Of a DNA stretch of 57,085 bases, positions 1-57,085 are shown piece by piece. Below the pieces are notes generated by a model. That model worked only from the letters and a program-made list of their open reading frames with translations. It ran no database searches and was not told the origin of the DNA. A program made the translations under genes and the position numbers. Origin of the DNA: a virus; the IMG/VR virus record IMGVR_UViG_3300044645_002658, positions 1 to 57,085 of that record. One strand, 5' to 3'. Each line of letters begins with the position of its first letter. The stretch's first letter is position 1.

Positions 1-428
1 TTCCATATCTTTTCCTCATTTAGTTTATTGTAGAAAATAATTCTATCTATTTCACAACCAAACTTTGAAATAAAGAAAAGGGTTGCTGGTTTTGTTTTAC
101 CAACCTGTTCACTTATTAAAACAAATTCGAAATCGTCTTTGTATTTCCGATAAATTTCATTCAAATCTTGAAATGTTGACATATGAGTAGATGGTGAATG
201 CCCAAAAATTTGCATTGCAAATTCTTCATATATGAATGACAGATATTCCTCATCTGTTTTGAACTTAAAGTGAGTTTTGAAATCAGGAGTATCAAAAGGT
301 CTCACAATTTCAAATTGGAAGTCTTCATCCACCAACTCCAACTCATCAATGAAAAATTTTTGATAGATTTGTTCTATCTTACTAAAAGTGTCTCGTAGGA
401 CCCCATCAACTTCTATTGCAATTCTCAT
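1..428 (-). CDS. HAD-superfamily hydrolase-like protein, 3' end cut by window edge
   Basis: The reading frame runs from an ATG at 428 off the left edge, so about 142 N-terminal residues are visible. They begin MRIAIEVDGVLRDTF, which has the shape of HAD motif I (usually DxDGVLxDT). A later LISEQ fits motif II, and the Lys in VGKTKPATLF fits motif III. These are phosphatase or nucleotidase features. The first Asp of motif I is Glu here, which in classical HAD enzymes would remove the nucleophile, so the protein may be catalytically altered. The start overlaps the phoH stop codon (TAATG arrangement), so the two are translationally linked. The substrate cannot be told. Confidence 0.6.
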   Translation of the reverse strand, partial: MRIAIEVDGVLRDTFSKIEQIYQKFFIDELELVDEDFQFEIVRPFDTPDFKTHFKFKTDEEYLSFIYEEFAMQIFGHSPSTHMSTFQDLNEIYRKYKDDFEFVLISEQVGKTKPATLFFISKFGCEIDRIIFYNKLNEEKIW

Positions 429-1156
429 TATTCGTATTTTGTCAAGATTTTCGAAATTAGAGGATTTCTAACAATGTCATAATCCTGAAACTCGAATACA
501 CCAATATCATCAATGTTTCTGAATTTTTCAATAGCATCCCACAGACCCGAATGTTTTATATCTTTATATCTGTCAGTTTGTTCCAAATCTCCTGAGATGA
601 AAAATTTACTGTTGTAACCAATTCTTGTTAGCAACAACTTCATTTGTTTTGGAGAACAGTTTTGAGCTTCTTCGAAAATAAGAATCGAATTATCAATGTT
701 CATCCCTCTCATATATGCTAAAGCAAAAACTTCTACAGCTTCGATTTCTTTAAGTTTTTCTCGAGACTCCTTACCAATAATTTTATTCAAAAGGTAGTAT
801 GATGGGAATATATATGGGTCCAGTTTTTCCTCAACATTACCAGGTAGCGCGCCAAGTTTTTCTTCAGCCTCTACCGCTGGTCTAACAATTATTATTTTGT
901 CATAAGGGGTTTCGGGGTCTGATAATAAATCCACAGCGGCTTTCATGGATATGTAACTTTTACCAACACCAGCTGGACCCGAACAAATTGTTATTTGGTT
1001 TTTATGTAAAATTTCATAGTAAATTCTCTGATTGTCAGATAAAAATTTTTCTCTTGTTTTCTTGGGGACAATTCTTGTAATAAGTTCTTTTTTTGTAAGT
1101 TTTTTTTGAAAAACTGTTTCTGTCTGACCTGATAATTTTGTTGTTTTTTTTCTCAT
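428..1156 (-). CDS. phoH: PhoH-like P-loop ATPase
   Basis: This 242-residue protein is a PhoH-family ATPase, a cytoplasmic NTPase common in marine phages, whose true role is unclear (RNA metabolism or stress is usually proposed). The Walker A motif is GPAGVGKSYIS at about residues 59-69. The Walker B-like segment ILIFEEAQNCSPKQMK and the downstream FISGDLEQTDR motif are diagnostic of the family. The length matches phage PhoH proteins. About 30 basic residues precede the core. It lies 15 nt downstream of the sugar kinase gene and overlaps the partial HAD gene. I infer that it is a late member of the long minus-strand run rather than a separate unit. Confidence 0.93.
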   Translation of the reverse strand: MRKKTTKLSGQTETVFQKKLTKKELITRIVPKKTREKFLSDNQRIYYEILHKNQITICSGPAGVGKSYISMKAAVDLLSDPETPYDKIIIVRPAVEAEEKLGALPGNVEEKLDPYIFPSYYLLNKIIGKESREKLKEIEAVEVFALAYMRGMNIDNSILIFEEAQNCSPKQMKLLLTRIGYNSKFFISGDLEQTDRYKDIKHSGLWDAIEKFRNIDDIGVFEFQDYDIVRNPLISKILTKYE

Positions 1157-1171
1157 ATTTTGAAATTTTGG

Positions 1172-1915
1172 TTATGGAGTTGTAACTCCTCTTTTACTCA
1201 CAACTACAGAACTCATTTTGTTTGCAAATTCTATCGATTGTGAGATGTCGTCAGTGTCAAGATATTTCGACACAAGAGCGGCGATGAAAGTATCTCCAGC
1301 ACCACTAACATCAATTGTTTCTTGAGGTTTTGGAGATTCATAAATAATATTGTTATGTTTGGCACCCTTGGGTCCCAAAGTTATAACAAATTTGGCAAGA
1401 TTTGAGTCAACTATGTTTTTGTTGTTATTATACTCATCCTCATTAAGTTTGATTAAAAATAGATTTGACAACTCGATTTCTGTTAAATCTTTTTTAGAAT
1501 CTAAAAAAACTTTTTTATTATTAGAACTGATAAAATTGATGATTTCCGAAGTCAAAAAACCCTTGTCATAATCACTAATTATAATTGAATCATAAGAATC
1601 TAAATCCACTAAATCATTCATATCTATTTGATTTAGTTTTTTATTCTCACCCTTATCAACTCTTAGGAAAATATGGTTAGATTTACCTTCAATAAATCTG
1701 ACTTTTTTTATTTGTTCTGAATTTGTTAAGTGAGTAATGTCAAGTTTGGCATTGATACTCTTTAGGTTGGAAACCACGTTACCAGACATTCCTGAATTGG
1801 AAGTAACATGGGTTGGTTTTAGAATCGGTACGGGAGCTTCAGGGGATAATCTTTCAACAACACCATAAATAAAACTATCTACACAAGTTTCACCTACCAC
1901 TAAGATTTTTTTCAT
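1172..1915 (-). CDS. hldE-N-like: PfkB-family sugar kinase, HldE N-domain-like (heptose 7-phosphate kinase)
   Basis: A ribokinase/PfkB-fold kinase of 247 residues. The N-terminus VVGETCVDSFIYGVVERLSP followed by EAPVPIL matches the kinase half of HldE/RfaE, which phosphorylates D-glycero-D-manno-heptose 7-phosphate at C1. DYDKGFLT corresponds to the HldE DYGKGVLT segment. DVSGAGDTFIAAL is the PfkB signature holding the catalytic Asp. It is shorter than the usual 310-330 residues, with loops trimmed from the middle. Its start lies inside the 3' end of the adenylyltransferase gene (26-nt overlap), so the two HldE activities are made as separate proteins from adjacent genes. The real sugar substrate is inferred. 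Confidence 0.85.
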   Translation of the reverse strand: MKKILVVGETCVDSFIYGVVERLSPEAPVPILKPTHVTSNSGMSGNVVSNLKSINAKLDITHLTNSEQIKKVRFIEGKSNHIFLRVDKGENKKLNQIDMNDLVDLDSYDSIIISDYDKGFLTSEIINFISSNNKKVFLDSKKDLTEIELSNLFLIKLNEDEYNNNKNIVDSNLAKFVITLGPKGAKHNNIIYESPKPQETIDVSGAGDTFIAALVSKYLDTDDISQSIEFANKMSSVVVSKRGVTTP

Positions 1916-2315
1916 TTCTTATTATATTTGTTGAGGAGTAATTTCCGATTCTATCGAAGAATAACACTTGTTCACAATATTGTGAACCAATAACCTTCTT
2001 ATCTCTGTAATCTGAACCAACAATTATATATTTTGGACCCCACACTTTGACCTCATTTTCCAACTCTTCATCCGAACCAAAACCAACTACACTATCGACA
2101 AAAACTAAACTCTCGATTAGAAATTTTCTGTCATTCCAAGTATTAATTGGTCGGTCATCTCCTTTGAAATTTTTGACACGCTCATCGTAATCCAATCCAA
2201 CTCTAACTTGTCCCATTTTTGAGGCATATCGTAATAACTCGATGTGACCTCGATGTATCACATCGAAAGTTCCATTTACCCAAATTTTCAAAGGTTTTGA
2301 TTGTCCCCCGGCCAT
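1890..2315 (-). CDS. hldE-C-like: HldE C-domain-like sugar-phosphate nucleotidylyltransferase
   Basis: A 141-residue cytidylyltransferase-fold protein. WVNGTFDVIHRGHIELL contains the HxGH nucleotide-binding motif, and YSSTNII near the end matches the ISSTxII motif of the family. DDRPINTWNDRKFLIESL and the VGSDYRDKKVIGSQ segment follow HldE C-terminal domains (LKG.GRPIN, KGGDY....VVG). It would convert heptose 1-phosphate plus ATP to ADP-heptose. A glycerol-3-phosphate cytidylyltransferase-type activity is the alternative. It precedes the kinase in transcription order, the reverse of the domain order in fused HldE. It overlaps the cupin gene by 28 nt. Confidence 0.85.
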   Translation of the reverse strand: MAGGQSKPLKIWVNGTFDVIHRGHIELLRYASKMGQVRVGLDYDERVKNFKGDDRPINTWNDRKFLIESLVFVDSVVGFGSDEELENEVKVWGPKYIIVGSDYRDKKVIGSQYCEQVLFFDRIGNYSSTNIIRNEKNLSGR

Positions 2316-2677
2316 ATTCTATAAGAATCTGAATCAAAATGAGAAGTGGAAACCTCGAAAATTATACCATCACTCAATGCCTCTAATTGATGAGGTTGAC
2401 CAGGTAGTTGACGAACTGTGTCCCCCTCTTTTAATTTATTTTCGATTACAGAGCCGTTTTCTGTATCTATCCATCGATAAATGAATTCTCCTTCTTTGAC
2501 ATACCAAGTTTCATCTTTCAAAAGATGATAGTGCATGGAAAACTTCATACCCTCTTTGAATACGAGAAGTTTCCCACAATAGAGGTCATTGTTTTCAAAA
2601 ATAATTTCATGACCCCATCCTTTTGGGATGGTACAACTACTGGATTCTTTTGCGTTATAAATTATTGGTTTTTCCAT
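2288..2677 (-). CDS. Cupin-domain protein (sugar-phosphate isomerase/mannose-6-phosphate isomerase-like)
   Basis: A single-cupin protein of 129 residues. FSMHYHLLKDETWYVKEGEF has the HxH...E pattern of cupin motif 1. RQLPGQPHQLEALSDGIIFE fits motif 2, with a conserved His. The opening KGWGHEIIFENNDLYCGKLL resembles the C-terminal cupin of type II mannose-6-phosphate isomerase/GMP proteins. The two motifs give a metal-binding barrel. A role in sugar isomerisation or epimerisation is inferred from the fold and from neighbours handling GDP-mannose and heptose. It overlaps the epimerase stop codon by one base. Confidence 0.8.
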   Translation of the reverse strand: MEKPIIYNAKESSSCTIPKGWGHEIIFENNDLYCGKLLVFKEGMKFSMHYHLLKDETWYVKEGEFIYRWIDTENGSVIENKLKEGDTVRQLPGQPHQLEALSDGIIFEVSTSHFDSDSYRIWPGDNQNL

Positions 2678-3798
2678 TAGATAATATCCCTTTCAAGTTT
2701 TCCAAATTCTCTACGATACACTGTATTACCTTTGTCGGGACTTTCGTAGATGTAAACGTTTTCGGATTTGTTTTTTATAACCTGTTCTTCAATCCAACTA
2801 TATGTTTTTTCCATACCTTCTCTAAGTGTTAACTTTGATTCCCAACCCACTTTTTCACGGTAAAGTTTGTTATCAGAGTTTCTACCTCTGACACCAAGAG
2901 GACATGGGAATCCATATTTATTTACGAATGTTTCACCCTCAATATTTTTGATTTTGATGTCTTTTCCTGATAAATCGATAGCAATTTGTGCAAGTTCGTT
3001 GATTGTTACCATTTCCTCAGAACCTATGTTCACTGGTTCAACAAAATCACTTTCCATTAATCTAAGAACCGCTTCAACACACTCATCAACATAAAGAAAT
3101 GAACGTGTTTGTTGTCCATCACCCCAAACCTCTAATTGATATTCGGGTCTTGATTGACCCGGTATTTTGTCCCAATCGTTTACCTCTGCGGCTTTTCTAC
3201 ACATCGCAGCTGGAGACTTCTCTTTACCACCCTTCCATGTTCCTTGTGGACCAAATACATTGTGGAATCGGGCAATTCTTACATCCAATCCATAGTTTCT
3301 CTTAAATGCCAAAAACAATCTTTCTGAAAATAGTTTTTCCCACCCATATTCTGAATCAGGGTTAGCAGGATATGCCGAAGATTCTTCACAATTTGGATTA
3401 TTGGGGTCCAACTGATTATGTTCAGGATACATACAAGCTGAGGAGGAATAGAAAACTTTACCCACTTTCTTTTTTGCCGATTCATGACAAACATTCAAAT
3501 TAATCAATGCTGAATTATGCATCACATTTGCATCGTTTTCACCCGTGAAAATATAACCAGCTCCCCCCATATCTGCGGCCAGTTGATAAAGTTCATCAAC
3601 ACCTTCATCAATAACCAATTCCACTAACTTGGGGTCTGTTAAATCACCAACAATAAATTGGTCACAAATTTCTTTTTCATCGAAGTATTCATGTTTTTTC
3701 AAATCACAAATACGAACGTAATTCCCTTCAGATTTAAGTCTTTTTGCGAGGTGACCACCAATAAATCCGCCACCACCTAATACGATAATTTTTTTCAT
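2677..3798 (-). CDS. GME-like: NAD-dependent epimerase closely resembling GDP-mannose 3,5-epimerase
   Basis: An extended short-chain dehydrogenase of 373 residues. The Rossmann motif GGGGFIGGH lies near the N-terminus. The catalytic region has SSSACMYPEH (Cys equivalent to the epimerisation Cys of plant GME) and YGWEK (Tyr/Lys pair). RFHNVFGPQGTWKGGKEKSP and the later QTRSFLYVDECVEAVLRL, EPVNIGSEEMV and GVRGRNSDN segments follow plant GDP-mannose 3,5-epimerase almost motif for motif. That enzyme makes GDP-L-galactose and GDP-L-gulose. A longer frame opens with TTG at 3810, but the ATG at 3798 forms an ATGA overlap with the upstream gene and starts right at the Rossmann strand, so I prefer it. 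Confidence 0.88.
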   Translation of the reverse strand: MKKIIVLGGGGFIGGHLAKRLKSEGNYVRICDLKKHEYFDEKEICDQFIVGDLTDPKLVELVIDEGVDELYQLAADMGGAGYIFTGENDANVMHNSALINLNVCHESAKKKVGKVFYSSSACMYPEHNQLDPNNPNCEESSAYPANPDSEYGWEKLFSERLFLAFKRNYGLDVRIARFHNVFGPQGTWKGGKEKSPAAMCRKAAEVNDWDKIPGQSRPEYQLEVWGDGQQTRSFLYVDECVEAVLRLMESDFVEPVNIGSEEMVTINELAQIAIDLSGKDIKIKNIEGETFVNKYGFPCPLGVRGRNSDNKLYREKVGWESKLTLREGMEKTYSWIEEQVIKNKSENVYIYESPDKGNTVYRREFGKLERDII

Positions 3799-4625
3799 AA
3801 TAATTTCCAATTTTCAGGATAAACATTTGATGTATCTAACACCATCGATGGATAAAAATTCTTTGGCGCAATTACGTTGTTTTTTTTGTTTAGAAAAGAT
3901 GCCCACCATGAGAAAGTTGAGGCAAATGATGTAATATTATAATCACAAGATTTCATAAGGCTAAAAGTTTCAATATCATTAAAACCCTCTACAAATACAA
4001 TTCTTTCGTCTTTGAAATGCCTTTTACACCAATCAATGTCACTCTCCAAAACATTCTTTCTTGAACCCCCAGTAAATAATAAAATTGTTGAATCTCCGGG
4101 GATTTCCTTAAGTGCATTTGTATAATAATTGTAAAGAACTGACCCCTCTGAAAAATCATTGGACCACTGAGTATCAGTTGGGTTTGTACCATCACTTACG
4201 TCTCCTCTTCTGACGTGTAATGAAACTGTGGTACCTAAATTATGTAGGTATTCATCAACTTTATCCTGAATTGAATTAATCATTTCAAATTCTTTGATAA
4301 GTAAGTCTCTGATGGGGGTGTAATAATTTGGATGTTGAAAGAATCCCATAAAGTCAGTGTTGTCTTTTACATCAAAAACATCGGTATCAAAAATTCGGAG
4401 TTGTTTTTCATGGAAATAGTTTTTAATATCTAAATTTCCATAGGTACAGGATGGGAGTTTGAAATTTCCCATGAGGCATTGTTGTCCGTGCCAATTTCTA
4501 ACATTAATATCTTTTGGTAATACAATTTCAAATCCTGTTTTATTTTGGACTGACTTCAAAATTGCATATTGAAATAACTGATTTCCTAATCTTCCGTATT
4601 CTCCTAAATGACTAAAACTTATCAT
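3795..4625 (-). CDS. GT11-family glycosyltransferase (alpha-1,2-fucosyltransferase-like)
   Basis: A 276-residue protein of the GT11 type. The start FSHLGEYGRLGNQLFQYAIL carries the GRLGNQLFQYA signature. VSLHVRRGDVSD holds the HxRRGD motif that binds the GDP-sugar donor. SCDYNITSFASTFSWWASFL matches the C-terminal motif of alpha-1,2-fucosyltransferases. The donor would be GDP-fucose or a related GDP-sugar. No fucose synthesis genes are visible here, but the GDP-mannose epimerase-like gene is directly downstream with a 4-nt overlap, so a GDP-L-galactose donor is conceivable. The enzyme likely acts in the cytoplasm. Confidence 0.85.
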   Translation of the reverse strand: MISFSHLGEYGRLGNQLFQYAILKSVQNKTGFEIVLPKDINVRNWHGQQCLMGNFKLPSCTYGNLDIKNYFHEKQLRIFDTDVFDVKDNTDFMGFFQHPNYYTPIRDLLIKEFEMINSIQDKVDEYLHNLGTTVSLHVRRGDVSDGTNPTDTQWSNDFSEGSVLYNYYTNALKEIPGDSTILLFTGGSRKNVLESDIDWCKRHFKDERIVFVEGFNDIETFSLMKSCDYNITSFASTFSWWASFLNKKNNVIAPKNFYPSMVLDTSNVYPENWKLL

Positions 4626-4651
4626 ATTATTTTTTAGAATAATATAATTGT

Positions 4652-5731
4652 TTATGATTTTTGGTAAAGGTCCAAAAACATTTCTTGGTATTTTTGGACG
4701 ACAGAATCTTTGGAGTTGAATTTTTTTACTTTATCTAAATCCATTTTTACTGTTCCGTCAAATAAACATTGGATAATTTTTTCCGCAAAATCTTCAGCCC
4801 CATCACACAAATACCCATTTGTTCCATCCTCAATTAAATCTAATGAAATATTAGTTTTTAATGAAACGACTGGTAAATTATTTTTTAAGGATTCTACAAC
4901 CATCATAGGTCCCGCATCGGCAAATGTTGTTTGAGCAAAAACATCAGCAGACTGATAAGCATCAGATAATGATTTTCTATCAGGAAAATAACCCAATTTT
5001 TTATGTTCAAACTTAGTGTTTAATTCAACAGAATGTCCTGCAGTTAATACCATGATGATATCGTTATCTACTTTTGATTCGAGAATTTGTAAAACCTTTT
5101 CAAAAAAATCTAAACCTTTCCGTTTCGTTTGAGGTTGAGTGGTTCCCCATAGAATTTTTTTCTTTGCGTTATCTACAAGTTTTTTATTTGTTTCTAAAGT
5201 ATCAATCTCTTCAAATGGTAGAGGGATAACGTAAGATTTCAAATTATTCAAAGGACTCACACTATGAATATTTTGAGAATATGTTGAGTGACATAATATT
5301 GTCGCGTTTACATTCGAAAAAAATTCTTTTCTTTTTTGGATATATGGACCAACAAAGTTTTGTGGGTTCAGTTCAGGATATGAATCCGAATTACCATATA
5401 CCCAATGAGTCATGGCAGAGATAATTAATTTACTATTATTTCTTTCAATAATAGGACCTAAGATTTCATGTGCTAAGTCTGGACCTGTCATAACCAAAAA
5501 GTCATGAGGTGGAATATCAAACATAAATTTGGTAATGTTTGTTTTGACTGTAAATTCTCCGTGATAATCCTCTGGGTCAGGTCTAAAGACACTAAAAGAA
5601 TGTGACCCAACTCCAATAACCTTGATTTCCAAGTTTGGTATCATCTTTAAGGTTTTGTAAAGAATATAATTACCACTTGGTGAACCGTGATAGTCAAATA
5701 CTCCCGAAATAAATAAAACCTTAAATTTCAT
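4652..5731 (-). CDS. GT4-like (GT-B fold) glycosyltransferase
   Basis: A 359-residue GT-B glycosyltransferase. The N-terminal half opens with VLFISGVFDYHGSPSGNY, a GT4-like nucleotide-fold start with a Gly-rich loop. The C-terminal half has a donor-binding segment SADVFAQTTFADAGPMMVVE, with the Glu of the EX7E region, followed by ESLKNNLPVVSLKT. Family members transfer hexoses from nucleotide sugars. There is no signal peptide or membrane segment. The gene is separated by 26 nt from the GT11 gene and by one base from the aminotransferase, within the same run. Donor and acceptor are unknown. Confidence 0.8.
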   Translation of the reverse strand: MKFKVLFISGVFDYHGSPSGNYILYKTLKMIPNLEIKVIGVGSHSFSVFRPDPEDYHGEFTVKTNITKFMFDIPPHDFLVMTGPDLAHEILGPIIERNNSKLIISAMTHWVYGNSDSYPELNPQNFVGPYIQKRKEFFSNVNATILCHSTYSQNIHSVSPLNNLKSYVIPLPFEEIDTLETNKKLVDNAKKKILWGTTQPQTKRKGLDFFEKVLQILESKVDNDIIMVLTAGHSVELNTKFEHKKLGYFPDRKSLSDAYQSADVFAQTTFADAGPMMVVESLKNNLPVVSLKTNISLDLIEDGTNGYLCDGAEDFAEKIIQCLFDGTVKMDLDKVKKFNSKDSVVQKYQEMFLDLYQKS

Positions 5732-5732
5732 T

Positions 5733-6371
5733 TTAGATTTTTTTGCAGTTTTTGAATACTGTGAAATCAGTCAAATCTCTATATCCATTATGTTCATCTA
5801 AATCAGGAACATTCATGGGGTAATTTTGCATAAGTGCCAATCCGTGTGATGCTTGTTGAGGGGTCATATACATGTTCCAACCAAGCATTTTGATGTCATC
5901 TTCGTGATATAAAACCTCGTTTCTACCTTCATAACGAGCTTGTTTGAACCATTTAACAGCATCTTCACTGTCTGTAAGAATCATACCACCCTTACCTATT
6001 TTGAGGTGTTTTTTTATGTGAAATGATAAACACATAAAACTACCAGGGATATACATATCCGAGGTAAATCTTTTAGCCGAATCATAGATTGGGTAGGGTT
6101 TAAGTTGATATATACCTTGCCAATTGTTTGTCTCTTCTGAAGTGTCAAAAATCACTTCTCCACCTGAGTGGATAATTGATTGTGGAACAGATAAGTAAGT
6201 TTTAGATGGAATAGTTACTTGTTGTACTTCCAAATACTTACACACTAAAAATAATGCGTTGGTACAGTTATCGACTGATATTGCGTAAGGAGCTCCTGTG
6301 TAGTCAGCAACTTCTTCTTCAAATTGTTTTACAATTTTATATGGGTTTGTTTTGGGTTTTCTAAGATTCAT
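5733..6371 (-). CDS. DegT/DnrJ/EryC1-type sugar aminotransferase, short form
   Basis: A PLP-dependent fold-type I aminotransferase of the DegT/StrS family that would aminate a keto-sugar nucleotide. ISVDNCTNALFLVCKYL is the phosphate-binding segment. YDSAKRF supplies the PLP-pyridine Asp. SFHIKKHLKIGKGGMILT resembles the SFHxxKxxxxGEGG segment that carries the catalytic Lys. Family members are about 370 residues long, and this protein has only 212. It stops shortly after the large domain (MLGWNMYMTPQQASHGLALM), so the C-terminal small domain is missing. It may be a minimal or degenerate version. The ATG is followed downstream by the GT4 gene after one base, and a GNAT gene overlaps its start by 4 nt. 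Confidence 0.75.
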   Translation of the reverse strand: MNLRKPKTNPYKIVKQFEEEVADYTGAPYAISVDNCTNALFLVCKYLEVQQVTIPSKTYLSVPQSIIHSGGEVIFDTSEETNNWQGIYQLKPYPIYDSAKRFTSDMYIPGSFMCLSFHIKKHLKIGKGGMILTDSEDAVKWFKQARYEGRNEVLYHEDDIKMLGWNMYMTPQQASHGLALMQNYPMNVPDLDEHNGYRDLTDFTVFKNCKKI

Positions 6372-6772
6372 AAAGAAAAATATAAAAAGTTTTCATCTTG
6401 TTTGTATAGTTTGAATCCACAAGACTCAAACACTTTTTTACTGGCAACATTATCTACCATAACTTTTGCTAAAACATCTCTATTTTGTTCAACAAGTTTA
6501 GATATCATAAATTTACCAATACCTTGTCCATGGTAGTTTGGATTCACAGCAAATCTGATGTCTTTGTCTACAACACCTACAAATCCAACAGGTTCTCCGT
6601 TTCTCAAACAAATTTGATAGTCGTTACCAAATTTATCCATGTAATTTTTTTGTTGTTCAGGAGTAATAGATACCTGTTCAACAAACCCGTGTAAATTCTT
6701 CGGGTCAGTTCTGAGTTCTCTGATAACTTCATAATACTCAGGTGCATTCAATACTAATTCTAAATTTACCAT
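6368..6772 (-). CDS. GNAT-family N-acetyltransferase
   Basis: A 134-residue GNAT acyltransferase. VGFVGVVDKDIRFAVNPNYH is the beta-strand 4 region, and GQGIGKFMISKLVEQN contains the Q/RxxGxG/A acetyl-CoA pyrophosphate loop. ASKKVFESCGFKLYK matches the C-terminal motif B region. Next to a sugar aminotransferase, the natural guess is N-acetylation of an amino-sugar nucleotide. I infer this from position only, since GNAT folds also acetylate proteins and small amines. A frame opening with TTG at 6778 adds two residues. I chose the ATG at 6772. The gene overlaps the GT-D-like gene upstream and the aminotransferase gene downstream. Confidence 0.82.
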   Translation of the reverse strand: MVNLELVLNAPEYYEVIRELRTDPKNLHGFVEQVSITPEQQKNYMDKFGNDYQICLRNGEPVGFVGVVDKDIRFAVNPNYHGQGIGKFMISKLVEQNRDVLAKVMVDNVASKKVFESCGFKLYKQDENFLYFSL

Positions 6773-7551
6773 ATACAATTCTTTTCTAGATAAAACCTAC
6801 CTTGTTTCATCCAATACTCTTTTAGGTATTCTCTACTTCCTTTCCATCCTTCCATTTTCATAATTGGATTTAGTGTACTTCCCATATCTAAATAGGTGTT
6901 GTTGGGAAACTCACGAAATAACTGATGGATTATTAAATTTGACAAGCTGGCGGCGGAAACCAAAACCAAATGGTCTCGAATGTCATTTTCTGAAATATAC
7001 TTTTTCAAATCATCGATGATTGAGACATCGTTGATAAAACAATTAGTACCAACTCTGAAATCTTTTACGATATCAAAACCTAATTGAGATATATCGGCGG
7101 ATTTATTTACAACGATTATTACTTTTTTTGTTTTGAACAATGGTACAATTCGTTCTAAATATTTTTCATAGTTTCCGTTAACAAACAAGTTTGACCAAGT
7201 CATGTATTCACTATCACCACCTGCCATTTCCATTTGAAAATCAAAATCAGATTGTGATACACAACATCTACAGGATATACCTTTGAAATAATTTTCTTGT
7301 TGGTGTTGGAGAGAGTCAATTAACATCTGCCTATTTTCTGAATGGGTTTCAGGATGAAACTTTTTTTGTTCTTCCTCATTGTATCGACCCATACCTAAAT
7401 TGTTGCCAATGATATAGTGATTTTCATTCAGTTCCAATCTTTTGTTTTGTAGAATAAACAATTCTCCATCAGAAAATCTTGTGAAAGCAAAATTCTCACC
7501 ATTCGATAATTTTTCTCGAAATAATTCTAAATGTCCTTCAAACGTTTTCAT
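6766..7551 (-). CDS. Putative GT-D fold glycosyltransferase (DUF1792-like)
   Basis: A 261-residue protein. FAFTRFSDGELFILQN carries a DxE motif (DGE) in the position typical of GT-D fold enzymes, and the C-terminus has FPNNTYLDMGSTLNPIM, the second hallmark of this group. The centre KTKKVIIVVNKSADISQLGF looks like a Rossmann strand and loop. GT-D enzymes of the DUF1792 type add glucose to serine-rich repeat adhesins in streptococci, which matters here because the phage also encodes a Thr/Pro-rich adhesin-like protein. The match is by motif only. Start and stop both overlap neighbours by a few bases. Confidence 0.6.
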   Translation of the reverse strand: MKTFEGHLELFREKLSNGENFAFTRFSDGELFILQNKRLELNENHYIIGNNLGMGRYNEEEQKKFHPETHSENRQMLIDSLQHQQENYFKGISCRCCVSQSDFDFQMEMAGGDSEYMTWSNLFVNGNYEKYLERIVPLFKTKKVIIVVNKSADISQLGFDIVKDFRVGTNCFINDVSIIDDLKKYISENDIRDHLVLVSAASLSNLIIHQLFREFPNNTYLDMGSTLNPIMKMEGWKGSREYLKEYWMKQGRFYLEKNCIW

Positions 7552-8276
7552 CTATTTTTCATCAATTGGAATCCTTTATTAATATAATTGACAAAAGTAT
7601 CGGACATAATTTTCAAATTGTCAAAGTTCATCGATATAGCTGCAGAATCTTGTCCGATGGACCATGCAGTCATTGGAATACTTCCCCATTTATCAACTTG
7701 GTTTTTGGGGTGTGGAGGAACAAAAGTTTTTTTACCAAGGTACTTTTGTAAAGTGTATGAAAAATGCATGTCTTCACCAACTAAAGTCGATTGTTCAATC
7801 GAGGGTAATTCTCTCCAAAAAGTTGATAACCACTCTCGTCTAAAAAACCATGCGTGACCAACAATATCCACTTCTTCAACCTGTTCGTTCGGTTGTGCCC
7901 AACCATGTCTGACATGAGGTTGATAACCTGTCTCAGATAAAAATTTGACACCAATAGTCCCAAGTAATCCATCGTGAGTTTTAATAGTTTCCAAACAATT
8001 TTCTAACCACTTAGGACCAGGGATTGTATCGTCATCAAAAACACAAATGTACTCGGTCTTAGCATTTAGTGCAAAGGCAAATCGAGCCCAAACTCCTAAA
8101 TTCTTATTACAAGAAGCGTGAGTAGTCTGTGAGGTCAATTCTGATTTGAAATCTTCTCCAAAGTTTTGCCACAAAAGAATTTCATCAGGTTGAACTGTTT
8201 GACGTTTTATAGCATCAAGTTGTGTCTTCAAGTGAGCACCTCTTTTATATCCATTTAAGACCACTGTAACACTCAT
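7548..8276 (-). CDS. GT2-family glycosyltransferase
   Basis: A 242-residue GT-A fold glycosyltransferase. It opens VTVVLNGYKRGAHLKTQLDA, a typical GT2 start, and AIKRQTVQPDEILLWQN follows the xQTxxPxEIxVxDN pattern. YICVFDDDTIPGPKWLENCL has the metal-binding DDD/DxD motif. A C-terminal REWLSTFWRELPSIEQSTLV and VGEDMHFSYTLQKYLG fit the acceptor-side GEDxxLS motif. There is no membrane anchor. It overlaps both neighbours by 4 nt (ATGA), so it should be made with the UDP-GlcNAc 2-epimerase upstream. Donor sugar unknown. Confidence 0.85.
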   Translation of the reverse strand: MSVTVVLNGYKRGAHLKTQLDAIKRQTVQPDEILLWQNFGEDFKSELTSQTTHASCNKNLGVWARFAFALNAKTEYICVFDDDTIPGPKWLENCLETIKTHDGLLGTIGVKFLSETGYQPHVRHGWAQPNEQVEEVDIVGHAWFFRREWLSTFWRELPSIEQSTLVGEDMHFSYTLQKYLGKKTFVPPHPKNQVDKWGSIPMTAWSIGQDSAAISMNFDNLKIMSDTFVNYINKGFQLMKNR

Positions 8277-9256
8277 AGTTGTTCTAATATTTTAATAATT
8301 TTTTCTGATGAAAATCCGTCACCATACGGGCATTCATAATCTACTTTATAATCATAAATTAGCCTGTCAAATAATAAACTTAATTCATTGTGGGTTGGAC
8401 ACAAATAGGAATGAATATTCAATGACTCAGTTCGTTCAGTAACTTTACGACAAACAATTACTTTTTTGTTAAAAAAAGACGCTTCTTCCTGAACCCCACC
8501 ACTATCAGAAATTAATAATTTACATCGTTTCATTGTTTCGATAAATTGGTCATGGTTCATGGGTTCAACAACCTCTACATTTTGTAAAAGGTGTTTGTGT
8601 TTTTTTACCATTGGATTTGGATGAATTGGTAAAATAAAACGAAGTTCAGGGTATCGACTGGCAATTGAATCAATTTCTTTGAACCAATTTCCCATTTCTT
8701 CATGGTTTTCGCGTCTGTGTAGGGTTACTAAAACTATATTATCGTAACTCAGATTTTCCTTGTCTAAATTATCCAATACGGTATTACCGACAATATAAAT
8801 TTCTCCACCCACTTTTTCATCATGTAAATTATTTGCATTTGTGACTGTAGGACATAGGTGAATATCGGCAATTCTACTCACAAATTGTCTGTAAGACTCT
8901 TCAGGATATGGATTCATTTTATCATAGGTTCTGAGACCGGCTTCTAAATGAATAACTTTGATACCTCTATGGAAAGCGGCCAATGCAAGGGCAAAGGCCG
9001 ATGCGGTATCTCCTTGTACTAAAACATAATCAATCCCTTGTAAACACTCATTAATTCCGTCAGAAAGTATTGATGATACAATTGTGTCAAGTCTGTTGAG
9101 TCCGTTCTCAATATCAAGTTTGAAGTCAAAATCTCCCAAAACAATATCTTTGTGTTGGGCAGTGTACAAAACTTTGTGAGGAATATTACCAGAAAGAGAT
9201 ATCAATTTTTTTATCTTGATATACTCGGGTCTAGTTCCGTAACAATATAAAATCAT
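8273..9256 (-). CDS. wecB: UDP-N-acetylglucosamine 2-epimerase (non-hydrolysing)
   Basis: A 327-residue WecB-type enzyme that interconverts UDP-GlcNAc and UDP-ManNAc. YCYGTRPEYIKIKKLI is the N-terminal GTRPE signature. VLVQGDTASAFALALAAFHR, VIHLEAGLRTYD, NPYPEESYRQFVSRIAD and VTLHRRENHEE supply the Asp, two Glu and His residues needed for catalysis. ISDSGGVQEEASFFNKKV and VCRKVTERTES form the UDP-binding loop. It is shorter than the usual 370-380 residues. It lies two bases downstream of a UDP-sugar dehydrogenase gene. Together they could make UDP-ManNAcA (WecB-WecC logic), which is inference. Confidence 0.93.
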   Translation of the reverse strand: MILYCYGTRPEYIKIKKLISLSGNIPHKVLYTAQHKDIVLGDFDFKLDIENGLNRLDTIVSSILSDGINECLQGIDYVLVQGDTASAFALALAAFHRGIKVIHLEAGLRTYDKMNPYPEESYRQFVSRIADIHLCPTVTNANNLHDEKVGGEIYIVGNTVLDNLDKENLSYDNIVLVTLHRRENHEEMGNWFKEIDSIASRYPELRFILPIHPNPMVKKHKHLLQNVEVVEPMNHDQFIETMKRCKLLISDSGGVQEEASFFNKKVIVCRKVTERTESLNIHSYLCPTHNELSLLFDRLIYDYKVDYECPYGDGFSSEKIIKILEQL

Positions 9257-9258
9257 AA

Positions 9259-10425
9259 TTAGAAATGGATTGATATCCCTTCGGGTTTAGACCCTTCGGT
9301 GTAGAATTTTACCCTATTACCAAAATCATTTGATAATTCCGACAAAAGTTTTCTGTCATTCAAAATGTAATCACACTCAATGATATTAACAGAATACCCG
9401 TCATTTAATAAGTCATACATTAATCTCAATTGTTGTGATTCAACCAACATATCAGTTCCCTTTTTATAGGTTATATGATTCATAACAAATGGTACATTTT
9501 TGTCGGGATTAATTGTTTCCCAATGGTTTCTCAAGAATTGTGAGTGACTTTCATTGAAATCATCAACTGCGTATGGAAGATTTACTTTGAGTCCTAAAGC
9601 TGATGCAAAGTGACCTAAAGCTCTATTATCTCGTGGTAAACATGGTCCACCAAATCCAAAACCATAATTCAAATATTTGAAACCAACTCTCGAGTCATTA
9701 CCTATTGAATGTAATACCAACTTAATTTCATCAGACAAACCAGCGCTTGTTAGAATTTCACCAATCAAATTGGCATAACTAATTTTGGTGGTTAGAAAAC
9801 AATTTATTGATATTTTTGTAACTTCCGCAGCCATTGACGACATTGAATTAATCTTAACAGGTATTGTTTGAATTTTAGAATATATCTTAGAGAGGGTATT
9901 CACACTATTTTGATTAGTTGACCCAATCAAAACCATATCGGCCTGTTCCAAACCTTTGATAATTTCACCTTGAGCTATGAATTCTGGATTGTAACAAACA
10001 TCAATATTCATTGGATTCAAAATATCCATAATTTTTCTTGTATCACCAGGATTGGTTGTGCACCCAATAACAAATATTTTTCCAAAAACAGGTATTTCGT
10101 TTTCAAATGCCCAACCCCAATCATGCACAACATCCATTAAATACGTAATGTCGTATTCACCAGTTGGTTTAGAAGGAGTTGATACAAAGGTGTAAACAAC
10201 ATCACATTGTTCAATGACCTTCACATTATCTGTTGTTGCAGAAAATTTTGTGGTTTTTTGGAGTAACTCCAACACACCAGGTTCATTGGTCTGAATTAAT
10301 TTTTTATTCAAACCATCGATGTAATCTTGTCTTACGTCTGAAACTAATACATCAAACCCTGCTTGTTCACAGAGTAGTGCAAAAGTTATCCCTAATCGTC
10401 CAGCACCAATAACTCCTATTTTCAT
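9259..10425 (-). CDS. UDP-glucose/UDP-ManNAc dehydrogenase family protein
   Basis: A 388-residue nucleotide-sugar dehydrogenase, which oxidises C6 of a UDP- or GDP-sugar with two NAD+. The N-terminal Rossmann motif is MKIGVIGAGRLGITFA. VYTFVSTPSKPTGEYD and CYNPEFIAQGEIIKG are family signatures. KISINCFLTTKISYANLIGE is the dimer and catalytic helix with its Lys/Asn. YGFGFGGPCLPRDNRAL holds the catalytic Cys. The last third (NAD-independent Rossmann domain) is present but diverged. The substrate is either UDP-glucose or UDP-ManNAc. The WecB neighbour favours the latter. Its start overlaps the NadE gene by 4 nt, so NAD+ supply and use are encoded side by side. Confidence 0.9.
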   Translation of the reverse strand: MKIGVIGAGRLGITFALLCEQAGFDVLVSDVRQDYIDGLNKKLIQTNEPGVLELLQKTTKFSATTDNVKVIEQCDVVYTFVSTPSKPTGEYDITYLMDVVHDWGWAFENEIPVFGKIFVIGCTTNPGDTRKIMDILNPMNIDVCYNPEFIAQGEIIKGLEQADMVLIGSTNQNSVNTLSKIYSKIQTIPVKINSMSSMAAEVTKISINCFLTTKISYANLIGEILTSAGLSDEIKLVLHSIGNDSRVGFKYLNYGFGFGGPCLPRDNRALGHFASALGLKVNLPYAVDDFNESHSQFLRNHWETINPDKNVPFVMNHITYKKGTDMLVESQQLRLMYDLLNDGYSVNIIECDYILNDRKLLSELSNDFGNRVKFYTEGSKPEGISIHF

Positions 10426-11189
10426 ACTCTGAAGGTAGGTATTGGTCTCATTTTATGAATATTTTTTTTGTGCCAAGATTCATAAATTTTCATAACTTCA
10501 TTTTCTTTTGAACTGAATTCAGTTTTGTATTGACCAATCTCCATTGCCCACTCCAATTCTTCGTATGATGCTCCAATTTGGTCTTCATCACTTCTGCCAT
10601 CGGACCACAACCCATCTGTTGGTTTAGCATCCAATATTTCTTTTGTTACTCCAAGATACTTGCCAAGTTCCCTAACTTCCGTTTTGTATAAGTCGGCAAT
10701 TGGAGATATATCAACACCACCATCACCATACTTTGTAAAAAATCCAACCCCATAATCCTCAACCTTATTACCTGTCCCAACTACAATTCCGTTTTGAGTT
10801 GTTGCTAAGTGATAAAGTGAAATCATTCTGAGTCTTGAACGAACATTTGCACTAGCTAATTCACTAGTGACGGTCATCGAAAGGGTGTCATCAAGTAATT
10901 TGAAAACCTCACTGAGTTCAATTGTAGACTTGGTGACATTTTCATATTTGTCTTGAAGTATTGAAATTAGGTTGTTAGCTCGAATTGTCTCTTCAACATT
11001 TTGACGAATTGGTAAAACAACTAAGTTTGTTGGTAATCCTGTTTCAGCGCAAAGAGATGATACGGTGGCACTATCGATACCACCTGACACACCAACAACC
11101 AAAGATTCGATATTGTTGGTGATACAATAATTTTTAATCCAAAGAACAATTTTATTGGATAGTTCTTCGTAGTCTATAAAACGGTTCAT
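10422..11189 (-). CDS. nadE: NH3-dependent NAD+ synthetase
   Basis: A 255-residue NadE that amidates deamido-NAD+ to NAD+ using ATP. The P-loop is VVGVSGGIDSATVSSL. VVGTGNKVEDYGVGFFTKYG and GDGGVDISPIADLYKTEVRE are the deamido-NAD and ATP sites, and PTDGLWSDGRSDEDQIGASY is the C-terminal signature. There is no glutaminase domain, so ammonia is the nitrogen donor. Length is as expected for NadE (about 245-275). It sits inside the sugar block, overlapping the NAD-dependent dehydrogenase by 4 nt and the GT fusion by 4 nt. Replenishing NAD+ for sugar oxidation, or under host NAD-depleting defence, are both inferences. Confidence 0.93.
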   Translation of the reverse strand: MNRFIDYEELSNKIVLWIKNYCITNNIESLVVGVSGGIDSATVSSLCAETGLPTNLVVLPIRQNVEETIRANNLISILQDKYENVTKSTIELSEVFKLLDDTLSMTVTSELASANVRSRLRMISLYHLATTQNGIVVGTGNKVEDYGVGFFTKYGDGGVDISPIADLYKTEVRELGKYLGVTKEILDAKPTDGLWSDGRSDEDQIGASYEELEWAMEIGQYKTEFSSKENEVMKIYESWHKKNIHKMRPIPTFRV

Positions 11190-12823
11190 GAGTTGATAGT
11201 TTGTAAATAAAGTTTATGTATTTGATTTGTAACGTTCTTCGAATCAAATTTTTCAAGTTCAGATTTTGTTGGTGGTTCAAATAATGTTTTCTTGTTGATG
11301 TGTCCTGAGGAATCCACATCGTAAATCCAAGAAGGTTTACCACAAAACCAACTTTCGATAGTGGTTCTACCCAACAAAATTCCTGCGGTGTATTTTACCC
11401 TGTTGATATATTTCTCAGTATTCCAAGTTGGTTGTAAATGTTTTACGTGAGAGTTTTGTAATAGAGAATCCAAATAATCTGACTTATTTTCACCAAGGAG
11501 CCATAATTCTAAATTTTCTGTCCGAGTTTGTTCGACCAAATCTTTGATTGAATTTTCTCTCAAATAATCAATCGTTCCTACAAATAAACAGGCGTTTTCT
11601 TCCTTTTGGTTTGAAGAACGAAATCTATCTGAATCAACTGGATTATACATTACTGAACATTGAGATTCATCTATTTGGTAAACATTTTCAATATGTTCTT
11701 TAATTTCAGGTCTAATACAGATATAGTGTTTGATTGAATCGTGGACAACAGGTTTTTCCAATTCAATTACCTCCGAGTGTATTGTGCTGATTTTATCAAT
11801 TTGAGGGTACAGATTGAGAAAATAATTTGTTATCGGTTCATGTTGTAGGTGAATAATATCAAAACTAATATCTGACACACGATACATGGTATTTGGTATT
11901 GAAGGTCCGATTCCGTTTGGACCCTCTACTAACCATTTTCCATCCCCCATCTTATAACCTGGAGGTTCCGATGTTGGGAAAACTTTTATACCGACTTTTT
12001 TCGCCATTTCTGTGAGTGGTCCTCCAATTTCTGAAACCACACTAACATCATGACCCATTTTGACCAAATTTTTCGACAATTCAAAGATATAAACTTCCGA
12101 ACCAGTAAAGTTTTTGAAAAACAAACAACCAATTAAAATTTTTAATTTATCCTTATCCGTTTTTTTAATTTTTACTGGAAGTAGAGATTCAAATTCTTCG
12201 GCAAAAAGTTTTCTATTGGCATCCCATTGTTCATTAGTCATACCAATGGACTTGTGGGTAATTTTAATGTCGAATACTACCCCAATTTTTACTTGTTCAA
12301 TGAAATTTCTAAAACAGAAATTAACATCGTAAAGGTGGAACCCTTTTACATTCTCATCAAAGTTTTTCTTAATTCTATTTTTGTGTAATGCAATAAATAA
12401 TCCATCAACTAAGACAGTTTCTTTGATTGAATTACCCAAGTTATCCGAGTATTTTGAGGTCCATTTTTTACCTTCATGTTCGTGGTTAACAATACCTATC
12501 ATTTTTGTTCTGTCTTCCCACCACATTCCACTCTTAGGTAGTTGAGTACTGCCAGCTACACCCAAAATCCCATAATCGGACCTTTTGAAGTGGTTCATAA
12601 TTTTTTGACCCCAATTGTTTGAATCAAAATAAATGTCGTCGTGACAAAGTATTACAATGTCAAATGTAGATTGCTCTAAGATTTCATTGTAAACCTCGGT
12701 TAGTGATTTACCATCAGGATTTACTACTTCAATTATCTGGGAATTGTGGACACCGGAACTTTTTCTGAAATATTCTTGTAGTTCAGGGTTTGTTTCTCGG
12801 GTACTATAAGCGATTGTAATCAT
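11186..12823 (-). CDS. Two-domain glycosyltransferase: GT2-like N-half, GT4-like C-half
   Basis: A 545-residue fusion. Residues 1 to about 220 resemble GT2-like proteins of the Glyco_tranf_2_5 kind: ITIAYSTRETNPELQEYFRK, IVILCHDDIYFDSNNWG (metal-binding DD), LGVAGSTQLPKSGMWW and the VDGLFIALHKNRI segment. From about residue 225 a GT-B domain begins (KILIGCLFFKNFTGSEVYIF), with ISTIHSEVIELEKPVV and a donor-site region near GILLGRTTIESWFCGKPSWI. The two parts probably add successive sugars. It overlaps NadE and the HAD phosphatase by 4 nt each. The domain order is clear, but donors and acceptor are unknown. Confidence 0.82.
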   Translation of the reverse strand: MITIAYSTRETNPELQEYFRKSSGVHNSQIIEVVNPDGKSLTEVYNEILEQSTFDIVILCHDDIYFDSNNWGQKIMNHFKRSDYGILGVAGSTQLPKSGMWWEDRTKMIGIVNHEHEGKKWTSKYSDNLGNSIKETVLVDGLFIALHKNRIKKNFDENVKGFHLYDVNFCFRNFIEQVKIGVVFDIKITHKSIGMTNEQWDANRKLFAEEFESLLPVKIKKTDKDKLKILIGCLFFKNFTGSEVYIFELSKNLVKMGHDVSVVSEIGGPLTEMAKKVGIKVFPTSEPPGYKMGDGKWLVEGPNGIGPSIPNTMYRVSDISFDIIHLQHEPITNYFLNLYPQIDKISTIHSEVIELEKPVVHDSIKHYICIRPEIKEHIENVYQIDESQCSVMYNPVDSDRFRSSNQKEENACLFVGTIDYLRENSIKDLVEQTRTENLELWLLGENKSDYLDSLLQNSHVKHLQPTWNTEKYINRVKYTAGILLGRTTIESWFCGKPSWIYDVDSSGHINKKTLFEPPTKSELEKFDSKNVTNQIHKLYLQTINS

Positions 12824-13230
12824 TCGAAGACTTCAATATTTAATTTTTTCTTTGTCATTTTATTCCATTTACCTTCATACCGAGTTGCTCTAACAATATG
12901 GTTATCAATCCAGTGGTAATTACCTCCACGAGGTTTATTCATTAAAAGGTTATGATAGAAATAACCATGTTTTTGTAACCATTCTTCAGTTACTTTACGA
13001 TGACTTTCGGTTCTTGAAGTAAAGAAAGTAATTATGTGACCTTCACTATACCAATCATTTATGGTATCGACCGACCCTGGGTAGGGTAAACAAGTTTCCA
13101 TTCTCCACGGTTCTTCATTCGGAACGTCGTCAGTTATCGTACCATCAATGTCAATAAGATAGTTTTTCAAACCATCCGGCAATACTGGACTAATTGCATT
13201 ACCATTATATTCCTGTTGACCCAAATCCAT
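12820..13230 (-). CDS. HAD-family phosphatase, capsule-biosynthesis-like
   Basis: A 136-residue small HAD phosphatase. YLIDIDGTITDDVP is motif I with both Asp residues. IITFFTSRTESHRKV is motif II (Ser/Thr). A Lys in LMNKPRGGNYHWIDNH and the following Asp fit motifs III and IV. Small capsule-locus HAD proteins have this outline and remove phosphate from sugar phosphates. Given the HldE-like pair further down the run, a heptose bisphosphatase-like role is possible but unproven. The ATG lies inside the dUTPase gene (26-nt overlap) and the stop overlaps the GT fusion start by 4 nt. Confidence 0.75.
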   Translation of the reverse strand: MDLGQQEYNGNAISPVLPDGLKNYLIDIDGTITDDVPNEEPWRMETCLPYPGSVDTINDWYSEGHIITFFTSRTESHRKVTEEWLQKHGYFYHNLLMNKPRGGNYHWIDNHIVRATRYEGKWNKMTKKKLNIEVFE

Positions 13231-13813
13231 TTTCTCCTCTATCTTTTTCGCTTAATTTATCAGTTTCTGTGAAATTAATCCATCTACCATTCACCACGGG
13301 ACAAATACATGCTTGAGCAATTTTCATACCCGAATGGATTTGAATGGTGTCGTGAGTTGAGTTATACAGAATAACTTTAATCTCACCGTTGTAACCTGAA
13401 TCTACAGTTCCTGGTGTATTTAACACAGTAAGACCTTGATTTAGAGCTAGTCCGCTCTTTGGTCTAACTTGAATTTCAAAACCTTCCTTGATGTCAAACT
13501 TAAGTCCTGTAGGCACTAAAGCTCTTGAGAGAGGTTCGATGAAAGTTTGTGTTACTGAGTATAAATCAAAACCTGAATCTGTAGAATAGTTGTATTTTGG
13601 TGAAACAGCGTTAGGGTGAATCTTTTCGAACTTGACAACCATCCTTGGTTGTTTTTCATTGAATGAATCTTCAAGTTCTTTCAAACTGATTCCGTGTGTT
13701 TCTTCGAAATCCATTTCTTCTGAATCAGGATTTTCACCCATTTCATCATGAAGTTGACGAAGAATATTTGACAATTCTTCTTGTAGTAAATTTATCTCGT
13801 TGTTTAGTTCCAT
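13205..13813 (-). CDS. dut: Deoxyuridine 5'-triphosphate nucleotidohydrolase (dUTPase)
   Basis: A 202-residue trimeric dUTPase that hydrolyses dUTP to dUMP, keeping uracil out of phage DNA. All five motifs are visible: I in STDSGFDLYS, II in RPKSGLALNQG, III in NTPGTVDSGYNGEIKVILYN, IV in SGMKIAQACICPV and V in RGENGFGSTGI at the C-terminus. The first 60 residues are an extra acidic, coiled-coil-like extension not needed for the fold. The gene is followed by the HAD phosphatase with a 26-nt overlap and preceded by the exonuclease with one base between stop and start. Confidence 0.95.
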   Translation of the reverse strand: MELNNEINLLQEELSNILRQLHDEMGENPDSEEMDFEETHGISLKELEDSFNEKQPRMVVKFEKIHPNAVSPKYNYSTDSGFDLYSVTQTFIEPLSRALVPTGLKFDIKEGFEIQVRPKSGLALNQGLTVLNTPGTVDSGYNGEIKVILYNSTHDTIQIHSGMKIAQACICPVVNGRWINFTETDKLSEKDRGENGFGSTGI

Positions 13814-13814
13814 C

Positions 13815-14516
13815 TTATTGTAATTCTTTTAATTTTTTCATAACGTGAATCAAAACCTCAACATCACGCTCACAGTATTCAACAATCAAGTCAAGTTGGT
13901 TAAACATGTAATATGCCTCGTGAACTCTGTTTCCTGTTATTTCACCCTCTTTTGGTGAAGGAACCCCCAAAGCAGCACACATCAACTCTAAGGATGAAAG
14001 TGCAAAGTTGTTACCCATTTTCCAAATATCCATAGTATCTATTGCTTTTACTTCCCAAGGTTTTGTGTCATAACCTGGTAGTAAGGATGATGGTTTGATA
14101 CCGTTTATTACCATACGTTTTTGTATTGTTGGAATATCAAACATCTTGATGTTGTGTCCACACAACCAAAAATCCATTCTGAATACTTTATCCATCAAAA
14201 CATTAACATCTTTGAGTAACTTTTTCTCATCAGAATCCGAAAATGTTTGTTTATGTATTTTACCATCAGGAGTCATAAAGGCAAAACTAGCACAAACAAT
14301 ACGAGAAAATTCTGGTACTAAAGCCGCCCTGTTGAAATAAACTTCTTCTTTGGTAAGACTAGCGTCCTCAGGGAATCTTTTAAGAAACCAATCGAAGTAG
14401 TTATGAAATTGTTTCAGAAGTGCGGGATATTTTTCAGAAAGTTCCGCATAATCTTTAGTGATTCCAACTGTTTCAATATCAAAAAACAAAAGTTTATTAA
14501 TTGACTGATTAATCAT
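13815..14516 (-). CDS. DEDD-type 3'-5' exonuclease (PolB exo2-like)
   Basis: A 233-residue RNase H-fold exonuclease. LLFFDIETVGITKDY is motif I (DxE). FWLCGHNIKMFDIPTIQKRM is motif II. VEYCERDVEVLIHVMKKL is motif III, with the YxxxD pattern. KAIDTMDIWKMGNNF and ELMCAALGVPSPKEGEITG match the predicted 3'-5' exonucleases related to family B polymerase proofreading domains (PF10108 type). Its likely role is repair or trimming of phage DNA. It lies between the dUTPase and a glycosyltransferase, with one to three bases between genes. Confidence 0.85.
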   Translation of the reverse strand: MINQSINKLLFFDIETVGITKDYAELSEKYPALLKQFHNYFDWFLKRFPEDASLTKEEVYFNRAALVPEFSRIVCASFAFMTPDGKIHKQTFSDSDEKKLLKDVNVLMDKVFRMDFWLCGHNIKMFDIPTIQKRMVINGIKPSSLLPGYDTKPWEVKAIDTMDIWKMGNNFALSSLELMCAALGVPSPKEGEITGNRVHEAYYMFNQLDLIVEYCERDVEVLIHVMKKLKELQ

Positions 14517-14519
14517 GAA

Positions 14520-15734
14520 TTATTTAATTAAAGATTTGTAAAATTCAGCTCGTGTGTCAGTAACTTTATTGATGTCGTAAGTGTCTTTCACGGTTTCATA
14601 CAAACGTTGACCCAAATCAAATGCCCAATTCGGGTTATCTACCAACTTCTTTGAAAACTTAAACCAATCACTATGATTGCTTTTTTCATCAACCAACAAT
14701 GCGTTACCATTAACAAAATTTCCTTTGTCCAAAGAATGGGTAAGGTCCAATGTGTAAGGTCCAAGGTTTGATGCAATAAGAGCTTTTTTGTAGAAACCAG
14801 CTTCGATTACTTTAAGTTGTGACTTCACTCGGTTGAAGATATGATTTTTGATTGGTGCCAAAGATACGTCAAATTTTGCATAGTTTCTTGCGTATGCTTG
14901 AACAGGTCTTGTCCATACTCGACGATAAAACTCATCCGCGTACTTTGAATCATCCTCTTCTTTGAACCTCATTAAGAATTCTTGGTATTCAGGAGAAATC
15001 AATTTGGAGTTGTGTGTAAAAATGTTTTCATATTTGAACCAAACCGTTTCTTCAGGTTTGATTGGTCTTTGTTTTTGTTCTTTGGTCTGAGAATTGATTT
15101 CAGTTACCGTACCTCTTGTATCAAACCCACACAAAAACACCTGAGATTTGTCTTTTAACTGATACATTCTTGAGAACATACTCTCCAACAACATAATGTC
15201 GTGAAGGTGTGATGAACCACCCAACCATCCAAATCTCAGTCGGTCAGATTCTACAGTTGGTTCTTTGAACTGAGGTTCATTTGGATTAATTGCGTTAGGG
15301 AATACCACTACGTTCTTGTTGAATTTTCTAATTTCATCAGCAAAAAGTGGTGTTGTAGTTGTCACATAAGAGGCAACCTTAAGATTCTCAATAATTTTTT
15401 CATGAATTCCATTTACTCGAACTAAATCATGAATTGGGTGTTCTTTACCAGGTAACCAATAATCGTCCAAGTCCATGATGGTTATAATACCCATACTATT
15501 GAGTACTTGCACAAAGTTTTGAGTGAATTCGTAGTTGTTTGCGATTACTCGGTGGAAATGAACAATTTGGTATTGAGTCCAAAAGTTGTAATCATTTTGA
15601 GGGGGGTCAAAAACAATGTCAACGTGGAAATCGTCAGGGTATAAATTTTGTAAAAAAATGTGAGGGTCTACCGAACGAAATTTACCAACTCCTGTTTTGT
15701 CAGATGGTAATACTAAAACTTTAATTTTTGACAT
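14520..15734 (-). CDS. GT4-like glycosyltransferase
   Basis: A 404-residue GT-B glycosyltransferase. IKVLVLPSDKTGVGKFRSVD is the N-terminal strand and Gly loop. IVHFHRVIANNYEF and MGIITIMDLDDYWLPGKEHP are acceptor-domain segments seen in phage-borne members. RLRFGWLGGSSHLHDI starts the donor domain, and SQLKVIEAGFYKKALIASNL is the donor-binding EX7-like helix. A longer frame opens with TTG at 15770, but the ATG at 15734 starts right before the first strand, so I chose it. About 47 nt of non-coding DNA with a small inverted repeat lies upstream. The gene belongs to the minus-strand run but sits apart from the main sugar block. Confidence 0.82.
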   Translation of the reverse strand: MSKIKVLVLPSDKTGVGKFRSVDPHIFLQNLYPDDFHVDIVFDPPQNDYNFWTQYQIVHFHRVIANNYEFTQNFVQVLNSMGIITIMDLDDYWLPGKEHPIHDLVRVNGIHEKIIENLKVASYVTTTTPLFADEIRKFNKNVVVFPNAINPNEPQFKEPTVESDRLRFGWLGGSSHLHDIMLLESMFSRMYQLKDKSQVFLCGFDTRGTVTEINSQTKEQKQRPIKPEETVWFKYENIFTHNSKLISPEYQEFLMRFKEEDDSKYADEFYRRVWTRPVQAYARNYAKFDVSLAPIKNHIFNRVKSQLKVIEAGFYKKALIASNLGPYTLDLTHSLDKGNFVNGNALLVDEKSNHSDWFKFSKKLVDNPNWAFDLGQRLYETVKDTYDINKVTDTRAEFYKSLIK

Positions 15735-15743
15735 GAGAATATT

Positions 15744-15762
15744 TTTCCTAAAGTATAGGAAA
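15744..15762 (-). repeat. Short inverted repeat upstream of a glycosyltransferase gene
   Basis: TTTCCTA and TAGGAAA, seven bases each, are separated by a 5-nt loop. They fill part of the 47-nt gap between the start at 15734 and the next gene's stop at 15782, the longest gap in this minus-strand run. No T-run follows in the direction of transcription, so it does not look like a terminator. It could be an RNA processing site, a leader structure or chance. Confidence 0.4.
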
Positions 15763-15781
15763 GGTCTCAATCAAAAAAAAG

Positions 15782-16369
15782 TTAGTTTTTCATTTTTTTA
15801 ATTTTTGTTACAACACCCTCAAATACGTGTTGTCCAACTCTGAATGAAATTTGTTCTTTGGTTTTTTGAGTTGACTCAGAAATCATACCTTTTTCAGTCA
15901 AAACCTCTTCGATTGTCTCTTTAATCACTGATTTGAGAAGGTTAATATCAAAATTGTTTGATTGATATTGTGGTTGTTGAGGTTGTGATTTTTGTGAGGC
16001 TATTTTACCAGCAGCATCAGTTTTCATCAATCTTGAAGCGGCTTGGACCAATTCGTTGCTGAGAACACTTCCGTTATTGGAATTTGGTTGTTCAATTGGA
16101 TGCTCAATCATCAATTTTTTGATGTGGTCAGGAAGTTTTGAATTTAGAATTTTGTCCTTGACAGGAATGTTACTATTTTCTTGGACCATCTGTTGTGGTG
16201 GTTGTCCCATAAATTCCTGTGGAATGTTGTAAGTGGCTGGTGGGGAATTAAAACTCTCTACCATGGGAGTATTGAAATTCCCTGTACCTACCCCTCCTCG
16301 GGGTTTTTTATCGTGGACATTCATTATTTGTTTTGCCACCATTAATTTTTGCATCAAATCGTTATTCAT
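15782..16369 (-). CDS. Pro/Gln/Asn-rich hypothetical protein
   Basis: A 195-residue protein with no recognised enzymatic motif. The N-terminal half is low in complexity and rich in Pro, Gln and Asn (for example PPATYNIPQEFMGQPPQQMV). Two short amphipathic segments stand out: LPDHIKKLMIEHPI at about residues 79-92 and LLKSVIKETIEEVLTEKGM near 148-166. The end, ISFRVGQHVFEGVVTKIKKM, looks like a small beta-rich tail. Such a layout (disordered linker with helical docking peptides) is common in phage virion or scaffold-associated proteins, but I cannot assign it. It shares one base with the WYL-like gene upstream. Confidence 0.7.
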   Translation of the reverse strand: MNNDLMQKLMVAKQIMNVHDKKPRGGVGTGNFNTPMVESFNSPPATYNIPQEFMGQPPQQMVQENSNIPVKDKILNSKLPDHIKKLMIEHPIEQPNSNNGSVLSNELVQAASRLMKTDAAGKIASQKSQPQQPQYQSNNFDINLLKSVIKETIEEVLTEKGMISESTQKTKEQISFRVGQHVFEGVVTKIKKMKN

Positions 16370-16770
16370 CAGGCTGCTATTGGTTGATTATCAAATTTAG
16401 CGATTGTTATTATCGAACTCATACCTTTGTCACCACTAAAGTTATAGCCTGGATGGGGTTCTGTAAAGTTCTCACGGGAAAACTTAAAAGATGGCATTTT
16501 ATCAAGTCTGAATAATCTCCAACCAGGTAGAGGTTGAGAACCTATATATGCCGTGTGGGATGCTCCCGTTCTATCCCAAGCTCTTAAAACCAAATTACCC
16601 GCCTTTGACCTACCTAAAGCAACTGGTTCGATTTCTCTAATTCCTCGTCCACCAGGTTCATCTCCTTCATAATTTACTATGCAAACAATCTTATTATCGA
16701 TGGCTTTTTTTACATCATCGATTGAAGTTGCTTCAAATAGTAGGGATTTTAGAGATTCTAAAAGTTTCAT
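16369..16770 (-). CDS. Small WYL-like domain protein
   Basis: A 133-residue protein. VCIVNYEGDEPGGRGIREIE followed by PVALGRSKAGNLVLRAWDRT and PGWRLFRLDKMPSFKFS follows the pattern of a WYL domain (beta-barrel ligand-binding module: R.IEP..L...NG...L.AWD..R.FRLDRI). WYL domains normally sit behind an HTH and sense nucleic acids or nucleotides. Here there is no HTH, only a short N-terminal helix and a 30-residue tail. Stand-alone WYL-like proteins occur in phages, so a role in transcription control or nucleotide binding is inferred. It overlaps both neighbours by a single base. Confidence 0.6.
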   Translation of the reverse strand: MKLLESLKSLLFEATSIDDVKKAIDNKIVCIVNYEGDEPGGRGIREIEPVALGRSKAGNLVLRAWDRTGASHTAYIGSQPLPGWRLFRLDKMPSFKFSRENFTEPHPGYNFSGDKGMSSIITIAKFDNQPIAA

Positions 16771-17066
16771 TATACTTCTCCTTCTACTTGATATGGTTTG
16801 TTAGGTTGGTAAGCATTAAATTTGATGTTCATTTTTCTTTCAAAAACATCTACCGATGTTCCTGCAGCTTCATTGTAAACATCCAAGAATGTTCCAGTTC
16901 CTCTACCAATTGCGTCACCATCACCAACTGCATCAGGATTGGTTGAGGAATATTGGTTTCCTTGTTGGTTGTAATCGTTTTTAACCAAATTTTTCTTTCT
17001 TTCAATTTCTGCGATAGATGTCAATCTATTTACAGGTTGTGAAAAGTCTAAAGGTAATTGTTCCAT
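16770..17066 (-). CDS. Hypothetical protein, 98 aa
   Basis: I do not recognise this protein. It opens MEQLPLDFSQPVNRLTSIAE, is hydrophilic, and has a Gly/Asp-rich centre (DAVGDGDAIGRGTGTFLDVY) followed by EAAGTSVDVFERKMNIKFNA and a Pro/Asn-containing tail. There is no signal peptide or membrane span. It shares one base with the WYL-like gene and lies three bases after the stop of the 157-residue gene, so it is clearly part of the operon led from 18369. Confidence 0.65.
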   Translation of the reverse strand: MEQLPLDFSQPVNRLTSIAEIERKKNLVKNDYNQQGNQYSSTNPDAVGDGDAIGRGTGTFLDVYNEAAGTSVDVFERKMNIKFNAYQPNKPYQVEGEV

Positions 17067-17069
17067 TTT

Positions 17070-17543
17070 TTACAGAATTTTTGTCATTAGGTCGTTTATT
17101 CTTTTCAAGCTTTCTGTTACTTGAAGGTCATATTTTTCAATGGCTTTTTTCTTAGCATCATCTTTAGATAGATTCATACTTGGATTTGAATTATCCATTT
17201 TTAATTCTTGATTGTCCATCATACCGGTGTTGTTTCTGATTTGGTTACTTGTCGACAAAGATTGTCTAGCACCTGAGAGGATACTATCAACAAATGTTTT
17301 CATTTTATTTTCACCATTGAGTATGAAAGGAGCGTCTTGAGGAGTTCCTGTGTAGTTATCAAAAAAATTTTTAATCCTTTTCAATTCAGGATAACCTATT
17401 GAAACCGCACTTTGTAATCTCTTATTTCTATTAAACCCCTCAGTGTTCGAATCAATACCTTTCAATTTTCCAAAACAAACTTTCATATGATTTCTCATAT
17501 CCTGTGGAAAGTCCCAAGATTTGTTATAAAGATTACTGTTCAT
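17070..17543 (-). CDS. Hypothetical protein, 157 aa
   Basis: I do not recognise this protein. It is polar and mostly helical in character. The N-terminal part (KSWDFPQDMRNHMKVCFGKL, then VSIGYPELKRIKNFFDNY) looks globular. A Ser/Asn/Met-rich linker follows, and then a Lys-rich C-terminal helix (KDDAKKKAIEKYDLQVTESL). The start codon lies inside the upstream gene (11-nt overlap). Position in the first operon next to other unassigned proteins suggests a phage-specific structural or assembly role, but nothing in the sequence proves it. Confidence 0.65.
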   Translation of the reverse strand: MNSNLYNKSWDFPQDMRNHMKVCFGKLKGIDSNTEGFNRNKRLQSAVSIGYPELKRIKNFFDNYTGTPQDAPFILNGENKMKTFVDSILSGARQSLSTSNQIRNNTGMMDNQELKMDNSNPSMNLSKDDAKKKAIEKYDLQVTESLKRINDLMTKIL

Positions 17544-18369
17544 TTCTAATCAATTTAATAATTTCAGATTTACTAATACCACTCTTTTCAAGTTGTTTTA
17601 GTAAATTTTTGAGATTTTTTCTTATTAATAAAGGTAAATCATCAACTTTATTGAATTTGTCCTTTTTTTGAATATCTGAATCTTTTGATTTACCAACCAA
17701 CAAATCCTCCAACATACCCATCATTTTTTGACGTTGAACCTCTGTAATTTTTTTTTCAACCAATCTTTCTTGACCTTTCGAATCTAATTTGGGTGATTTT
17801 CCAAAAGTTGCACATCTTTCTTCAGCATTTTCAACCTCCAACTCATTTTTCATATAAACCACACAATCTTCATATGTCATTCCTGAGACATCTTCATACC
17901 CAAAAGCTCCTGACAAATCCTCTTCACCAAGAGTAATTGTTTCTTCTTTTGATTCACCGTAATAAACTCGATAACCTCTTTGAACAGGATTTCCGGCCTG
18001 TCTTGTTGAAAATATAGTTTGGTCCATAGTTTTTTGTGGTGACATTTTTGGGTCGTGGATTGGTATTTTCGAATTTGCAAATGAACCATCATAATCAATT
18101 AATTCATCAATTTCTTCTTTTTCAGGTGAGATTTTGTCGATGATTTTTTTAATGTCGGACTTTTTGAATTTTTTCTTTGATTTCATTACTTTTTCGACAA
18201 GTGTTAAAATATTTTTTTCTGACGACAAAGGTAATTGTACAAATTCATCGGTGGTTCTTGCCTCGGTTAGAGTTGAACTTACATTGTAATATAAATCAAT
18301 TGAGCTATCCCTTTTCTTCAAAAAGAAATACGTATCATTTGTATAATATTCAACACCAAACTTAATCAT
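17533..18369 (-). CDS. Hypothetical protein, first gene of the long minus-strand run
   Basis: An unrecognised 278-residue protein. The frame is open from a further-upstream codon at 18399, but that would start within the promoter region. The ATG at 18369 gives MIKFGVEYYTNDTYFFLKKR and follows a TATTTAT motif by 13 nt, so I chose it. Lys/Glu-rich segments (KSKKKFKKSDIKKIIDKISP) alternate with an ordered centre GYRVYYGESKEETITLGEED and MTYEDCVVYMKNELEVENAE. The C-terminus is helical and basic (LLIRKNLKNLLKQLEKSGIS). Divergent from the fibre gene with 45 nt between the two start codons. Confidence 0.7.
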   Translation of the reverse strand: MIKFGVEYYTNDTYFFLKKRDSSIDLYYNVSSTLTEARTTDEFVQLPLSSEKNILTLVEKVMKSKKKFKKSDIKKIIDKISPEKEEIDELIDYDGSFANSKIPIHDPKMSPQKTMDQTIFSTRQAGNPVQRGYRVYYGESKEETITLGEEDLSGAFGYEDVSGMTYEDCVVYMKNELEVENAEERCATFGKSPKLDSKGQERLVEKKITEVQRQKMMGMLEDLLVGKSKDSDIQKKDKFNKVDDLPLLIRKNLKNLLKQLEKSGISKSEIIKLIRNEQ

Positions 18370-18382
18370 AAGATTTTTTACA

Positions 18383-18392
18383 TATAAATACC
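18383..18392 (-). promoter_or_regulatory. Candidate phage promoter motif (GGTATTTATA), minus strand
   Basis: On the minus strand this reads GGTATTTATA, 13 nt before the ATG at 18369. It is one of twelve TATTTAT copies, each found upstream of a gene and oriented with it. It would drive the run from 18369 towards the left edge. Confidence 0.5.
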
Positions 18393-18401
18393 ACAACAAA
18401 A

Positions 18402-18410
18402 GTATTTATC
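18402..18410 (+). promoter_or_regulatory. Candidate phage promoter motif (GTATTTATC), plus strand
   Basis: GTATTTATC ends 4 nt before the fibre ATG at 18415. With the minus-strand copy it forms a back-to-back pair in a 45-nt divergent spacer. If the motif acts as a -10 element, the transcript would be nearly leaderless. Confidence 0.5.
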
Positions 18411-18414
18411 ACAT

Positions 18415-21400
18415 ATGGCGTATCAGAACATAAATCAGTATGTATATAATAAGTGGTATTTGAGTCCCGTTAGGGAGGTCACAGATATATCATTGGCCTC
18501 AGATGAGTCCCAATTTAACGAAGAAGTTGTATTTTCAACAGACGTTATTGGTGCCTCGAATGGTAATGTAATGCCAGTCAAAATTGATTTGAATTTTTCA
18601 GGTTCAAACCAAGGATTCAATTTAATATATCAAAACTATAATTTTGATAATATTTTGATTTCTTCAAACTACTATAATCCATATGACATATCTTTGGATT
18701 GTTTCTCTTCTAAAACTATTTGTGATATTGGTTTAACAGGTACTGACAATGGATTGGTAACAGGTATGACAGGTCAGTCTATCACTTATATGGAGGGTTT
18801 ACTTCCATCGGCAGACAAGTTCAACAGATTGGATTATGATAGAAGATTCAAAATGCACCAAGTTACAGGATATACTTGGAATCCAAACGAAAGATTTTCA
18901 GGTGTTACTGCAGGAACATATTATAACATAGTTTCATACACCGCAAACACAATCGGAACATACCATGAACTTTATGGTGGTTTTTATCAAGGGTTTTATA
19001 AACTGTTTGGATACCCATATGAGGTTTTACCAACAAGATATCCAAAAGGATGGACTGTCGAAATGACCCTGAAACCAAGATTTACTGATGCTTACATCCC
19101 TCCTGTTGGAGCAACAACTCTAAATGACTATTACCCTGATAATTCAGGTATTTTCTTTTACATGGGAACTCGTGCCGAGAATAAATATTGGCACCATGCG
19201 GCTGGAGAAAATCCGACAGATTCTGGATATACAAGGGTTACAGAATCTTTGACAGGATTATCCTCTTGTATGTGTTCTACTCTGAATCCTGGGTATAGTA
19301 CAGTTTCTTACACTGAATTTGATTTATCTCAGTCAGGGGTTACAATATCCATTCCAGCGAATTTAAGTTGGTCGGGTGGTGACCAAATTTTAGTTTACCA
19401 TGACCCACTACAATATGTTATAGGGACTGTTCTAAACTATAGTGCCTCTACCGGTGAATTACAATTTACAGTAACCAAGAGAGTTGGAAAAGGTAATTTT
19501 CATGCATGGGTTGTAGACCTTCCGGATTACTTAGATTATGCTTTATCTAACTGTGTTTTGGTATATCCACCAACTGGCTATACTGACTATCACAACGTTG
19601 TTTGTAGTTGTTGTAATCCAAATGTCCAAATACCTTTACCTGAAAGACCTGCTTATTGGGACTCCATCTCAAACGCCTTCGCAATTAAATTTAGTGGAGA
19701 CCCACATAATCCAAAAATTTGTGTTAGAACATTAACGTTTACTGGCGACTGCCAACTTTCAGGGTCTTGTGAAACGTTGGGGCCTGAGACTGTAACAGGA
19801 TACTCAATCAATAATTATTGTAGTGATAGGGGTATATATGATGATTGTTCTGGAACTACATTTGACAATATAGAACATTGGGTATTAGTTGACGCTGTTT
19901 TCGAAAGATATTCATGGTTTGATTTCTGTGATTTATATTGGAGAGGGGGGTTAGGTGTAATAACTAATGACATTTACACCGCCACGTCCGCAAATAGGTC
20001 CATATCACTTATTGAACCACCCATAACTCATGAACAATTAATTCCGCCAAAAGAAGAATATGTTCAATTGAATTATGAATGGTTATTAGAACGATTCTAT
20101 AGAGTTGGTAAGTTAAAACTGTATGTTAATGGAAAACATTTTCAAACTTTTGACGATTTTGAGGAAATAATTCCAAGAGGATTATATGGACATAAAGAAA
20201 ATCAAGTTGGAGTCCCATTTAATATTTCTTGGGGTGGAGGTACACAGGGATTACACGAGAATTTGATATTTTCGGCGATTCCAACTACGTTAATTAACAA
20301 TTATATTCAAGACCCTGAGTTATTTCCTGAAAATATTTTAAGTGGAACTAGTTTGAGTGCCTTAACTACAAATATATTAATTGAACAAAATTTTGCTGGA
20401 ACTTTTGATGGTGCAATTTCTACATTCCACATGTATGCAAAACCACTTTCAGTTCCTGAAATTCAACACAACGCAAGAATTTTAAGACCAATCTATAGTC
20501 TTACGAACCCATATTGTTTGGATTGTTCTATTCCTCCAACTCCAAGTAATGCGGCAACCCCGACCCCTACTCCAACGATAACTTCTTCACCAACTCTTAC
20601 ACCTTCAAATACCGTAACCCCAACCAAAACAGCGACTAATACGCCGACGCCATCCATAACACCGACTAATACGTCCACACCTCTTGTTACAGAGTCAAAT
20701 ACTTCAACCCCAACAGAAACACCGACGAACACTCCAACCCCTTCGATAACCACATCTATTACACCAACACCAACAAAAACACCGACTAACACTCCAACAC
20801 AAACGGTCACTCCGACTGCAACTGTAACACCTTCGGCAACTCCTTTTGTTCCAACTTGTTTGATATTGTACGATGAAGGGTTTTCATATATTGCCCAATC
20901 TTTAGGTATCCTTAATGGAAAACCATATTGGGAATATTATTTTGGTTATGGGGTTATAGAACTTTACCGTCTATATTGGGACGGAACACAATGGGTTCAA
21001 GAATTGTTGTCAAGTTCAACCATAGTCGCCACAAACCCAAATGGTGTGAATTTTCCAACCCAATTAGATTGGGTTGGGTCAGGATTTTCTTATGTACATT
21101 ACACTTCACAACAAGATTGTAATGATTGGTGTATAGACCCTGCTTTAACAGATTATTTATGTTCTGTAAGTGGCACGACCGACAATGGGGATATAAACGG
21201 GAAAAGGTCATTTACATTTGATATTATCCCTTATGGATTACCACCAACTCCTGTTGGTTATACTTTGTATTGGGATGGAGCACAATGGATACTCGAGAAT
21301 GAATTTGGTAGTATCTGTGCCACCTCTTCTTATAACACCTTTGCTCCGCCATCTTATTTCTTATGGTCTTACCCCTCTCCTGCTCCTGTAGATTGTGATT

Positions 21401-21963
21401 GTGTAGATGGAATTTCAGGTGGTTTTTCCGCAGGAGTTTATAGTGGTGAGTGTGACCCATCAATTTCTGGTTTCCTGTTTTGGAGTGGGGATTACAATCC
21501 AGGTTCTTTACTAACGGAATATAATGTATGGTCACCATTCATCTTAGACGCTAATTTAACGGTGAGTTGTGACGCAATATTCACCACAACAACAGGAGAC
21601 CCAATTACTCAAAGTGTTACGATGACAATACCTATTGGTGGATTTTCTGCCAATACATTTACTCAAACAATTGATACTCCTTATGATGTGTTTACTCAAG
21701 ATGTGGTATTCGAGGGTTTTGTAACTAATTTATCTGGTGATTCTGTGTTCACAGGATTCACAATTACTACACAATCAACTTGGGCACCGAGTCCGTCTAA
21801 CACACCAACCAATACTCCTACAAATACTGAAACACCAACTCAAACGCCAACCAATACAATAACTCCTACAAATACCGTAACACCAACTCCAAGTCAGACA
21901 CCAACACAAACCTCTTCAGAGACTCCAACCCCCACCCCAACAGTAACATCAACACTTCTTTAA
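18415..21963 (+). CDS. Large tail fibre/adhesin-like protein with mucin-like Thr/Pro tracts
   Basis: A 1182-residue, probably virion-surface protein. The first 700 residues are beta-rich with many Tyr, Gly and Asn and several Cys clusters ([20 protein letters not shown]). The segment ending [20 protein letters not shown] resembles the end of a LamG/concanavalin-type domain, suggesting carbohydrate binding. Residues 705-812 are a Thr/Pro/Ser-rich tract of TPT and TNTPT units. A second globular region (about 815-1120, with two LYWDG.QW repeats) follows, and residues 1125-1182 are another Thr/Pro tract running to the C-terminus. No signal peptide is seen. It is followed by six sugar-modification genes, so the tracts may be glycosylated. 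Assignment as a fibre is inference from size, composition and context. Confidence 0.75.
20527..20850 (+). repeat. Thr/Pro-rich mucin-like repeat tract (internal)
   Basis: Imperfect repeats of ACN-CCN codons encode about 108 residues dominated by Thr and Pro with some Ser and Asn (for example [16 protein letters not shown]). Synonymous codons vary between units, which argues for selection on the protein rather than recent DNA duplication. The tract links two globular regions of the fibre-like protein. Confidence 0.9.
21787..21960 (+). repeat. Thr/Pro-rich mucin-like repeat tract (C-terminal)
   Basis: A second tract of the same composition encodes the last 58 residues (for example [20 protein letters not shown]) and runs to the stop codon. 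It lies directly ahead of the GT60 gene, with 126 nt between the fibre stop codon and that start. Confidence 0.9.
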
Positions 21964-21971
21964 GTGGAGGA

Positions 21972-22044
21972 ACTATTGTTGCACAACCAATAATTGTTTA
22001 ATCCTTCATAAGACCTATTTAGGTTGTTTTAATCAAACAATAGT
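21972..22044 (+). repeat. Nested inverted repeat in the gap before the GT60 gene
   Basis: The 126-nt gap 21964-22089 holds ACTATTGTT (21972-21980) pairing with AACAATAGT (22036-22044). Inside that, ACAACC (21983-21988) pairs with GGTTGT (22022-22027). A direct repeat ATTGTTTAAT occurs at 21993-22002 and 22058-22067. No T-run follows the outer arm, so a simple terminator is unlikely. A leader or 3'-end RNA structure is possible. I see no TATTTAT motif in this gap. Confidence 0.4.
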
Positions 22045-22089
22045 ATTCAACTTTTAGATTGTTTAATTATTTTTTTGAAAAACTTTTTC

Positions 22090-23337
22090 ATGAAAATATT
22101 TGTGCAAATTGCGGCTTACCGTGACCCCCAACTTATACCAACTATAAAGAATATGTTGGAAAACGCTAAAAGACCAAAGAATTTAAGGTTCGCGATAGCG
22201 AGACAATTTCATCCTGACGACAAATTTGATGAACTAACAGAATACGAAAAAGATTCACGATTCAGAATTATGAACATTCCTCACGAGGAGTCGAATGGTG
22301 TCTGTTGGGCTAGAAATTTGACCCAACAATTATATGATGGTGAGGAGTATACTCTTCAAATTGACTCTCATATGAGATTTGCTCCTAATTGGGATGATGA
22401 AATGATTAAGATGGTTAAACAACTTCAAAAGAAAGGTTATAAAAAACCTCTGTTGACAGGATATGTTTCATCTTTTGACCCCGATAATGACCCACAAGCA
22501 AGAGTACAGGAACCATGGAGAATGGTTTTTGACAGATTTATTCCTGAAGGAGCCGTATTTTTTCTACCCGAAACTATTCCTGGTTGGAAGGAGCTAAAAG
22601 AGCCAGTACCGGCTCGTTTTTATTCGGCACACTATTGTTTTACTTTGGGACAATTCTCAAATGAGGTACAACACAATCCTGAATATTATTTCCATGGTGA
22701 AGAAATTTCAATTGCGGCAAGAGCATACACTTGGGGTTATGACTTATTTCACCCTCATAAAACTTTGATTTGGCACGAATACACTCGAAAAGGTAGAACC
22801 AAACAATGGGATGATGATAAACAGTGGGTTGACAAAAATAATCATTCACATTTGACAAATAGGAAACTTTTTGGTATGGACGGTGAGACACAAGAAGGTC
22901 ATGATGGTCCATTTGGATTTGGTACGGAAAGAACCCTCAGAGATTATGAAAAATATTCAGGTTTGTTATTCGAAAAAAGAGCTGTCCAACAATATACTTT
23001 GGAAAAACATTATCCACCTAACCCTTATAATTTTGAATCGGAAGAAGAGTGGAAAAAACATTTTGCATCGGTATTCAAACATTGTATTGATGTTGGATAT
23101 TCTTCGGTTCCTGAAACAGACTATGATTTTTGGGTTGTTGCATTCCATGGACCAAATGATGAAACATTGTTCAGAAAAGATGCCGACAAAAATGAAATTG
23201 CTCGTATGAAAAACGACCCTGATGGGTATTGTAAAGTTTGGAGAGAATTCCAAACTGAAACTAAGCCAGTTTATTGGGTTGTGTGGCCTCACTCAGAATC
23301 CAAGGGTTGGTGTGACCGTTTAACAGGTAATTTATAA
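22090..23337 (+). CDS. GT60-family polypeptide GlcNAc-transferase homologue
   Basis: A 415-residue glycosyltransferase matching the GT60/PF11397 family. It opens KIFVQIAAYRDPQLIPTIKN, has GVCWARNLTQQLYDGEEYTL and then LQIDSHMRFAPNWDDEM, where D92-S-H94 is the family's metal- and donor-binding DxH. GEEISIAARAYTWGYDLFHP and HPHKTLIWHEYTRKGR complete the core. About 120 further residues at the C-terminus are unassigned. Known GT60 enzymes attach alpha-GlcNAc to hydroxyproline of Skp1 in Dictyostelium and to Thr of mucins in Trypanosoma cruzi, so they act on proteins. The neighbouring Thr/Pro-rich fibre is an obvious candidate acceptor (inference). A TTG at 22075 extends the frame by five residues; I chose the ATG. 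Confidence 0.87.
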   Translation: MKIFVQIAAYRDPQLIPTIKNMLENAKRPKNLRFAIARQFHPDDKFDELTEYEKDSRFRIMNIPHEESNGVCWARNLTQQLYDGEEYTLQIDSHMRFAPNWDDEMIKMVKQLQKKGYKKPLLTGYVSSFDPDNDPQARVQEPWRMVFDRFIPEGAVFFLPETIPGWKELKEPVPARFYSAHYCFTLGQFSNEVQHNPEYYFHGEEISIAARAYTWGYDLFHPHKTLIWHEYTRKGRTKQWDDDKQWVDKNNHSHLTNRKLFGMDGETQEGHDGPFGFGTERTLRDYEKYSGLLFEKRAVQQYTLEKHYPPNPYNFESEEEWKKHFASVFKHCIDVGYSSVPETDYDFWVVAFHGPNDETLFRKDADKNEIARMKNDPDGYCKVWREFQTETKPVYWVVWPHSESKGWCDRLTGNL

Positions 23338-23338
23338 G

Positions 23339-24103
23339 ATGGAAGTTTGTTTTGTTGCGGATTGTCATTATCCAAACTACACAAAAAGACTTAAATCCAA
23401 TCTCCTCCAAACATTTATTGATTTGGAGTTGGATAAATATGGTTTTACTTTTTTGGTATCAACAAACAGACCTGAAGATTTTCAAGACATCGTAAACGAC
23501 AAAATACATGTTTTTCATATTGATGAACTAAGAAAAGATTTTCCAATTTCTAAACAATATGAAACTTTACCTGAAGACCCATCAGGAATTTATCCTGCGG
23601 GATTTCATTGGGGCTTGGAGCGTTTTCTTTTGAAAAAGGCTGCTGATATGGGATTCAAATGTGTTGTGAATTTTGACTCAGATGTGATTTTGAATAATCT
23701 AAAATCGGGGAATAATCTATTGGACTTTTTTAAGAAGAATTATCAACCAAACATAATCATGACCAATCAAGCAACGATGTTGTATCAAAAAGGTTCAGAG
23801 AATGAAATATTTTATTTGCATGACAAGTATATAAATCATTTTGGTTTGGATTTTCAAGATTCTGAATATACAACGATGGACGGTCCGGTAATCTGTTATA
23901 TGGGTGAAACTTCAGAGGATTTGCAAAGATATTTTAGAAATTGGAATGAGTTAACTGAATTCAGTTATAAAAAAGAACATGGGTATGGATATGGTGGTAT
24001 TGTGTGTGGGATTTGGTCCTTAACAATTCCGATGTCGGGTTTCAAACTTAAATGGAATGAAATGCCGTTCGTACCCCATCACGTTTATTCAGATAGGTAT
24101 TAA
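23339..24103 (+). CDS. Putative GT-A-like glycosyltransferase with DSD motif
   Basis: A 254-residue protein. It begins MEVCFVADCHYPNYTKRLKS, has a glycosyltransferase-like centre FHWGLERFLLKKAADMGFKC followed by VVNFDSDVILNN, whose DSD could bind the metal-nucleotide sugar, and an HxxY-type end (FVPHHVYSDRY). Overall it looks like a GT-A fold enzyme of the GT8 or GT32 kind, but I cannot name a family. It starts one base after the GT60 stop codon and is followed by the GT25-like gene at a TAATATG junction, so it belongs to the same transcription unit. Confidence 0.6.
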   Translation: MEVCFVADCHYPNYTKRLKSNLLQTFIDLELDKYGFTFLVSTNRPEDFQDIVNDKIHVFHIDELRKDFPISKQYETLPEDPSGIYPAGFHWGLERFLLKKAADMGFKCVVNFDSDVILNNLKSGNNLLDFFKKNYQPNIIMTNQATMLYQKGSENEIFYLHDKYINHFGLDFQDSEYTTMDGPVICYMGETSEDLQRYFRNWNELTEFSYKKEHGYGYGGIVCGIWSLTIPMSGFKLKWNEMPFVPHHVYSDRY

Positions 24104-24104
24104 T

Positions 24105-25634
24105 ATGTTTAAGATATTAGGAAGAGAATTAGGAGAAAAGGGTTTCTTCGTTAACTTGGATTCATCAATCGATAGATTTGAAGGAATCATGAAACAAGTT
24201 GATAAATTTGAAATTGAAGGGTTAGAAAAGTTTTCAGCTTTGAGTGACCCTTTAATTCAATTTGCATGCACCAAAAGTCATTTGGGTATTTTTGAAATTG
24301 CAAAAAATGAAGGTTTGGAAACAATCGTTGTTTTGGAAGACGATATGCAGATTTTGGAAAATCCTTATATCGGTTCACAGAAATTTGAATTATCTGAACA
24401 ATTGGATAAATTGTTGGTTGATATGAACAATCTTGAATGGGATGTCATTTTATTGGGTTGCAATCCAAAAACCTATTTGATTCCTGTTACAGAAAATTTA
24501 TCAGAAAACTATTCAAGTAGTGGTTCATGGGCGTATATCATCAAACGTAAAGCTTATGAATACATTCTTGAAAATTCAAATTATTATAAAGATTATATTG
24601 CTATTGATGATTGGTTGGCAAAATTGGCTCATAATGGATTCAAAGTATTTGCCACGACACCTCAAATAATTCATCATGGTACAAGTTATCAATCAACATT
24701 ACAACCAAGAGGTTTGGTAAATTATACCGCGTGGATTGATGGAAATTGGGAAGGTTATTTATACAAGTTCCTTCAAGGCAGAACCATGAAAGAGTTGGTA
24801 GATGATTATGAATTAGAAAGAGAAATTACAATTGTTGTGGTTGGCCATTTCGTCGAAAACTTTTTATTCTATCTTCGATACCTCCTAAAAACAATACCGA
24901 AACAATTGGAAAGATGTCGTTTCTTGGTTATCTATGATAACAATCACAACACACAGAACCCATTACCTTTGGAATACTATTTCAAAGACCGTAATAAACC
25001 AATGAACTACAATATCATTTATTCCAAAACCGGTATTTCTCATAGTATGAAGTTGGCTTTGGAAAATGTTAAAACAAAATATTTTTTATTTTTAGAACAC
25101 GATTGGATTTTCTTGGAAAAAAGACCGATTGACTTTGTTAGTTTGAAAAGAGCTTTTGATAATCACAATTTTGTAAATGCGGTGTGGTTTAATAAAGACG
25201 ACAATCAATTGAAGGGATTTGAAATTTGTGGAGATAGATTGGGTAACGTTACACCTTATGAACAAGAAGACCGTGTGACCGAATGTGATTTGACAAAGAC
25301 AATACGTTGGTCAAACAATCCTGTGATGTTTAGAAAATCAAAAATGCAAGAATGGTTTGATAAATATATAGATAACGATTCAATCGGTAAAATTCACCAA
25401 GGACAGTATAATGTTGAGGATAATATGATTCGAGTTTATAGACAAACAATTGAAGAAAGTGTTTGGGAAGAAATTAAAGATGATTGGGGAACATTTTTAC
25501 ATGGCAAACCAGGTGATTGTGAATTAGTTGGTCACACAGATGGCTCAAGAAGATACCAAACGTCAATTAGAACTATGGCCGAAGATAATGCCGATGAATA
25601 TGTAAAAAATAATCCTTTACCTGAAAATGATTAA
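24105..25634 (+). CDS. GT25-GT2-like fused glycosyltransferase
   Basis: A 509-residue two-domain protein. Residues 1 to about 230 follow the GT25 (LPS beta-galactosyl/collagen glucosyltransferase) pattern: GFFVNLDSSIDRFEGIMKQ, ACTKSHLGIFEIAKNEGLET and VVLEDDMQILENPYIG with the EDD metal motif near residue 76, then SGSWAYIIKRKAYEYIL. From about residue 239, EITIVVVGHFVENFLFYLRY starts a second GT-A-like domain with FLFLEHDWIFLE near residue 331. Two activities in tandem suggest a disaccharide-building enzyme. The frame is open from 24057, inside the upstream gene. I chose the ATG at 24105 because it follows the upstream stop as TAATATG and begins the conserved sequence. Confidence 0.8.
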   Translation: MFKILGRELGEKGFFVNLDSSIDRFEGIMKQVDKFEIEGLEKFSALSDPLIQFACTKSHLGIFEIAKNEGLETIVVLEDDMQILENPYIGSQKFELSEQLDKLLVDMNNLEWDVILLGCNPKTYLIPVTENLSENYSSSGSWAYIIKRKAYEYILENSNYYKDYIAIDDWLAKLAHNGFKVFATTPQIIHHGTSYQSTLQPRGLVNYTAWIDGNWEGYLYKFLQGRTMKELVDDYELEREITIVVVGHFVENFLFYLRYLLKTIPKQLERCRFLVIYDNNHNTQNPLPLEYYFKDRNKPMNYNIIYSKTGISHSMKLALENVKTKYFLFLEHDWIFLEKRPIDFVSLKRAFDNHNFVNAVWFNKDDNQLKGFEICGDRLGNVTPYEQEDRVTECDLTKTIRWSNNPVMFRKSKMQEWFDKYIDNDSIGKIHQGQYNVEDNMIRVYRQTIEESVWEEIKDDWGTFLHGKPGDCELVGHTDGSRRYQTSIRTMAEDNADEYVKNNPLPEND

Positions 25635-25635
25635 T

Positions 25636-26190
25636 ATGAAAAATTTAGAAAAAATTTATAAAGAACACTGTGAAAGATATTCAGACATACAAGAACATCT
25701 TCCAACATTAAAAAAATACACTGAAGAATGTGAGCACGTAACAGAAATGGGTGTAAGATATGTTGTGTCAACTTGGGCGTTTATGATGGGTAAACCTAAA
25801 AAATTAATTTCGATGGATATCTTACCCTTGGAACATTTTGATATAAAAACTGAGGATTTAGTTCAAATTGCAAAAGATAACGGAGTTGATTTTGAATTCA
25901 TAGTTGCGGATACAACAAAAGTAGAAATTGATGAAACCGATTTGTTATTTATCGATACATGGCATGTGTATCAACAATTAAAAGTAGAACTCGAAAAACA
26001 TGGTAACAAATCAAGAAAATATATCATCATGCACGACACCACTATTTTTGGTGAAGTTGGTGAAGGTCGTGAAGGTTTAGGACTGTGGAAGGCTATTGAA
26101 GAATTTTTAGAGATTAATCCACATTGGTCGGTTCATGAAAGATACACTAACAACAATGGATTAACTATTCTGAAAAGAAATGGAAATTAA
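25636..26190 (+). CDS. Class I SAM-dependent methyltransferase-like protein
   Basis: A 184-residue Rossmann-fold methyltransferase. CEHVTEMGVRYVVSTWAF is the SAM-binding ExGxx motif. ISMDILPLEHF ends strand 2 with an acidic residue. FEFIVADTTKVEIDETDLLF and FIDTWHVYQQLKVEL resemble the cephalosporin hydroxylase/Methyltransf_24 group, as does IIMHDTTIFGEVGEGREGLG. The likely role is O-methylation of a sugar in the glycan made by the neighbours. An in-frame ATG at 25627 overlaps the upstream gene. The one at 25636 repeats the TAATATG junction seen upstream. The next gene overlaps its end by 11 nt. Confidence 0.75.
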   Translation: MKNLEKIYKEHCERYSDIQEHLPTLKKYTEECEHVTEMGVRYVVSTWAFMMGKPKKLISMDILPLEHFDIKTEDLVQIAKDNGVDFEFIVADTTKVEIDETDLLFIDTWHVYQQLKVELEKHGNKSRKYIIMHDTTIFGEVGEGREGLGLWKAIEEFLEINPHWSVHERYTNNNGLTILKRNGN

Positions 26191-27601
26191 TTTTATTATA
26201 ACCTGTTTTGATAAAGAAGAATATTGGCCACATTTGAAAGAAATTTTAGATTCTTTTTCAAAAATTAAACCTAACTATGTTCTTGTGTATAATGGAGAAA
26301 ATGAAAACTTTATTTGTGATGCAAGATTAAAAAATGAAGTCAATGCTGGAAGAGGGAATAGAGCACATGAACATGCTTGTCTTTATGCGGAAAATGATTG
26401 GTTTTTAACTAAACAGGGTTATGATTTATTGAAAGATAATGGAGTTACTAAATGGATAAAATTATCCGTAGACAGTTGGATGTTGGACGAACAGATAATA
26501 ATTGATTTGTTTCAAGAAATGTTACAAACAAAGTCTGTTTATGGTGGTAATGTTTGGTATAGTCCTATAAACTATTCTACAGATATTTTTTTCTTAGAAA
26601 CTTCTGAAATAAATTTATTTGAGGAAATGTCCAAAAATAGTGAAGAATTTTTTGGTTTTTTATATAGAAACGAAATACCAACAGGTTTTGAAAATTTTAT
26701 GAGCTATCACGTAATACCTCACAATCATCTAATTTTTCTTGACAGGGAAGAATTAGATGAGTCGTCTACTCGATGGAGAGTTGAAAAGTTGGGTTGGACA
26801 ATGAGTCACCAAATTGATGAAAATCATGATTTTAGAAAAAAATACAAACCAATTGGGTATAAACCAAAAACTTTATTAAGAGAAGGTAATGGTATTCCCT
26901 ACTCGAGGAAATTTTATTTGGAAGACACTGGTTTAATAAATAGACATAAACTTGTTTTGGGATTAGGGCACCCAAGGACTGGTACTGGTCATACGGCGAG
27001 AATTATGAAAAGTTGGGGATTGAGAGTTTCCCACGAAGGAATGGATTTACATGGAATTGTTGCGTGGCAATTAGCTCCTGATGCGGCACCACCTTTGATT
27101 GCCATGAATCGGGAACGTAAATTATTTAGAAATATGTACGTGTATGACGCTATTGTCTATAACGTTCGAGACCCTTTTTATTCCTTACCTTCGATTGCCT
27201 TTTCCGAAATATATTCTTTGGAATGGAGAAGTTTTTGGGGAAACTTCAAACTACAACCGAACATTTTGACAATGGCAATCGAATCACTTCTTTCTTGGGA
27301 CAATATGATTATAAATAAAAATCCAAATATTACTTATCGTATAGAAGACCAAGATGATTACTTATATCGTGAGTTGGAAAAATTATTTCCGGATGTGGTC
27401 AAATGGACCGATTTAGAAGTTAATAAAGCACACAACTCACGACCACATGATGGTTGGGATAAATTATCTGGTTTCATATCAGACGTTCCACATCATTTAT
27501 TAGAAAAATTAAACGACTATGCCGAAAAGTATGGTTACCAAAAAGTTTTTAACACACAAACATATGAACTCGAAAATACAAGAAGCGTATCACTTTCATA
27601 A
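26180..27601 (+). CDS. GT-A-like domain fused to a sulfotransferase-like domain
   Basis: A 473-residue protein with two parts. The N-terminal 240 residues (INFIITCFDKEEYWPHLKEI, NAGRGNRAHEHACLYAENDW, WIKLSVDSWMLDEQ) look like a nucleotide-sugar or sugar-binding GT-A fold. From about residue 257 the pattern is that of a PAPS-dependent sulfotransferase: LVLGLGHPRTGTGHTARIMK is the 5'-PSB P-loop, and IVYNVRDPFYSLPSIAFSEI near residue 329 is the 3'-PB motif with its Arg and Ser. A sulfated or otherwise capped glycan is therefore plausible. PAPS would have to come from the host, since no PAPS synthesis gene is visible here. It overlaps both neighbours. Confidence 0.65.
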   Translation: MEINFIITCFDKEEYWPHLKEILDSFSKIKPNYVLVYNGENENFICDARLKNEVNAGRGNRAHEHACLYAENDWFLTKQGYDLLKDNGVTKWIKLSVDSWMLDEQIIIDLFQEMLQTKSVYGGNVWYSPINYSTDIFFLETSEINLFEEMSKNSEEFFGFLYRNEIPTGFENFMSYHVIPHNHLIFLDREELDESSTRWRVEKLGWTMSHQIDENHDFRKKYKPIGYKPKTLLREGNGIPYSRKFYLEDTGLINRHKLVLGLGHPRTGTGHTARIMKSWGLRVSHEGMDLHGIVAWQLAPDAAPPLIAMNRERKLFRNMYVYDAIVYNVRDPFYSLPSIAFSEIYSLEWRSFWGNFKLQPNILTMAIESLLSWDNMIINKNPNITYRIEDQDDYLYRELEKLFPDVVKWTDLEVNKAHNSRPHDGWDKLSGFISDVPHHLLEKLNDYAEKYGYQKVFNTQTYELENTRSVSLS

Positions 27602-29903
27602 TATTCAAGTAGATGGTTCAATCATCAACCATAATCAAATTTTCAGTATAATTGAAAACCTTTCATCTGTTTTAGAACAAGGGTTGCATGGTGATATTGT
27701 AGAACTTGGTTGTTATGTTGGTGAATCCTCAAAATACATCCGTAAAACATTAGATGTTTATAATTCAAATAAAACTCTTACGGTCTACGATTCATTTGAA
27801 GGATTACCTCCCCTTAGTAAACATGAAGAAGGTACTGGTTGGAAACCATTTACCTTAAAAACAAGTCAAGAAGTTTTAATTGAGAATTTCAGGAATAATA
27901 ATCTTGTTGAACCGAAAATTGTTAAGGGGTGGTTCAAAGACATAAGGGAAGAAGATTTACCTGAAAAAATTTGTTTTGCTTTTTTGGATGGTGATTTTTA
28001 TGATTCAATTTATGATAGTTTGGTAAAAGTTTATGATAGAATGGTTGAAGGTGGTATAATCATGTTTCATGATTTCAGAAGAAATGATTTACCTGGTGTG
28101 GATGCCGCGGTACGTGATTTTTTTAGAGAAAGAGGTATTGAATATAACTTGGAAGAAGTTGTTGAACAAGTTGGTCGTCACATTGTTGGTGGACCTATCC
28201 CCCAAGAAACACAACAAATTGAAGTAGTAGATTCGGGTTTAACTTTAGTTACGGGTCTTTGGAACATTAGACGTGAATCACTAACCGAGGGTTGGTCACG
28301 TTCTTTCGAACATTATTTAGATAAATTTTCACAACTACTCCAAGTTGAAAATAACATGATAATTTTCGGGGACGTTGAATTGGAAGAGTTTGTTTGGAAA
28401 CATAGAACCCGTGAAAACACACAATTTGTGGCTCGGAATCAAGATTGGTTCAAAAATGAATTTTATGAGAAAATTCAAAAAATCAGAACAAATCCAAATT
28501 GGTTTACTCAAGCAGGTTGGTTGACTGAATCTACCCAAGCAAAACTTGATATGTATAACCCGTTGGTGATGTCAAAAATGTTTTTATTACATGATGCCAA
28601 AATAATTGATTCATTTAATTCGAAATACATGTTTTGGATTGATGCCGGTCTTACCAACACCGTTCATCCGGGATACTTTAGTCATGACAAAGTTTTAAGA
28701 AATCTACCGGAATATATTAACAAATTCAGTTTTGTATGTTTCCCATATGAAGCAAACAGTGAAATTCATGGTTTTGAGTTTAATTCAATTAACAAACTTG
28801 CGGGTAATAAAGTACAAATGGTTGCTCGTGGAGGATTTTTTGGAGGTCCTAAAGACACCATATCAGACGTAAACACAATTTATTACAATTTGATGTCTTC
28901 AACGTTATCTATGGGTCTGATGGGCACTGAAGAGTCCCTGTTCTCAATAATGTGTTACAAACACTCGGATTTAGTAGACTATTTTGAAATTGAGAGTAAT
29001 GGACTATTTGGTAAATTTTTCGAAGATTTGAAAAACAAAAACTTGGAAAGAAAAAACAAACTTTTGTTAACTCCATTAAATGATGATTTGAATGTCGAAA
29101 ATAGTGCTGTTTATGTAATAACATTTAATAGTCCAAATCAGTTTGAGACTTTGATGAAGTCAATGGAGTTGTACGATAGAGATTTTATTGATAAACCAAA
29201 AAAATTCTTACTCGACAACTCTTCGGACTTAACAACAACTCAACGATATGTTGAGCTCTGTGAAAAATTTGGATACCAACATGTAAAAATGGATAATTTA
29301 GGTATTTGTGGTGGTAGACAATGGATTGCTGAACATGCCGAAGAAAACGGTTTTGATTTTTATTTCTTTTTCGAAGATGATATGTTTTTCTATATGGGCG
29401 AAGATAAAGTCTGTAGGAACGGTTTTAATAGGCATTTGAAAAACATTTATACCAATTCAATTGAAATTGTAAAAAAATACCATTACGATTTCTTAAAATT
29501 TAATTATACCGAATTTTATGGTGATAACGGAGTTCAATGGTCGTGGTATAATGTCCCACAAGTATTTAGAGAAAAACATTGGCCCCATAAATCACAGTTG
29601 CCTGTGATGGGTACCGACCCAAATGCTCCAAGAAGCCAATTCAAAAATATTAGAGTCCACAATAATATTCCTGTCATCGATGGAGAAATCTATTATTGTA
29701 ACTGGCCTCAGGTTGTTACAAAACATGGAAACAGAAAAATGTTCTTAACGGACAAATGGGCACATCCATTTGAACAAACATGGATGAGTTATATGTTCCA
29801 AAAAACTATCGAAGGAACATTATCTCCCGCAATGTTATTGGCAACCCCAACTGAACACAATCGATTCGAATTTTACGATGGTTCCTTAAGAAAAGAATCT
29901 TAA
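27564..29903 (+). CDS. Triple fusion: TylF-like methyltransferase, HtrL/YibB-like domain, GT2-like domain
   Basis: A 779-residue, three-domain protein. Residues about 15-215 match TylF/MacF sugar O-methyltransferases: GDIVELGCYVGESSKYIRKT, VYDSFEGLPPLSKHEEG, KGWFKDIREEDLP and CFAFLDGDFYDSIYDSLVKV. Residues about 225-500 resemble HtrL/YibB proteins (LVTGLWNIRRESLTEGWSRS, NPLVMSKMFLLHDAKII, YMFWIDAGLTNTVHPGYF), a glycosyltransferase-like family often found in LPS loci. From about 513, VYVITFNSPNQFETLMKSME starts a GT2-like domain with FFFEDDMFFYMG near residue 604. The frame is open from 27519, but I chose the ATG at 27564, which begins nearer the conserved part and still overlaps the upstream gene by 38 nt. 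Confidence 0.78.
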   Translation: MNSKIQEAYHFHNIQVDGSIINHNQIFSIIENLSSVLEQGLHGDIVELGCYVGESSKYIRKTLDVYNSNKTLTVYDSFEGLPPLSKHEEGTGWKPFTLKTSQEVLIENFRNNNLVEPKIVKGWFKDIREEDLPEKICFAFLDGDFYDSIYDSLVKVYDRMVEGGIIMFHDFRRNDLPGVDAAVRDFFRERGIEYNLEEVVEQVGRHIVGGPIPQETQQIEVVDSGLTLVTGLWNIRRESLTEGWSRSFEHYLDKFSQLLQVENNMIIFGDVELEEFVWKHRTRENTQFVARNQDWFKNEFYEKIQKIRTNPNWFTQAGWLTESTQAKLDMYNPLVMSKMFLLHDAKIIDSFNSKYMFWIDAGLTNTVHPGYFSHDKVLRNLPEYINKFSFVCFPYEANSEIHGFEFNSINKLAGNKVQMVARGGFFGGPKDTISDVNTIYYNLMSSTLSMGLMGTEESLFSIMCYKHSDLVDYFEIESNGLFGKFFEDLKNKNLERKNKLLLTPLNDDLNVENSAVYVITFNSPNQFETLMKSMELYDRDFIDKPKKFLLDNSSDLTTTQRYVELCEKFGYQHVKMDNLGICGGRQWIAEHAEENGFDFYFFFEDDMFFYMGEDKVCRNGFNRHLKNIYTNSIEIVKKYHYDFLKFNYTEFYGDNGVQWSWYNVPQVFREKHWPHKSQLPVMGTDPNAPRSQFKNIRVHNNIPVIDGEIYYCNWPQVVTKHGNRKMFLTDKWAHPFEQTWMSYMFQKTIEGTLSPAMLLATPTEHNRFEFYDGSLRKES

Positions 29904-29907
29904 GTGG

Positions 29908-29914
29908 TATTTAT
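29908..29914 (+). promoter_or_regulatory. Candidate phage promoter motif (TATTTAT)
   Basis: GGTATTTATTG lies 14 nt before the ATG at 29929, right after the stop of the sugar-modification run, and would start a new unit with the small structural gene and polymerase. Confidence 0.5.
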
Positions 29915-29928
29915 TGTAAAAATAATTA

Positions 29929-30330
29929 ATGGATTTCTATATAGCTCAAAATGCAACCCTACCTTTGTTAAAAATGCAAGTGGTTAGGGATGGTAGAAGT
30001 GAATATCAATCTTTTATGGATTCTTTGGCGGATGCCAGCATTTACTTTACCATGATAAATGCTGAGACAGGAATTCCAAAAATTGTTTCAAAGCCGGCAT
30101 ATATTGTTGAACTCGTTGGTTTGGACGAAAACGCTCCACCTGAATATTATGTTTATTATAGATTTACATCACGAGACACGAACACCGCAGGGAGATATGT
30201 AGGACAATTTTTAGTGAAATATAATCAAGGTCTACTTGGAGGACCACAGGGGGATTTGATTCTACCACTGAGGGATGCTTTGTATATCAACGTAGAACCA
30301 AGTTTTATTTCTCTCACAGCCTGTTGTTGA
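29929..30330 (+). CDS. Small virion protein, BppU-like Ig domain
   Basis: A 133-residue protein. DFYIAQNATLPLLKMQVVRD followed by ASIYFTMINAETGIPKIVSK and TAGRYVGQFLVKYNQG resembles the N-terminal immunoglobulin-like domain of BppU-type baseplate upper proteins (ITQGDTLPL..., polymer-like AGTYxGEFxV). Such modules anchor receptor-binding parts of the tail. The sequence ends in Thr-Ala-Cys-Cys just before a TGA. A further open frame, offset by one base, continues to within 2 nt of the polymerase gene. The assignment rests on pattern only. It is preceded by a promoter-like motif. Confidence 0.55.
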   Translation: MDFYIAQNATLPLLKMQVVRDGRSEYQSFMDSLADASIYFTMINAETGIPKIVSKPAYIVELVGLDENAPPEYYVYYRFTSRDTNTAGRYVGQFLVKYNQGLLGGPQGDLILPLRDALYINVEPSFISLTACC

Positions 30331-30427
30331 CGGTAAGGTTCCAAAACCTTATATTTATAGAGTAGATGAGAAAGTCAAATTTTACCATAAGGTAAAAGAA
30401 AATATGACACTCGGTAAATATTCTTAA
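30296..30427 (+). other. Open frame without start codon between the small virion gene and polB
   Basis: After a TAG at 30293, the frame offset by one base from the upstream gene is open for 43 codons and stops 2 nt before the polymerase ATG. It reads protein-like (VVDGKVPKPYIYRVDEKVKF), with no ATG, GTG or TTG except an ATG near its end. It may be a frameshifted extension of the upstream protein, a decayed gene or chance. The TATTTAT motif at 30352 lies inside it. Confidence 0.3.
30352..30358 (+). promoter_or_regulatory. Candidate phage promoter motif (TATTTAT) upstream of polB
   Basis: CTTATATTTATAGAG lies 71 nt before the polymerase ATG, the longest spacing of the set. It overlaps the start-less open frame, so it is the least certain copy. 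Confidence 0.35.
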
Positions 30428-30429
30428 AA

Positions 30430-33306
30430 ATGACAACAAACGAAGAAATCAGAGCTTTCTTAGAGGGTAACGACCCTGAGGAACACATAGTTGCGATAGA
30501 ATTTGATTACGTAACTGACTCCATATATAAGATTAAAGAAATACCTGGAAAGGGTAAATTAATTCAAAAAGACCATTTTGTACCCTTTGCTTGGGTTGGT
30601 GACCTCAGAGGTTTGAATTTTTATCAAGGTTCAAAAGCCTTACAAAAAGAGGCTATGAGTAAACACAAAATTGTAATTGAAAAACTACAAACTCACGGAG
30701 ACAAACGATTAGAAAATGGACTTACTTTTTTGGTCAAATCTTTAGCTGGTTATAGAGCTCTTACCCAATTTTTCAGAGATGGTGGGATAGACCCATGGGC
30801 AGAAAAAGTTAGGGATTTGTTTTTGATGTTACCACCAGTTGAACAATATCTTATTCAGAAAGAAAAACGTCTGTTCAAAGGATTTGAAGAATATAACGAC
30901 ATAACCCGATTTGTATTTGACTTGGAAACGACCTCGTTGGAACCCAAAGACGGGCGTATTTTCATGATTGGAATGAAAACTAATAGAGGTTTCCATGAAG
31001 TTATTGAATGTGCAACACCTGAACAAGAAAGAGAGGGGTTAATCAAATTTTTTGACACTATAGATTTTCTTAAACCATCGATTATTGGTGGATATAACTC
31101 ATTTAACTTTGACTGGTATTGGATTTTTGAACGCTCCAAAGCCTTAGGACTCGATATTAAAAAAATCTGTAAGTCACTCAACCCCCAAAGAACAATCACT
31201 CAGAAAGAACAAATGTTGAAGTTGGCTAACGAAGTTGAGAGATACCCTCAAGTTTCTATTTGGGGATATAACGTTATTGATATTTTACACTCAGTCAGAC
31301 GAGCTCAAGCGATTAATTCTAATATTAAGAGTGCCGGTCTTAAGTATATAACACAATATTTGGAAATCGAAGATGAAGACCGTGTATACATTGACCACAC
31401 TGAAATTGGTTCAATGTATGCAAAAAAAGAGGATTATTGGCTAAACATTAAAAATGGTAAATACAAAAAGGCGGATGACCCAAAGTTCAAAGATTTAGAC
31501 ACAAGGTTTCCAGAGATATACAAAAAGGTAAGTGGTCAACAATTAGTTGAACAATATCTTGACGATGACTTGGATGAAACTTTGAGGGTTGACGACGAAT
31601 TTAACCAAGGTTCATTTTTGTTGGCATCTTTGGTTCCAACCACATATGAGAGAGTTTCAACCATGGGAACGGCGACTCTATGGAAAATGATTATGTTGGC
31701 ATGGTCATACAAATATCAGTTAGCAATTCCTGAAAAACAATCAAAGACGGATTTCGTAGGTGGGCTGTCCCGATTAATTACTGTTGGATACTCGACCAAT
31801 GTATTAAAATTGGACTTTTCATCTCTTTATCCATCCATTCAATTGGTTCATGACGTGTTTCCTAAGTGTGATGTTACGGGGGCGATGAAGGGTTTGTTAA
31901 AGTACTTCCGAGACACACGTATTTTGTATAAACAACTGGCTGAGGAATACTCTGAATCCGACCCAAAAAAATCAAAGTCTTTCGATAGAAAACAATTACC
32001 TATTAAGATTTTTATTAACTCCATGTTTGGTGCACTATCGGCACCTCAAGTATATCATTGGGGGGACATGTATATGGGTGAACAAATTACCTGTACTGGT
32101 CGACAATATTTGCGACAGATGATTGCATTTTTTATGAACCGTGGTTATAAACCATTGGTGATGGATACTGACGGTGTTAACTTTTCTGCACCTAATGACA
32201 TAGAAAACAGAATGTATGTTGGAAGAGGTCTGAATTGGAAAGTTAAAGAGGGTAAAGAATATACCGGAGCGGCGGCAGACATTGCTGAATACAATGATAT
32301 TTTCATGAGAGGTGAAATGGCGTTAGACAATGATGGTGTTTGGCCATCTTGTATTAACTTGGCTCGTAAAAACTACGCCTTGATGACTGATTCAGGTAAA
32401 ATTAAGTTGGTTGGAAATACAATTAAGTCAAAAAAACTTCCTGGTTATATTGAGGATTTTTTGGATAAAGGAATCAAAATGTTATTAAAAGGTGAGGGTA
32501 AAGAGTTTGTTGAGTATTACTACGAATATATTCAAAAGATTTACGACAAAAAAATCCCTCTTATTAAAATTGCTCAAAGAGCCAAAGTGAAACAATCTCT
32601 GGATGATTATCAGTTCAGATGTACTCAAAAAACTAAAGCGGGTTCATTAATGTCGAGGCAAGCACACATGGAACTTGCAATCAATCACAAAATGAATGTA
32701 AATTTGGGTGATGTTATTCTTTATGTCAATAACGGAACAAAGGCATCCCATGGAGATGTTCAAAAAGTGAATAAGTTAAAGAGTGGTTGGAGGCCAGATG
32801 ATTTAGATTATTACATGAAAAACCATGGTGAAGTACCAAAAGAGGGTATGGATTCTATGATTAGACTGAATTGTTATATTTTGGACCAATCCGATTTAGA
32901 GAATAATCCGGATTTGACAGGTGATTATAATGTTGCAAGAGCTCTCAACACGTTCAATAAAAGAATAGAACCACTAATGGTTGTATTCCAAGATGAGGTT
33001 AGAAATAATTTGATTGTTACAGAACCTGAATCTCGAGGAATTTTTACCTCAAGCCAATGTGAATTGGTTGGTGGTTTACCATTGGGTCAAGGGGACCAAG
33101 ATGATTTGGACGATGTTTTGAAAATTTCAGACCAAGAACTTTCTTATTGGGATAAGAGAGGTTTGAGCCCAATGTACATGTATGAAAAGGCCGAGGAAGG
33201 TTGGATTAATAAAGTAAAATTATTACCACATTTTCAATCCGTCGGAGGACAAGATGAACCAAGTCTGATTGAGGTGGACCAACTCAACACAAGCACCTCT
33301 ATCTAA
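30430..33306 (+). CDS. polB (T4 gp43-like): Family B DNA polymerase with 3'-5' exonuclease domain
   Basis: A 958-residue replicative polymerase. Proofreading motifs are RFVFDLETTSLEP (exo I, about residue 163), GGYNSFNFDWYWIFER (exo II), and a later exo III-region around SIWGYNVIDILHSVR. Polymerase motif A is LKLDFSSLYPSIQ (about 460), motif B is KIFINSMFGAL (about 527) and motif C is VMDTDGVNF (about 577), where most family members have DTDS. All catalytic Asp residues are present. It is somewhat longer than T4 gp43 (898). It is transcribed alone after the small virion gene, and its 3' end overlaps a convergent minus-strand gene by 84 nt. Confidence 0.97.
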   Translation: MTTNEEIRAFLEGNDPEEHIVAIEFDYVTDSIYKIKEIPGKGKLIQKDHFVPFAWVGDLRGLNFYQGSKALQKEAMSKHKIVIEKLQTHGDKRLENGLTFLVKSLAGYRALTQFFRDGGIDPWAEKVRDLFLMLPPVEQYLIQKEKRLFKGFEEYNDITRFVFDLETTSLEPKDGRIFMIGMKTNRGFHEVIECATPEQEREGLIKFFDTIDFLKPSIIGGYNSFNFDWYWIFERSKALGLDIKKICKSLNPQRTITQKEQMLKLANEVERYPQVSIWGYNVIDILHSVRRAQAINSNIKSAGLKYITQYLEIEDEDRVYIDHTEIGSMYAKKEDYWLNIKNGKYKKADDPKFKDLDTRFPEIYKKVSGQQLVEQYLDDDLDETLRVDDEFNQGSFLLASLVPTTYERVSTMGTATLWKMIMLAWSYKYQLAIPEKQSKTDFVGGLSRLITVGYSTNVLKLDFSSLYPSIQLVHDVFPKCDVTGAMKGLLKYFRDTRILYKQLAEEYSESDPKKSKSFDRKQLPIKIFINSMFGALSAPQVYHWGDMYMGEQITCTGRQYLRQMIAFFMNRGYKPLVMDTDGVNFSAPNDIENRMYVGRGLNWKVKEGKEYTGAAADIAEYNDIFMRGEMALDNDGVWPSCINLARKNYALMTDSGKIKLVGNTIKSKKLPGYIEDFLDKGIKMLLKGEGKEFVEYYYEYIQKIYDKKIPLIKIAQRAKVKQSLDDYQFRCTQKTKAGSLMSRQAHMELAINHKMNVNLGDVILYVNNGTKASHGDVQKVNKLKSGWRPDDLDYYMKNHGEVPKEGMDSMIRLNCYILDQSDLENNPDLTGDYNVARALNTFNKRIEPLMVVFQDEVRNNLIVTEPESRGIFTSSQCELVGGLPLGQGDQDDLDDVLKISDQELSYWDKRGLSPMYMYEKAEEGWINKVKLLPHFQSVGGQDEPSLIEVDQLNTSTSI

Positions 33307-33558
33307 ATCCAAAACATCCCAATCTTCATCTATTTTATTCTTATCAGGAAAAATAGATACTTTGGTCATTGCTTTGATTTTGATTCTGTCCGTAGTTTTT
33401 GAGTCCAATGTAATTTTGCACTCACTGACATTTCTTACTACTAATGCATACTCTCCATTCGTAGAGTATTCTTTTTCGGCAACTATTGCGAGTTCGGAAG
33501 TTTTAACTAAATTACCCGCAATAATTTTATCAACTGGGATACTTCTGATGATTGACAT
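33223..33558 (-). CDS. Small hypothetical protein, convergent with polB
   Basis: A 111-residue beta-rich protein (MSIIRSIPVDKIIAGNLVKT ... TWFILSSDGLKMW), not recognised. The start at 33558 lies one base after the stop of the neck gene upstream, so the two are translationally coupled. A longer frame opening at 33624 would begin inside the neck gene. Its last 84 nt are antisense to the end of polB, with both frames intact. The tight coupling to the neck gene makes it a probable virion or assembly protein, but this is inference. Confidence 0.65.
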   Translation of the reverse strand: MSIIRSIPVDKIIAGNLVKTSELAIVAEKEYSTNGEYALVVRNVSECKITLDSKTTDRIKIKAMTKVSIFPDKNKIDEDWDVLDLDRGACVELVHLNQTWFILSSDGLKMW

Positions 33559-33559
33559 G

Positions 33560-34678
33560 TTAAATCGCTTGAATCGGAATTGGAAATGCTCTGAATTTAA
33601 GTTGGGTATTAAGGTTTGTTGCAATCTCTGCCTCCTTTTTCATTTGATTCTCAGGACGTAATCTCTCTAACCTGGCTTGAAGTTCTGTTAACAAAGTTAC
33701 CTTTTCATCTTTAGCTTCTGTTTGTAAAGAGGTGTAATCCATAGTAATTTCACTATCAGGTGTTTTCAAATTACCACTAAACTTACCTCTTACTCTAGCC
33801 AAAGTTTCTTTACAATATGCCGTAAACCATCTTCTAACCCAAATTCTTGCTGGGTCATTTAAGTCAACCCACATAATCTCATCCAATGGAATGTCTGAAG
33901 GTAATTTGACAATATCAGGGTTGTCGGACAAACAAAGACCTCTATTTTCATCAGTAGTATCATAATACCAATACCAAACTCGACCTCTCATTAATTCAGA
34001 ATCTCCAAAGTCAAATTTTCCACCTGGAGTGTTGTACAACATAACGGCTCTTTTTCCATCAGGAAGTGCGGTTACTCGATATTGTAAATCAGGCTGAATT
34101 AGTCTTCTTTTTACATTAATATCTTGTAGACGTGCCATGACATCAAAAGAAGAGAAGAAGAAATAACCTCCACCACCATAGCCGCCCTGGGCAAATCCTC
34201 CAGGTCCACCTAATCCACCCGGTCCACCCAACGCTCCAAAAGACCATGGGTCAAACAACATATTATTTTCTTCGGCTGGTGAATACCACAATAATTCGTT
34301 CAGTTCTCGACCTGCAGGAATTTCGTAAATTTGTTGGTTTGAAACTAAATCAATATAATCTTTCTTCAAAACCCATGGACCTGAGTTTTGAAGACCGACA
34401 ATTTTGGAATATGCGTAGGTATATTGTGTTTCCCAATCAAGTGTTCTTCTAATCAGAGCATTAGCTACAGATTGGGTATCTAAGTTCAAACCATACAAGG
34501 TCGTCCATTGTGATTCAATCAACCAATCTTGTACGTATTGAGCATAATCACCGATGGACAATTCCAATAAAGAGTCCATCATTTCGTATTCCAATTCTAC
34601 GGCTCTCAGTGGTGCTCCAAGTAGATTCAGGATACGATTATACAATCTGGTTCTTTCGGGTTCAGGGATTACTGCCAT
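33560..34678 (-). CDS. gp13-like: Neck protein, T4 gp13-like
   Basis: A 372-residue structural protein. RTRLYNRILNLLGAPLRAVE and LEYEMMDSLLELSIGDYAQY resemble the N-terminal helices of T4-type neck protein gp13 (LLGAP..VELT...D..I..A). The second half, PSDIPLDEIMWVDLNDPARI followed by WVRRWFTAYCKETLARVRGK and ITMDYTSLQTEAKDEKV, fits the conserved helical part. A Gly/Pro/Phe-rich, probably flexible stretch (GALGGPGGLGGPGGFAQGGY) is inserted at about residues 148-170. gp13 joins head and tail. The family call is from pattern similarity and context (gp14- and gp15-like genes nearby). A TATTTAT motif is 13 nt upstream. Confidence 0.6.
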   Translation of the reverse strand: MAVIPEPERTRLYNRILNLLGAPLRAVELEYEMMDSLLELSIGDYAQYVQDWLIESQWTTLYGLNLDTQSVANALIRRTLDWETQYTYAYSKIVGLQNSGPWVLKKDYIDLVSNQQIYEIPAGRELNELLWYSPAEENNMLFDPWSFGALGGPGGLGGPGGFAQGGYGGGGYFFFSSFDVMARLQDINVKRRLIQPDLQYRVTALPDGKRAVMLYNTPGGKFDFGDSELMRGRVWYWYYDTTDENRGLCLSDNPDIVKLPSDIPLDEIMWVDLNDPARIWVRRWFTAYCKETLARVRGKFSGNLKTPDSEITMDYTSLQTEAKDEKVTLLTELQARLERLRPENQMKKEAEIATNLNTQLKFRAFPIPIQAI

Positions 34679-34691
34679 CAGTTTTTTTCTT

Positions 34692-34698
34692 ATAAATA
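34692..34698 (-). promoter_or_regulatory. Candidate phage promoter motif (TATTTAT), minus strand
   Basis: GATATTTATAAG on the minus strand, 13 nt before the neck-protein ATG at 34678, with an A-rich leader between. Confidence 0.5.
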
Positions 34699-34706
34699 TC
34701 TAATGA

Positions 34707-36230
34707 TTATAATTGGTACAAAAGGCTATCTAATGGGAAGTAATATTCACCATTTTTGATAACAACTCTTTTATTATCAAATACGACAGCTTCACTATTG
34801 TTTCTCAAGAATATCATCCAGTCAGTTTTGTACCTTTTGACATTTGCAGAACCAACAATTTTATACATTCCATCTTCCTCAATTAACTTGTTGAATGGTT
34901 TGATTTGAACCGTAAGTTTTTTTCCGTCCAAATTCACTTTGGCGTCGATTCCCATCATATCTTCCTTGCTCCCCAATTCACCAACTTTTTCAACATTTTC
35001 GTCACCAAATTTTTCTTTCAATTTTTTGGTAACAATATCTTCAGTGTTTGAACCTCGCTGTGATGTCATTCCAATTTTATTCATCATACTTTGGAAAGTC
35101 TTGGATTCGTTACTAAAAATTCGGAATTTTAATTCATTTAGAATACTCAACATCCTATCCATTTCCAAAACTTGTTCGTCATGATTTTTTCCAACGAATG
35201 AAATTTGAGGAACATTATGCCTTTCCAAAACTTTATTCATATCTCTCATTAAAATACAAAACGTACTGAAGTTTGTGTTCAAGTAGTTAATAATTGACCT
35301 ACCAGGTTTTTCCAAATCATAAATTCCTTTTGAAGTCTTTGGTCTGTATTCGTTGTCACCATAATACTTGTTTGGGTATATCTCAGCCAAAATTGACATG
35401 ATTGCGTCACTATACATTAGTAACGCCTCGGTGTTGTTGTTGAACAAATTTCTTGATTGGGAAAGTTCTTGTTTAGAACATGGCTCCGATACGGACTCCA
35501 AAATAAACTCTTTAACACTTGTGCTTTCGTTGATGTTTTTCTTGGTTAATTTTTGGAGTTCAGATTCAACATAATCCCAATTGACTACTTTCCAAAAGTT
35601 TTTGATATATTCGTCCCTTTTATTTTTATATTTCAAATAATAGGCATGTTCCCATAAATCCAATCCCAATAAAGGTTGACCCCCATTTTTAATGATATTC
35701 ATTAAAGGATTGTCTTGATTGGGTGTTGTCATAATTTTCAATGTCCCTCTTTTGGTTAAAACCAACCAAACCCAACCTGAACCGAATCTATCTTTTGCTT
35801 GAGTTTCAAATTGTTCCTTAAAACTTTCAAAACTTCCAAATCTTGTATTAATTTTTTTCAGAATTAATCCCTTGGGCTTCGTGGGTTTGGGTGATAACAT
35901 TTTCCAAAATATTGCATGGTTATAAGCACCACCCGCATTATTCCTAATTGTTGAACTGAATCGTTGAATTGTTTTTACAATTTGTTCCAAGTCCAAATCA
36001 CCAAAATCACCCTTTTCTAACGCTCCATTTAATTTATCTACATAACCTTTATAGTGTCTGTTGTAGTGAACATTCATTGTCTCGGGGTCAATGAATTGTT
36101 TTAGAGCTGAATATGCGTATGGTAATTTTTCTACTTCTATTTTTTTTGTTTCCGTAAGACTTTCCCTCTTTTGTTGTTGTTCGTGTAATTGTTTTTCGAG
36201 GTTATTAATCTTATTTCTTAAATTTTTCAT
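34707..36230 (-). CDS. Fe/Mn superoxide dismutase domain fused to a PD-(D/E)XK nuclease-like domain
   Basis: A 507-residue protein. Residues 1-34 form a basic coiled coil. Residues about 35-228 are a Fe/Mn superoxide dismutase: KLPYAYSALKQFIDPETMNV, NAGGAYNHAIFWKMLSP, RFGSGWVWLVLTKRGTL and LLGLDLWEHAYYLKYKNKRD. All four metal ligands are present (His55, His105, Asp191, His195). A helical linker follows (about 230-390). Residues about 393-470 have the shape of a PD-(D/E)XK nuclease core: Glu397 in GSNTEDIVTK, Asp429 in MMGIDAKVNLDG and QIK at 442-444. The dismutase call is strong and the nuclease call tentative. The fusion is unusual. A TATTTAT motif lies 31 nt upstream. Whether it is packaged is unknown. 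Confidence 0.85.
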   Translation of the reverse strand: MKNLRNKINNLEKQLHEQQQKRESLTETKKIEVEKLPYAYSALKQFIDPETMNVHYNRHYKGYVDKLNGALEKGDFGDLDLEQIVKTIQRFSSTIRNNAGGAYNHAIFWKMLSPKPTKPKGLILKKINTRFGSFESFKEQFETQAKDRFGSGWVWLVLTKRGTLKIMTTPNQDNPLMNIIKNGGQPLLGLDLWEHAYYLKYKNKRDEYIKNFWKVVNWDYVESELQKLTKKNINESTSVKEFILESVSEPCSKQELSQSRNLFNNNTEALLMYSDAIMSILAEIYPNKYYGDNEYRPKTSKGIYDLEKPGRSIINYLNTNFSTFCILMRDMNKVLERHNVPQISFVGKNHDEQVLEMDRMLSILNELKFRIFSNESKTFQSMMNKIGMTSQRGSNTEDIVTKKLKEKFGDENVEKVGELGSKEDMMGIDAKVNLDGKKLTVQIKPFNKLIEEDGMYKIVGSANVKRYKTDWMIFLRNNSEAVVFDNKRVVIKNGEYYFPLDSLLYQL

Positions 36231-36261
36231 TCTATGGCTATGTTGTAAGTTTATACAGATA

Positions 36262-36268
36262 ATAAATA
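36262..36268 (-). promoter_or_regulatory. Candidate phage promoter motif (TATTTAT), minus strand
   Basis: GGCTATTTATTATC on the minus strand, 31 nt before the ATG of the SOD-fusion gene. Confidence 0.45.
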
Positions 36269-36281
36269 GCCTGAAAAAATA

Positions 36282-38027
36282 TTATCTTCTTTGACTATTG
36301 ATGGATTTGAGAATTTCCCCCACCATATCTCCATCATCTTGGTTCTCGTTAATCTTATCCCCCATGACAATTTCAAAAATGTTTTTCTTCTTTTTGAGTA
36401 TGTCATAAACGATTCCTTCGATAGTGTTATCAAAGATTGGATAATAAACCAATACATTATTTTTCTGCCCATATCTGTAGGCTCTATCCTCAGCTTGTGA
36501 GTGGTCTGAGGGTAGAAACGACAAGTCATTCATAACGACCGCCTCACCCGCTGTTAGGGTAATACCAGTACCAGCGGCTTTGATATTTCCGATGAACACC
36601 ATAACATTTTCATCGTTTTGAAATTTATCTACAGATTCTTGACGGTCTTTTTGGGACATAGAACCGTCCAACTTGACCGCCCTTTTTCCGAAATGTTCAA
36701 GAAGCAAATCCAAACTTTTGGTGAAATTCGTGAAAACAATAACCTTCTTGTTTTGTTCAATAATATTTTCACAAAGTTCGATTGTTGATGAGATTTTTTC
36801 CTCGGCGATAATCTGACGTACTTTTGTAAGTTTGGTGAATTGTAATGTTAAAGAATCGGCTTCACCACCTTTATCAAACCAATCATAATAATCTCCCATC
36901 AACTCTTCATATAATCTTGATTTGAGTCTCAGATATACTGGTGTGATAATCTTATCAGGAAGGTCCAAGACATTTTCTTTCAAACGTCTAAGTACCTGTG
37001 GTGCGGTTCGGTCTCTTAGTTCTTCCAAGTTCGATGCTCCACTGACATTCCATACTCTACGTGGACCCGCTTTGAATTGATACCCGTTGCAATATCTTTT
37101 GACATAAGCCATCCAATTTAGAGCCACAGGGGAATCGATTAAATTCAAAAGGTTGAAATAGTTGATGGGTCTACTTGTGATGGGGGTTCCCGTTAACAAC
37201 CAAAGTCTATCTATATTTCTTACAAGGTCGTTTATAAGTTTGGTTCTCTGAGCTTGTTTATTTTGGATGTAGTGAGCCTCGTCGACCACCACCAAATCAA
37301 AATTGGAGCGAAGAATAACAGAATTCTTTTTATCTTTTTCATCGTGAAAATTCTTTATGATGTCGTAGTTTATGATTACAAACTCAGCATCTTCCCATTT
37401 TTTTCCTTCGATGATTGAGGTCGTTCTATCTGAATAATTTTGGATTTCCCTTTGCCAGTTAATTTTCAAAGATGCGGGACAAACAATTAAAACTTTTTTT
37501 GAACCCGATTCTAAAGCTGCGATAATAGTTGATGTTGTTTTTCCCAAACCCATGTCGTCGGCCAAAATAAACTTTTTGTTTTCACAAAGTTTTTGAATCG
37601 CTTCTTTTTGGTGGTCGAGTGGGGGACGATGCGAATATTTCGAATAATCGATAACAACATCTTTAACTCTATTGTCTTTTAATACCGACACCTTTGGTAA
37701 CCAAAAATCGTGATTTGTTTCTGATTCAAAAAACTTTCCCCAAATATGGTATGACGTGTCTTTTTCAACCAACAGTTTTTCAATGTAAACTTGAGTTGGA
37801 ATTTTGGTAAACAATTTATCGTTTGCAATTTTGTTTGCAAAGTAAGGGTCTAAGTCCACCCATTTTCTTGCAATTTTCGGGACTCTTGTATTAAAGTTTA
37901 TAATATATTCCGCCTGTGCTCTGGTGGGATAAAACTTCGGATTGTTCTGCATTTTATTTTTCAAACGCAGAATATAATTATTGGCACCTTCATACGATTC
38001 AAGAAGTTCCAAAGCTTTTCTCTCCAT
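36282..38027 (-). CDS. SNF2-family DNA helicase/translocase
   Basis: A 581-residue superfamily 2 ATPase of the SNF2/SMARCAL1-HepA type. Motif I is FILADDMGLGKTTSTI, motif II VVVDEAHYIQNK, motif III LWLLTGTPITSRP, motif V FIGNIKAAGTGITLTAGE and motif VI SQAEDRAYRYGQKNN. The 120 N-terminal residues carry a small HARP-like or DNA-binding region. In phages these translocases help fork remodelling and recombination. The frame is open back to a TTG at 38063. I chose the ATG at 38027, but the first 12 extra residues (MDELNNISNNSV) could be real. Confidence 0.93.
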   Translation of the reverse strand: MERKALELLESYEGANNYILRLKNKMQNNPKFYPTRAQAEYIINFNTRVPKIARKWVDLDPYFANKIANDKLFTKIPTQVYIEKLLVEKDTSYHIWGKFFESETNHDFWLPKVSVLKDNRVKDVVIDYSKYSHRPPLDHQKEAIQKLCENKKFILADDMGLGKTTSTIIAALESGSKKVLIVCPASLKINWQREIQNYSDRTTSIIEGKKWEDAEFVIINYDIIKNFHDEKDKKNSVILRSNFDLVVVDEAHYIQNKQAQRTKLINDLVRNIDRLWLLTGTPITSRPINYFNLLNLIDSPVALNWMAYVKRYCNGYQFKAGPRRVWNVSGASNLEELRDRTAPQVLRRLKENVLDLPDKIITPVYLRLKSRLYEELMGDYYDWFDKGGEADSLTLQFTKLTKVRQIIAEEKISSTIELCENIIEQNKKVIVFTNFTKSLDLLLEHFGKRAVKLDGSMSQKDRQESVDKFQNDENVMVFIGNIKAAGTGITLTAGEAVVMNDLSFLPSDHSQAEDRAYRYGQKNNVLVYYPIFDNTIEGIVYDILKKKKNIFEIVMGDKINENQDDGDMVGEILKSINSQRR

Positions 38028-38090
38028 TACGGAGTTGTTTGATATGTTGTTCAGTTCATCCAATGTTCAAAAAGATAATCTTTTTTGGTA

Positions 38091-38097
38091 TATTTAT
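38091..38097 (+). promoter_or_regulatory. Candidate phage promoter motif (TATTTAT)
   Basis: GGTATATTTATCAAG lies 8 nt before the ATG at 38106. The divergent helicase gene on the other strand has no copy of its own in its orientation. Confidence 0.5.
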
Positions 38098-38105
38098 CAA
38101 GTAAG

Positions 38106-38621
38106 ATGGCACAAAGACAAGTTCCTATTACAAGATTGGGTAAATTCTTCGGTGGGGAGGATTTCGATTTGGATATCAACATGGGTAGAGAATGGCTCGA
38201 TGGTGATATGAATTTTACAATTGTTTTATATAAAGTTGATAGAACTAAAACCGTTCAAGACGATGTTTATGGTGAGGTCCTCCAAGATGGTATTCAATTT
38301 ATGGCACCTGTTTCTATCAATGCCTATGTACGTATTGAAGGTGCTACTGAAAACTTTTTGGGTAATTCTAAAGTTGTTCAGAATGAACCAGGTAATTTAA
38401 TATTCCATGTTTATGAAAAAGACCTATTCCAATTAGGAACAAATATTGAACTTGGTGATTATATTGGTTATTGGATAACTGAAAATCAAGCTCGTTATTA
38501 TACTGTGATTGATGCTGGTTCACCAAATTATGATAATAAACATACTTATGGTGGGTATAGAAAGTTCTATTTTTCATATACCGCAACACCTGTAAGTGAA
38601 AACGAATTTAGAGGTATCTAA
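38106..38621 (+). CDS. gp14-like: Neck protein, T4 gp14-like
   Basis: A 171-residue virion protein. KVDRTKTVQDDVYGEVLQDG, FMAPVSINAYVRIEGATENF and LELGDYIGYWITENQARYY-like segments (here IELGDYIGYWITENQARYYT) resemble the second half of T4-type neck protein gp14 (ELGD.I.F......FEI..V). The frame is open from 38085, but the ATG at 38106 follows the promoter-like motif. It overlaps the gp15-like gene by one base and opens the tail module. gp14 works with gp13, whose likely gene is at 33560-34678 on the other strand. Confidence 0.5.
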   Translation: MAQRQVPITRLGKFFGGEDFDLDINMGREWLDGDMNFTIVLYKVDRTKTVQDDVYGEVLQDGIQFMAPVSINAYVRIEGATENFLGNSKVVQNEPGNLIFHVYEKDLFQLGTNIELGDYIGYWITENQARYYTVIDAGSPNYDNKHTYGGYRKFYFSYTATPVSENEFRGI

Positions 38622-39664
38622 TGGCATTCCCTAAAAAAGTTATTCCAACAATTAATCTTAAGCCACAAAAGATTCTTTTGGCTCGTAGAGAAGAACTTCT
38701 TCAAGATATTAAAGAAGATGGAACTTATTTACCAAAAACTCTTTTACACCCTCAGCTTGATAAGGGGTTTTTGGATTTTGTGGTTAATGATTTGAAAACG
38801 GTCGTGTCAGGTAAGATTGTTCCTGTAGTGGATATTATCATTACAACTCAAAACTGGGCTCAATTTACTGAGACATGGAATTTCCAAGACTTGAATGGTA
38901 ACCCAACACTTCCATTTATTACCGTGGTCAGAAGCCCTGAGGTAAAGTATGGCAATAATCCTGCAATTATTTATAATATTCCAAATCGTAAAGAATATTT
39001 CTATGCTGCGGTTCCTACTTGGAATGGTAATATAAAGGGGATGGACATTTACAAAATCCCTCAGCCTGTTCCTGTTGATATTACGTATAGTGTAAAGATT
39101 ATGTGTAATAGAATGAGGGAATTGAATGAGTTCAACAAAAATGTTATTCAGACTTTCGCCTCTCGTCAAGCATATCGTCAAATTGAAGGTCACTATATTC
39201 CAATTATTTTGACAAACATTTCGGATGAGTCTCAGATGGATATCGGAAAGAGAAAGTTTTACATTCAAAGTTATGAATTTACTATGATGGGATTTCTTTT
39301 GGATGAAGAAGAGTTTGAAGTTGCTCCCGCTGTTTCAAGAGTGTTCAATTCTTTTGAAGTAAATATATCTTCCAAACCACCTCGTAGAAAACAATATCCC
39401 GAGAACAAAGATACCTTTGATAAGAATTTAGTTTTCTCTCCGAGTGCGACAACTAAAAGTTTGGTTGCCGATTATACAGGTGATTTTACCCTCTTGGGTT
39501 CTATTAATGTATCAAGTTATGATGTTTATATTAACGGAGATTTTTATGGGACGGATATTGAGGTAATCCAAGTAAACACGAATGATACTCTTTTATTTGA
39601 AATTACTCAGGACAATCCGTCCGAAGAAAGTTCGTTATTATACGGAATTAAATTACTCATTTGA
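38621..39664 (+). CDS. gp15-like: Tail sheath stabiliser, T4 gp15-like
   Basis: A 347-residue protein. The segment QPVPVDITYSVKIMCNRMRE, GHYIPIILTNISDESQMDIG and RKFYIQSYEFTMMGFLLDEE tracks T4 gp15 (PIKMIYELSIFTRYEDDM ... IPFKRDIKIVL ... RRRIEWSLTFEVNGWMYPP). gp15 caps the sheath and tube at the head-proximal end. About 90 C-terminal residues (FTLLGSINVSSYDVYINGDF) look like an extra beta domain. Its position before the sheath matches T4 order. Its stop overlaps the antisense RHH gene by 12 nt. Confidence 0.65.
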   Translation: MAFPKKVIPTINLKPQKILLARREELLQDIKEDGTYLPKTLLHPQLDKGFLDFVVNDLKTVVSGKIVPVVDIIITTQNWAQFTETWNFQDLNGNPTLPFITVVRSPEVKYGNNPAIIYNIPNRKEYFYAAVPTWNGNIKGMDIYKIPQPVPVDITYSVKIMCNRMRELNEFNKNVIQTFASRQAYRQIEGHYIPIILTNISDESQMDIGKRKFYIQSYEFTMMGFLLDEEEFEVAPAVSRVFNSFEVNISSKPPRRKQYPENKDTFDKNLVFSPSATTKSLVADYTGDFTLLGSINVSSYDVYINGDFYGTDIEVIQVNTNDTLLFEITQDNPSEESSLLYGIKLLI

Positions 39665-39814
39665 TTCACCGTATATATCTGTTTCTCCTTTACAATTTTC
39701 CCTGATTAGATTTTCCAAAAATTTATACATTACAATTCCTTTTCTATCACAATATGTTTTAAGAATATTGTGTGTTTGTATTGATATCTTAAGGTTTTTG
39801 ATTTCTTTGGCCAT
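39653..39814 (-). CDS. Ribbon-helix-helix (Arc/CopG-like) regulator
   Basis: A 53-residue protein on the opposite strand to its neighbours. KEIKNLKISIQTHNILKTYC followed by DRKGIVMYKFLENLIRENCK fits a ribbon-helix-helix fold (beta strand, then helix-turn-helix pair, as in CopG/Arc). Such proteins are small DNA-binding repressors. A longer frame opens at 39847, but the ATG at 39814 starts the fold and leaves a TATTTAT motif 36 nt upstream. It lies antisense in the gap between gp15-like and sheath genes, with its promoter-like motif facing away from the sheath's. Regulation of the tail operon is a natural guess. Confidence 0.55.
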   Translation of the reverse strand: MAKEIKNLKISIQTHNILKTYCDRKGIVMYKFLENLIRENCKGETDIYGESNE

Positions 39815-39850
39815 TAGTAGAAAAAAGGCAGAAAATAAGGCGCCCATTTT

Positions 39851-39857
39851 ATAAATA
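39851..39857 (-). promoter_or_regulatory. Candidate phage promoter motif (TATTTAT), minus strand
   Basis: GTCTATTTATAAAATG on the minus strand, 36 nt before the RHH start. Its presence supports the small gene being real. The gap 39815-39934 holds this and the sheath copy and nothing else I can identify. Confidence 0.45.
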
Positions 39858-39893
39858 GACTACAAGAAGTAAAGTTTTTACTTTTTTTCTGAA

Positions 39894-39900
39894 TATTTAT
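39894..39900 (+). promoter_or_regulatory. Candidate phage promoter motif (TATTTAT) for the sheath gene
   Basis: GAATATTTATGTATAC lies 34 nt before the sheath ATG at 39935. The leader is A-rich with no Shine-Dalgarno sequence. Confidence 0.5.
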
Positions 39901-39934
39901 GTATACAAAATAAAATTTTTATTGAACATAAAAA

Positions 39935-42900
39935 ATGGCAGTATCTAATAAAATATTCGTATCACCAGGTGTATACACTTCTGAAAGGGACTTGAGTTTC
40001 GTAGCTCAAAGTGTGGGTGTAACCACTCTTGGATTGGTAGGAGAAACATTAACAGGACCCGCTTTCGAACCTGTGTTTATCACAAGCTATGACGAATTCG
40101 AAGCGTTTTTCGGAGGAACAATCCCTGAAAAATTCGTAAATACACAAATCCCTAAATATGAATTGGCTTACATTGCCAAATCGTACCTTCAACAATCTAA
40201 CCAATTATTCGTAACAAGAGTTCTTGGTCTTTCGGGTTATGATGCTGGTCCATCTTGGACTATAACTACAGTTGCAAACCCCGATGGTACTACGATTGTT
40301 TTGACAGGTGTAGAAACTGACTTTACTATCAACTTCAGTGCGTGTACTGGGGATACTTCTGTCACATATTTGACTTCTATCCCAGCAGCATTTTCTTCGG
40401 TGTTCTCAACACCATATACCCAAAATGATGGTTCGTCAACTACGATTGCGGCTGATTTTGATAACCAGATTCTTGACATTGTAGATGTTAATTCTTTGTC
40501 TGCAACTTCTGTATACTACTATGGTACAATTGCTGACGGTTCTTACAATGATATTTCGTCAACATATACTGATGAAACTAACGTTTATAGTTGTTCTGGT
40601 GTTACTGAATCTGTTGCGGATTATACCTCACCAAACAACGATGCATGGTACTACTCGTTGTTTACACCAACTACAGGTGATGAGTATTCAGGTATATCAA
40701 TGTTCTCAGTTGTTACAAATTTGGTCGATTTGGGTTCAGATTGTTTCTCAGGAACAGTATCAGGTACTGTATTTAACTATTCAGGTTTAACTTATGATGG
40801 TTGGAACGACTTGGTAGTTGCTACTCTACGTTCAAGAGGTATTGCTACTTATGGTACAGGCAGTGATGGTCCTGTATATACCGTTTCTGGTTTGACAAGT
40901 GTTCAGATGAATTGTTCTGGTACATATTCGGCGGTAACACAAAATCCTTTTGCAACTTTTGCTATTTCCGGTTCTACTGCCGCCGGTGCAGATTTTGAGT
41001 TTGTTACCTCTATGAATAGTGGAGATGCTAATTATCTGACTAAAGTATTTGGTCTATCTAATTTCGCTAAACCTCGAGTGGAGGTCCCCCTATTTGTTGA
41101 GGAACAATTTCAAAATATGTTGAACTACGGATATAACAAGGGGTACGTAAGAGGTTTGAATTGTGACTTAGTGGCACTTCCTGGTTTGAGATACACTTCT
41201 ACTACAGATACTATCGCATACTACTTGGAAAAATATCAATCTCCTGATTCTCCATGGGTTGTTTCACAACTTCGTGGTAGTCAGGTAGACAGACTTTTCA
41301 AGGTTATTTCCATATCTGATGGTGATAGTGCAAATGCTCAAATTAAAATATCAATTACAAATATCTCTTTCAACAATTTGACTTTTGACTTAGGTGTAAG
41401 AAGTTTCTACGACACAGATTCTAACCCTGTCTTTTTAGAAAAGTTCACAAATTGTTCTATGAATCCTGCAAACAACAACTATGTTGGTGTTCAAATTGGT
41501 ACTTCCGACGGAGAGTACGCTTTGAATTCAAAGTACATTATGTTGGAGCTTAACGAGAATGCTGCTATTGATTCTCTACCTTGTGGTTTTGAAGGATATG
41601 TTATGAGACAATATGCAAACGCAACACCACCTTTCCCCGTTTATAAAACTGCTTACAATTATCCTGGAGAAATTATTTATAACCCTCCTTTCGGTACTAC
41701 AGCTGGAGATAACTCGGTTCAATCAAGTGGTGATAGAGTAAGGACTACCTATCTGGGTATTTCTTCACAGATTGGTTATGACCCTGATTTTTATATGTAT
41801 AAGGGTAAACAAAAACCAATCAATTTGTGTTTTGAGACTGATGCATTACCTTGGGATTACATTACCGAAGGTTTCCATATGGACTCAGGAGCTACTGTAG
41901 TTACTATTGCATATGGACCAACGGCAGGTAGTCCAGCTTTTGAATGTGGTGATGCTACATTCCAGTCTGACCCTGACAGTACTGCAAACCCTTACTACCA
42001 AATACAAGCTAGAAAGTTCACTTTCTTGTTGCAGAATGGTTTTGATGGTTGGGACATTTATCGTGAATATAGGACTAACACTAATAACTTTGTAATTGGA
42101 GGTTCTGGTTATCAAAAAGGTGCTTGTCCTACAACAAGATACCCGGCGGCAACAGGATGGGGAGCATTCAAACCGATTGCTGTTGATAACTTTACTGAGT
42201 TTGCTAACACTGACTACTACGCTTATCTGTTGGGTATTGCAACATTCAATAATCCTGAGGCGGTAAATATTAACGTGTTTGCAACCCCTGGAATTGATTT
42301 TGTAAACAATGACAACTTGGTTGAAGAAGCAATTTCAATGGTAACCTACCAAAGAGCGGATTCGATTTATATTGTTACCACACCTGACTGTAATGTTTAT
42401 GTACCTACTACAACAGATAATTTACTTCTTCCAACAAGAATTGTTGATGAATTAGACCAAACAGGTATTGATTCGAACTATACCGCGACTTACTACCCTT
42501 GGATTTTAGTTAGAGATACTGTAAATAATACACAAATTTACATACCACCTACCAACGAGGTTTGTAGAAACTTAGCTTTAACAGATAATGTTTCATTCCC
42601 TTGGTTCGCAACTGCTGGATATACAAGAGGTTTGGTAAACGCTGTTAAGGCACGTATCAAACTGACTCAAGAAGAAAGAGATACTCTTTATCAGGGTCGT
42701 ATCAACCCAATTGCGACGTTCTCGGATGTGGGAACTGTAATCTGGGGTAACAAAACTCTTCAAATTGCTGATACCGCTCTAAACCGTTTGAATGTTAGAC
42801 GTTTATTGTTACAAGCTCGTAAATTGATTTCAGCTGTAGCTGTAAGATTGTTGTTTGAACAAAACGATGCTAAAGTTCGTCAAGACTTCTTGGATTCTGT

Positions 42901-50400: not shown

Positions 50401-52389
50401 GTTACAAAAATTACTATTGACCCAATACAACCACAACCTGAACCTCAAAATGTTGATGTAAATGCTAATTTAGCTTCCGACGGACTTAAACCACAACCAA
50501 TAAAACCAGGTCAAGAAAACACAAGGAGTGCCGTACAACCTACACAGGCATTATACAAAGGAGCATCCAAAAAACTCCTGAGATATTTGTTGAGTGAATG
50601 TGATTACTTCCAAGTTCTCAAAGAAGAAAATCCGTTTATATACGATTCAATAAAAGAAAAAATCAAATATTTTCAACCAGCTTTCCATTCTATGACACCT
50701 GAAGGGTTGAATGCTCGTTTGACATTCCTTCAACAATGTATGAGACCTGGTGATACAATTCCAACGATTGGTCCAAACGGTGAAAAGTTATACAACGATG
50801 CTACAAACACGGCTTTCGGAGCTCCACCAGTATTAGTTTTAAGGGTTGGTGATTTCTACAACACGAAAATTATTCCTACAAGTTTGAATTTTTCTTACGA
50901 AAAATCATTTGACATGAACCCTGAAGGAATCGGAATGCAACCGATGATTGCCGATGTAACAATGTCATTCAACTTTGTTGGAGGGTCGGGATTGAAAAAT
51001 CCTATCGATACCCTTCAAAATGCTCTATCGTTCAATTATTATGCAAACACGGAAATGTATGATGAAAGAGCGGAAGCCACAGAGGACACTTCCAAGTTAG
51101 ATAAGGAAATTGTGGAGTTTCTCACAAATAATCCACCAACTGTGGGACAATCGAACGTTAACAACCAACAAAAGACCGATGGGGGTAATACAATTGGAAC
51201 ACAAACAATTACAGGGTCAACGTCATCAGGTTCTACGGGAACAATTGGTTATAAGACTTTTGTAGAAAATTTCATCAGTCAAACTGATGGTTATTTCACA
51301 GGTACTTTGAATTTCTTCGACAATATTCTAACAAACTACAACTATGGTATATTGTCTTTGTTAAATTCTAATGGTAGGGGAAATCCTGGGTATAACACAG
51401 GAACTGTCAGTGCCACTACGGTTAATATCTACGGTAAACCGATGAAATACCAACAGTATGTTCAAGAATCGTTTACTAAGTTATTAGCCGAACTAAATGC
51501 GGATAACTTACCAATCTTTACGAGTCCAGGATTTACGAATCCACTTATAACAAATGCTCAAAAGAGATTGTTCAAAAAGAATTATCAACAATACATTCAA
51601 ACCTACCAAAGCGGATTCTTGAATGGTCTGACTCAGAATCTTACAACATTAGTGGAACTCGAACAAACATTGGTTTATAACATCGACAGAATCAATTTTG
51701 TTTTGAGTGGAGCAACTGCCAACACAACAGGATACGATGGAAAAATAAACGAAAAAAATGTTGCCCTGATTTACAGTACAACAGGAACAACTGAAACGGT
51801 TGGAGGGGCTTCTGTTAATACATTGAATCAGTTGGGTACCGATATTGGAACAATATCAAATAACTTAAATCAGTTCTTAACAGATTTGACTTCATACGAG
51901 TTATATAATCAAACAAGTTTTGACACAAAGACTTTCTTTTATACTCCACCCGCAAGTGAAAATGTTACCAATACTGAATTGAGTACTAATGTTGCTAAGT
52001 TGGAATACATGTTGATGTCAAGAGCTATGTTGGTCCCTGCAAATAAGAAAGGATTCATGGATAGTTTGGTTCTTGGTTTGGACCAAGCAACCACAAATGC
52101 TGTTAACTTCTTCTACGATGGACTAGGTAACAACGATTCGAGATTCAATAAGTGGACACGTGTTAATACCGCCAACAAAGAACTTCTAACTACTTTTAGA
52201 ACAAGCACCACAGGAGTATCATACGAAGATTACAAACCAACAATCCAACCAAATCAAACAAGAATTTTGGTATTTTCTGAAGATTTATTGGCACCACAAA
52301 CTAAGAAAACACAGTTACAAAATATCTACTCAGGTAAAAACGATACCGCTTTACCAACACCATACAATTTGAAACGAAAATTTAATTAA
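47446..52389 (+). CDS. Giant baseplate/hub protein with an OmpA-like segment
   Basis: A 1647-residue virion protein. The first 800 residues are Gly/Pro/Asn-rich and include YKSTSRGGTLKWKIIVDHPS, typical of phage baseplate or hub proteins. Residues about 850-960 contain ASKVVIDLQGSASSPQTESY and NQKLSERRISSVTNFFKTF, the shape of an OmpA C-terminal (peptidoglycan-binding) domain. Residues about 1090-1200 (LNARLTFLQQCMRPGD, VLVLRVGDFYNTKIIPTSLN, YEKSFDMNPEGIGMQPMIAD) resemble baseplate modules that sit beside LysM-type proteins. The C-terminal 400 residues are helical and Asn/Thr-rich. A wall-contact role of the OmpA-like part is inferred. The next gene overlaps the stop by one base. Confidence 0.72.
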   Translation: MPSQLTFAATKLLRDKLLLRNLVPYNIPGAFTPSSSPALGPLVQNDFSVVDSPNSLIGANPFANNLYKNNEFGPEGGYELDIDGLINQLQPVLPNRGPYGAYPPFTNAIQEYSTSFQKRQYIKNEYTPDIGFIRYYDIGDIIKEQKNATYWDPPSFRPSSYSPFAVLLQADPIGDNGPASDDSRVAQIAVERLKYSYQQRVDQNVRAQTIGRVNILNGLQDPINLSQIIAGRRPIIDRDWKITSGGSNIISQGMDIVERIAGFTFPFSPIPGDYFEQDNLQRDFNSTQSLGQALGGPAARALGGLFGLFGSRPKSPSQVFLDYTGSGQRAQLNMNIDMNRFRPQYNTGGTGIISALGNAIRAGFADLSSQGTYYVGSPEREPTYLTSPPGQIPKNEFGEQVLAPVYGPDILGKDYEGADQNFQFGLAGRAYEDDGNLSGGFSWVSEKWAPNAGRYQKPGGDYGGDDPDYPFISGQFENTQSINYEFKPGSILDDTQRLIDSVPNTGARFGHVGNAIDQTSKVFFDGYKEITKGSQVIRYSDGQSNVGIEYCRLFAKDTPYMTYRDLQKSEGNIRKFSYSVLDSTYNLNIVPYSSKDSTNILNAGGSGPRNVKKYMFSIENLAWRTGYRPGYRVQDLPDCEKGPNGGRIMWFPPYDLQFSEDTRPQFNETTFLGRPEPIYTYKSTSRGGTLKWKIIVDHPSILNLIVNKVLANEGDRPKVDSIVNAFFAGCKKYDLYELAKIYNTVPLTELQAWQEVVNNPNVTREQYTSAVQNVSTETAVAPTSGGATSEALSADFLNSYQQYAFYFENDIPGTNPATTTSTPYQATYDIYVSPTNKQLYSTKAGSAATTVDLFFSDVITSNYDKMQELGSKIFDILQQKQASKVVIDLQGSASSPQTESYNQKLSERRISSVTNFFKTFSFPGAKSLEPYISGGQLVFNPVAKGEVTNVTPKGSGSYESVNCSQNLTGNAKIYSTKAMSCRAVIVTKITIDPIQPQPEPQNVDVNANLASDGLKPQPIKPGQENTRSAVQPTQALYKGASKKLLRYLLSECDYFQVLKEENPFIYDSIKEKIKYFQPAFHSMTPEGLNARLTFLQQCMRPGDTIPTIGPNGEKLYNDATNTAFGAPPVLVLRVGDFYNTKIIPTSLNFSYEKSFDMNPEGIGMQPMIADVTMSFNFVGGSGLKNPIDTLQNALSFNYYANTEMYDERAEATEDTSKLDKEIVEFLTNNPPTVGQSNVNNQQKTDGGNTIGTQTITGSTSSGSTGTIGYKTFVENFISQTDGYFTGTLNFFDNILTNYNYGILSLLNSNGRGNPGYNTGTVSATTVNIYGKPMKYQQYVQESFTKLLAELNADNLPIFTSPGFTNPLITNAQKRLFKKNYQQYIQTYQSGFLNGLTQNLTTLVELEQTLVYNIDRINFVLSGATANTTGYDGKINEKNVALIYSTTGTTETVGGASVNTLNQLGTDIGTISNNLNQFLTDLTSYELYNQTSFDTKTFFYTPPASENVTNTELSTNVAKLEYMLMSRAMLVPANKKGFMDSLVLGLDQATTNAVNFFYDGLGNNDSRFNKWTRVNTANKELLTTFRTSTTGVSYEDYKPTIQPNQTRILVFSEDLLAPQTKKTQLQNIYSGKNDTALPTPYNLKRKFN

Positions 52390-52709
52390 TGGATTTATAT
52401 TACAACAGATATCAACAATTTTTCGTTAATGGGGAACAGACCGTTGTCCCGTTCATTTCTTTGCCAAGTAAGACCACAGACCAAAGATACATTTATAGAA
52501 CTGGTATTAGTAGGTTAGATAAAGTTTCCCAAGAATATTATGGAACTCCTTTTTTTGGTTGGCTAATATTACAGGCGAATCCACAATATGGGGGATTGGA
52601 ATGGAATATACCGAATAACTCTATATTGACTATCCCATACCCGCTAGTATCTTCATTACAAGACTATAAAAATGGTGTAGACCAATATTTCTTCTATTAT
52701 GGCAGGTGA
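52389..52709 (+). CDS. gp53-like: Baseplate wedge protein, T4 gp53-like with LysM-like segment
   Basis: A 106-residue protein. RYIYRTGISRLDKVSQEYYG, then TPFFGWLILQANPQYGGLEW and SILTIPYPLVSSLQDYKN have the LysM-like D.L...YYG....W.I...NP......IP.G..L.IP pattern of small baseplate wedge proteins such as T4 gp53. It starts at the stop of the hub gene (TAATG) and overlaps the next gene by 11 nt, so the three are co-translated. Confidence 0.75.
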   Translation: MDLYYNRYQQFFVNGEQTVVPFISLPSKTTDQRYIYRTGISRLDKVSQEYYGTPFFGWLILQANPQYGGLEWNIPNNSILTIPYPLVSSLQDYKNGVDQYFFYYGR

Positions 52710-55700
52710 GAATTCGAGTTACAATGATAATATATTTGTTGATTTTGACTGTCAAAATATTGTCTTAGTAGACCCAAACAAAATACAACAGGCGGACGGC
52801 ACTGTCAGAGAAAGACAAATACACCCTGAAGAATTTGTTATGTACGCCAACTTGGAAGCAAAAGTTCTTCCAAGAACAAAACTTGCTGTTGGGGCACCTA
52901 TTGATGATGCGGTACAAAACGTACAACTTGCCTCCATCAACTTTTTAAGACCTGGCGGTAAAACAAGATTGGATAATTCCTACTTGGATGAAATCACAGG
53001 ATTGAACGCTGTTAATGGTAAAGGAACAAATCAACCAGGTAAGGCAAACATTCAAGTAGAAAACAAACCCAACGAATTTTATATCAAACAAAATACTCTT
53101 AATTCAATGGACACAGGTCTGATGGGTATAGAATCTATTAGAGTAAAAAATACCCGAAGTGCCACACCAACAGTTGAAATGGTTTTAATTGACACTCAAG
53201 GTAGAGCTTTGTTTGAGAAAGGAGAAAATTCTGAATATGCGGCATTCTTCAATTTACCTTACCCTATATTTTATTTGACTATGAAAGGGTACTATGGTAA
53301 GGCGATTAAATACCAACTTATTCTTACAAATTTCTCGGCAGCTTTTGAAGGTAACACGGGAAACTATAGAATTAGTTTGAAGTTTTATTCTTACAAATAC
53401 ACCATTTTGGCTGAGACACAAGTAGGTGCTTTGTTCGCAACTCCTTTTATGTATACCTCTGACTTTAAGGTTACCGCAACGGGCGCTGAACCACCATCAG
53501 TGCAAGCCGCTCGGGCCTCGGTGGGTAATACAACAAGTCCTACTGTAAATGTCAGGACAACAAAGGGTGCTGGTTTTATCAAAAATATGTATTCAAAATA
53601 CAAAGCTTTGAATTTGATATCCAAAGATTTACCTGAACTTTCTTTACCTGAATTAAGGGCTAGATTGGACGTTTTAGAAAAAAATCTGCTAGAGAGTTTC
53701 GGACAAGAGGATTTTACACCACTCTCGAATATTCAGAGTTATTTCAAATTGATTCAAGAATTCCAAGAGGATGTATTTTCATCAAATGCCAACTCGTGGT
53801 TTTCACAATTTATTGACCCTAACAAGACTTTCGTTTACAAAACTCGTAAAAACGACAAAGAATTTATCACCACATCATACGTTTTTAATGAAAAAACAAT
53901 TGCTTCTGAACAAACTCGACAAGATGCTATTGCAACTTTAAGAAGAATTGTTAATGAATACAAAACCCAACTTAATAAAAACCCTACACTTGGTTTACAA
54001 GGTAGTTTTACTGTTGAAGGAATCACAGATACATCCGTCAGGGTTAAAAAGTTAAAGAATATATTCGTAAACGACCCATTGAAAGGTTTAGACCAAGATG
54101 GTGCGGTTATTCCTGACACGTTTAGAAAATCAATTACCATTGAAGAAATCGATTGGGCGGCGACTTATGCGGTTAGAAATAAAATTAAGGGGACTGAGTT
54201 ACAGGTTAGTGCTTTGAAAGTTGAAGAGGGGGTAAAATATTTCAGAACTCAAGCGATAAAATTGGAAAACCAACCTGTCCTTTTACCAACATATAATTTT
54301 GTATTTGAAGGGAATGATTATTTCTCTGGAATAATTTCGTTGATAAATAATGAAATTAATCAAGCTAAAGAAAAAGTTCTATTAGCTCTCAGTGCGTTCT
54401 TGGAAAAGAAAATTGAAGGGCCAAATGGTATTGGATTTAGACCTTCCATTAAAAATATTATGGCTATGATTTTTGCTTCCCTTGAAGCATTTTATCTAAT
54501 GATGGACGATGTCCACACACAAGCATGGGGTCAAAGACTAAATAAAATTCGTAAACAAGCGGTCTTTAATCAGGTCACCACATCTGCGAGTTCTGATGGT
54601 AAAAACAATACACCATTTACAGTCAATGCCAACAACGGTCTTGCGGAAGTCCCAGTCTATCCTTGGCCTCAATACATCGTGAATACAAATTCGCCTGATG
54701 GTGAACAATATGAATTGAGGTATCCTGGTGCTCCAAGTGAAATTTCCAAGACTGGTGCTAATAATTACGAGGCTTGGCCGGAAGTCCAATTTGTTGAAGA
54801 ATACATTAGAGGTTTGGCAAGAACGGCTGATAACCCCCCGATACCAACGAGTGATAATAATGAATCAAGAAGTATCAGAAGATTGTCAGTAAACGGTGTT
54901 GAATTCCCGATGACAAATTTTCCGTACAGTGATTATCAAGCTGTAAAATTTTTGTATGAAATTTATGAGAGAGTAATTTTAGCTGCTTATTGGGACAGAT
55001 TGGGTAAAGATGGTTCAAATTCTTTGGAGGTTTACAAAGCTTTGTCTGATATTGAATCTTTGAATATTCAGACATCCCTATTGGGTACTAGTCCACAATT
55101 GACTAAGATACTCAAAAATATCGCATTTACTCCTGTAAACTATTTGGGTGTATTAAGACAATCATCTAATGATGGAACAGGACCTTCTTGGCAACAACTC
55201 ATTAGGGGAGAATTTACTTCTGAATATCTGAGAGGAATTACTGATGTGGATTTTTCTTTATTATCAAACGACGTAATTAAAAACTCGGCACTGAATACAA
55301 ACCAGCAGACTGAGTCGTTGACAAAGATTTCAGAATATATCAAATCCTCGACATCAACAACTACAGACATTACTGACCTTTATCCTTTTACTGACACCAC
55401 ATGGAATTCCCAAAATTTGTCAGGGTATAAATTATCTACTAATGTCTACAATACAACTCAAAGTTTGTTCCTGAATGAGTCGAATCGGTTTATATGTAAT
55501 TTCCAAACTGACGAAAGTTATGATTCCTTGTTGAACAGTGCAATAGAAACTAGTTTGAATACTGGTAATCGTACAGCTCAGAATGGATTATCAGGTGTTA
55601 ACAAACCATATACAAACGGATTCAACATAGAAAGTCCGAATTTGACAAACTCAAATGGACAGACGGTAAACTTATCAGCATTCTATACTGACCGAATAAT

Positions 55701-57085
55701 TCAAAGAAATTATTTACCCACCGAAGGAAACTTGTTTTATGAAAATAAAACAGGAAGGGTAAGTGCGGACCAAACCACTTCAATGTTGAATACTCCAGTA
55801 TTCTTAAATGCGTTAATGCAGGATATTGACAACCAAAGAAACGGCTCAGCAAATCCTTTTGTTACTTCAGCATACCTTTTCCTTAACTCACTTCCTTTAA
55901 CTACCTTAAGGGAAAAATACAAAACCATCCAAAACTCATCTGTAACTGAGTTGGATTACATGTTTTCAACATTTACTAAGTTTGGTGGGGTTCACAAATT
56001 ACCCTATGCGTGGATTCTTAAATACGGAGCCATTTGGTACAGATACAAAACACAGATTACGACTGGTGTGGACATTTTGAACCCAGTTTGGAATAATATC
56101 AACTATGTGGATTTGTATGACCCAACGACATTGGATGTTACCAAAGTCTATTCTTTTACGGACCAAAAAAATAGTTCGATTAAGTTAGTTTTAGAGGATG
56201 ATTCTACAACATCTTTGGGTCCTATTAATATTACATCATCATATATGAATGTTGGGTTTTACCCAAAAGTTATAAATAACATTTATTACATGATGACGGG
56301 ACAAGATTTGTTCAGTCAATATACTGACGCTGAAATACAAAATGCGATAGACGAAGGAATGAACGTTGGAACAATTGATTCGGCCAATATCAATTTACCA
56401 TTAGGATATGACCCGCAAAATATTCTTAGAAACTTATCTTTCAATACTTGGTATGCCTCGTATGACACTGACAATTCTCCCAAGTTCCCATCAAGCTTAA
56501 AACAACAAACAATTCTATTCCCGAGTTTTGGTTCAAGTTATAACCAAGTCTATGCTGAATGTTTTTCGGCAAACACAAAATACCAAGAGGTGTTCGGTAA
56601 TACGGCAGTCTATGATGGTTCAGCAAGAACTTTTTGGCAAGCCCCCAACTTTGGTTATTTTGAACTACCAAGTATTACCAAGCCTGACTACAATCAATAT
56701 TTCAAAAACTTTAGTCCCGATTCATTTTCGAAAGACGCGTTTTCTTTGGAAAATAACTACGATACAATCGAAGAAATCTTTGGAGTTTTCAAGAAAGAAA
56801 TTTTAGACTTATTTGAGGAAAGATTCTTAGATTTTTGTAGACCTTTGAACACTCTGTCCGTCGATGATATGGATGGTGTGGTTGTCACCAACAGAAATTT
56901 CCAAAGTTTATTGACAGAAATATTATCTGTTGATGTCATCGACCGTCAACTAAATTACAATGATTATGTAATTAAAGCTGGAAATGCTCAAACACTGAAA
57001 GTTGGTTCGGTGATTCAAACTTTGTTGGAATATAATGTTGTCTTTAGATACGGAAATCCAAGTAATTTCAACAGGAAACTTTTCG
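52699..57085 (+). CDS. Giant baseplate protein, 3' end cut by window edge
   Basis: An open frame of at least 1462 codons from the ATG at 52699 (overlapping the gp53-like gene by 11 nt) to the right edge. The first part is conserved-looking: MGIESIRVKNTRSATPTVEM, YAAFFNLPYPIFYLTMKGYY and GKAIKYQLILTNFSAAFEGN are typical of tail/baseplate proteins associated with LysM-like wedge proteins. The middle contains long helical stretches (LPELSLPELRARLDVLEKNL), and the rest is Asn/Thr/Ser/Tyr-rich with beta character. There is no enzymatic motif. It is most likely a baseplate wedge or hub component. No stop codon or internal frameshift is seen in the visible part. Confidence 0.75.
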   Translation, partial: MAGENSSYNDNIFVDFDCQNIVLVDPNKIQQADGTVRERQIHPEEFVMYANLEAKVLPRTKLAVGAPIDDAVQNVQLASINFLRPGGKTRLDNSYLDEITGLNAVNGKGTNQPGKANIQVENKPNEFYIKQNTLNSMDTGLMGIESIRVKNTRSATPTVEMVLIDTQGRALFEKGENSEYAAFFNLPYPIFYLTMKGYYGKAIKYQLILTNFSAAFEGNTGNYRISLKFYSYKYTILAETQVGALFATPFMYTSDFKVTATGAEPPSVQAARASVGNTTSPTVNVRTTKGAGFIKNMYSKYKALNLISKDLPELSLPELRARLDVLEKNLLESFGQEDFTPLSNIQSYFKLIQEFQEDVFSSNANSWFSQFIDPNKTFVYKTRKNDKEFITTSYVFNEKTIASEQTRQDAIATLRRIVNEYKTQLNKNPTLGLQGSFTVEGITDTSVRVKKLKNIFVNDPLKGLDQDGAVIPDTFRKSITIEEIDWAATYAVRNKIKGTELQVSALKVEEGVKYFRTQAIKLENQPVLLPTYNFVFEGNDYFSGIISLINNEINQAKEKVLLALSAFLEKKIEGPNGIGFRPSIKNIMAMIFASLEAFYLMMDDVHTQAWGQRLNKIRKQAVFNQVTTSASSDGKNNTPFTVNANNGLAEVPVYPWPQYIVNTNSPDGEQYELRYPGAPSEISKTGANNYEAWPEVQFVEEYIRGLARTADNPPIPTSDNNESRSIRRLSVNGVEFPMTNFPYSDYQAVKFLYEIYERVILAAYWDRLGKDGSNSLEVYKALSDIESLNIQTSLLGTSPQLTKILKNIAFTPVNYLGVLRQSSNDGTGPSWQQLIRGEFTSEYLRGITDVDFSLLSNDVIKNSALNTNQQTESLTKISEYIKSSTSTTTDITDLYPFTDTTWNSQNLSGYKLSTNVYNTTQSLFLNESNRFICNFQTDESYDSLLNSAIETSLNTGNRTAQNGLSGVNKPYTNGFNIESPNLTNSNGQTVNLSAFYTDRIIQRNYLPTEGNLFYENKTGRVSADQTTSMLNTPVFLNALMQDIDNQRNGSANPFVTSAYLFLNSLPLTTLREKYKTIQNSSVTELDYMFSTFTKFGGVHKLPYAWILKYGAIWYRYKTQITTGVDILNPVWNNINYVDLYDPTTLDVTKVYSFTDQKNSSIKLVLEDDSTTSLGPINITSSYMNVGFYPKVINNIYYMMTGQDLFSQYTDAEIQNAIDEGMNVGTIDSANINLPLGYDPQNILRNLSFNTWYASYDTDNSPKFPSSLKQQTILFPSFGSSYNQVYAECFSANTKYQEVFGNTAVYDGSARTFWQAPNFGYFELPSITKPDYNQYFKNFSPDSFSKDAFSLENNYDTIEEIFGVFKKEILDLFEERFLDFCRPLNTLSVDDMDGVVVTNRNFQSLLTEILSVDVIDRQLNYNDYVIKAGNAQTLKVGSVIQTLLEYNVVFRYGNPSNFNRKLF

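What the first reader, a model, noticed from the sequence alone, without database searches (positions are those of the whole stretch)
18415..23337. Mucin-like Thr/Pro fibre next to a GT60 polypeptide GlcNAc-transferase
A fibre-like protein with two long Thr/Pro tracts is followed by a GT60 homologue with the DSH motif. Characterised GT60 enzymes glycosylate proteins: Thr of T. cruzi mucins and hydroxyproline of Skp1. The pairing suggests a phage-encoded mucin-type O-glycosylation system acting on the virion. The enzyme family and tracts are seen; the substrate link is inference.
Basis: partly seen in the sequence, partly recalled or inferred. Interest (0 to 1): 0.88.

Follow-up and report, generated by a model that had tools for sequence, protein, structure and literature searches.

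The report
Phage mucin-type glycosylation gene set
This virus of bacteria carries a gene for a long protein with threonine-proline stretches next to a gene for an enzyme of the kind that sugar-coats such stretches in the mucins of protozoa, and because the two features also go together in a second, unrelated group of large phages, the phages may well make a sugar coat of their own.

Summary
ORF 18415-21963 (1182 aa) has two Thr/Pro tracts (about 106 and 64 aa); 22090-23337 is a PF11397/GT60 protein (222 bits, cut-off 21; DSH conserved). The pairing is not chance. Of 64 viral contigs with at least 2 kb held upstream of a GT60 relative, 52 have a Thr/Pro-tract ORF upstream on the same strand, 43 as the next gene. 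Of 50,697 phage records only XacN1, RAS14 and CM1 match this GT60; all three have dozens of Thr/Pro pattern matches, 14 chosen GT60-negative jumbo relatives none. Of 50 contigs picked by a Thr/Pro codon pattern 12 carry PF11397, against 0 of 50 picked by an arbitrary 14-mer. A tandem GT-A glycosyltransferase (28221-29900) travels with GT60; genes between them differ (GT25, GT10, sulfotransferase, carbamoyltransferase). The XacN1 paper reports at least two glycoproteins, unidentified in the text I saw. Best reading: a phage-encoded, cytoplasmic, GT60-initiated mucin-type O-glycosylation system. Glycosylation of the tracts, their place in the virion and the name "fibre" are unproven. A prolyl-hydroxylase family is in only 2 of 25 records, so threonine is the likelier acceptor. 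Against a simple rule: 38 of 50 Thr/Pro contigs lack GT60.

The parts
18415..21963 (+). Carrier protein, 1182 aa, with two Thr/Pro tracts; N-terminal about 690 aa conserved in relatives (starts MAYQNINQY)
   Evidence: N-terminal part matched in 37 of 83 loci; alignment A1
20533..20850 (+). Thr/Pro tract 1 (about aa 707-812), presumed acceptor region
21769..21960 (+). Thr/Pro tract 2 (about aa 1119-1182, C-terminal), presumed acceptor region
22090..23337 (+). GT60 (PF11397) polypeptide glycosyltransferase, 415 aa, no membrane segment suggested by hydropathy
22363..22371 (+). DSH motif of the GT60 enzyme
23339..24103 (+). Cassette ORF, 254 aa, no Pfam family above cut-off; its homologue and the GT25 homologue lie in one 1067-aa ORF in L530
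24096..25634 (+). GT25-family glycosyltransferase (cassette)
   Evidence: PF01755, 30.5 bits, cut-off 24; its cluster occurs in 41 of 92 cassettes
25627..26190 (+). Cassette ORF, 187 aa, unassigned
   Evidence: No Pfam or PHROG hit
26180..27601 (+). Cassette ORF, 473 aa, unassigned; by eye the C-terminal half resembles P-loop sulfotransferases
   Evidence: No Pfam or PHROG hit; resemblance by eye only
27519..28220 (+). TylF-type methyltransferase domain (aa 39-214 of the 794-aa ORF)
   Evidence: PF05711, 95.2 bits, cut-off 23
28221..29900 (+). Conserved second enzyme: tandem GT-A glycosyltransferase (HtrL_YibB domain, then a GnT-I/POMGnT1-like domain)
   Evidence: PF09612, 58.6 bits, cut-off 24.1; matched in 78 of 83 loci, some cut by a contig end; AlphaFold2 mean pLDDT 88.4; fold matches
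2677..3810 (-). Nucleotide-sugar epimerase, possible donor supply
   Evidence: PF01370; role inferred
8273..9256 (-). UDP-GlcNAc 2-epimerase family protein, possible donor supply
   Evidence: PF02350, E=8.3e-68; role inferred
9259..10425 (-). UDP-glucose dehydrogenase-like protein, possible donor supply
   Evidence: phrog_9148; role inferred
3795..4625 (-). GT11-family glycosyltransferase, possibly part of glycan extension
   Evidence: PF01531; role inferred
11186..12823 (-). Two-domain glycosyltransferase, possibly part of glycan extension
   Evidence: PF13712 and PF13439; role inferred

Best explanation
A phage-encoded mucin-type O-glycosylation system. The GT60 enzyme, soluble and made in the host cytoplasm, adds a first sugar (probably alpha-GlcNAc from host UDP-GlcNAc) to many threonines in the Thr/Pro tracts of phage proteins. 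The conserved tandem GT-A enzyme at 28221-29900 then adds one or two further sugars. Exchangeable genes between the two (GT25, fucosyltransferase-type GT10, sulfotransferase, methyltransferase, carbamoyltransferase) cap and vary the glycan. The glycosylated tracts act as stiff, hydrophilic, protease-resistant stalks or coats on proteins that most likely sit on the virion surface. Shown: the gene families, the tracts, their linkage in more than one lineage and the absence of tracts in GT60-negative controls. Inferred: the activity, the acceptor residue, the donor, the order of steps, the virion location and the purpose.
For: PF11397 at 222 bits; 152 alignment columns in which at least 83 of 84 sequences agree, DSH included. 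Of 64 loci with at least 2 kb upstream, 52 have a Thr/Pro-tract ORF upstream on the same strand, 43 immediately upstream; after joining GT60 proteins of 97% identity or more, 33 of 38 clusters. 20 of 20 chosen long GT60 records, some near-duplicates, hold the Thr/Pro codon pattern, as do 12 of 14 further records with an XacN1-type polymerase, the other two being 20 and 29 kb. Jumbo phages: XacN1 51, RAS14 22 and CM1 22 pattern matches, 0 in each of 14 chosen relatives that lack PF11397. Reverse test: 12 of 50 against 0 of 50 (Fisher p=1.2e-4). The tandem GT matches at 80% coverage or more the same 3 of 50,697 phage records as GT60, although the window's PolB matches none of these three at 1e-5. 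Genes between GT60 and the tandem GT: 62 clusters among 304 ORFs in 92 loci, 30 of them in one locus only. T. cruzi mucins, started by a GT60-type enzyme, are Thr-rich with Pro and little Ser (PMC3769586 section 4), broadly like these tracts. XacN1: at least two glycoproteins by proteomics (PMC5852040 passages), and tract ORFs directly behind the tail sheath genes.
Against: No glycan has been seen on any Thr/Pro tract, and the two XacN1 glycoproteins are not identified in the text I could read. Of 50 Thr/Pro-pattern contigs 38 have no PF11397, including 4 of the 12 of at least 100 kb, some with tracts of about 270-730 aa, so such tracts can exist without GT60 on the contig. The arbitrary-contig control is not matched by lineage. 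Tract composition separates GT60 and non-GT60 sets only partly: T/P is higher (1.86 against 1.25, p=0.0018) but T/(T+S) is the same. Within the window's lineage GT60 is nearly universal (38 of 43 PolB loci with at least 7 kb upstream), and XacN1, RAS14 and CM1 are one clade, so the independent events are few. 12 of 64 loci lack an upstream tract ORF, though 11 of the 12 have tracts elsewhere on the contig. L040-L042 and L051 have no tandem GT within 10 kb. One cassette cluster is in 71 of 92 loci, so the cassette is not wholly variable. The carrier's fold and virion location are unknown.
Confidence: 0.8

Rival explanations
1. The tracts are only flexible low-complexity linkers that large phages accumulate, and GT60 acts on something else; the association is inherited within a few lineages.
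For: 38 of 50 Thr/Pro-pattern contigs have no PF11397; the Thr share of T+S is the same with and without GT60; GT60 is nearly universal within the window's lineage.
Against: Joint occurrence in two lineages whose PolB genes do not match at 1e-5, and in a divergent GT60 (L435/L436) with a tract gene directly upstream; none of 14 chosen GT60-negative jumbo relatives has the pattern; 0 of 50 arbitrary contigs with PF11397; tract gene next to GT60 in 43 of 64 loci.
Confidence: 0.12
2. The enzymes glycosylate modified bases of phage DNA (as TET-associated glycosyltransferases are proposed to do; recalled).
For: The second enzyme has a weak match to PF20691 TAGT (24.4 bits, below the cut-off of 27.5) and to phrog_842 (E=4e-6).
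Against: Below the curated cut-off; the best fold matches of that domain are B4GALNT1, GnT-I and POMGnT1; GT60 enzymes in the passages I read act on polypeptides (PMC8724618); it does not explain the tract association.
Confidence: 0.04
3. The cassette alters host surface polysaccharide or a receptor (superinfection exclusion), like serotype-converting phage genes.
For: Many sugar-nucleotide and glycosyltransferase genes lie on the opposite strand, 2677-12823.
Against: Neither GT60 nor the tandem GT has a strongly hydrophobic segment (maximum 19-residue hydropathy 0.88 and 0.77); GT60 acceptors in the passages read are proteins; GT60 sits with tract genes.
Confidence: 0.05
4. Skp1-like hydroxyproline glycosylation: prolines of the tracts are hydroxylated and then glycosylated.
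For: Tracts are about 20% Pro, and the Skp1 glycan is linked to hydroxyproline (PMC8724618 passages; that its enzyme is a GT60 is recalled).
Against: PF13640 is in only 2 of 25 GT60 records, and in none of XacN1, RAS14 and L003, whose GT60 is identical to the window's; tracts are richer in Thr than Pro.
Confidence: 0.05

Closest known systems
Protist mucin-type O-glycosylation started by GT60 (T. cruzi TcOGNT-2, Dictyostelium Gnt2)
   Same: Same enzyme family by Pfam profile; Thr-rich, Pro-containing, Ser-poor acceptor tracts; later glycosyltransferases extend the first sugar (PMC3769586 abstract and section 4; PMC8724618 passages)
   Different: Here in phages, presumably cytoplasmic with no Golgi; more Pro (about 20% against 6-11%); a tandem GT-A partner and a changing gene cassette; activity untested
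Skp1 pathway (cytoplasmic transferase on hydroxyproline, then further transferases, one bifunctional)
   Same: Presumed cytoplasmic first enzyme followed by a two-domain transferase
   Different: No regular prolyl hydroxylase partner (2 of 25 records); many acceptor sites, not one; the second enzyme matches other families
Mycobacteriophage virion glycosylation (Freeman et al. 2023; seen only as cited in PMC12619734)
   Same: Glycosylation of phage virion proteins
   Different: Glycans at C-termini of capsid and tail-tube subunits, as cited there; no GT60 or Thr/Pro mucin tracts known to me (recalled)
Xanthomonas phage XacN1 glycoproteins (PMC5852040 passages)
   Same: Same GT60 (47% identity, ORF334), same tandem GT (42%, ORF330), Thr/Pro tracts in 15 of 20 ORFs examined; the authors propose that its glycosyltransferases (they name ORF328 and ORF334) make the glycoproteins
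   Different: The passages I read do not mention tracts, ORF330 or a mucin-type mechanism; different phage lineage by PolB

Membership tests
GT60 / PF11397 | Match to the curated profile above its cut-off | tested here: met
   222.1 bits, cut-off 21, best stretch profile positions 95-350 of 352
   D92 S93 H94, kept in at least 83 of 84 aligned sequences
GT60 / PF11397 | UDP-GlcNAc:polypeptide alpha-GlcNAc-transferase activity | not testable with these tools
   No assay; no solved relative found by sequence
GT60 / PF11397 | GT-A fold | not tested
Mucin-type O-glycosylation | Acceptor domains dense in Thr/Ser and Pro | tested here: met
Mucin-type O-glycosylation | Initiating polypeptide HexNAc-transferase of GT27 or GT60 encoded with it | tested here: met
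   By profile and gene linkage only
Mucin-type O-glycosylation | Sugar attached to Thr/Ser of the tracts | not testable with these tools
   Needs mass spectrometry
Skp1-type hydroxyproline glycosylation | Partner prolyl 4-hydroxylase | tested here: not met
   PF13640 in 2 of 25 GT60 records searched; other hydroxylase families not searched, and most records may be fragments
Phage virion glycoprotein system | Glycosylated protein present in the virion | tested here: inconclusive
   XacN1 paper reports at least two glycoproteins, not identified in the passages read; tract ORFs follow tail sheath genes
Tail fibre | Homology or fold of a known tail fibre | tested here: inconclusive
   No informative Pfam/PHROG family; unusable AlphaFold2 model
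TET-associated glycosyltransferase (DNA) | PF20691 above cut-off | tested here: not met
   24.4 bits, cut-off 27.5

The most novel reading that the evidence does not exclude
Unrelated lineages of large phages wear a true mucin coat: many tail and surface proteins carry GT60-glycosylated Thr/Pro domains, and the swappable genes between the conserved first and second enzymes change the outer sugars (fucose, sulfate, methyl, carbamoyl) from strain to strain, a phage counterpart of O-antigen or mucin variation that may govern adhesion, escape from decoys or proteases, or recognition.
Probability: 0.5. Interest if true: 0.92.

Novelty: new variant of a known kind. Interest (0 to 1): 0.83.

Why it matters
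Mucin-type O-glycosylation started by a polypeptide HexNAc-transferase is described for animals and protists in the review passages I read (PMC8724618). If it operates here, it is widespread in viruses of bacteria (486 matching stretches in one viral collection, duplicates included), works in a bacterial cytoplasm with soluble enzymes, and could give a simple tool for making mucin-like glycoproteins in E. coli. It would also explain the long Thr/Pro stretches of these phages, and it can be tested on deposited proteome data.

Tried and rejected
Rejected: chance low complexity or DNA slippage; the Skp1/hydroxyproline route as the main one; DNA glycosylation (TAGT below cut-off). I hoped tract composition would separate GT60 from non-GT60 phages; it does so only partly (67 distinct tract strings against 16; Thr, Pro and T/P differ, Ser and T/(T+S) do not).

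Led nowhere: AlphaFold2 of the carrier's N-terminal 696 aa; PDB sequence search for GT60; phage-record search for the carrier; the tail-sheath scan as a lineage control (I looked at the listing only); the PolB scan as a source of GT60-negative relatives in the window's own lineage (GT60 nearly universal; the 5 of 43 without it in the flank may have it further away). Literature: GT60 + phage, 0 papers; PF11397 + phage, 0 papers; nothing on point among the listed titles and abstracts. Papers: PMC5852040 (passages), PMC12619734 (passages), PMC3769586 (outline, abstract and section 4), PMC8724618 (passages); all others only as search listings. Supplementary files could not be opened, so the XacN1 glycoprotein figure was not seen.

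Rows dropped or chosen before counts; 50 of the 120 Thr/Pro contigs (80 listed); from the first 63 I left out 11 under 17 kb and 2 records that were already GT60 loci (L092 = L082's record, L136 = L007's); 50 of the 120 contigs, 30 picked for length among those listed and 20 unlisted ones in order; 2.20 Mb against 3.27 Mb in the tract set. With contigs of at least 40 kb only: 11 of 31 against 0 of 18, p=0.003; the 14 jumbo controls were picked by me, about one per kind, from the listed PolB relatives of XacN1 (29-32% identity). The 20 records and the 25 were picked for length and spread and include near-duplicates. One search kept the best 80 of 486 relatives. One search counts 65 loci, the 64 plus L004 (1,998 bases upstream). 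One search tested 22 chosen records.
Full report
OBSERVATION. ORF 18415-21963 encodes 1182 aa with Thr/Pro tracts at about aa 707-812 and 1119-1182 (40% Thr, 22% Pro, 11% Ser). All four codons of Thr and of Pro are used inside the tracts and the DNA is not a clean tandem repeat, so the amino acid pattern itself seems to be maintained. ORF 22090-23337 matches PF11397 at 222 bits (cut-off 21) and a PHROG called glycosyltransferase. The gap between the genes is 126 bases, with no terminator-like or promoter-like site found. The window is a 57,085-base viral record of a contractile-tailed phage: tail sheath, T4-type baseplate protein, family B DNA polymerase.

WIDER ASSOCIATION. A scan of viral contigs with the GT60 protein gave 486 relatives; the best 80 were kept. 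I asked for ORFs with a tract of at least 40 aa. Of 64 loci with 2 kb or more upstream of GT60, 52 have one upstream on the same strand and in 43 it is the next gene, usually 55-130 bases away. Several loci have three or four such genes. Joining GT60 proteins of 97% identity or more leaves 38 clusters, 33 with an upstream tract gene. The 12 exceptions (L044, L048, L052-L056, L057, L070, L071, L073, L074) have tracts elsewhere on the contig in all cases but L044, a 7.8-kb fragment. Tracts pooled over the loci are 37% Thr, 20% Pro, 8% Ser, 6% Asn.

INDEPENDENT LINEAGES AND CONTROLS. Among 50,697 phage records only XacN1, RAS14 and CM1 match the GT60 enzyme. The window's DNA polymerase matches 17 phage records at 1e-5, none of these three, so I count them as a second lineage. 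A whole-record codon pattern for T-P-T-x-T-P-T gives 51, 22 and 22 matches in the three, and none in 14 chosen jumbo relatives, which also lack PF11397 by profile while the three have it. XacN1 has tracts of at least 25 aa in 15 of 20 ORFs examined around the matches, 2,875 residues in all; three of them (ORF369, 370, 372) follow the tail sheath and sheath-completion genes. XacN1's GT60 found 17 viral contigs. Fourteen have an XacN1-type polymerase in the flank, and 12 of these 14 have the pattern, the other two being 20 and 29 kb long. L433 is nearer to the window's GT60 (71%) and has no pattern on its 39.7 kb. L435/L436 carry a GT60 only 37% identical to XacN1's, with a three-tract protein directly upstream and neither polymerase type in the flank. 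In reverse, 12 of 50 contigs chosen by a Thr/Pro pattern carry PF11397, against 0 of 50 chosen by an arbitrary 14-mer (p=1.2e-4); the latter are not matched by lineage. Against a simple rule: 38 of the 50 have no PF11397 on the contig, and some of these hold tracts of several hundred residues. Other enzymes may serve them, or the tracts may be unmodified there.

THE SECOND ENZYME AND THE CASSETTE. The last 560 aa of ORF 27519-29903 recur in 78 of 83 GT60 loci, XacN1, RAS14 and CM1 included (38-42% identity); of the five without, L062 ends inside GT60 and L040-L042 and L051 lack it within 10 kb. At 80% coverage or more it is in the same three phage records as GT60; three more records match weakly in part. 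Among 22 chosen tract-bearing records it is in 7 of 12 with GT60, in 0 of 9 without, and not in L436's record. AlphaFold2 gives a good model (mean pLDDT 88.4, pTM 0.67) of two GT-A-like domains: the first best matched by blood-group and BoGT6a-type transferases (Z about 13), the second by B4GALNT1, GnT-I and POMGnT1 (Z 13-14). A shared fold does not give specificity. The genes between GT60 and this enzyme differ: 304 ORFs in 92 loci fall into 62 clusters by single linkage; one of no known family is in 71 loci, GT25 in 41, the others in 13 or fewer, 30 in one locus only. Families named among representatives are GT25, GT10 and sulfotransferases and a carbamoyltransferase. In the window the cassette is 23339-27601 plus a TylF-type methyltransferase fused to the second enzyme. 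On the opposite strand lie sugar-nucleotide enzymes and further transferases that may supply donors.

MECHANISM. GT60 enzymes start protist mucin-type glycans on Thr (PMC8724618 passages; PMC3769586 section 4); another GT60 branch acts on hydroxyproline of Skp1 (family assignment recalled; the Skp1 glycan itself is). A prolyl-hydroxylase-type family is found in only 2 of 25 GT60 records, so Thr is the likelier acceptor. Neither enzyme has a clear membrane segment by hydropathy, so the reaction would run in the host cytoplasm, before assembly. The paper on XacN1 reports at least two glycoproteins by proteomic analysis and suggests that the phage's glycosyltransferases, ORF328 and ORF334 (the GT60), may make them (PMC5852040); it reports no visible tail fibres. 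Its main text holds none of the eight tract ORF names I searched for; its supplements were out of reach. Shown: families, tracts, linkage, controls. Inferred: activity, acceptor, donor, extension order, virion location, purpose.

NOVELTY. I found no paper in the held library that joins GT60 or PF11397 with phage, and none on mucin-like phage proteins among the listings; the library lacks most subscription papers. Phage virion glycosylation itself is known, and XacN1's authors proposed it for this very enzyme without the mechanism. I file it as a new variant of a known kind.

Noticed in passing
29929-30330 and relatives L531:12074-13291, L534:15075-15818, L071:13732-14310 (weakly, 27%, L526:22-2139): Homologues of this small window ORF carry added Thr/Pro or poly-Thr tracts in other phages, a second family in which the tract is optional.
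   Followed up: partly
34707-36230: A 507-aa ORF holds both Fe/Mn superoxide dismutase domains (PF00081, PF02777), which strikes me as unusual in a phage.
   Followed up: no
10422-11189: NAD synthase gene (PF02540, E=6.6e-51) inside the sugar-nucleotide gene group; XacN1 also has an NAD+ synthetase about 17 kb from its GT60.
   Followed up: no
L093:2493-5414, L133:7222-13844, L086:5793-8729, L106: Contigs with very long Thr/Pro tracts (about 270-730 aa) but no PF11397 on the contig; which transferase, if any, serves them is open.
   Followed up: partly
L437-L441: GT60 relatives in bacterial genome bins (Saprospiraceae, Bacteroidia, Alphaproteobacteria, Gemmatimonadota), perhaps misbinned phage contigs that hint at hosts; only L437 has a Thr/Ser/Pro tract in the held flank.
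   Followed up: partly
L532, L533: Divergent PF11397 proteins (26-27% identity to the window's enzyme, about 330 aa) on tract-bearing contigs, one beside a carbamoyltransferase homologue.
   Followed up: no
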